From: a virus
Direction: 5' to 3' (one strand)
DNA length: 45,133 nt
IMG/VR virus record: IMGVR_UViG_3300042327_000473
Coordinates: 1 to 45,133 of that record
Within the stretch, counting starts at the first letter, position 1, and every line of letters begins with the position of its first letter. Shown one piece after another: positions 1 through 45,133 of the stretch. The position numbers were made by a program, and so were the translations under genes. The notes under the pieces were generated by a model. It was given only the letters and a program-made list of their open reading frames with translations, was not told the DNA's origin and did not search any database.

Positions 1-27
1 TAGGGAAATCTATTACACCCCCCTAGG
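1..27 (-). repeat. Terminal repeat, copy at left end (module x)
   Basis: On the minus strand this reads CCTAGGGGGGTGTAATAG followed by ATTTCCCTA. A near copy lies at 45066-45091 in the same orientation, and another on the plus strand at 8972-8993 inside the initiator gene. The left-end and right-end copies match at about 19 of 22 aligned bases. Just beside it (24-50, minus strand) is GGGGGAAATGTATTTCC, a second module also found at 8994-9013. Confidence 0.6.
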
Positions 28-204
28 AAATACATTTCCCCCTACCCAGAACATTAAAAAACGCCATATATTGACCCCACCAAGCAGTTACCCCTTGACA
101 CCTTATACCACCTACCCCCCTAATAACCCCCTGCCTTCATCACTACTAGTCTTTTGCAAGTAAAAAGTGTGTATCTGAATGCGTTGAGAAAGTGGGGTAT
201 CAAG

Positions 205-252
205 AAGAAATGCACCCCCGCCCCCCGTAGGGATTGGGTGTGCATTCTTTTC
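205..252. terminator. Bidirectional terminator-like inverted repeat
   Basis: The left arm AGAAATGCACCCC and the right arm GGGTGTGCATTCT pair with small bulges. The T-run TTCTTTTCT follows on the plus strand and TTTCTTCTTG on the minus strand. It lies about 85-130 bases past the stop of the minus-strand gene at 335-829, so it plausibly ends that transcript. Confidence 0.5.
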
Positions 253-334
253 TGTGATGCCGTGCGTTGTGCTACGGATTATTTTCCTGCTAACAAACGG
301 AGAGCGATGATTAATATTCCGAGCGTAATCAAAC

Positions 335-829
335 TCACTTGGTGAGATACTTGGTAATGTCTCCGATATCTTCGCTGATATTCTTGATGCGATTCTGTTG
401 AGCCTTGATTGCGGGGAGGTAATCCTTCGCTTTCAATCCGGTCTTCTCAACCTTATCAATCAGTCGGCGATAGGTTCGCTTGTCCTTCGGGCTGTCCATA
501 TTTTCGAGAGCCTTTTCTTTCGCCTGCTTTGCGGTTGCGATAATGCTCATCAGCACAGGTTCGATTTCGTCAGTCCACTTTGCGATTTGCTGAATGGTCG
601 GCTTCTTGATTTTCTTGAACGCTTCGGACTCGCTGGCGATTTCAGCCACACGCTTTTTGAACTCGGTTGCGGTGAGCGTCTTAACTTTCGGAGCCTTGAT
701 TTTGAATTCCGCATTCTTAATCGTCTCCAACTTTTCCATCATCGCTTGGATTTTCAGTTTCTGTTTCGCTTCGAACTTTTTCTGTTTCGCTTTCAGTTCG
801 TTCTTCATTTCGGTTTCGGTTTTTGCCAT
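335..829 (-). CDS. Lys/Glu-rich coiled-coil protein of unknown function
   Basis: A 164-residue protein, not recognised. The first 60 residues are dominated by Lys, Glu, Ala and Met with heptad-like spacing, pointing to a long helix or coiled coil. A second charged helical stretch follows around residues 95-135. No signal peptide, membrane segment or catalytic motif is visible. It is the last gene of the minus-strand early block and has its own 250-base upstream spacer containing a 31-bp motif (910-940) shared with the start of the other early unit. No Shine-Dalgarno sequence precedes the ATG; the upstream bases end in GATACGCAT, resembling the context of the gene starting at 4324 (GATACGCCT). 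Arg codons are mostly CGN here, unlike the AGA-rich late genes. Confidence 0.75.
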   Translation of the reverse strand: MAKTETEMKNELKAKQKKFEAKQKLKIQAMMEKLETIKNAEFKIKAPKVKTLTATEFKKRVAEIASESEAFKKIKKPTIQQIAKWTDEIEPVLMSIIATAKQAKEKALENMDSPKDKRTYRRLIDKVEKTGLKAKDYLPAIKAQQNRIKNISEDIGDITKYLTK

Positions 830-909
830 ATGCGTATCGTTCTATCACCGCACTTGTTGTTGGTTCGTGCGGAGAGGCAGTCGTGCGTAGGTGCCGTGCT
901 GTCTCTATG

Positions 910-940
910 GGTATTATGATTGATGCTGGGAGCATAAAAA
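910..940 (-). promoter_or_regulatory. Conserved 31-bp promoter/operator-like motif, copy 1
   Basis: The plus strand reads GGTATTATGATTGATGCTGG followed by GAGCATAAAAA. A copy at 6887-6917 differs at only two positions. The core ATGCT-GGG-AGCAT is a 5-3-5 palindrome. On the minus strand it gives TTTTTA, 16 bases, CATAAT, a weak sigma-70-like pair about 80 bases before the gene starting at 829. Both copies lie upstream of minus-strand early units, so a shared early promoter with an operator is the simplest reading. A plus-strand RNA starting here is an alternative. Confidence 0.45.
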
Positions 941-969
941 GAAATCCACGCACCTGCTCGATGCGTGGA
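936..969 (-). terminator. Rho-independent terminator for early minus-strand operon
   Basis: A perfect 8-bp stem TCCACGCA/TGCGTGGA (945-952 and 962-969) with a 9-base loop. On the minus strand it is followed by TTTCTTTTTA. It lies about 115 bases past the stop of the gene ending at 1083, so it probably ends the unit transcribed from around 6.7 kb. Its T-run runs into the 910-940 motif. Confidence 0.6.
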
Positions 970-997
970 CTGTGATGTGGTGGTTCTATTAGTGGTG

Positions 998-1034
998 AAA
1001 CCTCATTCGAACCGAGGTTTTTGCGTTTTATTTT
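998..1034 (+). terminator. Plus-strand intrinsic terminator-like hairpin
   Basis: Stem AAACCTC/GAGGTTT (998-1004 and 1014-1020) with a 9-base loop, followed by TTGCGTTTTATTTT on the plus strand. No plus-strand gene precedes it. It faces against the surrounding minus-strand genes and so may block antisense transcription or end a short plus-strand RNA. Confidence 0.45.
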
Positions 1035-1082
1035 CGCAATACCTTAACTAATAAGCAGAGCCACAGGGATACTACAACAACC

Positions 1083-1523
1083 TCAACTGGCGTTGGCATC
1101 TTCTCGTTTCAACTGTTCGTAGGGTTTCAGTTCAGCATTCTGCCAACCATACTGTTTATGATTCTCCATACTCCTACGAGCGTGTGCCTTTGCAAACCAA
1201 GCATTCCATTTAGTCGCAGACATATGCGATACATTTGTCGTAAGCCCCCAATAGACAACGACATCATTCAACTGATGTTGGAATCCTTCGGTTGCTGAAT
1301 ACCAATGCGAATGCTTGCTGATGCTGGCGTTGATGATTTCTATGCGTCTGTTAATCTCGCACATTTTCTTATCGGTCATCTCACCATCAATGTCGTGTTG
1401 TAACAACATCTGATAGAAGACGAACGATTGAGCACGAGGCAACCAATGCAACGAACCATCTTTCTGCCGATACTCAATCAACTCCTTCTTAATGCCCTTG
1501 GCGAATTCGAAATCGAGACTCAT
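1083..1523 (-). CDS. Hypothetical phage protein (146 aa)
   Basis: Not recognised. The 146-residue product is rich in aromatic residues and His, has no membrane segment and looks like a small soluble protein. The sequence around residues 75-110 (HSHWYSATEGFQHQLNDVVV and following) suggests a mostly helical fold. Its ATG overlaps the last bases of the preceding gene in the ATGA style (1520-1523), so the two are translationally coupled. It is the last gene before the terminator at 936-969. Confidence 0.7.
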   Translation of the reverse strand: MSLDFEFAKGIKKELIEYRQKDGSLHWLPRAQSFVFYQMLLQHDIDGEMTDKKMCEINRRIEIINASISKHSHWYSATEGFQHQLNDVVVYWGLTTNVSHMSATKWNAWFAKAHARRSMENHKQYGWQNAELKPYEQLKREDANAS

Positions 1524-1738
1524 TTTCGTTTCTGTTTAGTACGAGGCAAATCATACTCGTGTGCTTCAACCTCGTATGCGGTGCTGTCTTCCAATGCCTG
1601 TTTCGCTCTGGCTGAACCATTGTATTCGATGTTATGAAAGACATCGATAGCCTGTGATTCAGTTTCAGCGACAATGACGGCTGACTTATAGGTCTGTGCT
1701 ACGACCAGCCACTTAAACTTACGAGTGCGAGTAGCCAT
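1520..1738 (-). CDS. Small basic hypothetical protein (72 aa)
   Basis: A 72-residue protein of unknown function. The strand-helix pattern (KWLVVAQTYKSAVIVAETES then QAIDVF) is typical of a small alpha/beta fold. The N-terminus and C-terminus are basic. It overlaps the preceding gene by 20 bases and the next by 4, as expected in a compact phage operon. No Shine-Dalgarno sequence is seen. Confidence 0.65.
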   Translation of the reverse strand: MATRTRKFKWLVVAQTYKSAVIVAETESQAIDVFHNIEYNGSARAKQALEDSTAYEVEAHEYDLPRTKQKRK

Positions 1739-1919
1739 CTGCTTCGATTCCGATTACCATTTGAGCACCAGTATTTTCGCCTTTGACAGCGACCATAATG
1801 CATTGCTCTGCTGGCAGTTTATGGATGGACGAGTAATCAATAGTCCAACCGATGTTCACCAACTTGGTGAGCGACACTAACTGTGCAGGAGTCAACTCAA
1901 CTCCGTTAATCGTAATCAT
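1719..1919 (-). CDS. Small hypothetical protein (66 aa)
   Basis: The frame is open further upstream, but I chose the ATG at 1919 (MITINGVELTPAQ). It lies 4 bases after the upstream stop, and the upstream extension is Arg/Ser-rich sequence that overlaps the neighbouring gene. The sequence ITINGVELTPAQLVSLTKLV looks like a compact domain with a helix beginning T-P-A-Q. No family is recognised. It lies between two equally small genes in the early minus-strand block. Confidence 0.6.
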   Translation of the reverse strand: MITINGVELTPAQLVSLTKLVNIGWTIDYSSIHKLPAEQCIMVAVKGENTGAQMVIGIEADGYSHS

Positions 1920-1923
1920 ATGA

Positions 1924-2115
1924 TTAGATTCTGTTGTAGCAGTCACGGAATTCCAACCATCCGCTGATGAACAGTTTTGCATCACGCTTCGTCTTGAACG
2001 ATTGCTCGGAGTCGAGCAACGCCTTGTCTTTGCCGTGAGGCACGATGTAGATAGCAACAATCCAAGCCTTGTTACGCTTGGTTGGCTCGATACCGATGCT
2101 GAATATGTTAGCCAT
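1924..2115 (-). CDS. Small hypothetical protein (63 aa)
   Basis: The start was set at the ATG at 2115 (MANIFSIGIEP) rather than the ATG at 2139, because the 8 extra residues look like intergenic sequence. The protein has alternating hydrophobic residues (AWIVAIYIVP) then a charged helix, consistent with a small alpha/beta protein. Function unknown. It is probably co-transcribed with the DUF932 gene upstream. Confidence 0.6.
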   Translation of the reverse strand: MANIFSIGIEPTKRNKAWIVAIYIVPHGKDKALLDSEQSFKTKRDAKLFISGWLEFRDCYNRI

Positions 2116-2162
2116 AGTGATAAGCGGGACGCACCACATTGCTATGATGCGTCCCTGTAATA

Positions 2163-3107
2163 TCAGTTAGAGCGAACCTCGTCTGGTGTTGCCAGAAGAA
2201 GTCGTGCGAATTCAGCAGAGGTCGAAGCCGTATGCAGAGTGTTAAGCACCGCACCACCTTGGCGTTGCTTCATCTCATACTTGTGGTTGCCGTGGTTATG
2301 CGTCAGCACTTGCGTGTGAGCATTATACAGATTCCACAAATTACGACTGCGGTCTTCCTCATACGATGGCTGTTCCCAGACTTCGTGGACTTGCTTGCGA
2401 AGCGAAGCACCAAGAATGCCACGGTTAACCATATTCTCGATAGCGTTCCAACCCTGCTCTTGCGTGATGTCGCTAGTAGCAAGATTTTGGAACGACTGAC
2501 GAATATGAGTCCACTCGTTCATCGCCTGTTGGATGATGTTGCTCACGAAGTCTGCGGATACGGACTGTGTGTGACGCACAGACATAAACACATCTTCACG
2601 GAACGAAGTCATACCATTGAGGCAGACCAAACGAAGAGCACCGACAGAAACAGACGAACGGCTAGTGCCATCGAATGAGTTCTTTGCGGTGATACGCAGG
2701 GCAACGATATCACCCTTGTGGGTAACATCGAACTTCTCGGTTTGGAAATCGTAGCACAAGTGTGCTCGTGCTCCCATACGAGTGACGATGGATTCGAAAG
2801 CAGTAGGCGTGAGACCATTCTGTTCGAAGCCGTTGAGGATGCGATGTTCGAAGTCATCGTTCTGGATGATGCCGTATTTCTCGGACACCTTACCAATGAT
2901 TGCTCCGTTATCGCACCGCTGATTACCCCAACAGTTAGCAGGAATGCCTTCGCTCGTGTAGAGCGGAACGGCACGGACTGAGTACTTATGGGCGTTTGCA
3001 CCGAAGGAAACCTTCGGAGCGTTAGCAGAATGTCTTGCGACTTCCTGCTCGTATTGAAGACGCAGACTTGTGAGGTCGGCATCGGACTGAATGTTGTAGG
3101 ACAACAT
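2163..3107 (-). CDS. DUF932 / phage-plasmid-like protein
   Basis: A 314-residue protein with the features of the DUF932 family (phage/plasmid-like proteins, TIGR03299 type). The most telling motif is ALRLVCLNGM near residues 157-166, matching the family's conserved R-V-C-x-N segment. Before it come KYGIIQNDDFEHRI (about 76-89) and a basic/aromatic C-terminal half. The molecular role of DUF932 is not established; members are common on phages and plasmids and are often thought to be nucleic-acid associated. It sits in the early minus-strand block, its 112-base upstream spacer shows no clear promoter, and the ATG has no Shine-Dalgarno sequence. Confidence 0.8.
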   Translation of the reverse strand: MLSYNIQSDADLTSLRLQYEQEVARHSANAPKVSFGANAHKYSVRAVPLYTSEGIPANCWGNQRCDNGAIIGKVSEKYGIIQNDDFEHRILNGFEQNGLTPTAFESIVTRMGARAHLCYDFQTEKFDVTHKGDIVALRITAKNSFDGTSRSSVSVGALRLVCLNGMTSFREDVFMSVRHTQSVSADFVSNIIQQAMNEWTHIRQSFQNLATSDITQEQGWNAIENMVNRGILGASLRKQVHEVWEQPSYEEDRSRNLWNLYNAHTQVLTHNHGNHKYEMKQRQGGAVLNTLHTASTSAEFARLLLATPDEVRSN

Positions 3108-3219
3108 ATGTGTGTTTGGTTTTTCTTTGGGTTATGTGCTACTTCGCACTAGAACCTGTTGAGGCTCCAATGTTTTTCGCACAAATTTTGGGGACAGGGA
3201 CGAAAGCGATTAGTCTGGG

Positions 3220-3480
3220 TTAGAGAGTAATGGCGTTGAGGAGTGCATCGACTTCGTGTTCATCGCATCCAGCGTCATTGATAACTTTGAATATCTTTTC
3301 AGATACCTTGTAGTCAACTTTACGCCACGCTTTGCAAGCGGAACTGATATCGATGAAGATATTCTGTTCACCAAGAAGCCGTGCGGGTGGGTAATCCGCT
3401 GGCGTAATGGTTTCTGGAATCTCTAACATCTTAACCAACTCTGCGATGCGTTCTGCGGAGACTTTGGGCTTCTTAGGCAT
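3220..3480 (-). CDS. Small hypothetical protein (86 aa)
   Basis: Not recognised. The N-terminus is basic (MPKKPKVSAERIAELVKML), followed by a Pro-containing linker and a second helical part. Two Cys residues are present (about 49 and 75) without a zinc-binding pattern. It overlaps the preceding gene by 8 bases, which supports joint translation. Confidence 0.65.
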   Translation of the reverse strand: MPKKPKVSAERIAELVKMLEIPETITPADYPPARLLGEQNIFIDISSACKAWRKVDYKVSEKIFKVINDAGCDEHEVDALLNAITL

Positions 3481-4324
3481 TGGATTTGCCCTCGCTCTTG
3501 GTCTGTTCGTAAGCGGAGGCGAGCATTTCGCCTAGCACAGTTTGAACTGTGTGTCGGATATTCTCGCTGAACCAGTTGTCCCAGTTCTCTCCGAACTTAT
3601 CCTTGAACTGAGACTCGATACGCTCTGCGACAGCGTGTTGAATCTCGTCATCGATTGCGTTCTGTGAATTGGCTTGTGCGTTCTCACGAGCCTTGCCAAG
3701 CGAACTTTGGAATTCGCTGTCGACAAGTTCTGCAATCATCTGCGTGAACCAATCACGCTTCAAGTCGTTGCAAATCTCATCGGACAAGTCACCACGCTTA
3801 ATGGTTTCGTCTTCGGAGAGTTGCTCGGACTTTAACATCACATCGGAACAATCGATATCGTCAGTAGTAACGATATCATTGTCGCTGATGATTTCAGACC
3901 AATCAACCTTGCGTAGAACCTTGTCTGCGAGGTCATCGTAATCCAAGACACCTTCCAACTCGTAAGACCAATCACGATTGCCAAGTGCATCGTCAATCTG
4001 GTCGGAGAAGTCGTGGTCATCGAGGATACTTCCGACACCATCCTTGAAGGATTCAGATTCGGATACATCGTAATCATCGAGCCAGTTTTTCAGCCAACTC
4101 ATAACGCTCAACGACACTTTGTTGTCGAAGCATTGATGAATCTGCGGTTCATTGTCGCTGATGTTTTTCAAATCAAACATCACACGGAGTCGGTTCATAT
4201 CCTCCGTGAGTTGCTTGTTCTCCATCTCTAAACCTGCGAGTCGCAGGTCGACGAGCACTAACTTGTGCTCCGTGGTGCTTGCTGGTAGGAACCAAGCAAG
4301 GAGTTTACCAATCATTTGTTTCAT
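3473..4324 (-). CDS. Acidic hypothetical protein (283 aa)
   Basis: Unknown function. Residues 1-15 are hydrophobic with Lys (MKQMIGKLLAWFLPAS), possibly an amphipathic or short membrane-associated helix, followed by a charged helix. Residues 75-210 are very rich in Asp, Glu and Ser with repeated short acidic blocks (DDYDVSESES, DDHDFSDQIDD, DYDDLADKV), then a Gln/Asn/Glu helical C-terminus. Such composition occurs in DNA-mimic proteins but also in simple acidic coiled coils. The ATG has no Shine-Dalgarno sequence; its context resembles that of the gene starting at 829. Confidence 0.7.
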   Translation of the reverse strand: MKQMIGKLLAWFLPASTTEHKLVLVDLRLAGLEMENKQLTEDMNRLRVMFDLKNISDNEPQIHQCFDNKVSLSVMSWLKNWLDDYDVSESESFKDGVGSILDDHDFSDQIDDALGNRDWSYELEGVLDYDDLADKVLRKVDWSEIISDNDIVTTDDIDCSDVMLKSEQLSEDETIKRGDLSDEICNDLKRDWFTQMIAELVDSEFQSSLGKARENAQANSQNAIDDEIQHAVAERIESQFKDKFGENWDNWFSENIRHTVQTVLGEMLASAYEQTKSEGKSNA

Positions 4325-4421
4325 AGGCGTATCTGTTTATGTTTGTTGCGTTTCTGTGGACTCACACAGCGATACTACCCTAGTTAGTTTGGTCGGGGTT
4401 CACGCTGAATGAGAAAGGGAT

Positions 4422-4484
4422 GCTGTGCTACTGTCTACTGCCTTGTGAAAACTTGGCGTTTGAAGGTGTAGTATGTAGCACAGC
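4422..4484 (-). ncRNA. Long imperfect hairpin, possible structured RNA
   Basis: A perfect 10-bp inverted repeat GCTGTGCTAC/GTAGCACAGC closes a 63-base element whose interior pairs further (CTAC and CCTT with AAGG and GTAG; GCC with GGC around an apical loop). It lies in the 197-base spacer between two minus-strand genes and would be in the leader of the 3473-4324 gene. It could be an RNA-processing site, an attenuator or a protein-binding site. Confidence 0.35.
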
Positions 4485-4495
4485 AAAGTTAAGCC

Positions 4496-4511
4496 CACAC
4501 CCGAAGGTGTG
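4496..4511 (-). terminator. UUCG-tetraloop hairpin after gene 4522-5124
   Basis: On the minus strand CACACC-TTCG-GGTGTG forms a 6-bp stem with a C(UUCG)G tetraloop, 11 bases past the stop codon. It is followed by GGCTTAACTTT, a weak T-rich tail. Terminator or mRNA 3' stabiliser. Confidence 0.45.
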
Positions 4512-4521
4512 AGCAACAGTT

Positions 4522-5124
4522 TCACGACTTGTTTGGGTCGGTGATTGTAATCGTAATCACTAACGCTGTGCTTTTTTTCTGTTTGGCTTCAGCACGAAGC
4601 CTTGCGTTACGAGCGTTCTGATACGCATTTTGCTTCAAACGCTTTTCTTCTTTCGTCAGTACAGGTGACAGTCCTGCCCAACGCTTTTTTGCTGACTCAC
4701 GCATCCTATGTCTTACTTCCTCAGAGCGTTTGTACATACCAACAGGAGCACCACACTTTCTTTTTTGCAGTCTTCGCATCTCTCTTACATCTGCCCAACG
4801 CTTTTGACCTTCGGATAACGCATCGTATTCTGCTTTCCGCTTTGCTTCTGCAATCACACGCTTCTCTTCGGCAGTCTTTCGCTTGAACATTTTACCTGCT
4901 TCCTTCTCTGCCTGTCTTGCGTAGTAACGCTCCTCTGCTTCTTTTGCGATTCGGATAGTACGCTCTGTCGAAGTTTCCTTTAACGGACCACGCTCAAACT
5001 TGTACAACTTAGTTTCACTTCCTACAACGAACTTTCGTCCGCTTGAAGTTTTCGGCTTGGCGTGAACAGGCGGGTTGATGTATCTGCCCTGTGCGTTTAA
5101 CTTCTTACGATAGAAGCGACTCAT
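4522..5124 (-). CDS. Basic, NUMOD3-like DNA-binding protein candidate
   Basis: A highly basic 200-residue protein. Residues about 55-125 are a long Lys/Arg/Glu/Ala helix. Around residues 130-150, GMYKRSEEVRHRMRESAKKR resembles the NUMOD3 DNA-binding repeat found with homing endonucleases (S-E-E-x-R-x-x-M pattern), but no nuclease motif is present. The start at 5124 was preferred over the in-frame ATG at 5142. It forms an ATGA overlap with the upstream stop and has a GGGAGAA Shine-Dalgarno-like sequence about 9 bases before it, unusual in this genome. Role unknown; DNA binding is an inference. Confidence 0.65.
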   Translation of the reverse strand: MSRFYRKKLNAQGRYINPPVHAKPKTSSGRKFVVGSETKLYKFERGPLKETSTERTIRIAKEAEERYYARQAEKEAGKMFKRKTAEEKRVIAEAKRKAEYDALSEGQKRWADVREMRRLQKRKCGAPVGMYKRSEEVRHRMRESAKKRWAGLSPVLTKEEKRLKQNAYQNARNARLRAEAKQKKSTALVITITITDPNKS

Positions 5125-5339
5125 TGGTTTTCGTTCTCCCATTGCGTCAGACGATTGACGATGCGAACCTCTGGCTCTGGCTCGATAGTTTCTTCGCTCA
5201 CATACTGCTTCTTAATGTCTGGGCGATACTTCTTGAACTTATCTGCTTCGCACTTCGGGCAACCCTTGAACAGTTCGATTTGGTGACCATCGAAATACCA
5301 AAACGATTCCACACCGCTACCACAGTTGCACTTACTCAT
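5121..5339 (-). CDS. Small Cys-rich (zinc-ribbon-like) protein
   Basis: A 72-residue protein starting MSKCNCGSG. It has a C-x-C pair at residues 4 and 6 and a C-x2-C pair in GCPKCEADKFKKY around residues 27-30, a spacing compatible with one zinc site. The C-terminal half is charged and probably disordered. I chose the ATG at 5339, which overlaps the preceding gene by 8 bases, because the longer frame would add residues inside that gene. Function unknown; a zinc-dependent nucleic-acid or protein contact is possible. Confidence 0.65.
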   Translation of the reverse strand: MSKCNCGSGVESFWYFDGHQIELFKGCPKCEADKFKKYRPDIKKQYVSEETIEPEPEVRIVNRLTQWENENQ

Positions 5340-6168
5340 AGCGATGCAGATTATTCTGCTCCTCGTCTTCTTCGCCATCAATCGGGTTGCTCCAAGCAAC
5401 ACCACGAAACACACTCTTCGTTGGGTTGACGAATCCGTTTACCTTTGCGATTGCCTTCTTCGCTTTGCCTTTGGCACGGAGACCGATAACAACTCCGTGA
5501 CAAACATACAGGTGGTTAGGATACGGAACTTTCGCATCAAGGAATCGCAGGTCACTCTTATCGCCATTGATTACTTCGTAACCATTCCAAGACGATGGCA
5601 GATTGCCATCTTCGAAAACGACAGCGACATTAATTCCGTTAGCGAGACACCACTTGCTCGATTCAAGATTCGTTTCCGAATGCGAGAATGTGAGATGGTA
5701 GTTCATCGGCATCTTATCCATATGCCAATCAACGATGCGTTCGAAATCTTTTGTGTAGTCGTAGAACTGCACATCTGGATAACGATACATAATCGTTTGC
5801 ATATCCGTATTCCAGATATCAGATGTTCCGTTGATACGGACACACGGTTTCAACTTACGCTTCAATCGTTTCGTGTTGCGATAGCAGAGGTTCTCGTGGT
5901 TAAGAACTTCACGGTCAATCTTCGCCCAGAAAGTTTCTGGGTTCTTCGCCAGCCACGCAGTTTTCTTTTTGCGTGATGCGATGATGTTCGGGAAGATGCC
6001 AGCCATACCTGCGGTTGCGAGACACAACGCTTTGCAATGTGCAGTAGCGTGAGTGCAGGTGTCGATGATTCCACTCGTATCTGACGGAAGCAGATAAAGT
6101 ATTGCGGTGGAGTATCCGAGTTGCTCGCCCTTGCGAGTCTTTGCGTTGTCGAAGTTGAATAACTTCAT
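5332..6168 (-). CDS. Gp88-like (gene product 88 domain) protein
   Basis: A 278-residue protein resembling the Gp88 family of phage proteins. The start at 6168 (MKLFNFDNAKTRKG) fits the family better than the ATG at 6231. Near the N-terminus are GYSTAILYLLPSDTSG and a Cys cluster CTHATAHCKALC (about residues 38-49), then charged and aromatic segments including INGTSDIW and a FYDYTKDFER motif. The Cys cluster resembles a metal- or cluster-binding loop, but the family's activity is not known. No Shine-Dalgarno sequence: the bases before ATG are CTCCT, the complement of one. It is upstream of and overlaps the Cys-rich small gene. Confidence 0.65.
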   Translation of the reverse strand: MKLFNFDNAKTRKGEQLGYSTAILYLLPSDTSGIIDTCTHATAHCKALCLATAGMAGIFPNIIASRKKKTAWLAKNPETFWAKIDREVLNHENLCYRNTKRLKRKLKPCVRINGTSDIWNTDMQTIMYRYPDVQFYDYTKDFERIVDWHMDKMPMNYHLTFSHSETNLESSKWCLANGINVAVVFEDGNLPSSWNGYEVINGDKSDLRFLDAKVPYPNHLYVCHGVVIGLRAKGKAKKAIAKVNGFVNPTKSVFRGVAWSNPIDGEEDEEQNNLHRYE

Positions 6169-6243
6169 AGGAGTGTTTGTAGGAGTTTGATAAGACAGAG
6201 AAATGCAAGTGCAGGGTCGGACTGCACTCACACTCGTCAGCGA

Positions 6244-6747
6244 TTACTTATTCTCCGACACTTCCGTGTCGAACGGTTCAGCAACCGTGGATGCAACTTC
6301 ACCACGCTTCATAACCTTGTCCTGCTGTTCAGCCATCATCACTTTCCAGTAATGAGTGCCAGCCTCGAAGGAGGCATACACTTCCTTCGTGTTGTCAGCC
6401 ACGATATCGCTGGCATCGTTTTCGAAGCCCTTGTCGTGCTTGAACATCGACTGGCTGAACGATTCCAGAACTCCCGACTGCAACTCAAACGCCACAAACT
6501 TGATGAAGTCGTAGACGGAGAGTTTCTGTCGGTAGGTGTTGCCAGTCGCTTCGCTCTTCGTGGTCAGCCAGATGGTGAAGAAGGAACGATAGCCTTCTTT
6601 GCTCACCTTGGCGAACGCTTGAAGGAACTTGGCGTTACCTTCGTAGGCGTTCTCGTAAACGCTGGGGGCGTTGTGCGAGTAGACCACCGATTCGAACACA
6701 GTCACCGTGACTGCGGTCTTGAACTGAACAATGAGGTTGTCGCTCAT
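6244..6747 (-). CDS. Hypothetical early phage protein (167 aa)
   Basis: Not recognised. The N-terminal half has strand-like segments (LIVQFKTAVTVTVFESVVYS) and the C-terminal half is helical and acidic. A soluble beta-rich domain with an acidic tail recalls phage single-strand DNA-binding proteins in general shape only; I do not assign that function. It is the first gene of the longer early minus-strand unit, preceded by a 257-base leader with two stable hairpins and the second copy of the 31-bp motif. An AAGG sits about 12 bases before the ATG. Confidence 0.7.
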   Translation of the reverse strand: MSDNLIVQFKTAVTVTVFESVVYSHNAPSVYENAYEGNAKFLQAFAKVSKEGYRSFFTIWLTTKSEATGNTYRQKLSVYDFIKFVAFELQSGVLESFSQSMFKHDKGFENDASDIVADNTKEVYASFEAGTHYWKVMMAEQQDKVMKRGEVASTVAEPFDTEVSENK

Positions 6748-6780
6748 AGTTTTATTACCTTACGATTCAGAATAAGACTT

Positions 6781-6820
6781 CCCTGCAAATGTTTTTTATT
6801 TTGGTTAAACATCCGCAGGG
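6781..6820 (-). promoter_or_regulatory. Leader hairpin before gene 6244-6747
   Basis: CCCTGC/GCAGGG at the ends, plus ATG/CAT further in, close a 40-base A/T-rich element about 35 bases before the ATG at 6747. It would be part of the 5' leader if transcription starts at the 6887-6917 motif. It may affect mRNA stability or translation. Confidence 0.3.
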
Positions 6821-6829
6821 TGTAGCAAC

Positions 6830-6850
6830 ACCACTCCGTAGTGGAGTGGT
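6830..6850. other. Perfect 8-bp hairpin in leader
   Basis: ACCACTCC-GTAGT-GGAGTGGT: an 8-bp perfect stem with a 5-base loop. No T-run follows on either strand, so it is more likely a leader structure or binding site than a terminator. Confidence 0.4.
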
Positions 6851-6886
6851 CATCGCCTCGTCTTACCCGACACCGCTTGGGTCATT

Positions 6887-6917
6887 GGTAGTATGACTGA
6901 TGCTGGGAGCATAAAAA
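6887..6917 (-). promoter_or_regulatory. Conserved 31-bp promoter/operator-like motif, copy 2
   Basis: The plus strand reads GGTAGTATGACTGATGCTGG followed by GAGCATAAAAA. It differs from the copy at 910-940 at two positions only. On the minus strand it gives TTTTTA, 16 bases, CATACT, about 140 bases before the gene starting at 6747. The palindromic core ATGCTGGGAGCAT could be an operator. Confidence 0.45.
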
Positions 6918-6979
6918 TAAAATTGGCAACGAGTCCGACCACAGACACCAGCCATCCCTTAATCGCTTGCTCCAATTGG

Positions 6980-7002
6980 AACCTTATGCGGAAGGTTTTT
7001 TT
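6980..7002 (+). terminator. Plus-strand intrinsic terminator
   Basis: AACCTT-ATGCGG-AAGGTT followed by a run of T (to 7002) is a good rho-independent terminator on the plus strand. It lies just past the stop of the minus-strand gene 7005-7460, where it would read as a hairpin without a T-run. No plus-strand gene precedes it, the same arrangement as at 998-1034. Confidence 0.5.
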
Positions 7003-7004
7003 GC

Positions 7005-7460
7005 TTAAATTTTTTCCGAGGAAATATCAACGATTTCTCCAGAAAGCATTTTATTAATGGCATCGTGGGAGATTTTGAGTCTGTGTTCAGTAACCACTAC
7101 AGGCTGGTCGTTAAGGGTCTGAACCTTATCGATAAGGATAGCGAGGGCTAGGGGCATCTGGCTGATAGGAAGTTTGTCAATTTCTGTATCTAGGCGAATA
7201 GCCCCCTTCATAATAATAGACTTGAACAGACTGCTAACGCCCTTCTTGTATGTACCTAGGTCAATATCTTTATCACCCATATCCTGCCTAACAGCCACGA
7301 CAGTATGACCAGACACTTCCACCTTTTCTTCGATTTCTCGTTGCGTGTGACCCTCTTGAGTCATCCAAACAATTTCCTCTTTCTTCTTTGGGTCTAACTT
7401 TTCAAGGGTCGTAGACTTCTTGTCGGTTTTGACTCTTTCATAGGGCGATTCGCTTTCCAT
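7005..7460 (-). CDS. Helix-turn-helix DNA-binding protein (regulator or TerS-like)
   Basis: A 151-residue protein. After a basic N-terminus, residues about 25-55 (KKEEIVWMTQEGHTQREIEE then KVEVSGHTVVAVRQD) form a clear helix-turn-helix of the homeodomain/resolvase type. The C-terminal half includes LPLALAILIDKVQTL-like sequence of the kind seen after the HTH in phage small-terminase-like and other HTH proteins. No small terminase is obvious elsewhere, so this is a weak TerS candidate; a transcriptional regulator is equally likely. I chose the ATG at 7460 over 7478. Its start is only 9 bases from the divergent RusA gene, so its promoter must lie in that gene or the transcript is leaderless. 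Confidence 0.7.
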   Translation of the reverse strand: MESESPYERVKTDKKSTTLEKLDPKKKEEIVWMTQEGHTQREIEEKVEVSGHTVVAVRQDMGDKDIDLGTYKKGVSSLFKSIIMKGAIRLDTEIDKLPISQMPLALAILIDKVQTLNDQPVVVTEHRLKISHDAINKMLSGEIVDISSEKI

Positions 7461-7469
7461 AATACTAAA

Positions 7470-7934
7470 ATGACACATATTTTCATTGCTTGCAACTTAG
7501 AACCTCCAACTAGCACCCATCAAGCCGCCTTGAGGATTTTGAAGTCAAAAACTGGGCAGATGTTTGTAGGAAAGATGAAAAACTCCAAGGTAGTAGGCTG
7601 GGTATCCGCTTTTAGCCTACACGCCAAGCGGTATGTACCTGCTGTGCCTATTGAGGGGGCTGTCGAGGTCGAAATCAGCCTGTATTATACGCCCCCAAAG
7701 TACCTTTTACCAAAGATTAACAAGTGTAAAACGCTTGTAAAAACCACCAAACCAGACTGCGACAATGTAGTCAAGGTCATTCTGGATGAATTTACAAAGT
7801 TGGGATACTGGCTTGACGATAGCCAAGTCTGGAGCCTAACTGTCCGTAAGTATTGGTCTCAGCAACCCGCTGTGCTCTGTACGATAACCCAAAACCAAAA
7901 CCAACAAAATGCCCAACAACCCAGTAGCCAGTAA
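7470..7934 (+). CDS. rusA: RusA-like Holliday junction resolvase
   Basis: A 154-residue RusA-family endonuclease, which cuts four-way DNA junctions and would resolve recombination and replication intermediates before packaging. The family signature is clear: TTKPDCDNVVKVILDEF with Asp96 and Asp98, then Asp106, and WLDDSQV with Asp116 and Asp117, the acidic residues that bind the catalytic metal. The C-terminal 20 residues are Gln/Asn-rich and probably disordered. It opens the plus-strand replication operon. CATAAT 7 bases before the ATG could be a -10 element giving a leaderless message. Its end overlaps the next gene by 26 bases if that gene starts at 7909. Confidence 0.85.
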   Translation: MTHIFIACNLEPPTSTHQAALRILKSKTGQMFVGKMKNSKVVGWVSAFSLHAKRYVPAVPIEGAVEVEISLYYTPPKYLLPKINKCKTLVKTTKPDCDNVVKVILDEFTKLGYWLDDSQVWSLTVRKYWSQQPAVLCTITQNQNQQNAQQPSSQ

Positions 7935-8700
7935 AATGTCGGAGAGCGAGTACCGCTCTCTTGTAGGTCTTAACGCTTCCCGCTTTAAGGCTTTCGTCCG
8001 CTCACCGTTCCACTTCAAGCACCAGAAGGATATCGAGACCACCGAGGCTATGCGTGTCGGTACTGCTATCCACACGGCTATCCTTGAGCCTCAAGAGTAT
8101 CTCGCCACCATTGCTTACCTGCCAGACATTGATGGTCGCACTAAGGAAGGAAAGATTCTGAAGGCTGAATTTGAAGAGAAGAATGTCGGCAAGACTATCC
8201 TCAAGGCTGACAGCCAAGAAGTCGTGGAGCGTTGCTGTAAGGCAGTCGTTGCCTGTATGAAGGCTAACGCTGACAAGTTCAGTTCTGGAATCCGCAAGGA
8301 GGTGGTCGTACTTGGTAGCCTGTTCAAAATCGACTGTAAGGCTAAACTCGACATTGTTGATGTTGAGCGTGGTGTTATCACGGATATCAAGTCGTGCCAA
8401 GACGCTCTGAAGTTCCGATATGATGTGCAGGACAGGCTGTACTGGGTACAGGCTGGCTTCTACTGCCTTATGGCTGAGATGATGTGGGGCAAGCCCTTCT
8501 CGTTCCAGTTCATCGCTGTGGAGACTACGGAGCCTAGTGGTGCTGTTCTGTATACTGTCTCTGATGAGGAACTGACCGCTTGGAAGAACTGTGTGACTCG
8601 TGACTTGGCTCGCTATATGATTTGCGACACCATCAACGAGTGGGACGGTTACGCTCCCTGCAAGACGCTTCCTGCTCTCTCTCAAGCCACCTACTCGTGA
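7909..8700 (+). CDS. PD-(D/E)XK exonuclease, RecE/DUF3799-like
   Basis: A 263-residue nuclease of the exodeoxyribonuclease VIII-like (DUF3799) group. Visible motifs are RVGTAIH (residues 49-55), KLDIV (146-150), DIKSC (159-163) and QAGFY (181-185), the G-x-x-x-H, D, D-x-K and Q-x-x-x-Y core of RecB/RecE-type nucleases. It would chew 5' ends to expose single strands for the Erf annealing protein encoded 1.6 kb downstream, forming a Red-like pair. A second possible start is the ATG at 7936, two bases after the RusA stop; both lack a Shine-Dalgarno sequence. It ends in a GTGA overlap with the next gene. Confidence 0.85.
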   Translation: MPNNPVASKMSESEYRSLVGLNASRFKAFVRSPFHFKHQKDIETTEAMRVGTAIHTAILEPQEYLATIAYLPDIDGRTKEGKILKAEFEEKNVGKTILKADSQEVVERCCKAVVACMKANADKFSSGIRKEVVVLGSLFKIDCKAKLDIVDVERGVITDIKSCQDALKFRYDVQDRLYWVQAGFYCLMAEMMWGKPFSFQFIAVETTEPSGAVLYTVSDEELTAWKNCVTRDLARYMICDTINEWDGYAPCKTLPALSQATYS

Positions 8701-9332
8701 GCAAGCCATCATTTACTGGTGTCTGGATTCCTGTAGAGGTCTTCCAGTTGGAAACCCTTACCATCACCGAGAAGGTGGTATACGGAATCGTAAACGCCCT
8801 CGATAACGAGGAGGGCTGTTTCGCCTCCAACGGCTACCTTGCAACAACCTTGCAACTCAGCGACAGACAGGTCAAGAATGTCCTCAAAGCCCTTATCGAC
8901 CACCAGTTGGTAGTCCGCATCGAACTGAACGGCAGACGCATCCTACGGACTGTGGAGAAGCAAGCGTTGGTGGGTGCTATAGATTTCCTAGGGAGGGGGA
9001 AACCTATTTCCCGCAGGGGGGGAAGTAGACTTCCTACATATAGAAAAGAAGATAAGATAGAGTATATCAATACAGAGGTATTGCCCTACGGAGAGTCTTT
9101 CAAGGAGGCTTGGACAAAGTGGGAGATGTACCGCAAGCAGACCAAGAAGCCTTTGACCCCTATGACCAAGACGGAGCAGTTGAAGTTACTGGGGTCTTGG
9201 GCTAACGAGACACAGGCTGTAGATTCCATAAACAAAAGCATTGCCTTTGGCTGGCAGGGTCTTTTTGTCGTAAATAGTAACGGCTCCAAAGCCAAAACCT
9301 TAACCAACAACGACCACTCCAATGGCTTCTAA
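8697..9332 (+). CDS. Phage replication initiator (winged-HTH, O-protein-like)
   Basis: A 211-residue protein read from the GTG at 8697, which overlaps the upstream stop (GTGA). The longer frame back to 8622 only covers the end of the exonuclease gene. Residues about 10-85 look like a winged helix (ITEKVVYGIVNALDNEEGCF, then LATTLQLSDRQVKNVLKALI). A low-complexity Gly/Arg linker at about 95-120 is encoded by the G-tract repeats. The C-terminus has FKEAWTKWEMYRKQTKKP and a Trp/Gly-rich end, as in replisome-organiser proteins. It is directly followed by a DnaC-like gene, the classic initiator-loader pair. Origin function inside the gene is likely. Confidence 0.75.
   Translation: MSKPSFTGVWIPVEVFQLETLTITEKVVYGIVNALDNEEGCFASNGYLATTLQLSDRQVKNVLKALIDHQLVVRIELNGRRILRTVEKQALVGAIDFLGRGKPISRRGGSRLPTYRKEDKIEYINTEVLPYGESFKEAWTKWEMYRKQTKKPLTPMTKTEQLKLLGSWANETQAVDSINKSIAFGWQGLFVVNSNGSKAKTLTNNDHSNGF
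8972..9085 (+). repeat. Candidate replication origin with modules x, y and z
   Basis: Inside the initiator gene are three modules in order. Module x is GGGTGCTATAGATTTCCTA at 8972-8990. Module y is GGGGGAAACCTATTTCC with flanking G-runs at about 8994-9022. Module z starts TTCCTACATATAGAA at 9031 and runs to ATACAGAGG. Modules x and z recur contiguously on the minus strand at 45026-45091; y and x recur on the minus strand at 1-50. G-rich and A/T-rich stretches side by side inside an initiator gene resemble lambdoid origins. Confidence 0.55.
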
Positions 9333-10014
9333 GTGCATTCATTGCAAAGCACCTGCTACTCCTGTATGGGATAGCCGTGCTGTGAAGTTTAAGACTAATG
9401 TGTCCGTGTGCCTAGATTGCTTTGGCACGGCAGAGTATCACGATTACCCTTACTCCTACAGAGGGGTGTTCGATAAGCACGACTGGGCTTTCAAGTCGAT
9501 GCACCCGAACACTCCTAGTGCTTTCCAAGACACCGTGGTCAGTAAACTCGCTCCCCAGATGCAACAGGCTCTGGAGGAGTATACCCCAGACCAAAGCGTA
9601 CTGCTCCACGGTGTCACAGGGACAGGGAAGACCCGCTGTGCTTGGGCTATGTTCAACAAGGGATGGCTTCACCACTACCCCAAGTACTCTGAGTTCCTCA
9701 CGATGCGGAAACTGGAGCAGAAGATTGAGCACGGCTTTGCCAATCAGACTCACGGAGATGTTATCGAGCGTCTGACTTCTTGCTCTCTGCTGGTCATTGA
9801 CGATTTAGGTAAAGAACGCTTGACCCAGCGTATGGAGACTGATTTGTTCTCAATCATTGACGAGCGTACCTCAAATAAACGCCCTACAATTATAACAACT
9901 AACTATAACGGAAGCGGACTTTCTGATAGATTCAATAACGGAGAAACTGGCACAGCCATTATCCGAAGACTGAAAGACTATTTTAAAATCTACGGAGCAT
10001 CCGTTACCCAATAA
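9322..10014 (+). CDS. DnaC-like AAA+ helicase loader
   Basis: A 230-residue ATPase of the DnaC/IstB type. The Walker A motif GVTGTGKT is at residues 97-104 and Walker B LLVIDDLG at 156-163. ITTNYN around residue 192 is sensor-I-like, and an Arg-Arg pair near residues 218-219 may act as sensor II or arginine finger. The first 33 residues carry CIHC and CLDC (Cys5, 8, 30, 33), a zinc-finger-like extension. With no helicase gene in the genome, it probably loads host DnaB at the phage origin. It overlaps the initiator gene by 11 bases. Confidence 0.85.
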   Translation: MASKCIHCKAPATPVWDSRAVKFKTNVSVCLDCFGTAEYHDYPYSYRGVFDKHDWAFKSMHPNTPSAFQDTVVSKLAPQMQQALEEYTPDQSVLLHGVTGTGKTRCAWAMFNKGWLHHYPKYSEFLTMRKLEQKIEHGFANQTHGDVIERLTSCSLLVIDDLGKERLTQRMETDLFSIIDERTSNKRPTIITTNYNGSGLSDRFNNGETGTAIIRRLKDYFKIYGASVTQ

Positions 10015-10023
10015 ATTCCCCCT

Positions 10024-10245
10024 ATGGAAAACCAACCCACCAACAATGCGACTCCCGAACTCATCGGGGTCAACAATGCCACCAAGTATGTCGTGCTTCC
10101 CGATGGTCGTATGGCTCGTCTGCTGAAGCCTGTGAAGGTTAAGCACTACCTGTACTATTCGTTCATCAACGACCAAGGCAAGGCTGTCCGCATCAATGCG
10201 AACAACGCTCGCACCGTAAATGAAATCGTGGTCAAGAGCAAGTAA
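10024..10245 (+). CDS. Small hypothetical protein (73 aa)
   Basis: Unknown function. Composition is Asn/Val-rich with a probable beta-rich fold: KYVVLPDGRMARLLKPVKVK followed by HYLYYSF and a short basic tail. It lies between the helicase loader and the single-strand annealing gene, so a role in replication or recombination is possible but unsupported. The ATG follows TTCCCCCT with no Shine-Dalgarno sequence. Confidence 0.65.
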   Translation: MENQPTNNATPELIGVNNATKYVVLPDGRMARLLKPVKVKHYLYYSFINDQGKAVRINANNARTVNEIVVKSK

Positions 10246-10267
10246 CCAACTCTGGACACGCATCGAT

Positions 10268-10987
10268 ATGCAAGACGATACTCTCCCCAAGCCTAATCTG
10301 GCTGAACTGTACATCGCCATCGGAAATGTACACGCTGAGACGAAGGACATAGTTGCGGATGACTTCAATCCGCATTTTAAGAATAAATTTGCGAGCCTAT
10401 CGGCTCATTTGTCTTATCTTAAGCCCCTGTTCCACAAGCACGGTCTTACGGTGATTCAACTGCCTACCTCTGAGTACCACGACAATGGTATTGGTATCAA
10501 GACCATCATCGCCCACAAGAATGGCACGAGCATCGAATCCTCGTGCGTTGTTCCTGTCGGTGAACAGGCTACTGGTCAACAGGCTGGTGCAATCCTAACT
10601 TATCTTAGACGCTATTGCTTGGCTTCTATTGGAGGTCTGGCTACGGCTGATGATGACGCAGAAGTAGACCGTGTAATCAAGACTGCCTCCGCTCCTGCAA
10701 AGAAGTCTGCTCCTATCGCCACATTTGTTGCCCCTCATACTGGTAGCGTTGGTATTGATTTTGAACTGACTGTTCCGTTCGGTAACAACAAGGGTACTGC
10801 CCTGTCCGCTCTGGCTGACAAGGATTTGGACTACTGGGCTAACAAGTGGGAGCCTAAGCCGTGGGAGAAGACTGGCAAGGTGGGTGCTAAAGACCAGTCC
10901 CTCAAGAAGTCTGCACAGGCTCTCTGGGCTTTGAAGCAGAACGGTGGAGACTCCGAACCCGAATCTACTGACGAGGTTCCGTTCTAA
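10268..10987 (+). CDS. erf: Erf-family single-strand annealing protein with C-terminal PFG-x-x-KG domain
   Basis: A 239-residue protein. Residues about 15-135 match the ERF family: KNKFASLSAHLSYLKPLFHK, HGLTVIQL, and GQQAGAILTYLRRYCL ending in ADDDAE, the family's T-Y-x-x-R-Y and D-D-D signature. ERF proteins anneal complementary single strands in phage recombination. After a Pro/Ala/Lys linker, residues about 165-200 contain VPFGNNKG and DLDYWANKW. This resembles the small DUF3820-type PFG-x-x-KG motif seen on other nucleic-acid proteins. I chose the ATG at 10268 rather than 10220, since the extra residues overlap the preceding gene. It partners the exonuclease at 7909-8700. Confidence 0.8.
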   Translation: MQDDTLPKPNLAELYIAIGNVHAETKDIVADDFNPHFKNKFASLSAHLSYLKPLFHKHGLTVIQLPTSEYHDNGIGIKTIIAHKNGTSIESSCVVPVGEQATGQQAGAILTYLRRYCLASIGGLATADDDAEVDRVIKTASAPAKKSAPIATFVAPHTGSVGIDFELTVPFGNNKGTALSALADKDLDYWANKWEPKPWEKTGKVGAKDQSLKKSAQALWALKQNGGDSEPESTDEVPF

Positions 10988-10994
10988 CCCATCT

Positions 10995-11066
10995 GTCCCT
11001 GTAGTTCAATGGATAGAACATTCGCCTTCTAAGCGAATTATCTAGGTTCGATTCCTAGCAGGGACA
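10995..11066 (+). tRNA. tRNA-Arg (UCU)
   Basis: A full cloverleaf: acceptor GTCCCTG/CAGGGAC with discriminator A, D-arm with GTTCAATGGATAGAAC, anticodon stem TTCGC/GCGAA with loop CTTCTAA (anticodon TCT), and T-arm CTAGG-TTCGATT-CCTAG. No CCA is encoded (TTTT follows). It sits 8 bases after the Erf stop and 11 bases before the endolysin start. It decodes AGA, the Arg codon favoured in the late genes but less so in the early block. Confidence 0.93.
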
Positions 11067-11076
11067 TTTTTCACCA

Positions 11077-11490
11077 ATGAAATACGCACTACTTCTCCTG
11101 TGTCTCAATGCACAGGCGATGGAAATCACGGATGGCTTTTTGGATAAATTAGCCATCATCGAATCTGACAACAGATGCACCTCTATTTCAGATAAGGGAA
11201 AATCTCTTGGAGCCTATCAACTGCATCGCTCCGCTTGGGAAGACGCTTGTAAGCGTAATTTTGCCAACTGGGAGTACAACAAGTCCAACGCATTCAATTA
11301 CCCAATCGCACGGCAGGTAGCCCAATGGCATTGCGAATGGATTGTACAGACCCTTCAGAAGAACAATATCAAGCCTACTCCTATGCGTGTCTATATGTGC
11401 TACTGTATGGGCGTTAATGGAGCCTTGAAGCGTAAGGTTAATACCGACCTTGATTACCCTGCACTCAATCGTGCCAGAGGCATCCTATGA
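11077..11490 (+). CDS. Secreted lysozyme-like endolysin (lytic transglycosylase fold)
   Basis: A 137-residue protein with a short signal peptide (MKYALLLLCLNAQA, likely cut after residue 14). A lysozyme-like domain follows: LAIIESDNRC, with Glu29 as likely catalytic residue, then SLGAYQLHRSAWEDA, the typical G-x-Y-Q motif of transglycosylase-type muramidases. It would degrade peptidoglycan, and the signal peptide suggests export by the host Sec system rather than strict dependence on a holin pore. Three further Cys residues (58, 85, 108 approx.) could form disulfides. It is followed by an ATGA-overlapping gene. The holin and lipoprotein lysis candidates are on the other strand. Confidence 0.75.
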   Translation: MKYALLLLCLNAQAMEITDGFLDKLAIIESDNRCTSISDKGKSLGAYQLHRSAWEDACKRNFANWEYNKSNAFNYPIARQVAQWHCEWIVQTLQKNNIKPTPMRVYMCYCMGVNGALKRKVNTDLDYPALNRARGIL

Positions 11491-11654
11491 AAAAGAAACG
11501 CACTTGGAAACGCCCTGCTCACGGAGGCGGTCACCTAGAAAACAAAAAGCAAACTCCAGCAGAGTTCAGCAAGACCAAACAATACTTTGCGTCTGCTAAG
11601 GCTATGTGGGAAACCCTGTTTGCCAAGCCTCTCAATAAATATGAATCACAATAA
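11487..11654 (+). CDS. Small basic protein (55 aa)
   Basis: This short frame begins MKKKRTWKRPAHGGGHLENK and ends LFAKPLNKYESQ. It starts with an ATGA overlap on the endolysin stop and overlaps the next gene by 14 bases, so it fills the space exactly as an operon gene would. The N-terminus is strongly basic and Gly/His-rich, and the C-terminus is helical with aromatic residues. Function unknown; nucleic-acid binding is possible. Confidence 0.6.
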   Translation: MKKKRTWKRPAHGGGHLENKKQTPAEFSKTKQYFASAKAMWETLFAKPLNKYESQ

Positions 11655-11895
11655 CCAAAATGGTCTCAAAGCGTCTGCCCTCCTCCTTGGTCTTAGCGTT
11701 GAAGAACTTATCCAAATCCTCCACAATGCCAACTCCGTCAAAGAAATCCGTACAGCCAGCGGACAACCGTTTATCCTTCCTGCTGTCTGGTGCGAAGAGA
11801 AGCGGAGCGAAGTTCATCTACTTGACAGTCAAGGACGCAGAGAACCTTCTGTTATTCCTACGCTCAAAGAAAATGGAGATGCCAAACACTCGTGA
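11641..11895 (+). CDS. Small hypothetical protein (84 aa)
   Basis: Starts MNHNNQNGLKASALLLGLSV, with a helical N-terminal half (VEELIQILHNANSVKEI) and a more polar C-terminal half. The start at 11641 was chosen over 11587 because it begins in the overlap with the preceding gene and ends in a GTGA overlap with the next. A second frame (11726-11902) inside it also encodes a protein-like sequence, so part of this stretch may be read in two frames or carry a frameshift. Confidence 0.55.
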   Translation: MNHNNQNGLKASALLLGLSVEELIQILHNANSVKEIRTASGQPFILPAVWCEEKRSEVHLLDSQGRREPSVIPTLKENGDAKHS

Positions 11896-12632
11896 GTAAA
11901 TACATCAAATTCGTAGCATTTGGGGACAATCACGGAGATATGGTGGACGAGGATGCCTCGTCTGCCCTGTTCAAGTTCATTAAATCGTATGCTCCAGAGG
12001 AGCGTATTCACCTAGGAGATTGTTTTGATTTTCGCAGTATTAGGTCTGGTCGCAGTATGAAAGAGGAAGGTGAATCCCTTGAGGATGACCTTAAATGGGG
12101 AAAGCATTTTATCCAGCATACCAGCCCTACTGTATTTCATTATGGAAACCACGAAGACCGACTCGACCAAATCATTCACTCATCGCACAACGCAATGGCT
12201 AAAGACTATTGTGAAGAAATGGATGCCTCTATTCGAACTACCCTTAAAGTGGGTGGGTGTAAGAAAATCTACCCCTATCACGCTGAAGAGGGTGTCCACA
12301 CCTTGGGAAAAGTACGAACAGTACACGGATACACTTGCGGGGTCAAAGCAGTTGAAGAACACGCAATCCATTACGGACTGGAAACAGGAGCAGTACTTAT
12401 GGGACACATCCATAGCATCCAACAAACCAATGCACGAAGATATCGTGGTACTGTTGGTTTTTCGGGAGGGTGCTTATGCAAAAAGCGTGAGATGCTCTAT
12501 GCGAAGAACCGATTGGCTACTTCTAAGTGGGGTACTGGCTGGCTGTACGGATTCGTACAGGGTAACGACTGGAAAGTTTGGCAAGCCCACCGAGTCGGAA
12601 AACAATTCATCTTCAGCCACGAAAGAAAATGA
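11892..12632 (+). CDS. Calcineurin-like metallophosphoesterase
   Basis: A 246-residue phosphoesterase starting at GTG (GTGA overlap with the gene before). The metal-binding motifs appear in the usual order: GDNHGD (residues 11-16), HLGDCFD (40-46), GNHEDR (85-90), VHGYT (about 142-146) and GHIHS (about 170-174). This is the complete set for a dinuclear metal centre, so it is probably active. Phage members of the family act on nucleotides, nucleic acid ends or phosphoproteins; the substrate cannot be told from sequence. It is coupled by ATGA to the next gene. Confidence 0.85.
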   Translation: MSKYIKFVAFGDNHGDMVDEDASSALFKFIKSYAPEERIHLGDCFDFRSIRSGRSMKEEGESLEDDLKWGKHFIQHTSPTVFHYGNHEDRLDQIIHSSHNAMAKDYCEEMDASIRTTLKVGGCKKIYPYHAEEGVHTLGKVRTVHGYTCGVKAVEEHAIHYGLETGAVLMGHIHSIQQTNARRYRGTVGFSGGCLCKKREMLYAKNRLATSKWGTGWLYGFVQGNDWKVWQAHRVGKQFIFSHERK

Positions 12633-12922
12633 AGATAACTACCAGTCAGTTTTTGAACGAAATCAACAACAGGGGGCAATACAGAAAGGTGACAGCAGAA
12701 CCTATTCCGAAGGGGTACTTATCATCCGTAAATTTAGCGAAGAAGTATTCTATTCCTCTAAGAAACTTGCAGATGAAATTAGTCGTAGAACTAAGAAACG
12801 GAAATGTGCTGTTCGTTCAAAAAAGAGTAAAAACTAGTCCTATTTCCATCCGTAAGATTTACCTCTACAAATTCAAAGATGCCAAAACCGAGAAGGCTTT
12901 CAAAAGCGGAATTAAAGGATAA
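12629..12922 (+). CDS. Basic hypothetical protein (97 aa)
   Basis: Starts MKITTSQFLNEINNRGQYRK in an ATGA overlap with the phosphoesterase stop; the frame is open further upstream, but that part lies inside the phosphoesterase. It is rich in Lys and Arg. VNLAKKYSIPLRNLQMKLVV around residues 34-53 could be a helix-turn-helix, and the remainder looks like strands (VLFVQKRVKTSPISIRKIYL). Probably nucleic-acid binding; no family recognised. Confidence 0.65.
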   Translation: MKITTSQFLNEINNRGQYRKVTAEPIPKGYLSSVNLAKKYSIPLRNLQMKLVVELRNGNVLFVQKRVKTSPISIRKIYLYKFKDAKTEKAFKSGIKG

Positions 12923-13184
12923 CGACAGGGACTATCCTGTGGGCATCTTCCTTGAACCTAGGGAGTGGCTAGACCAAGCCATCCTAGGGCTGGATGCCCT
13001 TACAGGAGGCGTTCTGTATGACTATGAGACCATCGTTGAGTGCTTCATCGTCAAAGACGGTCTGAGCCGAAGCCAAGCCTGTATGATTGTGGATTACAAC
13101 ATTGACAAGGGTATGAATAGGCTACCAGAGCCAAAGCCTGTCATCCACCGAGATGAGACTGTAGACGAAGACGAGTACGAATAG
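12879..13184 (+). CDS. Small hypothetical protein (101 aa)
   Basis: Overlaps the preceding gene by 44 bases. The N-terminus is basic (MPKPRRLSKAELKDNDRDYP), the middle is hydrophobic and helical (EWLDQAILGLDALTGGVLYD), and the C-terminus is acidic (ETVDEDEYE). Residues 55-85 (LSRSQACMIVDYNIDKGMNR) form another helix pair. The last gene of the plus-strand operon, directly before a hairpin. Function unknown. Confidence 0.6.
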   Translation: MPKPRRLSKAELKDNDRDYPVGIFLEPREWLDQAILGLDALTGGVLYDYETIVECFIVKDGLSRSQACMIVDYNIDKGMNRLPEPKPVIHRDETVDEDEYE

Positions 13185-13191
13185 GCACTAG

Positions 13192-13212
13192 CCACCTTTC
13201 GTGCGAAGGTGG
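13192..13212. terminator. Hairpin at end of plus-strand operon
   Basis: A perfect 7-bp stem CCACCTT/AAGGTGG with a 7-base loop, 7 bases after the stop of the last plus-strand gene, in the 138-base space between convergent operons. The T-run is weak (CGTTTCTC about 7 bases later), so it is only a probable terminator. The rest of the space (13213-13322) shows only a 23-codon frame (13239-13310), which I do not call. Confidence 0.5.
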
Positions 13213-13322
13213 TAGCACCGTTTCTCAATAAGCCCCAAATGGAACGCAACGCCAACAACGACAAACAAACCACCGCACGAACTTATTCAAGCAACTTAAC
13301 TTTGCTCTAATAGGTTGGTCTG

Positions 13323-13946
13323 TCAAGATAGGAACCACCAGACCGCTCCAATGCCACCAGAAGCCAAAGCGACAATCGTAAGACCAGAAATCTTCCACGA
13401 ACTAAATGCAGTTACCAGAATTCCGAATATCAATAACCCTAAACAAGCCGAACTCGCTTGGTACACTACTCTGGTCTTGGTTTCTTCTTTCGCTTTTAGT
13501 TCTGCTTGCAGTTTTAACGCATTGGCTTCGGATAGTTTCTTGTTTTGTGCCTCTACTTTTGCCCACAGTTCCGTTGTTTCTGCATCGACCTTGACGGCTT
13601 CAGCACGGTCTTTGACTACAGCCTTCTCGTCCTTCTCCTTAATGATACGCTGAAACTCAGCAACCTTAACAACTGACGGCTTGCTCAACCCGCTCAGTCT
13701 TTGGATTTGCCCTTCAATAATTTCTCTAGGGATTCCAGCAGGGAGGGCAGGAGTGACAGCAACGAGAGCAGAAGCAGACTCAGAGACGATTTCTTCGACC
13801 TTCTTGATGTACGAGTCTTTTTCATTATTGTTAGAAATTATGACAGGCTGGGTAGGTTCTACGGTTGAACACCCTGTTAAAATAAAGGTTACAAAGAGGC
13901 ATAGAAACACCCCCATTTGTAAACTTTTAAGCCATTTAGTTTGCAT
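13323..13946 (-). CDS. Lipoprotein with coiled coil and C-terminal membrane segments (unimolecular spanin candidate)
   Basis: A 207-residue protein. Residues 1-26 are a lipoprotein signal ending in the lipobox LTGC (Cys26, followed by Ser, which favours outer-membrane sorting). Residues about 90-160 form a charged Lys/Glu/Ala coiled coil. Residues about 163-182 and 186-205 are two hydrophobic segments, ending WWFLS. A lipid-anchored N-terminus plus a C-terminal membrane anchor is the layout of unimolecular spanins, which link and fuse the inner and outer membranes in the last step of lysis; those normally have one C-terminal segment. It is the last late gene, near the holin. A fragment of its start region is duplicated at 14566-14607. 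Confidence 0.6.
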   Translation of the reverse strand: MQTKWLKSLQMGVFLCLFVTFILTGCSTVEPTQPVIISNNNEKDSYIKKVEEIVSESASALVAVTPALPAGIPREIIEGQIQRLSGLSKPSVVKVAEFQRIIKEKDEKAVVKDRAEAVKVDAETTELWAKVEAQNKKLSEANALKLQAELKAKEETKTRVVYQASSACLGLLIFGILVTAFSSWKISGLTIVALASGGIGAVWWFLS

Positions 13947-13972
13947 AACTATTTTGTGGTTCTTTCAGTTCG
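13925..13972 (-). repeat. 48-bp direct repeat, copy 1
   Basis: Matches 14586-14633 at 46 of 48 positions. It spans the first 7 codons of the lipoprotein gene, the 2-base spacer and the last codons (Thr-Glu-Arg-Thr-Thr-Lys stop) of the 198-residue gene. The matching copy spans the same elements after the 547-residue gene. Confidence 0.9.
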
Positions 13973-14545
13973 GTATCCTCCACGCATAGGATAATCAATA
14001 GGTTCTTGAATGTTTTCATTTCTCCAACCTCTCATTTTCGCATCGTAATCAAGACCAGCCCTGTATGTAGGAGTGTCTCCAAAGTAATCGTACATACCAA
14101 ATGTAGCCATATTTAATGCTGGTTCTAAACCAGACTTAATTCTCAAACCGTAATCTTCAAGAGTTGAAGGGTCTCTTTTTTCTCTGTTGTAAAAATCGGT
14201 AAAGTTTTCGTTTCTTCTGTTAACTGCATCAATAGCAGTAAGACCACCGCCAACCGCAATTCCACCAAGACCTGCGTATTTTCCAAATGTTCTTGAATTT
14301 GGATTGTTTGGAGTAAAGTCAGTATGGTCACCGTGAAGTCCTCCTCGTGCATCAAATCTAAGCCCTGCTTGTTTTTGTAGAAACGCCCTACGAGCATTAA
14401 GGTCAACTTGTCTTTCAATTATTGCTTTTCCTTTTGCTATTGCCACCTCGTTGTCGTACTGTCTAAATGCTTTAATTTGTTCTGGAGTCAGACTCATTGA
14501 AGTATCGGGGGGTAAGTAAAAATTATATTCGTCAGGTATAGGCAT
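13949..14545 (-). CDS. Paralogue of the 547-aa virion-type protein (shortened copy)
   Basis: A 198-residue protein. Residues about 85-198 align with the end of the protein at 14610-16253: both have NFTDFY, then R-D-P-S, then L-R-x-K-S-G-L-E-P-A-L, a D-T-P-T-Y-R-A motif and the ending GGYRTERTT. The N-terminus (MPIPDEYNF) also resembles the longer protein from about residue 292 (VPSEYDF), so this looks like a copy missing the first half and an internal part. A Gly-rich hydrophobic stretch (AGLGGIAVGGGLTAI) could contact membrane. Function unknown; a minor virion or ejection protein is plausible from position. It begins at ATG after TACTACT, a context shared with two other late genes. Confidence 0.7.
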   Translation of the reverse strand: MPIPDEYNFYLPPDTSMSLTPEQIKAFRQYDNEVAIAKGKAIIERQVDLNARRAFLQKQAGLRFDARGGLHGDHTDFTPNNPNSRTFGKYAGLGGIAVGGGLTAIDAVNRRNENFTDFYNREKRDPSTLEDYGLRIKSGLEPALNMATFGMYDYFGDTPTYRAGLDYDAKMRGWRNENIQEPIDYPMRGGYRTERTTK

Positions 14546-14565
14546 AGTAGTATTAGTTTATTAGT

Positions 14566-14607
14566 TTATTTTGTTTTTGTAGAAATTTTAAGCCATTTAG
14601 TTTGCAT
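14566..14607 (-). pseudogene. Vestigial start of a lipoprotein gene copy (13 codons)
   Basis: After the 547-residue gene, the minus strand reads MQTKWLKISTKTK then TAA. The first 7 codons are identical to the start of the lipoprotein gene (MQTKWLK), and the 2-base spacing to the upstream stop is the same. It is a relic of a duplication that copied the gene junction, with the rest of the lipoprotein gene lost. Confidence 0.7.
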
Positions 14608-14633
14608 AACTATCTTGTGGTTCTTTCAGTCCG
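14586..14633 (-). repeat. 48-bp direct repeat, copy 2
   Basis: The partner of 13925-13972 (46 of 48 identical). Similarity fades on the left past the vestigial codons and on the right into diverged paralogous coding sequence. Confidence 0.9.
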
Positions 14634-16253
14634 ATAACCACCAATCATAGGGAAATCAATTCCTTGCTGTCTGTAAAGGGCTTCAGCACGGTCTTTTTGT
14701 TCTTGGTCAAGGTATGCTCTGTATGTAGGAGTATCCGCAATAGCGTCATAAGCACCAAGTGTTAAAGCACTTAGTGCTGGTTCTAAACCAGACTTAACTC
14801 TTAGCATCATATTTTCTTCAAGCGAAGGGTCTCTTCCTGTTCTTTCATAAAAGTCAGTAAAGTTTCTGTCTCTTCTATCAAGAGCATCAAAAGGAGTCAT
14901 TGCAACAGCCCCAGCAACACCCGCTTTACCTGCAAACCGCAGAGCACTTGCTCCAAGTTCAGCGTTAACCATACTTCTTGTCGCTGGGTTTTGAATATAG
15001 TTCCTAGCGAAATTTCTTGCTGTATCTGGATTGCTAAATCCTCTTTGCATTGTCGATAGGAACTGGTCTTCTTCAGCAAGCCCCTTGGCAACGCTAATAA
15101 ACGGCTTGTATGGTGCTGTCAGAAGGTCTGTTCCGACAAAACCTGCGTGACCTCCCTTGTGAACTCTTCCAAATTCTTTTGCCACAGGAGGTCTTAATCC
15201 CAAAAGTCTTTCCTTATTAACTTGCTGATTGTAAGTATACATCGCATTAAATGCGTCAAACAACCCATCTTGACCAAAAGGAACTGAAGCCATATCTGGA
15301 TATATCTTAGATACTTTTGAAAATGGATGGTCTGGAGTATCTCCTTCTACTGTAAAATCATATTCAGAAGGAACAGCCATTCTTCCACGAGGAGAATAGA
15401 AAAATCCTTCTTGCCCATTGCCACCCTTGATGGCTTCTAGAACATTATTGTGAAGTTCTGGAATTAATGTGTTATCAAGTCTTCCAGTTTTCATCATTGC
15501 TTGAAGAAGCAACTGTCTGTCGTACTGAGCACTTACATCTGCGTGTTGCATATCAAGCCAACGACCACGCATCTTTGCGTTTCTTGCCCAATCATATGCT
15601 TCGTCAATGTAATCTGGTGGATTTACGCCAAGATATTCTGGTTTTAATGATTGCCTTAACATTTCTCTGTCCATTTGTTCTGAAATGCCAGCAGTAAGCC
15701 TTGTGTCTTTTAAACCACGCATCCTATCAAACTCCATTTCGTAATATCTTTGGATATTAAGTTGCTGTTGTCTTAACGCCTTGTAATAGGCTGGGTCTTG
15801 TTTTGAGTTTACTACTTGAATGCCATTAGTGCCTGTAGGTCTTACAACACGACCATATGGACCTTCTCTCATAGGAGGAGCACCAGATGCTTTATGTGCA
15901 ATTCCTTCTGGTCCTAACTCTCTGTAAACCTGTTCATATGCTTTGATTGGAAGTGCAGACGGATGTGCAGAGGCTTCATACAAAATTGGTACATTTTTTG
16001 CGTTTCCAATTATTGGATTATCAGAATTGTATCCACGCATACTACCAACATCACCATCTCTTGTCAGATAGGTGCTGTCTGGATAACGAAAGTCAGTTCC
16101 AATGTTTCCCCATCTTTCTATTTTGTCTGGCGAAACAACATCAGCCCATCTTGATGGTCTAAGTGCTTCTCTTAAAGAAATTCGGTCATTTTCGATTGTA
16201 TCATAAACATCAAAAATTGCCTGTTTTGTTGGGTCGAATTCTAAATTAGCCAT
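14610..16253 (-). CDS. Hypothetical late protein, probable minor virion protein (547 aa)
   Basis: A 547-residue soluble-looking protein with no recognised domain. The N-terminal 300 residues are rich in Arg, Asp and Tyr with many short helices. Residues about 435-455 are Ala/Gly-rich and hydrophobic (LRFAGKAGVAGAVAMTPFDA). The C-terminal 110 residues are shared with the 198-residue gene just downstream. The 448-residue protein upstream of the terminase has a faintly similar Gly-rich stretch (LELGGGLYDVFGDNGVYMN), so the three may be related. It lies between holin and its paralogue, at the far end of the late operon after the giant gene. The ATG follows ACTACT with no Shine-Dalgarno sequence. 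Confidence 0.65.
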   Translation of the reverse strand: MANLEFDPTKQAIFDVYDTIENDRISLREALRPSRWADVVSPDKIERWGNIGTDFRYPDSTYLTRDGDVGSMRGYNSDNPIIGNAKNVPILYEASAHPSALPIKAYEQVYRELGPEGIAHKASGAPPMREGPYGRVVRPTGTNGIQVVNSKQDPAYYKALRQQQLNIQRYYEMEFDRMRGLKDTRLTAGISEQMDREMLRQSLKPEYLGVNPPDYIDEAYDWARNAKMRGRWLDMQHADVSAQYDRQLLLQAMMKTGRLDNTLIPELHNNVLEAIKGGNGQEGFFYSPRGRMAVPSEYDFTVEGDTPDHPFSKVSKIYPDMASVPFGQDGLFDAFNAMYTYNQQVNKERLLGLRPPVAKEFGRVHKGGHAGFVGTDLLTAPYKPFISVAKGLAEEDQFLSTMQRGFSNPDTARNFARNYIQNPATRSMVNAELGASALRFAGKAGVAGAVAMTPFDALDRRDRNFTDFYERTGRDPSLEENMMLRVKSGLEPALSALTLGAYDAIADTPTYRAYLDQEQKDRAEALYRQQGIDFPMIGGYRTERTTR

Positions 16254-16258
16254 AGTAG

Positions 16259-16561
16259 TTATTTCGCTTTTTGTATAAATTTTCTCCGCACATACTCAAA
16301 TAGTTCGGGTGCAATAGAGCCAGAAATAGAGCACAATACAGACTTGTACATCGGGTCAATGGAGACCCCATATAGGGCAAAGTAACTGATAATACCCACA
16401 ATGCCACCTGCAATGACTTTTCTTGTCCAGATGGCTATGTGGTACTCCTCGTTAGTTAAAATGAGCCTAGCAAGCATCCCAAGCCCTCCAAGGATAGCCA
16501 TAATCCAGCCACCCTTCTTGAAGTCCTCAAGGACAGCCTCCATTGATTGATTATCGGACAT
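16259..16561 (-). CDS. Holin-like membrane protein
   Basis: A 100-residue protein with hydrophobic segments at about 18-36 (GWIMAILGGLGMLARLILT), 49-67 (VIAGGIVGIISYFALYGVS) and 72-88, charged termini and a basic tail (RRKFIQKAK). Size, layout and the KKGGW-x-MAILGGLG start resemble the LydA-type phage holin family. It would let the endolysin pass or depolarise the inner membrane at lysis. It overlaps the end of the giant gene by 11 bases, and AAAGGG about 8 bases before the ATG could be a ribosome-binding site. The endolysin is in the plus-strand operon, so the lysis genes are split. Confidence 0.65.
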   Translation of the reverse strand: MSDNQSMEAVLEDFKKGGWIMAILGGLGMLARLILTNEEYHIAIWTRKVIAGGIVGIISYFALYGVSIDPMYKSVLCSISGSIAPELFEYVRRKFIQKAK

Positions 16562-19500
16562 ATTTTAACCCTTTCTGGGCAAACTCTTTTGCGAAAATTT
16601 CATCCACAGCATCCTGCTCGTGATGATAGTTGCCAATGTAAGCAGAGGCTGAGTTAAACAACTTGAACATCTGGTTACCATTTTCCTTTGTTCGGATAAT
16701 CTGATAGCCAAGTTTGTTTCGGATGATTTGCCAGTTCTGATAGTTCTGACCCTCAACCTGCACATTCTCAATGGCTTCAAAGTTGGTAATGTCTGCAAGT
16801 TTCTGTTCGTCTGGCGTAGGCTTAGGCAGGACAGGCTGGTCTCCAGCACTTGTGGGTGGCGGGTTTGCAACAGACGGAGAGTTCGGGTCTACTGTTGGGG
16901 TGACAGGTCTGTCCTTACTTGTGTAAAGCATATGTCCGTCCTTTGTGTAGGACAGGTCAAAGAACTCAGACAGTTTACTTACCATACTAGGCGTAATCAC
17001 CTTTGTCTTTTCAACAACCTGTCCGTTCTGGTTCACCCTAAAGTAAGCAAGTTCACCAAAGTCCTGCATCTGACCAGCAATTCTCTTAAGGGTACTAGAG
17101 TGTTCTGGCTTACCGCCAGACCTTTCATAGACCTCAATTACATCCTTAGCAAAAGCAGGGACAGAGGCTAGTGAGCCTAAGATAAATCCTTTGTTTTCCT
17201 TAGAGTAAGGAATGATTGTACCAAGCACCTTAACAGGGCTGAAATCATTCTGACCACCAGTAATCAAAGTCTGAGCGTGGCGAAGTTTGACAACATCATC
17301 TTCAATGAAGTGAGCCATAACTCTTGCTTGGGTAATGTCTCCGAATGTACCAATTTCAGAGGTAGGAATCTCAAGAAGTTTAGCACCATCAACCCCAACA
17401 AACTGCTCTCCCTTGAAGTACAGTTTATATCTGAAAGCAGATTTGCCGTCCTTCTGCTTGCCGTGTAGTTCTCTTTTGATAATGTATCTTCCATCATTAG
17501 AGTAACGAAGAGAGTCTGCCTTGGTAGCAATGTCTCCATCAGCCCAGTTAAGGTTTCCAAAATGAACTCCAGAATCAACCAAGGACAAAAGATGTTCCTT
17601 AGCAAAAGTCCTAGTTGCAATAAAGTTAGTTACCTCTGACTTGTATCTGGCAATTGAAGTTTCAACAGCCATTGTTGTAAGCAGTAGTTTTTCAATACGC
17701 TCGTGTTCAAGTCTGATAGTATCTTTGTCGTGTCCTGTGTAATCCAATGTGCCTTGGTCGGGGAACCAAGGAGTTCTTCCTTGATTCTCAGCATTAATAA
17801 GACCTTGAGCACGAGCCATACCTGCATTGTTTTCCAACGCTAGTCGTTCAACAACGCTGGCATTCAAGTTAACTCTTTCATTCAATGGCAACTTTTCATA
17901 CAAGACCTTGGCATATGGCATTTGGTCAAACATACTTGAGATGTTTCTTCTATCCATAGACTCCTGCAACTGGGCAAGGAACCCTTCCATTTCAGCAATA
18001 GACTGAATGGTCATTTTCTCTGTCTTAAAAGGCTTAGTCGAATCCTTGTTCTTAGGGTCAACTGCTTCGTATGACTTGGTAGCCTCTGTCAGATAAATAA
18101 ACCCATTCACATCCTTGGCATCCTGTAGCCAGTAAAAAGCCTGTTCAATATACTCCTTCTTCTGAACAAGTTTACCAATTTCCTCTGGAGACATTCCTTT
18201 AATCCTGTCTTGGAATTGAGCCTCTGTAATCCCTTCAAGGCGAATGTATGCATTGACTTGGTCTTGCCTTCTTCCTAGCACTAGGTCTAAAGCATCCTCT
18301 ACAAACCTAGTAACAAGAGCCTTTCTATTGGCTGGCAGGTCAAGGTTGTCCAAGATGCCAGACCTAAGCCGTTGGAGTTCCGACCAATGCTTTTGATTAA
18401 TAGTCTCCAACTTAGATGGAGGAATCGTGTACACATCATTAGGAACCAGCATCTTAATGATAAGGGCATCTTCCGCAGAGATAGGCAAATCTGGGTTAGC
18501 CATATGATACTTAGCCTTTTCTTCGGCAAAGAACATATAGTCAGCCAAGGTAGCCAGTCTTCTATCTTTCTCACCCCTAGCAATATCCTTTAGGACAGGA
18601 GAAGATTGGTCTGCAAGAGTCTTTTCACCACGGTTTGTGAAACCAATCTGCCACTCACTACCACTCCAGTCAAGGGGGTGCATTGAGCCATACAAATCGT
18701 AAGACACCTTGGGGAACGCCAAGTAAAGTTGATGTGTTCTAGGGTTGTTAGGAGTAACAATAAGACCAGCACTACTATAACCAAGAGCCTTGGCTCGTTC
18801 TTCAAACCGTTTAACAAACTCATTGTAACCCTTGGCTCGCTCTTCAGCGTGTGCTTTTTTCTCTATTAGAGACCTTTCACGCTGAATCAAATAGGCATCC
18901 ATATTAACTCTGCGTTGAATGATTTCGTCAATTACCCTTTGGTATTCTGGGTTGGTGTACTTAGCAATCTGTTGAGGAGAGATATCAACAGGAGGTTTTC
19001 CTGCATCGTGATGTGGGTATGTCCATCCTTCTGGCGTTTCAACAATGCCTGTGGACTTAATCAATTTTCTAAGAGGCTCTGCTCTAGCATCAAGGGACTC
19101 AAGTTTTTGCTTCAACACCCCCTGTTCTATTCTAATTTTCTCTATCTGTTTATACATCTCCCTCGTTGCTCTCCTGCTATTATTTCTGATAATAGTATTT
19201 CTTTCCACCGCATTGGTTGCGGTTAGGTCTGGAACTGGAACTTTAGGAGGAATGATTTCTTGTGCTTGAACATTTAGTTCATCTATTCTTGCTTGAACTT
19301 CATCCATCTGTTGCACCAATCTTTCAAGTGCTGGGTTGTTTTGTCTAAACTGCTCAACCTTATCCTTGTAATTAGTTACATCAAGAGTCTGGTTTATTCT
19401 GGCTTCAAGAGGTTTGATTTCTTTATTGAGGTCAAAAATTCTGCTTTCTAGATGTTTCTTTTGTGCGTTTATTGAAGCAATGTCACCAACAGTTGCTCCC

Positions 19501-22500
19501 TTCAACTCCAGTTCGTGTGCTTTAAATTCTAGAGCATCAACTTGAGCGTAAAGTCTCTGTACCTCCGCATAAAGGTTTTCAATCTTTACTTGCGTCTGAA
19601 CTAGGTCTCTTCCTTCTGCACCAATTTCGGTCATCCAAATCTCAGTCTTAAGGTTTTTGATAAACTTTTCGTCTGCTTGAATAGGAGTCAATGCACCTTC
19701 TTGCTTATCAAGCGAATGTTGGTCTTTTAGTTCTTGAAACTTCTTTCTGTGAACAGGGTCTTTCATCCACGCCTGTTCGTGCTGAGTAAACCTGTGGTCT
19801 TTTTGCACAAAATTAAGTTCCTCAATTAGGTCAAACTCTGGATTGCTTCTTACTCTTTCCATTCCAGCCCTAATCAAGTCATCATACAGAAGACCCCTTT
19901 CCTTATTAGCGTCTCTAAGGGCTTCTTGCACAAGCAACTTAATATCTTTTGGTCGTGCTTGAATTGGTCCACGCCAAGAAGCACTTCTTGGCTTCAACTC
20001 AGATTCGCCAGCCTTTCCAACAACTTCTTCTGCAAGTTTAGGGAATTTATTACGGTTAATTTCAACCCACTTAGTGAAACTAGGAAGTTCCATAGTGTAT
20101 CCGTGCCTTCTTGAAGCCTCCTTTTCAGTATAATACAACTCTGTTAGTTGCCACTCTGCGTTAGACATTCCTTCTGGACGAACAGGGCGTGGCTCTGGCT
20201 TGCTCTGTAGGTTTTCTGCACGAGCAATAAGAGTGTTGATTCTTTCTAGTGTACCAGCAGTCATACCACGCCAGTTGTCTTCAATAGTAAGAATGCCCTC
20301 TACGAATGCAGTTTGCATCTCAGAAAGGGTGACAAAAGACTGCTTCTTTCCAGCGACTCCTTCTGTGTCTGCTAGAAATCTGGGAGCCATAGACTTAGCA
20401 CCAACAAATCCTTCAAGGCTTTTCAAGTTGATAACCTTTTTGTAAGGGTTACCAGTCTTGTCTCCCTCTTGAATTGAAAACAAACCATCAATCCACTTGT
20501 TAGTAACCTTTTTGCCAGAAGCCTCTGCGTACTGTCTTACAAGGAAACGAAGTTTATCCTTGATTGTAGCAACATTATCTTTGTCTGCGTCTAAAAGAGT
20601 CTCAAGGTCTTGAGCAGACTTTTCCTTAACACCAAGGTCGGCTAGTTGTTTGTGATATTCATCACGCAATCTCTTGGCGTAAGCCATAGGAGTTTCTCCC
20701 TGTGCCATAGGAAGAGTTGTGTCTAGCCAGTTTTGAGTGTCGTAAGGCTTTCCGTCCTCATCCTTCCCAAGGAAAGACGCTCTCTCAAACCAAGCCTGTT
20801 GTAGGGCATCAGAATACTTGTCTAGTTCTGGGAATGCACCTAACTTATTTAACGCCACCTCAAGGGCATAGACCTTGTTCTGTGCGTTGGTTACATTTTG
20901 TTTTCTGTTCTTTAAGTCCTTAGAGACTTGAAGAGCAACTTCTTTGTACACCTGTGCTGGTTCGTAATCTTCATCAGAGTACACCTCTTTACCAAAAGCA
21001 TCCTTTTGTTTTCTGAGTTCTTTGTACTTCTTTTCAAACAGTTCACGAACTACGCTTTGTGTTTCTTCAAGTTGCTTTTGAAGTTCCTTAATCTTAGAAA
21101 GAGTACCAGTCTTTTTGTCTAAAACTCCAGCAATTCTTTTCTGTTCCTTTTCTTTGTGTTGCTGAATCTTGTAATGATGGTCTCGATAAATTTCCTTGAT
21201 GTAACTTTCAAAAGACTTTCTTGGCATAGTGCCTCTCTTTAGGTCGGCAATAGCCTTGCTCATATCCATAATAGAAGATGCGGTGCTAACAACATTAACG
21301 CCACCATCTCCATCTAGATGTAGAACAACACCTCTGTCTGTGGTTTGTTTACCTTTAAGTCTGGTGATTTTTTCACGCAGTTTAACCAGTTCGTCAAGAG
21401 TTGCCGTTTTCTTTTGAACTACCTTTTTACCCTTAGCATTCGTAACCATCTTCGCAACAACGCCATTAGCCAAGTCTTTTTCAAGGCTGGCAATCTGCTC
21501 AGAGGCAGGAATTTTAGAATCCCTAAACTCAACCTCATCAGTATGATGAGACATTGGTGCGTCATTTTCAGAAATTCTTACGGCAACAAAATATTCACCC
21601 TGCTTGTATAGGGCAAAGTTATCAAAAGTACTCTTCCCAAGCACGAACGACTTTGATTCTTCACCGCCAACTGTTTGTAGGTACTTAGAAAGAATGTAAC
21701 TCTTAGTTGGACCTTTAACTTCACCAAAGTTTCTAGACAAAGCCAATGCTGGCTGTCTTTTGTTTACCATATGGGTAGCCTCTCTCAAAAACCTTTTGAT
21801 ATTTTCCTGTCTGACAACTGCACTTTCTACGGTTTTACCAAAACCACCAACCTGTTCCTTAATCATTGGAGAAGAAATGATGACTTCACCAGTTCTAATA
21901 TCTCTTAATGTAAGGGCAGAAGTGTTTAGACCAGTACCTTCTTCTAGTACCTTGAAGTGAGTGCCTTCAAAGTGCCAAAGATTCATAGCATCAATATTGG
22001 TAAGTCCGTCACCCTTACCCACAGCAACCACAAAACGGCTATTTCTACCGCCTTCGTGCGTCCAATTAATTCCTTCAAAGCCACCATCTTCTAGTTCTTT
22101 CAACGCTTTAAGAAGATTTTCCTTAACTACCTTTGCAGTATCAATGACAATGCCTTCGCCAAGAACGCCTCCTTCGTTAACAAGTGAGTAGAAAAGTCTT
22201 ACGCTTTCAGCAATCGCTTCATATGAACCCAATGTAAGTTCTCCTTTTTTGGCTTGTTCGTAAAGATTTGCTCTAACAAAATCTGCAATTTCAGCATAAG
22301 TCCGACCCTTGCTAAGTTTTCCTTTCTTCAAATCTATCTGAATGTCGGAAGCAATAAGAGTATCCATTACACGCTCGTGGAATTCTGCCGTAACCATACC
22401 CTTAATGTTGTCAGAGTGGTGTCTAAACAATGCACGAGTAACTTCAGCCTCTGCTTTAATGTCTCTGTAAATGTTGTTAGTTTTAAGCAACTGACTTCTT

Positions 22501-25500
22501 TCCTTCGCACCCATAGTGCTTGTGCGAATGGTCTCAAAAAGAAACGCCTTTGTTTTTTCAGCAAAAGCAACTCTCATTGCCTGTTCATCAATGATGCTCA
22601 TTGAACCCTTGTCACCATTGTCTACCTGTTTAGCCAACTGCTGGTCTAGAAGGAAGAATATGTCCTTTTGAACATCGTCAAATTTCTTGTAAAACTTTTT
22701 GATTCCTCCGTGCTTTCCAAATAGGTCATTAAGAACACTCTGGTTGTCTTCCAACTGAAGCCATTCCGCTGTCTTGCCAGCCTTAACAGCCTCAAGATAT
22801 TCTGGGATTGCTTTAAAAATCTGGTAATCTCTTTCGCTCATTTCTGCAATGTGCGACAGCATAGGAATGCCACTCTGTTCAATCTTTTCTTTTGTAAGGA
22901 AACCCTTTCTGAATCTAGCAAGAACCGTGTCTCTTACTTTGAGTACATTCTTATGGTAATCTTTACCAAAAGCCCTGCCCTTAATAGAACTTTCAACTAC
23001 TCCATTTTTGCTAACTCCAAGGAGTGCAATGTCAGCAATCTCACCTAGGATTTTATTAGAAACAAGATGGGGCAACTGTTTTCTTAATGCACTAATTGTG
23101 TACTCTCTAAGTTGTTTTGCAATTTCCAGTCTTTGCTGGGGGTTGAATTTATCAGCATTTTGCTTGGCTGTTAGTTCTCCAACCTTGTCTAGTTGTTCTT
23201 GAACAAGAAGGTCTAATCCTTCTTCGGTAATACGCTTAGGATTTTCAATAACAGTAACACCATCAGCACCAACAACCCAATTCAAGAAAGCCTCATTAAT
23301 CTTAGTCGTATCAGATAGACCTCTAATTTTCTGTTCAAGTACTTCTGAGATAGTCTTTGGAGGATTGTTTGTCCCATTCTTAGGCTTCTTTGCAGGACTG
23401 AACGCAAAGTAGTTAGCCTCACTTCGTCTTGAAACATTTTCAATAAAACGATTGTTATCAAGCAAGCCTACAGCGGAACTTGTGATTTCAGAAACTGGAT
23501 TATGGTACTGGTATTCAATAGACTGAACTCCGTGTTTCTTCATAAACTTTACAGTTTCTGGAGTGAACAGCCAAAGGTCGTAATCAAATCCTTCTTTTGC
23601 AAATATGTCCGTCTTAGAGTTAAACAACTCTCCAATCGTAACTCCTTCACCTGTGTCAATAGTAAGCAATTCTGCAAGAATGCTCTTCTTATCAACACCA
23701 GACAGACTGGAAATTCTGTCTACAAGCACTCCAACAACAGACTCAACAGGAGAGTTAGAATGAATGTCGCTAATGTCAATGTGTCGCTGGGTGTCAATGT
23801 ACCCTGTCTTCATTGAACCATTGCTCACCATTGATGCTTGACCCATATCTGGGGTGTAGTGCAACCAACCAGTCGGGGAGTAGTACTCACCGCCTCTTGC
23901 ACCAAATCTAGAGGCAAGACCTTCGCTAACATAATCGTATACGGAAGAGCCGTTAATAGGAGTATGGGTAGAGTGTGGCTTGTTTAGGGTATATACAGAA
24001 AGGATTTCTCCGTCCTTGTTTCTGTAAACGGTGTTAGCAAGTGCAGACAATTCAGAACTAGACAATGGATTGCCTTCGTGGTCTCGCTTGGACTTTGCAG
24101 GGCTATGATTGTACTGGCTTCTGACATAGGCAGAATTCCAATCCACACCAAAGCCTTCACCAGCCCTTACCTTGATTGAACCCATTCGTCTAATGTTCAT
24201 ATCAAACACCACATCTGGAAGAACAATTTTACCTGCTTTTGACTCAAGGGCATAACCGCTATTCTGAAGTTTCCATCTTGGATTGGAGTGTTCTCCTGTG
24301 CGAATCATTTCCTTTGTAGGATGGAACCCAATTACAGCGTTAACAATAGTCCGCATATGACCAGCATCTCTTGCCCCAACTGCACCATTCTTCATAAACA
24401 TTCTAACACCCGCTTCAGCAGTTTCACTATTAGAGTAGTGAGTTAGCATATCCTTAATCGACTGATAAAGAGCAGACTTGGTTTCAAATAGTTTTCTAAC
24501 CGTCTTCCAACTCATACCTGTTTCATTCCAGTTATTCCAAGCGTAATCAATACGAGTCAGCAACGCATCGTGGTCAACTGACTTTACTAGAATCTCAGCA
24601 CCACCAACTTCAGTTTCAAATACTCCATCAACCATCTTCTTGGTTCTTTCAAAGTAAAGATTGATTTCAACAGGAATGAAATTCGTGTGCCTAATTTCGT
24701 TGTTGCCAGAAACTCTTGAGCCATCGGCTTCTTCTCTTTCTTTGGCAATGTATTCAGTTTTAGCAATGTTAGAAACATTCTTTCCAAACACACCTTCTCT
24801 TGCCATTTCAATAATGGTGTTAAGTTGTGCAAACCTTGCTACCGTGTTGGCTGGAAGATAGTCAGAAAGGATTTTAAGTTCTGCGGTTGTTGCCTTGCCT
24901 GTAAGTCTAACACGAGGGTTACCCTCCCATACGCTTTCCCAGAACTTTCTTCGCTTATCTACAGACCATTGACCAGCACCACTCACATCATCTCCAGCAA
25001 CAGATTCTGCTTCTGGAATTGCGGAACCAACATCTTCATCTAGACCCATTTCACGCTTAGGAGTACGCCAATGTGCTCTTAGGTCATCCCTGTTAGGAAG
25101 ACGATTGAACTTTGGCTTGCCTCCGTCAGCAGGTTTATTGTTCTTCTTCTCTTTCTTTGGCTTAGAATAACGACCAACTTCTACCTCTTGACCGCCAGCG
25201 TTCTTTCCAATAACAGAAATTTCAAGCCCTCTGTCTTTGATATCAAGTTCCATCAAGCCCCTCATCACGCCCTGCATAGCAACGGCAGATTCTTTCTGAA
25301 GAACACTTTCTGCTATTCTGACTGATGTTCCGTCAGCGTTAGTTGTCCAAAGATGTTCCAACTGACTGGCTACGCCTATTTCAATACCCTTTGATTTTCT
25401 GGGGTTAACCTTCCAGCCTTGGTACATATCTCTTGAAGCCCTTTGAACAAAGTGTTGCATCAACTTTTCAAGTTTAGGAATGCGAACTCTTTGACCTGTC

Positions 25501-27728
25501 TTTTGGTCAAGGAAGAAATGGTCAATGTTTGTACCGAAATTAAATCTAGCACCAGCCTGTGTTAGGTCTGAGTGCATTGTGTTCTGATACGAATCCTTGG
25601 CTAGTTGAATGGCGTTTCTAATAACACCAAGGTCTCCACCCTTAAGCAGATAATCAATAGGCTTATCTTCAATAAATCTGTTCCAATATGAAGCAAGGAA
25701 CTCTTCAAAAAGACTGTGCAACTTTCCAGTAGTTTCCGTGCCTTGCTTAAAGTTTTGAATTACTTCATCCCAATGAGCACGAACTTTGTCAGAATGACCC
25801 TGTTCGTTTGTCATTGTACCATTGGCATTTTCAAGACCAAGGTAGGATTCTTTAAATTGTTCAAGAAGTGCTACAGCCTTTTCCTTAGGCATTCTAAGCA
25901 ACGCACCCTTATGGTCGGAAGTTCCAATTAATGCTTCCATTGCATCTTGATGGAATACCTCACGGTATCTTTCATCTAGCATAAGCGTGTGGAAAAGTTC
26001 TTCCTTTACTGCGGATTTAACAGCCCTGTCAGCGTTAATGATAGTAACCTTTTCTCCGTTCATCTTTTGTCTAAACGCAACACCGCCCCACTTGTCTGCG
26101 TTTTTCAACATAAACTGTTCGTATTCAGCCCACTCAACATCTGTCATTCTGCGTTTAATTTCGTCTTCTGTCAGAATGAGTCTGCGGGTATCTCTTGCCA
26201 GACGCTCTGAAGAGGCAATGTCAGACATAACTTCAAGTTTTGCTCTCTCCGCACCGCCCTTGTTGTCAGCATAGTCTCTTTCAATGTTGGTAAACAACCT
26301 ATGCAAGCCCTGCTGATTGGCTAGGTCGTAGTGTTGGGTAGCCCAAAGAAACTCTTTTACTACAGCACTTGGACCACCACCACCAGAAACCGTGTTGTGG
26401 AACGCACCAATCTGGTGGAACGCACCGCCAAGTACAAATCCAGAACCAATGCCGTTATAGAATCCCTCTTCGCCACCAAAGGTAAAACCAAACGCACCGC
26501 CATACATACCAGCGTGAAGCGTTGTCTTTACCGAGTTAGTGCTCCATTCAAGGAACGGAGACCCTGTCTTAGCCCAAGTGCCAGCCATAGCCGACACCAT
26601 AGGGTTGGAAGACTCCATCGCCATTCTCTCAGACAATCTCATACCTTGGAACTTCGGGGCTTCTTTAGAAAGTTTAGCACCTAGTTCTACCGTTTCTGCA
26701 CCAGCCTGTAGCAATTTCATACCACCCCAAACAAGGGAAGTTGTATCCCAAGCAGGAATCTTAACTTGGTTAAATCCAGAAGCAGTCATAGCACCTCTAG
26801 TAAGGTCTTCCTTGGCAACAATCTTACCTGTGTCTCCAACGAAAGCCCTAATGCCAAACATTGTGTGAAGATTTTCAAGCAACTCTTCTTCTACTTTTAC
26901 AATACCAGCCGCAACTCTTCCAGCCTTAGCACCTGCACCCTTGGCAACGCCCTCAATGCTGTTCAAAGACCAATGAGTTACATTAGCCAACTGAGCGTTT
27001 AGAGCCAGAATGTTGTTTGCTCTGCTGGCTCCCTTAACAAGGGCAGATTCAATGCCAAAGTTAGGAGCAACCCAAGATGGGTCTGCAACATAACTGACAG
27101 CCATAACAACAGCAGGATTCCACAGGTCAAATTTAACACCAGCAACCTCAACTTCCTTTGGCAAGAAATACCCATTCTGAGTTCTGCCTTCAATTTCTTG
27201 TCTCAAATCCAACATAGACATTAGATTCGAATAATACTCTTCATCGCTCTTGCTGGATTTATACAGCATCTTATGGATGAAACTGTCTTCATTGAACTGA
27301 CCTTCCTTGTACATATAGTACCAATTAGCAGTTCCCATAATTGCTCCCTCAACAAGTGAGCCAGCAATCTTTGGGACTTTTAGCGTTACCGCATCTCCAA
27401 GGAGTTCATATGCACCTTCGCCTAAATCTGAGGCGGTTTGTGCCATTGCCTGTCCAACCGTGCTAAACATATCCACCTCCCTCTTTGCCATAAAATCCCT
27501 ATACAATAGAGCCTCCTTGAAGTTAGGTCTAGCACCTGTGGTTGTAAATCTGGCAATCATTCCAGCAACAGCCTCTCCATCCATTTCGGTCTGGGGTGGC
27601 TCTAGAGCGTCTTCCGTAGGAGTCTCTGGGTCTTCTACTACAGGTTTTGGAGGAATGATAAGACCATACTGTTGAGACAGTCTTTCAAGTTCTTCTGGAG
27701 AGGAATAGTTATAATTTTGGGGTTCCAT
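16551..27728 (-). CDS. Giant polyvalent-like virion/ejection protein (3,725 aa)
   Basis: One uninterrupted gene covering a quarter of the genome. It starts in a TAATG junction with the preceding gene. Visible parts: a Pro-rich N-terminus (about 1-50); Gly/Ala-rich hydrophobic stretches at about 85-130 and 400-445 that could insert in membrane; KEELFH near residue 578, a possible degenerate zinc-peptidase helix; a Lys/Asn/Pro linker near 870-900; a segment at about 1265-1420 (YYSPTGWLHYTP ... FDYDLWLF) faintly like ADP-ribosyltransferase domains of polyvalent proteins; coiled coils at about 2190-2295 and 2705-2880; and a Pro-rich linker before a final small domain from about 3640. Size and mosaic layout fit phage large polyvalent proteins that enter the host with the DNA. 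I find no RNA polymerase signature by eye, although the N4 virion polymerase is of similar size. Confidence 0.75.
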   Translation of the reverse strand: MEPQNYNYSSPEELERLSQQYGLIIPPKPVVEDPETPTEDALEPPQTEMDGEAVAGMIARFTTTGARPNFKEALLYRDFMAKREVDMFSTVGQAMAQTASDLGEGAYELLGDAVTLKVPKIAGSLVEGAIMGTANWYYMYKEGQFNEDSFIHKMLYKSSKSDEEYYSNLMSMLDLRQEIEGRTQNGYFLPKEVEVAGVKFDLWNPAVVMAVSYVADPSWVAPNFGIESALVKGASRANNILALNAQLANVTHWSLNSIEGVAKGAGAKAGRVAAGIVKVEEELLENLHTMFGIRAFVGDTGKIVAKEDLTRGAMTASGFNQVKIPAWDTTSLVWGGMKLLQAGAETVELGAKLSKEAPKFQGMRLSERMAMESSNPMVSAMAGTWAKTGSPFLEWSTNSVKTTLHAGMYGGAFGFTFGGEEGFYNGIGSGFVLGGAFHQIGAFHNTVSGGGGPSAVVKEFLWATQHYDLANQQGLHRLFTNIERDYADNKGGAERAKLEVMSDIASSERLARDTRRLILTEDEIKRRMTDVEWAEYEQFMLKNADKWGGVAFRQKMNGEKVTIINADRAVKSAVKEELFHTLMLDERYREVFHQDAMEALIGTSDHKGALLRMPKEKAVALLEQFKESYLGLENANGTMTNEQGHSDKVRAHWDEVIQNFKQGTETTGKLHSLFEEFLASYWNRFIEDKPIDYLLKGGDLGVIRNAIQLAKDSYQNTMHSDLTQAGARFNFGTNIDHFFLDQKTGQRVRIPKLEKLMQHFVQRASRDMYQGWKVNPRKSKGIEIGVASQLEHLWTTNADGTSVRIAESVLQKESAVAMQGVMRGLMELDIKDRGLEISVIGKNAGGQEVEVGRYSKPKKEKKNNKPADGGKPKFNRLPNRDDLRAHWRTPKREMGLDEDVGSAIPEAESVAGDDVSGAGQWSVDKRRKFWESVWEGNPRVRLTGKATTAELKILSDYLPANTVARFAQLNTIIEMAREGVFGKNVSNIAKTEYIAKEREEADGSRVSGNNEIRHTNFIPVEINLYFERTKKMVDGVFETEVGGAEILVKSVDHDALLTRIDYAWNNWNETGMSWKTVRKLFETKSALYQSIKDMLTHYSNSETAEAGVRMFMKNGAVGARDAGHMRTIVNAVIGFHPTKEMIRTGEHSNPRWKLQNSGYALESKAGKIVLPDVVFDMNIRRMGSIKVRAGEGFGVDWNSAYVRSQYNHSPAKSKRDHEGNPLSSSELSALANTVYRNKDGEILSVYTLNKPHSTHTPINGSSVYDYVSEGLASRFGARGGEYYSPTGWLHYTPDMGQASMVSNGSMKTGYIDTQRHIDISDIHSNSPVESVVGVLVDRISSLSGVDKKSILAELLTIDTGEGVTIGELFNSKTDIFAKEGFDYDLWLFTPETVKFMKKHGVQSIEYQYHNPVSEITSSAVGLLDNNRFIENVSRRSEANYFAFSPAKKPKNGTNNPPKTISEVLEQKIRGLSDTTKINEAFLNWVVGADGVTVIENPKRITEEGLDLLVQEQLDKVGELTAKQNADKFNPQQRLEIAKQLREYTISALRKQLPHLVSNKILGEIADIALLGVSKNGVVESSIKGRAFGKDYHKNVLKVRDTVLARFRKGFLTKEKIEQSGIPMLSHIAEMSERDYQIFKAIPEYLEAVKAGKTAEWLQLEDNQSVLNDLFGKHGGIKKFYKKFDDVQKDIFFLLDQQLAKQVDNGDKGSMSIIDEQAMRVAFAEKTKAFLFETIRTSTMGAKERSQLLKTNNIYRDIKAEAEVTRALFRHHSDNIKGMVTAEFHERVMDTLIASDIQIDLKKGKLSKGRTYAEIADFVRANLYEQAKKGELTLGSYEAIAESVRLFYSLVNEGGVLGEGIVIDTAKVVKENLLKALKELEDGGFEGINWTHEGGRNSRFVVAVGKGDGLTNIDAMNLWHFEGTHFKVLEEGTGLNTSALTLRDIRTGEVIISSPMIKEQVGGFGKTVESAVVRQENIKRFLREATHMVNKRQPALALSRNFGEVKGPTKSYILSKYLQTVGGEESKSFVLGKSTFDNFALYKQGEYFVAVRISENDAPMSHHTDEVEFRDSKIPASEQIASLEKDLANGVVAKMVTNAKGKKVVQKKTATLDELVKLREKITRLKGKQTTDRGVVLHLDGDGGVNVVSTASSIMDMSKAIADLKRGTMPRKSFESYIKEIYRDHHYKIQQHKEKEQKRIAGVLDKKTGTLSKIKELQKQLEETQSVVRELFEKKYKELRKQKDAFGKEVYSDEDYEPAQVYKEVALQVSKDLKNRKQNVTNAQNKVYALEVALNKLGAFPELDKYSDALQQAWFERASFLGKDEDGKPYDTQNWLDTTLPMAQGETPMAYAKRLRDEYHKQLADLGVKEKSAQDLETLLDADKDNVATIKDKLRFLVRQYAEASGKKVTNKWIDGLFSIQEGDKTGNPYKKVINLKSLEGFVGAKSMAPRFLADTEGVAGKKQSFVTLSEMQTAFVEGILTIEDNWRGMTAGTLERINTLIARAENLQSKPEPRPVRPEGMSNAEWQLTELYYTEKEASRRHGYTMELPSFTKWVEINRNKFPKLAEEVVGKAGESELKPRSASWRGPIQARPKDIKLLVQEALRDANKERGLLYDDLIRAGMERVRSNPEFDLIEELNFVQKDHRFTQHEQAWMKDPVHRKKFQELKDQHSLDKQEGALTPIQADEKFIKNLKTEIWMTEIGAEGRDLVQTQVKIENLYAEVQRLYAQVDALEFKAHELELKGATVGDIASINAQKKHLESRIFDLNKEIKPLEARINQTLDVTNYKDKVEQFRQNNPALERLVQQMDEVQARIDELNVQAQEIIPPKVPVPDLTATNAVERNTIIRNNSRRATREMYKQIEKIRIEQGVLKQKLESLDARAEPLRKLIKSTGIVETPEGWTYPHHDAGKPPVDISPQQIAKYTNPEYQRVIDEIIQRRVNMDAYLIQRERSLIEKKAHAEERAKGYNEFVKRFEERAKALGYSSAGLIVTPNNPRTHQLYLAFPKVSYDLYGSMHPLDWSGSEWQIGFTNRGEKTLADQSSPVLKDIARGEKDRRLATLADYMFFAEEKAKYHMANPDLPISAEDALIIKMLVPNDVYTIPPSKLETINQKHWSELQRLRSGILDNLDLPANRKALVTRFVEDALDLVLGRRQDQVNAYIRLEGITEAQFQDRIKGMSPEEIGKLVQKKEYIEQAFYWLQDAKDVNGFIYLTEATKSYEAVDPKNKDSTKPFKTEKMTIQSIAEMEGFLAQLQESMDRRNISSMFDQMPYAKVLYEKLPLNERVNLNASVVERLALENNAGMARAQGLINAENQGRTPWFPDQGTLDYTGHDKDTIRLEHERIEKLLLTTMAVETSIARYKSEVTNFIATRTFAKEHLLSLVDSGVHFGNLNWADGDIATKADSLRYSNDGRYIIKRELHGKQKDGKSAFRYKLYFKGEQFVGVDGAKLLEIPTSEIGTFGDITQARVMAHFIEDDVVKLRHAQTLITGGQNDFSPVKVLGTIIPYSKENKGFILGSLASVPAFAKDVIEVYERSGGKPEHSSTLKRIAGQMQDFGELAYFRVNQNGQVVEKTKVITPSMVSKLSEFFDLSYTKDGHMLYTSKDRPVTPTVDPNSPSVANPPPTSAGDQPVLPKPTPDEQKLADITNFEAIENVQVEGQNYQNWQIIRNKLGYQIIRTKENGNQMFKLFNSASAYIGNYHHEQDAVDEIFAKEFAQKGLKYVR

Positions 27729-29788
27729 TATTTGGATTTCTTGGGTTCCATCTCACGCTTTTTTAGTTCTTCAAATGTAGGAATGCCAGCCTTATCTGCG
27801 ATTTTCATCAGTTCTTTGATTTCTTCAGCGTGTGCCTTTTCATCTATCTGTTCATCCATTTTAATCTTAAGACCAATACCAGCCCCGCCACCAAGAACCT
27901 TCAAAGCAACAACTCTCTTCATAGCATTAACAATCTTAATCATTGTTTCTGGAAGAACATTAGACATAAACGAAGCGTCTGTAACCATTGCAGTAAGTCT
28001 TGCATTGTCCTTGTCGGTCTCCTGTCCGCTCGCAATAAAGAACTTTCTGTATGTTTGAGCCTGTAGGGAAAGGTTGCCGTATTCACTCTGGTACTTAGGC
28101 ATAAACTTAAACCCAGTTGGGGTTTCTTTAATCATCTTTACCATTTCATTGCCAATTCTGTTAATGTCTACGACTACAGGAATGCCTTCTTGGAAGTTCT
28201 TCAATGCATCAAGAGGGTCAGCACTCATAAGGTCTGTTGCCTTTGTACCAGCAGGAACGGAAATAGTGAATCCTGCTCCCTTTTCACCAAATCGAACTCC
28301 CTTTGCATAATTTGCAAGAAGGTTGTTAGCACCCCGCATCTTCAAATCAAATTCGGTTTTGATTTCAGCAGGAGTCTGAACGCCCATTGCATTAGCGGGA
28401 GTCATTGTTTTACCATCAAGGCTAACAAATTGCTGACCTGTAACTGGGTTTGTATGAACAGGCATCATTCCGTTTCCGTTTAACAGCAAATGAGTTTGGA
28501 AAGAGAACGGCATCGTTTGCTTATTCTTTGCAAGTTCTGCTCTTACTTTTTCGTACCTTGCTCGCTCTTGCAATAGAGGAGATATTGTAACTGTAGTTTT
28601 TTCAGTAGGTGTGTACTTTTCTTTTCCAGTAATCTCAATATAGCCTTTCTTAAACTCAACGCCTTTAGGCAAAAGGCTAAATCCGTAATCAGTACTTGTT
28701 TTTTGAAAGAACTTTTTGTGCGTTTCAGTTTGCTTTTCTTTACTCGGAGCAAGCATTTCTGTTGCAACCTTATACGCCATATTAATGTTAGGAAATGGGT
28801 CATCAGCACCCTTTGGAATAAGTTTGTCGTAATTTTCTTGCGTAATAACACCCTGCCCAAGGGCTTCAGAAAATGCGGACTTAATAAACTTCCTAGTTGC
28901 TTGAGCGTCAATTTCTAGGTTTTGCTTAAGTTCTAGGCTTGGGTTAAAAGGAACCTTAGGGTTACCTGCAAAATGATTAGCAACAGCGTATCTTGGGTAA
29001 TCGCCTTCTCTTGCCGTAACTTCTGCTTTCTGTTCTGCTGTAAGCAAGTCTGACTTCTTAATACCAGTAGCCTGTAGTGCTTGGTCAATAAATGCATTTC
29101 CTACTGCCAATGTTCCGTCTGCATTAAAAATGTTGCCTACATCAAGTTCTTGAACCGCTCCATTTCCTGTAATAGTTGCCGTTGTTTCGCTAATATCCAG
29201 AGGAGTTTCAGACACTCTTTGAGAGAGAGCCAACTTATCTCGCATCTCTTTCTTTTCTAGTTCAGATGCGTTAAATTGCCTTACTGCTAAAGCATTATTA
29301 TCTTCTGCAACTTTAATTCTTCTTCCTTCATTAGTATTAGCAATGGTCTGTTGTTCTTCTTTCTTGAACACATCTTCATTCATTGCCCACGCCTTTAGGT
29401 CTTCAGTACTAATACGAGCCAGACCAGAAGACGCAGTTGTCTCTGGGTCTTGCATATTACCACCACCAAGTTTAAAAACCTTCTTAAGCAGTTCGTTACT
29501 ATGTGCAGGAGTTGTAGGCTTAATTACATAATCCAGTTGCCCAGAGTCACCATTGTCGTCATTTGGCTTTTCTTCCTGTACAAGATACTTTGAAAGATTT
29601 TGGTACGCTATAGCAGAAAGCGTGTTGTGTTCGCTCTGGGCTTGCCTGTATGCACCAACAGCATTACCAATGCCACCACCAAGGTCAGACAGACCTTTTC
29701 TTAGAGCCTCTGCACCTTGTGCGTGTGAGGGTAAAATATTTACCTGCGGAACTTGTTCGCTAGTATACTTTGAAAATGGACTAGGCAT
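27728..29788 (-). CDS. Probable internal virion/ejection protein (686 aa)
   Basis: Not recognised by motif. The N-terminus (about 1-75) is Gly/Ala-rich and helical: GAEALRKGLSDLGGGIGNAV then GAYRQAQ, a pattern common at the start of podovirus internal core proteins. A charged helical region follows (about 150-200), then a long mixed region, and residues about 640-686 are Lys/Glu-rich. It lies between the 281-residue candidate and the giant gene, the position of ejection proteins in T7- and P22-like late operons, and is coupled by TAATG to the giant gene. Role inferred from context. Confidence 0.65.
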   Translation of the reverse strand: MPSPFSKYTSEQVPQVNILPSHAQGAEALRKGLSDLGGGIGNAVGAYRQAQSEHNTLSAIAYQNLSKYLVQEEKPNDDNGDSGQLDYVIKPTTPAHSNELLKKVFKLGGGNMQDPETTASSGLARISTEDLKAWAMNEDVFKKEEQQTIANTNEGRRIKVAEDNNALAVRQFNASELEKKEMRDKLALSQRVSETPLDISETTATITGNGAVQELDVGNIFNADGTLAVGNAFIDQALQATGIKKSDLLTAEQKAEVTAREGDYPRYAVANHFAGNPKVPFNPSLELKQNLEIDAQATRKFIKSAFSEALGQGVITQENYDKLIPKGADDPFPNINMAYKVATEMLAPSKEKQTETHKKFFQKTSTDYGFSLLPKGVEFKKGYIEITGKEKYTPTEKTTVTISPLLQERARYEKVRAELAKNKQTMPFSFQTHLLLNGNGMMPVHTNPVTGQQFVSLDGKTMTPANAMGVQTPAEIKTEFDLKMRGANNLLANYAKGVRFGEKGAGFTISVPAGTKATDLMSADPLDALKNFQEGIPVVVDINRIGNEMVKMIKETPTGFKFMPKYQSEYGNLSLQAQTYRKFFIASGQETDKDNARLTAMVTDASFMSNVLPETMIKIVNAMKRVVALKVLGGGAGIGLKIKMDEQIDEKAHAEEIKELMKIADKAGIPTFEELKKREMEPKKSK

Positions 29789-29795
29789 AATTTAT

Positions 29796-30641
29796 TTAGG
29801 TTTGACCCCATTTTCCTCCTTTAGCAAATCCACCGCTTAAAGAATTTCCAACACCACTCATAAAACCGCCAATCATAGATGCGTTGTTAGATGCTGTTGC
29901 AGTTCTAGCCTGTAGTTCAGCATTATAGTTACTAGAGTTAATGTTCTGAGCCATCTGGTCTTGTGGGTTAATGTACTGTGGACCAAGGCTTTGGTTCATA
30001 CCCATAGCGTTAGACGCAATGCCAGTAGGACTAAAGCCCTGCATCATACCCTGCATCATAGGAGCACCATACTGAGCGTAACCCTGTCCCGCAATATTCA
30101 TATCATTGCCAAGAACTTGACTAGCAAAACCTCTCGACCTGTCTTCACGAATATTACCTAACTGGTAATTATTCATAACTTCTTGTGCAACTGCTTGATT
30201 ACCAGAAAGACCTCTAGCCGTCATAGCCTCTCTAGCCGACTGTTGACCATACCTCTGCATCTCATCAGTAAGACCTCTTCCAGCATTAAGACCAGCAACA
30301 GCCTGTTCACGCATTGTGTTCTGTAGGGCTTGCCCACCGCCAAGAGAAGACTCGTAAGCGGTTCTACTAGCCAGTCCAAGAGGAGCCATAGCGTTAGCAC
30401 CCATCTTGGTGGCATACTGTCCAGCCAACTTAGAAAACGGGTCCATTACCTCACCGTAAAATGTCTGGAGGTTATTAGCCTGTCCACGCATCTGCTCCAA
30501 CTGCAACTGTTGCCATTGAGGAACGAGTTTACGCTCGGCATCCAGCATCATAGGAGCCATATCGATTTGTGCTCGCATCGTATCCATCGATTCCTTGTAG
30601 TAATCACGAGGAGGTGGTGCGTTAACTTTTGTAGAACCCAT
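29796..30641 (-). CDS. Probable internal virion protein, Met/Gln/Gly-rich (281 aa)
   Basis: The protein begins MGSTKVNAPPPRDYYKESMD and has a helical part (about 20-75) rich in Gln, Met and Leu. A long Gly/Ala/Gln/Met-rich stretch follows (SSLGGGQALQNTMREQAVAG, MMQGMMQGFSPTG), ending in a Gly-rich tail (FMSGVGNSLSGGFAKGG). Such composition is typical of small podovirus DNA-ejection proteins that pass through the tail. The start shares a TAATG with the upstream gene. Function inferred from composition and position. Confidence 0.65.
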   Translation of the reverse strand: MGSTKVNAPPPRDYYKESMDTMRAQIDMAPMMLDAERKLVPQWQQLQLEQMRGQANNLQTFYGEVMDPFSKLAGQYATKMGANAMAPLGLASRTAYESSLGGGQALQNTMREQAVAGLNAGRGLTDEMQRYGQQSAREAMTARGLSGNQAVAQEVMNNYQLGNIREDRSRGFASQVLGNDMNIAGQGYAQYGAPMMQGMMQGFSPTGIASNAMGMNQSLGPQYINPQDQMAQNINSSNYNAELQARTATASNNASMIGGFMSGVGNSLSGGFAKGGKWGQT

Positions 30642-31057
30642 TAGTTTTTAAGATTTATAGTGTGAGGTTTTGAAAGTTTAATGATATTATCACCCTTTTG
30701 ACACCACAGTTGACAACTTGGGTCACTCTCTATCAAGGGGAATTTCTGGCAAATGTTGGTGCAAATCTTGCTTCTGGCAAGTGGATTGTCAACTAAGGCA
30801 TCCATAATGAAGTAATCGGTAGGTGTATCTTTGTGTCCGCATCGTCCTAGTACCTGTGCTAGTGTTGGAGTTTCGTTAAACTTACCTACTGGGTAGATAA
30901 CTACCACCCCATCAACCTTGCCGTTTTCAGTATTTGTAAACAAGAAGCCGTTCTTGTCTGCCCACCTTAACCACTCCTCCAGATGTATGATATCAAAACA
31001 AACTCGCTTGCCAGAATTTCTTTTGGCTTTTACGAAACTTGTTAATCCTTCAAGCAT
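30641..31057 (-). CDS. Hypothetical late protein (138 aa)
   Basis: A compact alpha/beta protein (HLEEWLRWADKNGFLFTNTE, then VDGVVVIYPVG) with five Cys residues in the C-terminal half, including SKICTNIC and SCQLWC. The strand-turn-strand pattern and the later NPLARSKI segment are faintly like GNAT-fold phage proteins such as T7 gp13, which is also 138 residues and located among internal virion genes. I see no clear match. TAATG junctions occur at both ends. Confidence 0.6.
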   Translation of the reverse strand: MLEGLTSFVKAKRNSGKRVCFDIIHLEEWLRWADKNGFLFTNTENGKVDGVVVIYPVGKFNETPTLAQVLGRCGHKDTPTDYFIMDALVDNPLARSKICTNICQKFPLIESDPSCQLWCQKGDNIIKLSKPHTINLKN

Positions 31058-32316
31058 TAAAGACTTTTGTGCTTAAAGATTCTAAAGATTGTTCTCCAAG
31101 GGAAGTTAGTAGCAATGTTGTTAGCAGAGCCAACCGTTGCTAGACCCTGCCAGTAAGCCATATTGACATTAGTGCCAGCAGACACAGGGCTGATGGCTGT
31201 AAATCCGTCAGTCTGGTTAGCCCAGCCTTGAGGAATATTCTGCATTGCGGAAATCTTAAACTTACCATCAAAAGCAACCGTCTTATTAAGAACACATTTC
31301 CAATGAAACTGTAATAGTGAAATGTTTGAGTTTCCGCTAATGCCACCATAAGCACCAGCAATTACATCCTTTTCTTGAACCCAATTGTTTGTAAGAGCAA
31401 TAACCCCGCCAGTAGTAGCCACAGTTTCCATTTTCCAATTGCTACCACGAATCATACCGTAAGCAGTAGACGAAGACGAAAAAGACATAACCTTCATATC
31501 TACTTCAACAATCCAAATTTCATCTGCTGGCTTAACATATGCAGAAGACAGAAACACTTGGTCCCAAGTGTAAGCAACATTGCTGTTACCCCAACCCCAA
31601 CTGGCGGTAGGAACCGTAACTTCAACTACTTCGTACAACTGAGGTAGCCCCTTGCCTCCAATTGTAGGAGCATTAACTAATTCAGTTTGACCAGCAACCG
31701 TAAGGTTTCCAACAACAGAAGAGTTTCCTGTAGTGGTAGAGTTTCCAGTTACAAAAGAACTTCCTGTAGTAACAATGTTTCCGTTAACAATCTCACTAGC
31801 CTTTCTTACATATGTGCAAGCGGTAGGAGAAGCCGTTGCGGTAGCCGAGGTAACCATAACATAAGTAAATGTTAGGGTAGTAACGGCAGTTACCTTAAAT
31901 GTACCATTATAGCCTGTGCCAGCACCAGAAATAAGAACAACATTATCTACAGCAAGTCCGTGGGCAACAAGAGTTGTTACAATAACCGTAAGACCGTTTG
32001 CACTAGAATAATTACTTCCAATAACAGCAGTCGAATCGTAAGGCGTAACTACAATATCTTTGTTTGCTAGAGCAGAAATGACCGAAGTCGTAACTGGAAG
32101 TCCAGAGCCAAGAAAATCGCCTACAGTAGCCTTCTTAAGAAGTCCACCATCATTGATAATGGTAGAGTCGGTAGCCTCAAGCGTGTTAGCCGTAACTGCC
32201 GTCTGGTCTGTAATAGCACCAACAAGAAGGCTTGATGCATCAACAAGTTGATTAAGGCGAGCACCAGTTACCTGCTGTCCGTCAATGAAAGTATCACCTT
32301 TAGAAATTTGGGTCAT
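31057..32316 (-). CDS. Tail fibre / receptor-binding protein candidate (419 aa)
   Basis: The N-terminus (MTQISKGDTFIDGQQVTGAR, then LNQLVDASSLLVGAI) is the type seen in virion-anchoring ends of phage fibres. Residues about 55-215 are Thr/Ser/Val/Gly-rich with repeat-like GNSTTTGNSSVVGNLTVAG, typical of beta-structured shafts. The C-terminal 190 residues are Trp/Asn/Ser-rich (SWGWGNSNVAYTW, NWKMETVATTGG) and could form a receptor-binding lectin-like domain. It follows the nozzle gene with a TAATG junction, the usual place for a fibre gene. Confidence 0.65.
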   Translation of the reverse strand: MTQISKGDTFIDGQQVTGARLNQLVDASSLLVGAITDQTAVTANTLEATDSTIINDGGLLKKATVGDFLGSGLPVTTSVISALANKDIVVTPYDSTAVIGSNYSSANGLTVIVTTLVAHGLAVDNVVLISGAGTGYNGTFKVTAVTTLTFTYVMVTSATATASPTACTYVRKASEIVNGNIVTTGSSFVTGNSTTTGNSSVVGNLTVAGQTELVNAPTIGGKGLPQLYEVVEVTVPTASWGWGNSNVAYTWDQVFLSSAYVKPADEIWIVEVDMKVMSFSSSSTAYGMIRGSNWKMETVATTGGVIALTNNWVQEKDVIAGAYGGISGNSNISLLQFHWKCVLNKTVAFDGKFKISAMQNIPQGWANQTDGFTAISPVSAGTNVNMAYWQGLATVGSANNIATNFPWRTIFRIFKHKSL

Positions 32317-33947
32317 TATTGTTTAGATTGATTTGTTTGTTTTTGAAAAACTGCATACACATACGCAGACCGAATAGATGGTCTGAGATTGTTTGATGTA
32401 AATTGAAAGTTGATAGATGTGCCGATTTTTCTGATTGGATTTCTTCTTGCCGAATCTTCTGAGAATTGAGCACCAAAAGAATCAATCTGAGTATCTACAT
32501 CTGGGTTTGTTATTTTAGCAATTGTAGTAACTTGAGAACCAGCCTCGGCTAGTAACTCTACTTCAGCAGAACTAAATCTCTTGTCTCCAATATTTCCAAA
32601 CGAATATTTTCTAGTTTCAAGAATTCCAATGATATTGTTTTTAGGAAATGAAAGAGGTTCTAGCGTAGCAGGAAGATAAAAAGGCAACACAGGCTTACCA
32701 GAGTTAGGGTCACCTACAGCCCAGTCTTGATATTCATCCCAATTAAGTTCTTCCAAAAGGAAAATACCTTGGTCTGTATCAGCCGCATAAAGCCGTCTTT
32801 GGTTGTCTTTCTTGGCAACAATAAAATCAAAGATATCAAATCCAACAGGATAAACATCTACAGACTCCCATTGCTTTAAGATAAAGTTAAACACCAATAC
32901 GGCATTATTATCTGTAGAGCCATCAATCGGAACAGCAATGTAGTAACGATTATTCCAATAAGTAGCAACTGAACGATAGGCGTATGTGTTGTTGATTCTT
33001 TGAATCACATCGTCAATAGGAGCAGAGATAGGGTCTGCCATTGAAAGCAACTTCATTGAGTCAGCAGACGCTGGCTGTGGCTGAAGGAAGTATACGCCAT
33101 TGTCAGACAGGAAGAACACGCCACCACCAGCCTGTACGACTGACTTTCTGGCAGAACAACCAATGTCCGTAGCAAGCGTCTTAAGGTAAGAGTCAGAAGA
33201 AAGCCCATCTCCACTTGCGTACCTATTAGAGCCTACGCCAATGTAGAAAATACTGCCACGCATAAACACCAGAAACTCATTAAGAGTCCAAGGCGATACA
33301 CCAATAATTTGGTCGTTAGCACCATTGTTAATGGTAAAAGCGTCAACAGCATCCCAATGAGTATAGTCCAAATAATTACTTACCGAAACGGTGTCGTAAT
33401 CTCTAAGTGGATTGTTTTCTGCGTGATGACTTCCTAACGCAATTAGTCTGTTTGCATAAAACAAAAGACCAGAACAGTTTGGAAACTGATGACCAGACGA
33501 GGGTGATATTGGCTGGGCTATAATAGTAACATTTAAGTCCCAAAGAAGTGGACGCTTACTCTGTCCACGAGTAATAAACACCTTGTCAATGGCTGTAACT
33601 ACATCGCAACCATCCTGTGTAGTAATAGTCTCTCCAACAGGAAAGTTGATTTTAACACCAAGCGTTTGAGTCTGAGGATTGTATGAAAACAGCCCATTAG
33701 TAACAACAACAATGATAATTTCCTGTCCAGTTGCATTAAGGTATGTTCCAACACCATAAACAGTCTGTCCAATAAGAGCACCAATGGTCTTGCGTTGAAT
33801 ACCTTTTCTTACCGTAGCAACGCCACGGTCTAGTCTGAAGTTTTGGGAACGGCTTACAATACCAGCAGGAAGGGCATTAGGATTATCACGGCTGTTAAGC
33901 CCAATAAAATTAATGTCTCCTTCTCGCTGGTATTCTTGCTGTGCCAT
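32316..33947 (-). CDS. Tail nozzle / tail tubular protein B-like (543 aa)
   Basis: The N-terminus FIGLNSRDNPNALPAGIVSR then SQNFRLDRGVATVRKG is the conserved entry of podovirus nozzle-type proteins (short-tail distal tube, as T7 gp12 or P22 gp10 in role). The rest is beta-rich with propeller-like repeats (DKVFITRGQSKRPLLWDLN, GLLFYANRLIALGSHHAENN, DNGVYFLQPQP). It would form the tube end through which DNA passes. It follows the connector genes and precedes the fibre, with TAATG junctions on both sides. Confidence 0.75.
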   Translation of the reverse strand: MAQQEYQREGDINFIGLNSRDNPNALPAGIVSRSQNFRLDRGVATVRKGIQRKTIGALIGQTVYGVGTYLNATGQEIIIVVVTNGLFSYNPQTQTLGVKINFPVGETITTQDGCDVVTAIDKVFITRGQSKRPLLWDLNVTIIAQPISPSSGHQFPNCSGLLFYANRLIALGSHHAENNPLRDYDTVSVSNYLDYTHWDAVDAFTINNGANDQIIGVSPWTLNEFLVFMRGSIFYIGVGSNRYASGDGLSSDSYLKTLATDIGCSARKSVVQAGGGVFFLSDNGVYFLQPQPASADSMKLLSMADPISAPIDDVIQRINNTYAYRSVATYWNNRYYIAVPIDGSTDNNAVLVFNFILKQWESVDVYPVGFDIFDFIVAKKDNQRRLYAADTDQGIFLLEELNWDEYQDWAVGDPNSGKPVLPFYLPATLEPLSFPKNNIIGILETRKYSFGNIGDKRFSSAEVELLAEAGSQVTTIAKITNPDVDTQIDSFGAQFSEDSARRNPIRKIGTSINFQFTSNNLRPSIRSAYVYAVFQKQTNQSKQ

Positions 33948-34054
33948 TACTTGATAACAATAGAATAGTACACAGCCTTAATCTTTTCAGACCAGCGAAC
34001 ACCAACATAAACGCCACCAAGAAAGGTGACCGTAGCGAGAATAATAGTAATCAT
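33947..34054 (-). CDS. Tiny single-pass membrane protein (35 aa)
   Basis: This short frame starts MITIILATVTFLGGVYVGV and ends in a basic/aromatic tail (RWSEKIKAVYYSIVIK). One hydrophobic segment (residues 2-19) followed by positive charge suggests a type-I-like or N-out membrane peptide. It exactly fills the space between two genes: its ATG overlaps the upstream stop (ATGA) and its stop overlaps the nozzle start (TAATG). That packing is good evidence of translation. Function unknown; a small holin-like or membrane-signalling peptide is possible. Confidence 0.65.
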   Translation of the reverse strand: MITIILATVTFLGGVYVGVRWSEKIKAVYYSIVIK

Positions 34055-34236
34055 ACAGGGAGAGAAATTTTAAGACGGTTAAGTTCAGCCTTTAGTTCGA
34101 CTTCGGTAGGCTTAGAGATAAGGGTCAGAGTACCAGCGTACTTACCGCCCTTTGAGAACTCTTGGAAGCCAAGGCAGGACTTGTCCTTAACAAAGGCAGT
34201 CCAAGAGATAGGGATTTCGATAGGTTCAGTAGCCAT
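34051..34236 (-). CDS. Small hypothetical late protein (61 aa)
   Basis: Unknown function. The sequence looks like a small beta-rich fold (EIPISWTAFVKDKSCLGFQE, then YAGTLTLISK) with a C-terminal helix (EVELKAELNRLKI). It has a TAATG junction with the gene before and an ATGA junction with the tiny membrane gene after. Possibly a minor head-tail or assembly factor judging by position. Confidence 0.6.
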   Translation of the reverse strand: MATEPIEIPISWTAFVKDKSCLGFQEFSKGGKYAGTLTLISKPTEVELKAELNRLKISLPV

Positions 34237-34826
34237 TAGGATTGGTATGTATAGTATGAACCATTTCCGTCAGAATTGTAACTGTAGTTATAGGTGTATC
34301 CACCACCCATTCCGTCATCGAACCAGCAACTTTCAGAGTAAAATGAGTAGCCGTAGTACTGGTAATTATTTCCACCTGCTACTCCTTGATAACCACCCAT
34401 ACCATTGTGGTTATATGCATTATATGAATAACCGTTGCTAAACGGACCTTGGCTACCATTACAACTTGTATTAGAAATGGTTATATAATTGTTTGTCGTA
34501 AAGGTAGCAAGTGGCTGGTTCGAATCCTTGTACTGAATATTGTAAGCACCTCCCCAATTTATATAAGTGCCACCAGAACCATCGTTTACTGTATCAACAT
34601 TACAAGTTTGATTGGGGAAGTAATAGTCAGTACCATCATTCTGGATGTATACCTCAGAACCACCGTAAGCAACAGGGTACTCAATCCCATACTGTGTGCT
34701 AACAATCGAACCAGCGGGAGGGTAGGAAGGGGCAACCACACTAGGGAACGCCACAATGGAATTAAACCCATTACGGCTAGAGCCAGACGAGATGCCTGTG
34801 CCAATCCTATGTAGGTCAACCCCCAT
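34236..34826 (-). CDS. Tyr/Gly/Asn/Ser-rich low-complexity late protein (196 aa)
   Basis: The N-terminal 90 residues are a beta-like region with VAYGGSEVYIQNDGTDYYFP. The C-terminal 80 residues are dominated by Tyr, Gly, Asn and Ser (FSNGYSYNAYNHNGMGGYQG, GGGYTYNYSYNSDGNGSYY). Two or three Cys residues are scattered. Such Tyr/Gly-rich tails are unusual and may form a surface-exposed flexible or adhesive fibre on the head. It lies between connector and small genes with TAATG on both sides. No family recognised. Confidence 0.65.
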   Translation of the reverse strand: MGVDLHRIGTGISSGSSRNGFNSIVAFPSVVAPSYPPAGSIVSTQYGIEYPVAYGGSEVYIQNDGTDYYFPNQTCNVDTVNDGSGGTYINWGGAYNIQYKDSNQPLATFTTNNYITISNTSCNGSQGPFSNGYSYNAYNHNGMGGYQGVAGGNNYQYYGYSFYSESCWFDDGMGGGYTYNYSYNSDGNGSYYTYQS

Positions 34827-35131
34827 TAGGCTGTGGCGTAAGCAATATGGACAGGCGTAGAGGCGGTGTCAGAAAAACAACGCACAATGCCATTGTAGTT
34901 ATCAAGCGAAATGGTTTCGCCAGCCTTAACCTTAAGACCAGTAGAGCCAGTTGCATTTAGAATAACAGTCAGAATAGCCGTAGCGTGTTGATTCTGGATA
35001 ATGACGCTGACACGCCTTTCGGGTGTAAGGGCAACTACAAGTGCAACAGAAGCAGATGTGCCAATGGTCACATCGGTGTGATTAAACTTCCTAAGAAATG
35101 GGGAAGAAAAAGAGATATTAGAGGAGGACAT
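34826..35131 (-). CDS. Small beta-rich head-associated protein candidate (101 aa)
   Basis: The pattern TIGTSASVALVVALTPERRV then SVIIQNQHATAILTVIL and KAGETISLDNYNG is the R-x-x-x-x-I-Q-N / A-G layout seen in many small phage beta-sandwich proteins near capsid genes. They often decorate or complete the head. I infer this from pattern and place; no catalytic residues are expected. It has TAATG junctions with both neighbours. Confidence 0.6.
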   Translation of the reverse strand: MSSSNISFSSPFLRKFNHTDVTIGTSASVALVVALTPERRVSVIIQNQHATAILTVILNATGSTGLKVKAGETISLDNYNGIVRCFSDTASTPVHIAYATA

Positions 35132-35904
35132 TATCTTGAGTATGGGTTAGTGAATTTTAGTTTAGGGATTTGATTCTGCTGATTTACCTGCTTATCCATT
35201 TCATCTTCAAGCAAGAGACGAGCCTTAGAATCAATAGCAAGAGCCTCCTGCAAAAGTGTTTCAGATGCAAACCAGTTCGCACAAGCACCCCAAGCCATAA
35301 ACTGGCTGAAAATATAAGGGATTTTTTCGATTTTCCACTTAGTAGGAGTAGTTGATGGAGACTGTCCAGCAGATGTAGTTTCTAGACAAGTGTAAAAATT
35401 GGCACTATGCGGTTTACCAGATACAGGAATATATGTTCCTGTTGAAGAACCGCTGTCAAAATAGACTTGAGAGCCAGCATAGTAAACAGTTACAGGGTCA
35501 AACAGTTCTCCTGTAAGACTAGGAACCTTTGTTCGATAATAATACCAACCTGTTGCAATAGTTGTTGTTTCAAGAACGATACGCAATTCCGTTCCAGTAT
35601 CATACAACTGATAATTCATTCCAACAGCCCTGCTAGAAACAAGGGGATTAAGCGTATAAACGCCAAGAACCTCTCCGCATTCAGCGTTTGGGATAAAGTA
35701 AGTAACGCCACTAGCGTCAACGACAGTAGTAAATTCAGCAACCCTGCACACATCAGCCCAGAGTTGGTTTTCCCAAGCCTCACGAATGCGTGAGTTGCAG
35801 AAATCCCTAAACTGACCAAAGGTCTCCCTGTTGATGTTATATCTATCGTTTCCGCTGTATTGTAGAGCGTCAAATAGAATCTGGGAAAAGTTTTGTGTTC
35901 TCAT
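35131..35904 (-). CDS. Head-tail adaptor / tail tubular protein A-like (257 aa)
   Basis: The N-terminal 50 residues are helical (FSQILFDALQYSGNDRYNIN, then FGQFRDFCNSRIREAWENQLW), like adaptor proteins that dock below the portal. A beta-rich middle follows (VTYFIPNAECGEVLGVYTLN) and a helical C-terminus (NWFASETLLQEALAIDSKAR). The R-I-R-E-A-W-E segment is common in phage proteins of this class. Its position after capsid and before nozzle fits a connector ring. It overlaps the previous gene by 4 bases. Confidence 0.6.
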   Translation of the reverse strand: MRTQNFSQILFDALQYSGNDRYNINRETFGQFRDFCNSRIREAWENQLWADVCRVAEFTTVVDASGVTYFIPNAECGEVLGVYTLNPLVSSRAVGMNYQLYDTGTELRIVLETTTIATGWYYYRTKVPSLTGELFDPVTVYYAGSQVYFDSGSSTGTYIPVSGKPHSANFYTCLETTSAGQSPSTTPTKWKIEKIPYIFSQFMAWGACANWFASETLLQEALAIDSKARLLLEDEMDKQVNQQNQIPKLKFTNPYSR

Positions 35905-36266
35905 ACGAGGAATCCGTCTGCTCCAAATACAGAGCCATTAACTACCGTCTTCTTAACATAATTCCGCACCGCACATTCTGGGTTATCCCGAAGGAACTCC
36001 CGCATAAATTGTTTATCCTTCCAGCAATCGTAGCCAAGTCTATGACCCCAATAGTGAAAAGCATCATCTGGAATGTTGGCAACCTTACGCCCGAAACCTT
36101 CAATATTGTTGGCTTCGTGCGTATGGTTGAAATGAGCCATCTTAGTGGCGTTAGCCTTGGCAACAGCCTCATTCATTCTCCAACCGTTGATGAGTTCCCG
36201 CTCCAAATCCTTATGGAGATGGGCGGGAATCACATCGACAAGTGACTGAACTATATCGTCAGCCAC
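35901..36266 (-). CDS. Hypothetical head-region protein (121 aa)
   Basis: A mostly helical, His/Asn-rich protein (VAKANATKMAHFNHTHEANN; DDAFHYWGHRLGYDCWKDKQ). No recognised domain. It is read directly after the major capsid gene (7 bases between them) and overlaps the adaptor gene by 4 bases, a position often taken by head-completion or decoration factors. Start context is without a Shine-Dalgarno sequence. Confidence 0.6.
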   Translation of the reverse strand: MADDIVQSLVDVIPAHLHKDLERELINGWRMNEAVAKANATKMAHFNHTHEANNIEGFGRKVANIPDDAFHYWGHRLGYDCWKDKQFMREFLRDNPECAVRNYVKKTVVNGSVFGADGFLV

Positions 36267-36273
36267 GAATTAG

Positions 36274-37305
36274 TTACGAGGTGAAGTCGAACTTAGCGAG
36301 ACCAAGAGGATTCTTGACGATGCAAGTAGCCACGGCTTCGACAAGTCGAGCAGGACCACCACCATTGTCAGTCAGTTCCTTGACCTGTGCGATGTTGCCA
36401 CCATAACCAACGCCAACCAAGTCCATATTCAGCAGGTAACCGCAGAAGTTGTTCTTGAGGAAGAGGGAGGTATGGAGACGAATCGAGCCAAAGTCACCTT
36501 CGAAGACATCGATACCAGACTTGTACACGCTGGCTTCAGAGTCTCTGTTAAGAGTTCTGATGACCGAAGCGGTGCTAGTCGAACCATTCTGTCTAGTCGT
36601 GTAGGTGAGGTTCGTGAAGGCTTGCTTCAACTTGTAGCCAACGAGACCGTCAAAGGACTGCGAGCGACCAGTCTGTTCAAAGACGGAAGCAAGCATATTC
36701 TGACAGACTGTTTCATCAAGGAGGGCAGTACCAACCGTGGAGATGCTAGAGGTAGGAGTACGGAACGGAGTAGGGACAGCCAGATAGGTGTCACCTGTGA
36801 AGTCGTTCTTAATCCAGCCATCGAGACCACGAGTAGCATAACCCTGCGAAACGCCATCGTCAGCCTTGGGAAGATTGCCAGAGCAAAGAGTCTTCTCCAT
36901 AGTACGCTTGATGGTTTCGGTAGCCTTACCAACATTGTTGGCGAGTTCCGACTTAACACCAGCGATGACAGCGATATCAGTTGTCAGAGGAGACACACGA
37001 GTTGCCTGTCTGAAAATCTGAATGTGGTTGGAGAGTTCGTAGCGGTACTGAGTAGCACCATCCTTAACGAAGTTCTTGATGGAAGCACCATTCGGGTCAA
37101 CATCCGTACCGTCAACGATACCAGCCTGTTCGGAGGTAACGGTGGGGAGGGAGTCAGCCTGCCATCTGAACAGCGTATTTCCAGGTTTTGCAACCTTGGG
37201 AGCCATAGAGGTGAACGGAGTGGACTTCGCATCGATGAGCGAGATGATGTCAGCGAGGGCTTCCCGCTTACCGCTGACGATATTTCTTTCTGTGAGACTT
37301 GCCAT
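36274..37305 (-). CDS. Major capsid protein, SU10/DUF5309-like
   Basis: A 343-residue HK97-fold capsid protein of the SU10-like (DUF5309) group. Family features: REALADIISLIDAKSTPFTS near the N-terminus, a Trp-containing strand (FRWQADSLP), RYELSNHIQIFRQATRVSPL (about residues 93-112) and a following helix ending IKRTMEKTLCSGN. The C-terminal third has beta-rich axial-domain sequence (VYKSGIDVFEGDFGSIRLHT). It follows the scaffold gene by 17 bases, and its ATG comes after TACTACT, shared with the genes starting at 16253 and 14545. It forms the icosahedral shell. Confidence 0.8.
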   Translation of the reverse strand: MASLTERNIVSGKREALADIISLIDAKSTPFTSMAPKVAKPGNTLFRWQADSLPTVTSEQAGIVDGTDVDPNGASIKNFVKDGATQYRYELSNHIQIFRQATRVSPLTTDIAVIAGVKSELANNVGKATETIKRTMEKTLCSGNLPKADDGVSQGYATRGLDGWIKNDFTGDTYLAVPTPFRTPTSSISTVGTALLDETVCQNMLASVFEQTGRSQSFDGLVGYKLKQAFTNLTYTTRQNGSTSTASVIRTLNRDSEASVYKSGIDVFEGDFGSIRLHTSLFLKNNFCGYLLNMDLVGVGYGGNIAQVKELTDNGGGPARLVEAVATCIVKNPLGLAKFDFTS

Positions 37306-37322
37306 AGTAGTAGTTTTTTAGT

Positions 37323-38291
37323 TTACAGGAACTTGTTCATAATAATATCTGTAAGGTCTTCGGTTCTGCCAGACTTGGCGAACTTGGCGTATGCATTTTG
37401 ACTGCGAACTTCCTGCTTTTGAACAGTCGGTGCTACACCACTAGAACGAGGCTGAACAGGTGCTTTTGAGATGGTAGTTTGACTTCTACCATTTTCTCTG
37501 GCTTTGACTCCACGAATGTAGTCTCCAATAACCATTTTATAATCGGGAAACTTCTTGATTTGGGGGAACGCCCTTAGAAACGATTCTGCAATCTGTCTCT
37601 CTTTAGACGAACTATCCTTCCACCACGAATATTCCTTATTAGCAACGATTTCGATTTGGTCTCTGGCTTGAATGTACTTGTAACGCTCTGGTAGCCCTTC
37701 TTCAAGTGCCTTCGTTGCGTTAACTTTAATCTGCCTTAACTTGGCAGGGTCAAAATACTCTTCATTCCCATCTTTGTCTGTAACTGTGATTCCATCAGCA
37801 TTTTCATCTGCCCAATTTCTGACCGACCTTGCTTGGGCAATCTCTGCCTCAATTTCTGCAAGCGAATCAATATTGGAAAAAGGAATGCTTCTATCCTCAT
37901 ATACAGGCTTGGATGCCGTGGTCTTGGCGTTTTCAAGTTCTGCCTTCAACTGAGTGATGGTCGCTTCCGCTTCCATTCTCTTAGCCGTCAACTTATCGAT
38001 ACGCTTTTGTACACCACGAGATACCTCCTCTTGCTCTCCCTCGGACTTTGAATGAACCTCTTCGCCCTCAGTATCTGTGTTAGTGTCCATTTCTGGCTCA
38101 CTTTCAGACTGCTGGACTTCGGGCTGATTACTATCGGCTTCGCCTTCTTCCGTCTGCGGGGAGGATTCATCGTCCCACAGAAGTTGGTTCAGTCTATCGT
38201 TTAGAACGCTAGAACTAGGAAAAGAATCTTCCTGTTGAGAATTTTCGGGGCTGGAGGTATTCTCGTTTCCAGTATTATTATCGGGGGTCAT
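37323..38291 (-). CDS. Scaffold protein candidate (322 aa)
   Basis: The N-terminal 100 residues are acidic, Ser/Glu/Gln-rich and probably disordered (EEGEADSNQPEVQQSESEPE). Residues about 100-130 are a coiled coil (RIDKLTAKRMEAEATITQLK), and the C-terminus is basic and Gln/Ser-rich. A disordered acidic start, helical middle and basic end, directly before the major capsid gene, is typical of scaffolding proteins that guide head assembly and are removed later. No protease gene was recognised. Confidence 0.7.
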   Translation of the reverse strand: MTPDNNTGNENTSSPENSQQEDSFPSSSVLNDRLNQLLWDDESSPQTEEGEADSNQPEVQQSESEPEMDTNTDTEGEEVHSKSEGEQEEVSRGVQKRIDKLTAKRMEAEATITQLKAELENAKTTASKPVYEDRSIPFSNIDSLAEIEAEIAQARSVRNWADENADGITVTDKDGNEEYFDPAKLRQIKVNATKALEEGLPERYKYIQARDQIEIVANKEYSWWKDSSSKERQIAESFLRAFPQIKKFPDYKMVIGDYIRGVKARENGRSQTTISKAPVQPRSSGVAPTVQKQEVRSQNAYAKFAKSGRTEDLTDIIMNKFL

Positions 38292-38361
38292 TAGAATAAG
38301 TCTAAAGTGCTTTTGTTTTAGGCAGGATTTTTACAGACTTCCAGAAACTGTTGGACTCACA

Positions 38362-38388
38362 CTTGACACCTTTTTTACAAGTGTCAAG
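38362..38388 (-). promoter_or_regulatory. 8-bp hairpin in the spacer between portal and scaffold modules
   Basis: A perfect stem CTTGACAC/GTGTCAAG with an 11-base loop sits in a 108-base space, the longest gap in the late operon between a stop at 38400 and the scaffold start at 38291. T-rich sequence in the loop does not make it a terminator. TTGACA is present but without a convincing -10. It could set different mRNA levels for the packaging and capsid modules. Confidence 0.3.
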
Positions 38389-38399
38389 CGATTGTAAAT

Positions 38400-38627
38400 T
38401 TATTCTTTCAGAGCCTTGGCTCGTTCTTCAAGGAGCAAGTTCTTAAAGTCAGTCATTGCAGATGCTCTACCGCATTGGTGAACACGAGTTTCACCAACTA
38501 CATCCTGTTGCAACGCTCTACTGGTTTCAGATTGAATGTTTAGGTCAACAATATACAAAATATGCTCCCAGAGCGGGTTAGGAGCAGTAAATGCAAATGT
38601 GCCAATGTTATAATCAGTATCCTTCAT
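38400..38627 (-). CDS. Small hypothetical late protein (75 aa)
   Basis: Starts MKDTDYNIGTFAFTAPNPLW, followed by a helix (EHILYIVDLNIQSETSRALQ) and a charged C-terminus ending LLLEERAKALKE. No domain recognised. It overlaps the end of the portal gene by 14 bases and is the last gene before the spacer with the hairpin. Possibly a head-assembly factor, judged by position only. Confidence 0.6.
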   Translation of the reverse strand: MKDTDYNIGTFAFTAPNPLWEHILYIVDLNIQSETSRALQQDVVGETRVHQCGRASAMTDFKNLLLEERAKALKE

Positions 38628-40860
38628 TTCCCTGTGGCTGTTGATTGTTAGAGTTTACATTAATGTTGTTATTAATGGTAGGAGACTGCTGACCACCTTG
38701 ACCCTCTTGTTTCATCTTATCAGCAACAGGGGATACGCCAATTCTGCCAATCTGCTTATTCTGCTCCTGCATAACCGACATTTGCAGGTTCTTGACATAA
38801 TTTTGAAGCATCATCTGGAACATCTGGTCTGACTGGGAAGCCTGTTGAGCCTTAGGATTCTTACTCATAATGTCCTGCAAGTACTGCATCTTAGTAGAGG
38901 CGGTAGGGTCGTTTTCGACATAACTAGCCTCATTGCCAAGCATCATCATACCAATCTCCGTTTGAACATCCTTGTATAGCCTCTGGGAGGCAGATGCATT
39001 GTTAATGATGAGTTCCCTAGCAGAATCTGGTGCAATGGCTTCAATAGCCTTTTGAACCAATCTATTTCTATCAATTACACCTCCACTATCCATAGGAACA
39101 ACAAACTGTGTGATAGCCTGTAGTTTCTCAAGAACTAGGTCTGAGTAAAGGTTACGAACATCAAACCTAACTTCAAAATCGTACTGATTGGTAATATTAT
39201 CAATTACCTTTGGCATAGGAAGTGATGTAATTCTTTCCACCTCTACAACATCCATATACTGAAGGCACAACTGTAGCATCTGGCTGTAAACCTCAGTCCA
39301 CGCTGTCAGCCAATTGTCAACGGAGTTTTGCTGAAGCATCTGAGCAAGGGCAGGAGGAGTGTCTTCACGCACAAGACCAAAATAAGCAGAAGCATTCTTT
39401 TCCACAGTAGACACGACAAACTCAGCAATAGTAGGAGTTCCTCTCGGAGGCTCCATCCACTTGTAGTCATTTACATCAGAAACAGGGAGTAACATTGCTG
39501 GTCCGATTCTTCCAGTACCGCCAACTCGTCTCTTATACATTAGTGGAGGAACTGTTTCGAAGGCTGTACGGTCTCTCATCGAGTCGTGCTGTGCCTTAAG
39601 TTCCGCTTGGTCTGTAGATAGGATATCGGTGATTCCACGGCTTTCGTAAACGGCTTTGCGAATGTACTCCCTGCGAAGCACAACAAAAGGATATTTGCCG
39701 TGAGCATAACCCAGTTTGCCGTGCTTCAAATATGTATCACCCTGTGCGTTGGGAGAAAAAATGGTGTAATAAATACAAGGGTTACCAGACTCATTAAGTT
39801 GTCTGTAGTAGGCATAACTTACTTCAATTAGATTAGCAGTCTTGCTCCTATAGTCATTCATAGAACGATTAATAGGGACAATGTTTGGGTCTCTCCAAAG
39901 CGTAAACATACCCTTTGTTTTAATAGCATCCTCAACACCTTCTTCATTCCAGCCATCCGTGCTAATCATAGAACGAACTTCCAGTTCCGTCATAAATACC
40001 TTTCTGAAAATTAGACGAGCCTTCTGAAGGTCAATGGTTTCTGGCGGGAAAGAAATTTCATCATACGGCTTAAGGGCTGTAATAACAGGAAGATTCTTAA
40101 TAAGCGTTTCCTTGTAAATGACAGCAAATCCCTGTTCTCTCATTTCTTTGATAAGTCTTCTGATTTCCTTTTCAGAAAAATCTGGCATATAATTAGAAAC
40201 AAGCGTTACAGCCAGTTCTTCTTGAGCAGGGTCAATAATTACACTTGGAAGAGATGCCAATGGGCTATTTGGATTTTGACCAGCCATTTCAGTCGCAATA
40301 TTTACCAAATCTGAAATAGTAAATCTTTCTTCTACCGTTCCCATTTCCTGTTCCCATCCAATGTGCATAGCAGACCATCCGTACTGGTTTGTGTACTGAC
40401 CATACATTTCAGCCTCTCTTCGCATATCTTGGTTCTGTCTTCCTTTACCAACATATTCCAAAAGCATACTCATACCGCCAGCCGTAGCCGAATCATCAGA
40501 AGTTCTTCCAGATACGCCAAGTTTAGCACCCTTCAATGCGTTCATCCAAAGAGCAGTCTGCTCATTAATGATTCTATCAATCAGTCTAACTCTAGCATCG
40601 GACGCACCTTCAAACGGCAAAGCAGGGTCATCCTCATCACGGTTTTTGCTAAATTTTTTACCGTCAGAAGTTTGCCCATTCCAGCGACAAAAACGAATAT
40701 CGTCATTTTCGTTAACTTCGTGGATATTAGAGCCAAAAAGGTAAGAACGGTTAAGTTCGGAAACTAACTCTTGAATATTAGGAGTTTCGCTACCGTACAG
40801 AAGTTTGTCATCTGTTTTGTTGTCTCCGTGAAATTTCTCAGAATCGTATTCGTTGCTCAT
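38614..40860 (-). CDS. Portal protein
   Basis: A 748-residue protein with the portal layout of podoviruses. The N-terminal region (about 60-160) includes DDPALPFEGASDARVRLIDR, the P-W/F-x-G-A-S-x-x motif common at portal N-termini. A mixed wing/stem region follows, and a Gln/Asn/Met-rich helical C-terminus (about 640-748) that could form the barrel, ending in a low-complexity NNNINVNSNNQQPQ tail. A ring of twelve copies would form the DNA entry pore. It is coupled to the terminase gene by TAATG and directly follows it, the standard packaging module order. Confidence 0.8.
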   Translation of the reverse strand: MSNEYDSEKFHGDNKTDDKLLYGSETPNIQELVSELNRSYLFGSNIHEVNENDDIRFCRWNGQTSDGKKFSKNRDEDDPALPFEGASDARVRLIDRIINEQTALWMNALKGAKLGVSGRTSDDSATAGGMSMLLEYVGKGRQNQDMRREAEMYGQYTNQYGWSAMHIGWEQEMGTVEERFTISDLVNIATEMAGQNPNSPLASLPSVIIDPAQEELAVTLVSNYMPDFSEKEIRRLIKEMREQGFAVIYKETLIKNLPVITALKPYDEISFPPETIDLQKARLIFRKVFMTELEVRSMISTDGWNEEGVEDAIKTKGMFTLWRDPNIVPINRSMNDYRSKTANLIEVSYAYYRQLNESGNPCIYYTIFSPNAQGDTYLKHGKLGYAHGKYPFVVLRREYIRKAVYESRGITDILSTDQAELKAQHDSMRDRTAFETVPPLMYKRRVGGTGRIGPAMLLPVSDVNDYKWMEPPRGTPTIAEFVVSTVEKNASAYFGLVREDTPPALAQMLQQNSVDNWLTAWTEVYSQMLQLCLQYMDVVEVERITSLPMPKVIDNITNQYDFEVRFDVRNLYSDLVLEKLQAITQFVVPMDSGGVIDRNRLVQKAIEAIAPDSARELIINNASASQRLYKDVQTEIGMMMLGNEASYVENDPTASTKMQYLQDIMSKNPKAQQASQSDQMFQMMLQNYVKNLQMSVMQEQNKQIGRIGVSPVADKMKQEGQGGQQSPTINNNINVNSNNQQPQGNEGY

Positions 40861-42464
40861 TAGTATGAAAAGGGTACATTAATAGGAATTGATTTATCGT
40901 CAATATGCTCTGGTTGCATTACTACTAAATATCTCAAACAGTCAATAGGGTCTTTTGAAGCACCCTTATCACCATCGTGACCTGTCCATTCTCGTAGACA
41001 GTAAATTAAGTTTTTGCAGTTTTCTGTAATGTAAAGTTTTGGCTGGTTGAGCGGAGATAGCGGTTCATTAATGTCAAACGCCAACAGGTCATTAATCATA
41101 GCAACGCCTTGCTCAATGGCAACACCAGCCGAGGGTGCGAAATACATTGGCTTATCGCCTCCGTCTAGCAACTCGATAACGGATGTGCCTCCGTCTCGCC
41201 CAATTGCCTGTGTCGCACCCGCACGAGGGTCGATATAGCGTTCTAATATCTCCTCGTTGCCCTCTAAAGTCCTAATAGTCATCTTGTAGTCATCAATACC
41301 CATACCAGCACCATTTCTTTGAGCCATACCTTCTTTTCCGTCTGCTTTCTCACTAGGCAAAGCCCATTCACCGTAAGAAATGTCTGGAAACTCTCTGTAA
41401 ATAAACAGATTTCCGTCTGGAGCCTTTCTTGCCCAAATCATAAACCAGTTTCTGGCTCCAGCAGGGTCAATAACCATATAATTGGTTCCTTCTTCTGGTA
41501 AAGCCTTTAACGGCACAATGTTTCTGTCTCCAAATCTTGGGAACTGGTTTCCAACCGTATTGTCAGCCCAACCATAGGCACGAATCTTCTGTTCGTATAA
41601 GTTTTTGCCTGTAAGAGTCTTAACCAACTCGTCAAAGGGGTTGTAAGGGTTAAGTTGAGAGTGAAACCAGATTACGGAAGCGTTTCCACGATAGGAATGA
41701 GCCGTAAATGGCATATGACCCTTTGGACAACCACCAACATAGACATTGTTTTGGTCTAGGATAGTGGCAGGAAGTGTTTTAATGAAATTACAACCAGACA
41801 CAAACTCTTTAACAACCTGCGAGTAGCCAGCAATAGGGGTAAAGGTGATTGCCAGTTTACCTCTACGAGTAACAAGACGGTATCGCAGAGTCTCAACCCA
41901 GTCCATAGGCACAAGTTCATCGCACCAGATTAGGTCACACTCGCCACCTTCAATAACATCTCGCTTCTGGGCGTAATTCATAAACACACATTGCGAACCA
42001 TTAGGAAGAATAAAGGACTCTTCGGAAAATCCGTTCTTCTGACTGTACGCAATGTTAGTTACCTTGCCCTTTTTGAGATTTTTTAATTCTGGAGGCATAT
42101 ACTTCCAGACAACATTCTGTTGCATCTGAATGCTAGACTTCTGGGTTGTGTGAAGACACCAGACCATTGCGTTCTTTTTTCCGACCAAAGTCTGCACTAC
42201 ACGCTTTGCCATCCACTCTGTTTTGCCAGCACGGTTGCCACCTAATACAAGCAATTCCTGTTTTTCTTTAATTAACCTATCTGCTTCGTGCCAATGTTCT
42301 GGCTCAAAGCCGTGACGAAATGGGTCTAATTGTTCAGCAAGAATTTTATCTTCTCTAAGTTCAAGAACTTCAGCAGTCTTCTCAACACCAAGACGCTCAA
42401 CGAGCATCTTAATGTCTGGCATCTTAAGAAACGGATGCGGAGAAGGTGTGAAACTTACCTCCAC
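40860..42464 (-). CDS. terL: Terminase large subunit
   Basis: A 534-residue packaging motor. Walker A GGNRAGKT is at residues 75-82 and Walker B CDLIWCDE at 176-183. A motif III-like T-F-T-P segment is near 210-214. The C-terminal nuclease region has VIDPAG (about 349-354) and a late KDPIDCLRYL typical of the last acidic motif. It cuts concatemeric DNA and pumps it into the head through the portal encoded next. A second start at residue 15 (MPDIKML) is possible. It overlaps the 448-residue gene by 10 bases. An HNH nuclease gene lies 1.3 kb upstream. Confidence 0.88.
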   Translation of the reverse strand: MEVSFTPSPHPFLKMPDIKMLVERLGVEKTAEVLELREDKILAEQLDPFRHGFEPEHWHEADRLIKEKQELLVLGGNRAGKTEWMAKRVVQTLVGKKNAMVWCLHTTQKSSIQMQQNVVWKYMPPELKNLKKGKVTNIAYSQKNGFSEESFILPNGSQCVFMNYAQKRDVIEGGECDLIWCDELVPMDWVETLRYRLVTRRGKLAITFTPIAGYSQVVKEFVSGCNFIKTLPATILDQNNVYVGGCPKGHMPFTAHSYRGNASVIWFHSQLNPYNPFDELVKTLTGKNLYEQKIRAYGWADNTVGNQFPRFGDRNIVPLKALPEEGTNYMVIDPAGARNWFMIWARKAPDGNLFIYREFPDISYGEWALPSEKADGKEGMAQRNGAGMGIDDYKMTIRTLEGNEEILERYIDPRAGATQAIGRDGGTSVIELLDGGDKPMYFAPSAGVAIEQGVAMINDLLAFDINEPLSPLNQPKLYITENCKNLIYCLREWTGHDGDKGASKDPIDCLRYLVVMQPEHIDDKSIPINVPFSY

Positions 42465-43801
42465 AGTCCTGTCATAAAATCGTTTACACGCATTGAGGGA
42501 GTAACATTAGCGTTTTTCTCGTCATTATATGCAAGTCTAGCATAATACTCATCGATTTCGGGCTGTGTTGTTCCACCTAGAAGTCTTGGTTCTCGTCCAA
42601 AAACATATTCATACTCTGGACCTTTGTACATATCTGGAGTTAGCCAACTATCTGGAACCCCTTCTTTAGATAGTTCATCCGAGTAAATCTGTTGCCATCT
42701 TTTAGACTTTTCATCTGGAGCCATTTTAGCACTATCTTTAGACATAGTTTTAGCACCACGAATAAGTGGGTACAACTCATTTCCTTTATCTCCTGCCTGT
42801 TTGTTTCCAGCCAAATAAATTCTTGTAGCCCTTTCGTGAGCCGTTTCTCTTTCCTTCCAATCTGGAGCACCAGACAGAGTGAGTCCACCCCAAGTAAGAG
42901 CATCACCTGCACCTCTTCCCATTCTCATTCCGCTTTTTAAAGCACCGCCTGCAACGGCAAGTGCTTGTTTTCCAGCAAAATCTGGTCCTTCCATCCAGTC
43001 TCTATACTGATTCATATACACACCGTTATCGCCAAAAACATCATACAGACCGCCACCAAGTTCAAGAGCCGAAGAAACACCAGCAAGTCTAGCACCTTTA
43101 AATCCACTACGAAGATTTTTCATACTATTAATCTTAACATCTCCACCCATCATATTGGCATAAGCCTTTCCAGCCTTAGTCCAATTTGAAACCCCTTCTG
43201 GAGGAAGTGCTTCATTTAAAGTAAACTTTGGAGTTGTGTTTAATGCACCCTGCGGAGAAATTCTTCCTGCTTTTGCAAGTTCAAGAACAGTCTTAGCGGA
43301 AAGAGGAGGCGTAACTTGTGCTGGCTTAAGAACGCCAATACCAGCAGGAGACCTAGTAGTTAATGGAGGACTTCCAGTAAGTTGAACCTTTGGAAGTTGT
43401 GTAGTCGCAGAAGCGTTTGAAAATCTTTGACCAAAATAAGGAATCCAACCAAGTTTTTGGTTAACTGCGGCTTCTCTTGCAAGTGCTACAAATTCTTTAG
43501 AACCAACTTTAGGCATAGTCCCTTTTGCATTAAAACCCATAGCCGTAAGTTCTTTTACGGCTTCTGCTTCAGCCTTACCAGATGCCTTCATCGTTTTACC
43601 AATGTCACGATAAATATTTTGCCAAGCCTCTGAACCCTTAGCCACAGCATAAGCACCAGCACCAGTAGTAATTGCAGTTCTTGGGTTATCGCCCACAACA
43701 GACATTGCACTAGTATTACTTTTAGGGCGTGGTCTAGTCGTTACTGGTTGAAGAGACATTAACTCTTCAATCTGTTTGTTAATATCAATAGGGTCAGCCA
43801 T
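42455..43801 (-). CDS. Hypothetical late protein upstream of terminase (448 aa)
   Basis: Not recognised. Residues 1-40 are polar with Pro/Arg. Residues 40-100 are Ala/Gly helices (ITTGAGAYAVAKGSEAWQNI). Residues 140-200 are Pro/Thr-rich and probably disordered. A Gly-rich hydrophobic region at about 245-310 (LAGVSSALELGGGLYDVFGD; GGALKSGMRMGRGAGDALTW) resembles the Gly-rich part of the 547- and 198-residue proteins. The C-terminus is charged with Tyr/Pro. It occupies the small-terminase position but is too long and too Gly-rich for a usual TerS; a minor virion protein is more likely. TAATG junction with the HNH gene. Confidence 0.6.
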   Translation of the reverse strand: MADPIDINKQIEELMSLQPVTTRPRPKSNTSAMSVVGDNPRTAITTGAGAYAVAKGSEAWQNIYRDIGKTMKASGKAEAEAVKELTAMGFNAKGTMPKVGSKEFVALAREAAVNQKLGWIPYFGQRFSNASATTQLPKVQLTGSPPLTTRSPAGIGVLKPAQVTPPLSAKTVLELAKAGRISPQGALNTTPKFTLNEALPPEGVSNWTKAGKAYANMMGGDVKINSMKNLRSGFKGARLAGVSSALELGGGLYDVFGDNGVYMNQYRDWMEGPDFAGKQALAVAGGALKSGMRMGRGAGDALTWGGLTLSGAPDWKERETAHERATRIYLAGNKQAGDKGNELYPLIRGAKTMSKDSAKMAPDEKSKRWQQIYSDELSKEGVPDSWLTPDMYKGPEYEYVFGREPRLLGGTTQPEIDEYYARLAYNDEKNANVTPSMRVNDFMTGLWR

Positions 43802-44178
43802 TATTTTCTAAGTCCTGTCTTGTAAGCGTGAATAAGATTCTCGCTAGGAGTGCAAGCCTCTAGATTCGACACAGAATTATTGTGCTTGTTTCCGTCAATG
43901 TGGTTAATTTGCATATTTGTTAAAGAGTGTTCATTCCAATGAATTAGACCGAAGGTAATAGCAACCATCTTGTGAGCATTTACATTATGCCTAAATTTAT
44001 TATTGTGCAACTTGAATTGCAAGTATCCAGCCTTGGTAGCAGTAGGCTTAATTACCCTGCTGGGAAGCCTCCTGCCGTCACTTGTGGTCTTGGGGCAAGA
44101 CCTTAGCCTCCCTTGGTCTGAAATCTCGTACAAGCCCTCAAATTGCTTGATTGGTACTGGGAGCCATTTTTCTTCCAT
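43801..44178 (-). CDS. HNH endonuclease with NUMOD4
   Basis: A 125-residue nuclease. The NUMOD4 DNA-binding motif is at residues about 4-30 ([20 protein letters not shown]), and the HNH core at about 73-112 has [10 protein letters not shown] then [20 protein letters not shown], with the expected His and Asn residues. The ATG at 44178 was chosen: the one at 44196 lies inside the tRNA. Such genes are often free-standing homing endonucleases, but HNH proteins next to terminase genes also assist DNA cutting in cos-type packaging. It begins 11 bases after the tRNA-Thr. Confidence 0.8.
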
Positions 44179-44188
44179 AGTGTTAAAG

Positions 44189-44263
44189 TGGAGCATCGGG
44201 TCGGACTTGAACCGACAACCTACAGTTTACAAAACTGTTGCACAACCATTGTGCTACCAATGC
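44189..44263 (-). tRNA. tRNA-Thr (UGU), CCA encoded
   Basis: On the minus strand: acceptor GCATTGG/CCGATGC with one G-T pair, D-arm GCAC/GTGC, anticodon stem ACAGT/ACTGT with loop TTTGTAA (anticodon TGT), T-arm GTCGG-TTCAAGT-CCGAC, discriminator T and an encoded CCA. It reads ACA codons, common in the late genes. It sits between the hairpin at 44282-44303 and the HNH gene, and unlike tRNA-Arg has an encoded CCA, suggesting a separate origin. Confidence 0.93.
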
Positions 44264-44281
44264 GTAAATTAGTTCTGTATC

Positions 44282-44303
44282 GTTCTGACCGTTAGGTCAG
44301 AAC
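44282..44303. other. Perfect 9-bp hairpin upstream of tRNA-Thr
   Basis: GTTCTGACC-GTTA-GGTCAGAAC: a 9-bp perfect stem with a 4-base loop, in the gap between the small genes and the tRNA. On the minus strand no T-run follows; on the plus strand GATTTTGTT follows after 4 bases. It may be an RNA-processing signal or weak terminator. Confidence 0.4.
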
Positions 44304-44313
44304 TGCGATTTTG

Positions 44314-44406
44314 TTATTGGTCGTAGAAATAGAGGTCAATCTCTTCTTCTTCATCAAGTTCGTCATCAAAGAAGTAACCGTCACGCCTTCTTCGCACCCT
44401 TTTCAT
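44314..44406 (-). CDS. Tiny Arg-then-acidic peptide (30 aa)
   Basis: A 31-codon frame starting MKRVRRRRDGYF and ending in an acidic/aromatic run (DELDEEEEIDLYFYDQ). Its start overlaps the end of the preceding 46-residue gene by 26 bases. The sharp charge switch and the fit between the neighbouring gene and the hairpin suggest it is real, but it is short and has no homologue I recognise. Confidence 0.4.
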   Translation of the reverse strand: MKRVRRRRDGYFFDDELDEEEEIDLYFYDQ

Positions 44407-44521
44407 CGCTCTTAGGTTCGTGAACGAGGGGTTTAAACTTGGGGATACCCAAGGACTGAGTCAGATTTTTAAGGTAGGTATTACTTTCCTTGGCGGGAGC
44501 AGGTTTCGAAGGCTTTTTCAT
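44381..44521 (-). CDS. Small basic protein (46 aa)
   Basis: Starts MKKPSKPAPAKESNTYLKNL and ends GAKKA. It is Lys/Pro-rich and mostly disordered with one short helix. It overlaps the preceding gene by 41 bases. I chose the ATG at 44521 because the in-frame ATG at 44572 adds a stretch that lies entirely within the neighbouring gene. Function unknown. Confidence 0.5.
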   Translation of the reverse strand: MKKPSKPAPAKESNTYLKNLTQSLGIPKFKPLVHEPKSDEKGAKKA

Positions 44522-45017
44522 AGGATTTAAAGGACTGACCACGAACGGTGTGGCTATTCTCATTGGTGTCAACTACGACCCACGCACCCTTGGAGAAAAG
44601 TTGGTTGTCACGGCAATTGACCATAACATTAAACCCAGAGTTGTGTTCCACCATCAACACCATATGATTCTTGTATAGGTTTCTGACAACCTTGCCTACC
44701 CACTTGGTCTTATGCACCATATCTAGAAACTGAGCCTTAGTCATTACTTTCATATCAGTATCTGGCTTAATCACAGGCTGACCAGCCTTCTCGGACAGGT
44801 AAGCCCTTAGAAAGTACATACCAGCATCAGTCCAATACACAGTACGCAGGTGTTCTGGCTTGTTTGACTCCTCTCTGACCCAAAGAGGACCGACATTCTT
44901 ATCAGAATTAGCCAGATTCTTCCGTAGATACTTAAATTCGGCTCTGGTGATGTTCAGAATGTCTACCAACTCCGCTTCCTTGTGGTTCATATGACTACTT
45001 TCCCCAAAGGAATTCAT
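44481..45017 (-). CDS. Hypothetical protein, first gene of late operon (178 aa)
   Basis: Not firmly recognised. Residues about 10-75 (NHKEAELVDILNITRAEFKY, then VYWTDAGMYFLRAYL) look like a small winged-helix or HTH reading domain. Residues about 110-160 form beta strands (KNHMVLMVEHNSGFNVMVNC) ending KGAWVVVD. DNA binding is plausible, and as the first gene after the right-end repeats it could be a late regulator or a packaging factor, but both are inference. The in-frame ATG at residue 10 is an alternative start. The promoter must lie in the repeat region at 45018-45133. Confidence 0.65.
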   Translation of the reverse strand: MNSFGESSHMNHKEAELVDILNITRAEFKYLRKNLANSDKNVGPLWVREESNKPEHLRTVYWTDAGMYFLRAYLSEKAGQPVIKPDTDMKVMTKAQFLDMVHKTKWVGKVVRNLYKNHMVLMVEHNSGFNVMVNCRDNQLFSKGAWVVVDTNENSHTVRGQSFKSYEKAFETCSRQGK

Positions 45018-45025
45018 ATGTCAAT

Positions 45026-45091
45026 CCCTGTATCTCTATAGTCTATCCTATACCCTATTCTATATGTAGGAAATCCATAGCACCCCCCTAG
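45026..45091 (-). repeat. Right-end repeat with modules x and z
   Basis: On the minus strand the order is GGGGGGTGCTATGGATTTCC then TACATATAGAATAGGGTATA, GGATAGACTATAGAGATACA. It matches module x (8972-8990) and module z (from 9031) of the initiator gene, where about 44 bases separate them. In the z part, TTCCTACATATAGAA is identical in both. It is directly upstream of the first late gene, so it may serve as initiator-binding site, packaging site or late promoter. Confidence 0.6.
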
Positions 45092-45133
45092 GGGGATCGG
45101 GTAGGCCCCGCTGGGGGGTGGGTGGCGCGCGGG
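45092..45133. other. G-rich right terminus
   Basis: The last 42 bases are GC-rich with G-runs on the plus strand (GGGG, GGG, GGGGGG, GGG, GGG) and end GCGCGCGGG. The opposite end is C-rich on the plus strand. No gene is present. The G-runs could form a G-quadruplex. Composition differs sharply from the rest of the genome. Confidence 0.5.

Follow-up and report, generated by a model that had tools for sequence, protein, structure and literature searches.

A giant cysteine-free phage protein without a recognisable polymerase as the probable largest member of an ejection set

Results

A giant gene in the late region

The stretch of viral DNA analysed here (45,133 bases, hereafter the window) encodes a 3,725-residue protein that carries no polymerase. 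It is likely to belong to a set of three ejection (internal virion) proteins in a short-tailed phage and to be the largest of them. The protein is very probably packed in the head and ejected with the DNA, an attribution based on gene order, on the absence of cysteine as judged against control proteins, and on co-divergence with the tail and ejection module. Our best reading is an ejectosome protein of the large polyvalent type without a polymerase.

The gene occupies 16551..27728 on the minus strand, runs from ATG to stop over 3,725 codons and takes up 24.8% of the window. An earlier note, made from the letters alone, had described a single frame of this length filling a quarter of the genome, which is borne out exactly, but on the minus strand. 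Because the other two minus-strand frames hold 163 and 412 stops across the same interval, the giant frame is no chance ORF; it is also open at full length among relatives of 31–89% identity. Its start codon shares bases with the stop of the 686-aa gene upstream (junction TAATG), and at the 3' end it runs into the next gene (16259..16561). The ends of the window abut in a 46,341-bp relative (G001), so the window is essentially a complete, circularly permuted genome.

In the order of minus-strand transcription, the genes encode an HNH protein, a 448-aa protein, the large terminase (TerL), portal, scaffold, major capsid protein (MCP), tail proteins, a tail-fibre candidate, proteins of 281, 686 and 3,725 aa, a holin-like protein, proteins of 547 and 198 aa, and a lipoprotein. 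TerL, portal, fibre, holin and lipoprotein are named from order, motifs or N-terminal likeness, without a family match. The giant is the third of three overlapping or adjacent late genes, and the features of this neighbourhood are as follows.

42455..43801, minus strand: Cys-free 448-aa gene preceding TerL, which may belong to the delivery module
40860..42464, minus strand: large terminase, assigned from order and N-terminal likeness to a gene of phage C75C1
36274..37305, minus strand: major capsid protein (phrog_1328)
32316..33947, minus strand: 543-aa tail or head-closure-like protein (PHROG Hc3, virion structural)
29796..30641, minus strand: Cys-free 281-aa gene in the place of N4 gp52 / T7 gp14, putative first ejection protein
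27728..29788, minus strand: Cys-free 686-aa gene that corresponds in size and position to N4 gp51 / T7 gp15, putative second ejection protein
16551..27728, minus strand: Cys-free giant gene of 3,725 aa, putatively encoding the largest of the ejection (internal virion) proteins
16259..16561, minus strand: holin-like protein of 100 aa, with 95% identity across the swapped module
14610..16253, minus strand: 547-aa gene, 0 Cys, with a constant C-terminal domain of ~110 aa and a variable N-terminus, candidate co-delivered cargo
13949..14545, minus strand: 198-aa gene, 0 Cys, second copy of the C-terminal domain of the 547-aa gene

Tail-fibre features are seen in the gene at 31057-32316. A tail-fibre reading of the 547-aa gene was dropped, its constant part being C-terminal and the fibre features lying in that other gene. 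The early region holds RusA, exonuclease VIII-like, O-like, DnaC-like and Erf-like genes, and among the window genes scanned none was recognised as an RNA or DNA polymerase. The capsid protein is 24–28% identical to capsid proteins of podoviruses and similar phages, and from this likeness the phage is probably short-tailed, with podovirus morphology. On the strand opposite to the holin-like gene, window positions 11077-11490 encode a 137-aa candidate endolysin, whose N-terminus is signal-like and which weakly matches a transglycosylase PHROG.

Relatives of the giant protein

Iterated IMG/VR searches recovered full-length relatives of 3,467–3,836 aa, with identity down to about 31%, in at least nine other uncultured phage lineages. 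The closest (L001, L002) are 89% identical to the giant, followed by L003–L007 at about 60%, L029 at 43%, L031 and L035 at 39%, and L032, L033, L034, L036 and L037 at 31–36%; L045 (3,467 aa) and L052 (3,836 aa) are more distant. The giant has no DNA or translated match among 50,697 cultured-phage records, no relatives among GTDB genomes, and none among PDB sequences, matches of the coiled-coil type aside. The family is new to the collections searched, while its kind, the giant ejected protein, is known from N4.

Three of these records have peculiarities of their own. In L051 the giant gene reads as two ORFs (2770-3648, 293 aa; 3705-14162, 3,486 aa), through a frameshift, an assembly error or a real split. 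The ejection operon of L035 includes a Cys-rich 267-aa gene (7181-7981) whose N-terminus resembles a PAPS reductase by eye (SGGKDS motif). Contig G004 (IMGVR_UViG_3300010970_000150, 88,287 bp; L033) has two large terminase genes that differ from each other (82% and 65% identity to the window's) and lie 43.6 kb from one another; the record apparently joins two related phage genomes.

Absence of cysteine

The giant has no cysteine in 3,725 residues, whereas about 38 would be expected at the rate of the other genes and 45 given its own codon-position composition; the mean in the other window genes is 1.03% (103/10,036, the 281- and 686-aa companions included). The same holds for the families. Over ten lineages the giants contain 3 Cys in 36,325 residues, and the 281- and 686-aa families contain 0 in 3,138 and 1 in 7,520, respectively. 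Known ejection proteins served as controls: gp50, gp51 and gp52 of N4 and gp7, gp20 and gp16 of P22 all lack cysteine, as do gp15 and gp16 of T7, where gp14 has one. Six further Schitoviridae virion RNA polymerases (vRNAPs; seven with N4) and, where fetched, their neighbours in the gp51 and gp52 positions are likewise Cys-free, as is the vRNAP of RPP1. By contrast, polymerases, terminases and tail proteins contain 0.5–1.4% Cys. The property is not exclusive to ejected proteins, being shared by the T7 scaffold, the window scaffold and the N4 coat protein. The lack of cysteine in vRNAPs has been noted before and may ease passage through the tail and periplasm (PMC3715699, PMC3915230). Checked against N4, T7 and P22, it offers an inexpensive marker by which ejected proteins can be spotted in uncultured phages.

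Co-divergence with the tail and ejection genes

The window and G001 are 91–95% identical in DNA over the early region, the head genes and HNH, and 92% over some 22 kb. Proteins of the conserved part include TerL and MCP (both 98.5% identical), portal (92.7%), scaffold (94.7%), the holin-like protein (95%) and the lipoprotein (95.7%). A second set has diverged between the window and G001 or the sister contig L007: the 257-aa (53%), 543-aa (57%), fibre (35%) and 138-aa (45%) proteins, the 281-aa (64%), 686-aa (37%) and giant (58%) ejection proteins, and the 547-aa (42%, C-terminal part only) and 198-aa (33%) proteins. The 448-aa protein is 35% identical in G001, and its flanking genes 97–98%. 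The diverged set thus comprises the tail and ejection genes plus three more Cys-free genes (448, 547 and 198 aa), which are separated from the diverged block by well-conserved genes. Such joint divergence may reflect exchange or joint adaptation of a delivery module with a presumed functional link among its members. Comparing two near-identical phages in this way flags further candidate delivered proteins.

Regions of the giant protein

Within the giant, the following regions were distinguished.

26379..26516, minus strand: Gly-rich low-charge stretch GMYGGAFGFTFGGEEGFYNGIGSGFVLGGAF, residues 405-450, proposed membrane-inserting segment
25629..26186, minus strand: zincin-like region, residues 515-700, HExxH absent
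25989..26006, minus strand: KEELFH motif, residues 575-580
23379..24029, minus strand: ART-like region by eye, residues about 1234-1450
18879..20231, minus strand: coiled coil, least conserved part, residues 2500-2950
16551..18791, minus strand: moderately conserved C-terminal region, residues 2980-3725

Of the features reported in the earlier note, the Gly-rich stretch, the KEELFH motif and coiled coil (here around residues 2740-2900) are all present. Conservation in the protein peaks at residues 405-450, of which 62% are invariant in five lineages; over ten lineages the segment is nearly invariant, and its 16 Gly in 45 residues were reached by none of 1,000 composition shuffles. No strong classical transmembrane segment is found in the giant (best KD19 1.35). 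Weak Pfam and PDB matches (DUF1664, EmrA, ferritin and others) were read as coiled coil or noise.

Residues 395-1475 were modelled from twelve sequences at a pLDDT of 55, an earlier model from four close sequences (pLDDT 36) having been discarded. In the zincin-like region the model places three strands, a helix with KEELFH and a later helix with FEEFLASYW, at a local pLDDT mostly of 55–80. The motif varies across relatives (EELFH, AEFFH, GELFH), E576 being replaced by A or G; what persists is E577, H580 and, further downstream, E675/E676. HExxH is missing in all ten lineages, and HExxxH with a downstream Glu does not occur here either. Against a profile of eight vRNAP zincins the KEELFH windows rank top with a score of 26.8, other windows staying below 21 and 1 of 200 shuffles scoring as high. 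The profile alignment puts H580 on the first His of HExxH, in which case the catalytic Glu and the second His are lost. Under either alignment of KEELFH, the predicted zincin site is incomplete, and the motif looks like a zincin remnant. The second, M90-like zincin of RPP1/V12, tried as a template for the giant, gave noise.

Polyvalent ADP-ribosyltransferases (ARTs) carry a signature of strand-1 His, strand-2 Tyr and strand-5 Asp (H-Y-D) (PMC5512222). The ART-like segment that the earlier note proposed is visible by eye, but its strand-1 His position holds S, T, G, D or P in every lineage aligned and its acidic residue is variable. Profile-profile comparison with five vRNAP ARTs stays at noise level, 29 of 100 shuffles scoring as high. 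Pfam gave no match on the giant or any family member (ART-PolyVal, M90, MPTase, LPD and vRNAP_dom included); run on control vRNAPs, this search does pick up vRNAP_dom, ART-PolyVal and M90.

A Foldseek search of the 395-1475 model against BFVD returned five proteins of uncultured phages (E 1.6e-14 to 9e-6, TM up to 0.25), three of which are named NAT_SF, large polyvalent protein associated, or ART-PolyVal-like, the ART name being borne by a single match. Coming from a mediocre model (pLDDT 55), these matches suggest a distant kinship with large polyvalent proteins, not domain identity. Nothing significant was found in the PDB; the top five entries are all the HExxxH peptidase MATCAP (E ≥0.55, probability ≤0.09).

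Comparison with known ejection systems

The vRNAPs of N4 (gp50) and other Schitoviridae (3,240–3,760 aa) share with the giant their size, the last place among three late genes (gp52-gp51-gp50), the lack of cysteine in all three products and a zincin-like region. They differ in that the giant has no polymerase domain, no profile similarity to them and no HExxH; in the location of the zincin-like region (near residue 576, as opposed to about 1,940–2,520 in vRNAPs); and in genome size (45 kb here, 67–78 kb for N4-type vRNAP phages). T7 likewise has three adjacent late genes of rising size (gp14-gp15-gp16), gp15 and gp16 being Cys-free, but the giant is 2.8 times larger than gp16, has no lysozyme or transglycosylase match and shows no sequence similarity. 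The sets read 281-686-3725 aa here, 150-644-3500 in N4 and 196-747-1318 in T7, small, medium and large after the tail genes. No profile similarity links the giant, 686- and 281-aa proteins to the N4, T7 or P22 ejection sets (hhalign probability ≤0.4%).

With the large polyvalent phage proteins (Iyer et al. 2017, PMC5512222) the giant has in common a multi-domain giant chain in a late virion operon and the Foldseek matches to proteins so named; unlike them it has no recognisable active enzyme domain and no Pfam LPD, ART-PolyVal or MPTase match. Phage C75C1 (OQ984151) has a distantly related capsid (26%) and, in a comparable position, a 2,769-aa hypothetical giant that is Cys-free together with the next two genes, but the giant proteins lack detectable similarity (hhalign 0.9%). 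These unrelated large proteins of C75C1 (L010), all annotated hypothetical, lie at 38751..7576 (2,769 aa), 7573-8700 (375 aa) and 8707-12738 (1,343 aa).

Discussion

The earlier note had called the giant a multi-domain ejected effector. An ejected virion protein in the internal-virion-protein position, comparable to the N4 giant and probably of the large polyvalent kind, agrees with gene order, the absence of cysteine with controls, co-divergence and the BFVD matches; the enzyme domains find no such support, with no HExxH, no strand-1 His and no Pfam match. Active effector enzymes within residues 395-1475 are not supported. It is improbable that the giant is an active multi-enzyme polyvalent effector, ejected with the DNA and using ART and peptidase domains to modify or cleave host proteins early: the named polyvalent proteins among the BFVD matches (E 1.6e-14 to 9e-6), the zincin-like order of strands and helices and the fall of the best zincin-profile window on KEELFH speak for it, but the HExxH is missing in all ten lineages, the polyvalent-ART His is missing and the acid not conserved, the ART profile is matched by 29 of 100 shuffles, and Pfam is silent where controls match. 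A vRNAP like N4 gp50, diverged beyond recognition, would explain the equal size, position, three-gene layout and lack of cysteine. We rejected this identity as extremely improbable, since vRNAP_dom, found in controls at 1e-46, is absent from the giant, the hhalign probability is at most 0.4%, and the motif B and C patterns of single-subunit RNA polymerases are lacking; the replication genes found are also of host-dependent types.

An internal core or scaffold protein retained in the capsid or tail, not ejected, would fit the long coiled coil and the Cys-free scaffold and some capsid proteins, yet head genes are 93–98% conserved between the near-identical phages while the giant tracks the tail and ejection genes, and it directly follows two other Cys-free genes; we regard this as unlikely. 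That the giant is a tail adhesin or a tape-measure-like tail component is very unlikely, even though it diverges along with the tail genes and has one weak TMP_4 match (E 0.05): no tail-fibre or tape-measure family is matched, the fibre features belong to the gene at 31057-32316, and no long-tail gene set was recognised.

For the favoured reading, an ejection protein without a polymerase, the N4 model offers a template, with three sequential ejection proteins, a beads-on-a-string giant and a lipid-binding NTD (PMC12633501). A translationally coupled late operon would supply the 281-, 686- and 3,725-aa proteins, which would be packed in head and tail. When the phage adsorbs, they would pass down the narrow tail in a more or less unfolded state, in the order 281, 686, 3,725, the first two building a conduit across the outer membrane and periplasm. 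The giant would enter last and lodge its Gly-rich segment (~405-450) in the inner membrane, and the rest would reach the cytoplasm as a beads-on-a-string chain that helps to draw in or receive the DNA. The zincin-like, and possibly the ART-like, regions may be what is left, in degenerate form, of a large polyvalent protein, retained for a structural or binding role. We infer packaging, ejection, order, membrane insertion and pulling from what the sequences display directly, namely the ORF, its conservation, gene order, absence of cysteine and of catalytic signatures, and co-divergence with tail and ejection genes.

The N4 chain combines giant size with an RNA polymerase, which makes it hard to tell what its other 2,400 residues do; a Cys-free family of the same size and position without the polymerase would allow a direct test of what giant ejection proteins do. 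Tentatively, and with more doubt than confidence, we suggest that giant ejection proteins of 3.5–3.8 kaa form a family independent of the N4 polymerase line, with catalysis lost or never present, in which the giant injected chain is itself useful for genome entry, and which is swapped between near-identical phages as one module with variable Cys-free cargo sharing a constant C-terminal domain.

Genes with this domain of ~110 aa, downstream of the giant and Cys-free, encode products of 198–946 aa with variable N-terminal parts. They occur in the window (14610-16253, 13949-14545), L002 (15448-16833), L007 (21446-23896) and L037 (21266-24103), have no Pfam match and are candidates for polymorphic cargo. 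In L002, whose giant is 89% identical to that of the window, the downstream constant-domain gene shows no more than a weak match outside the domain.
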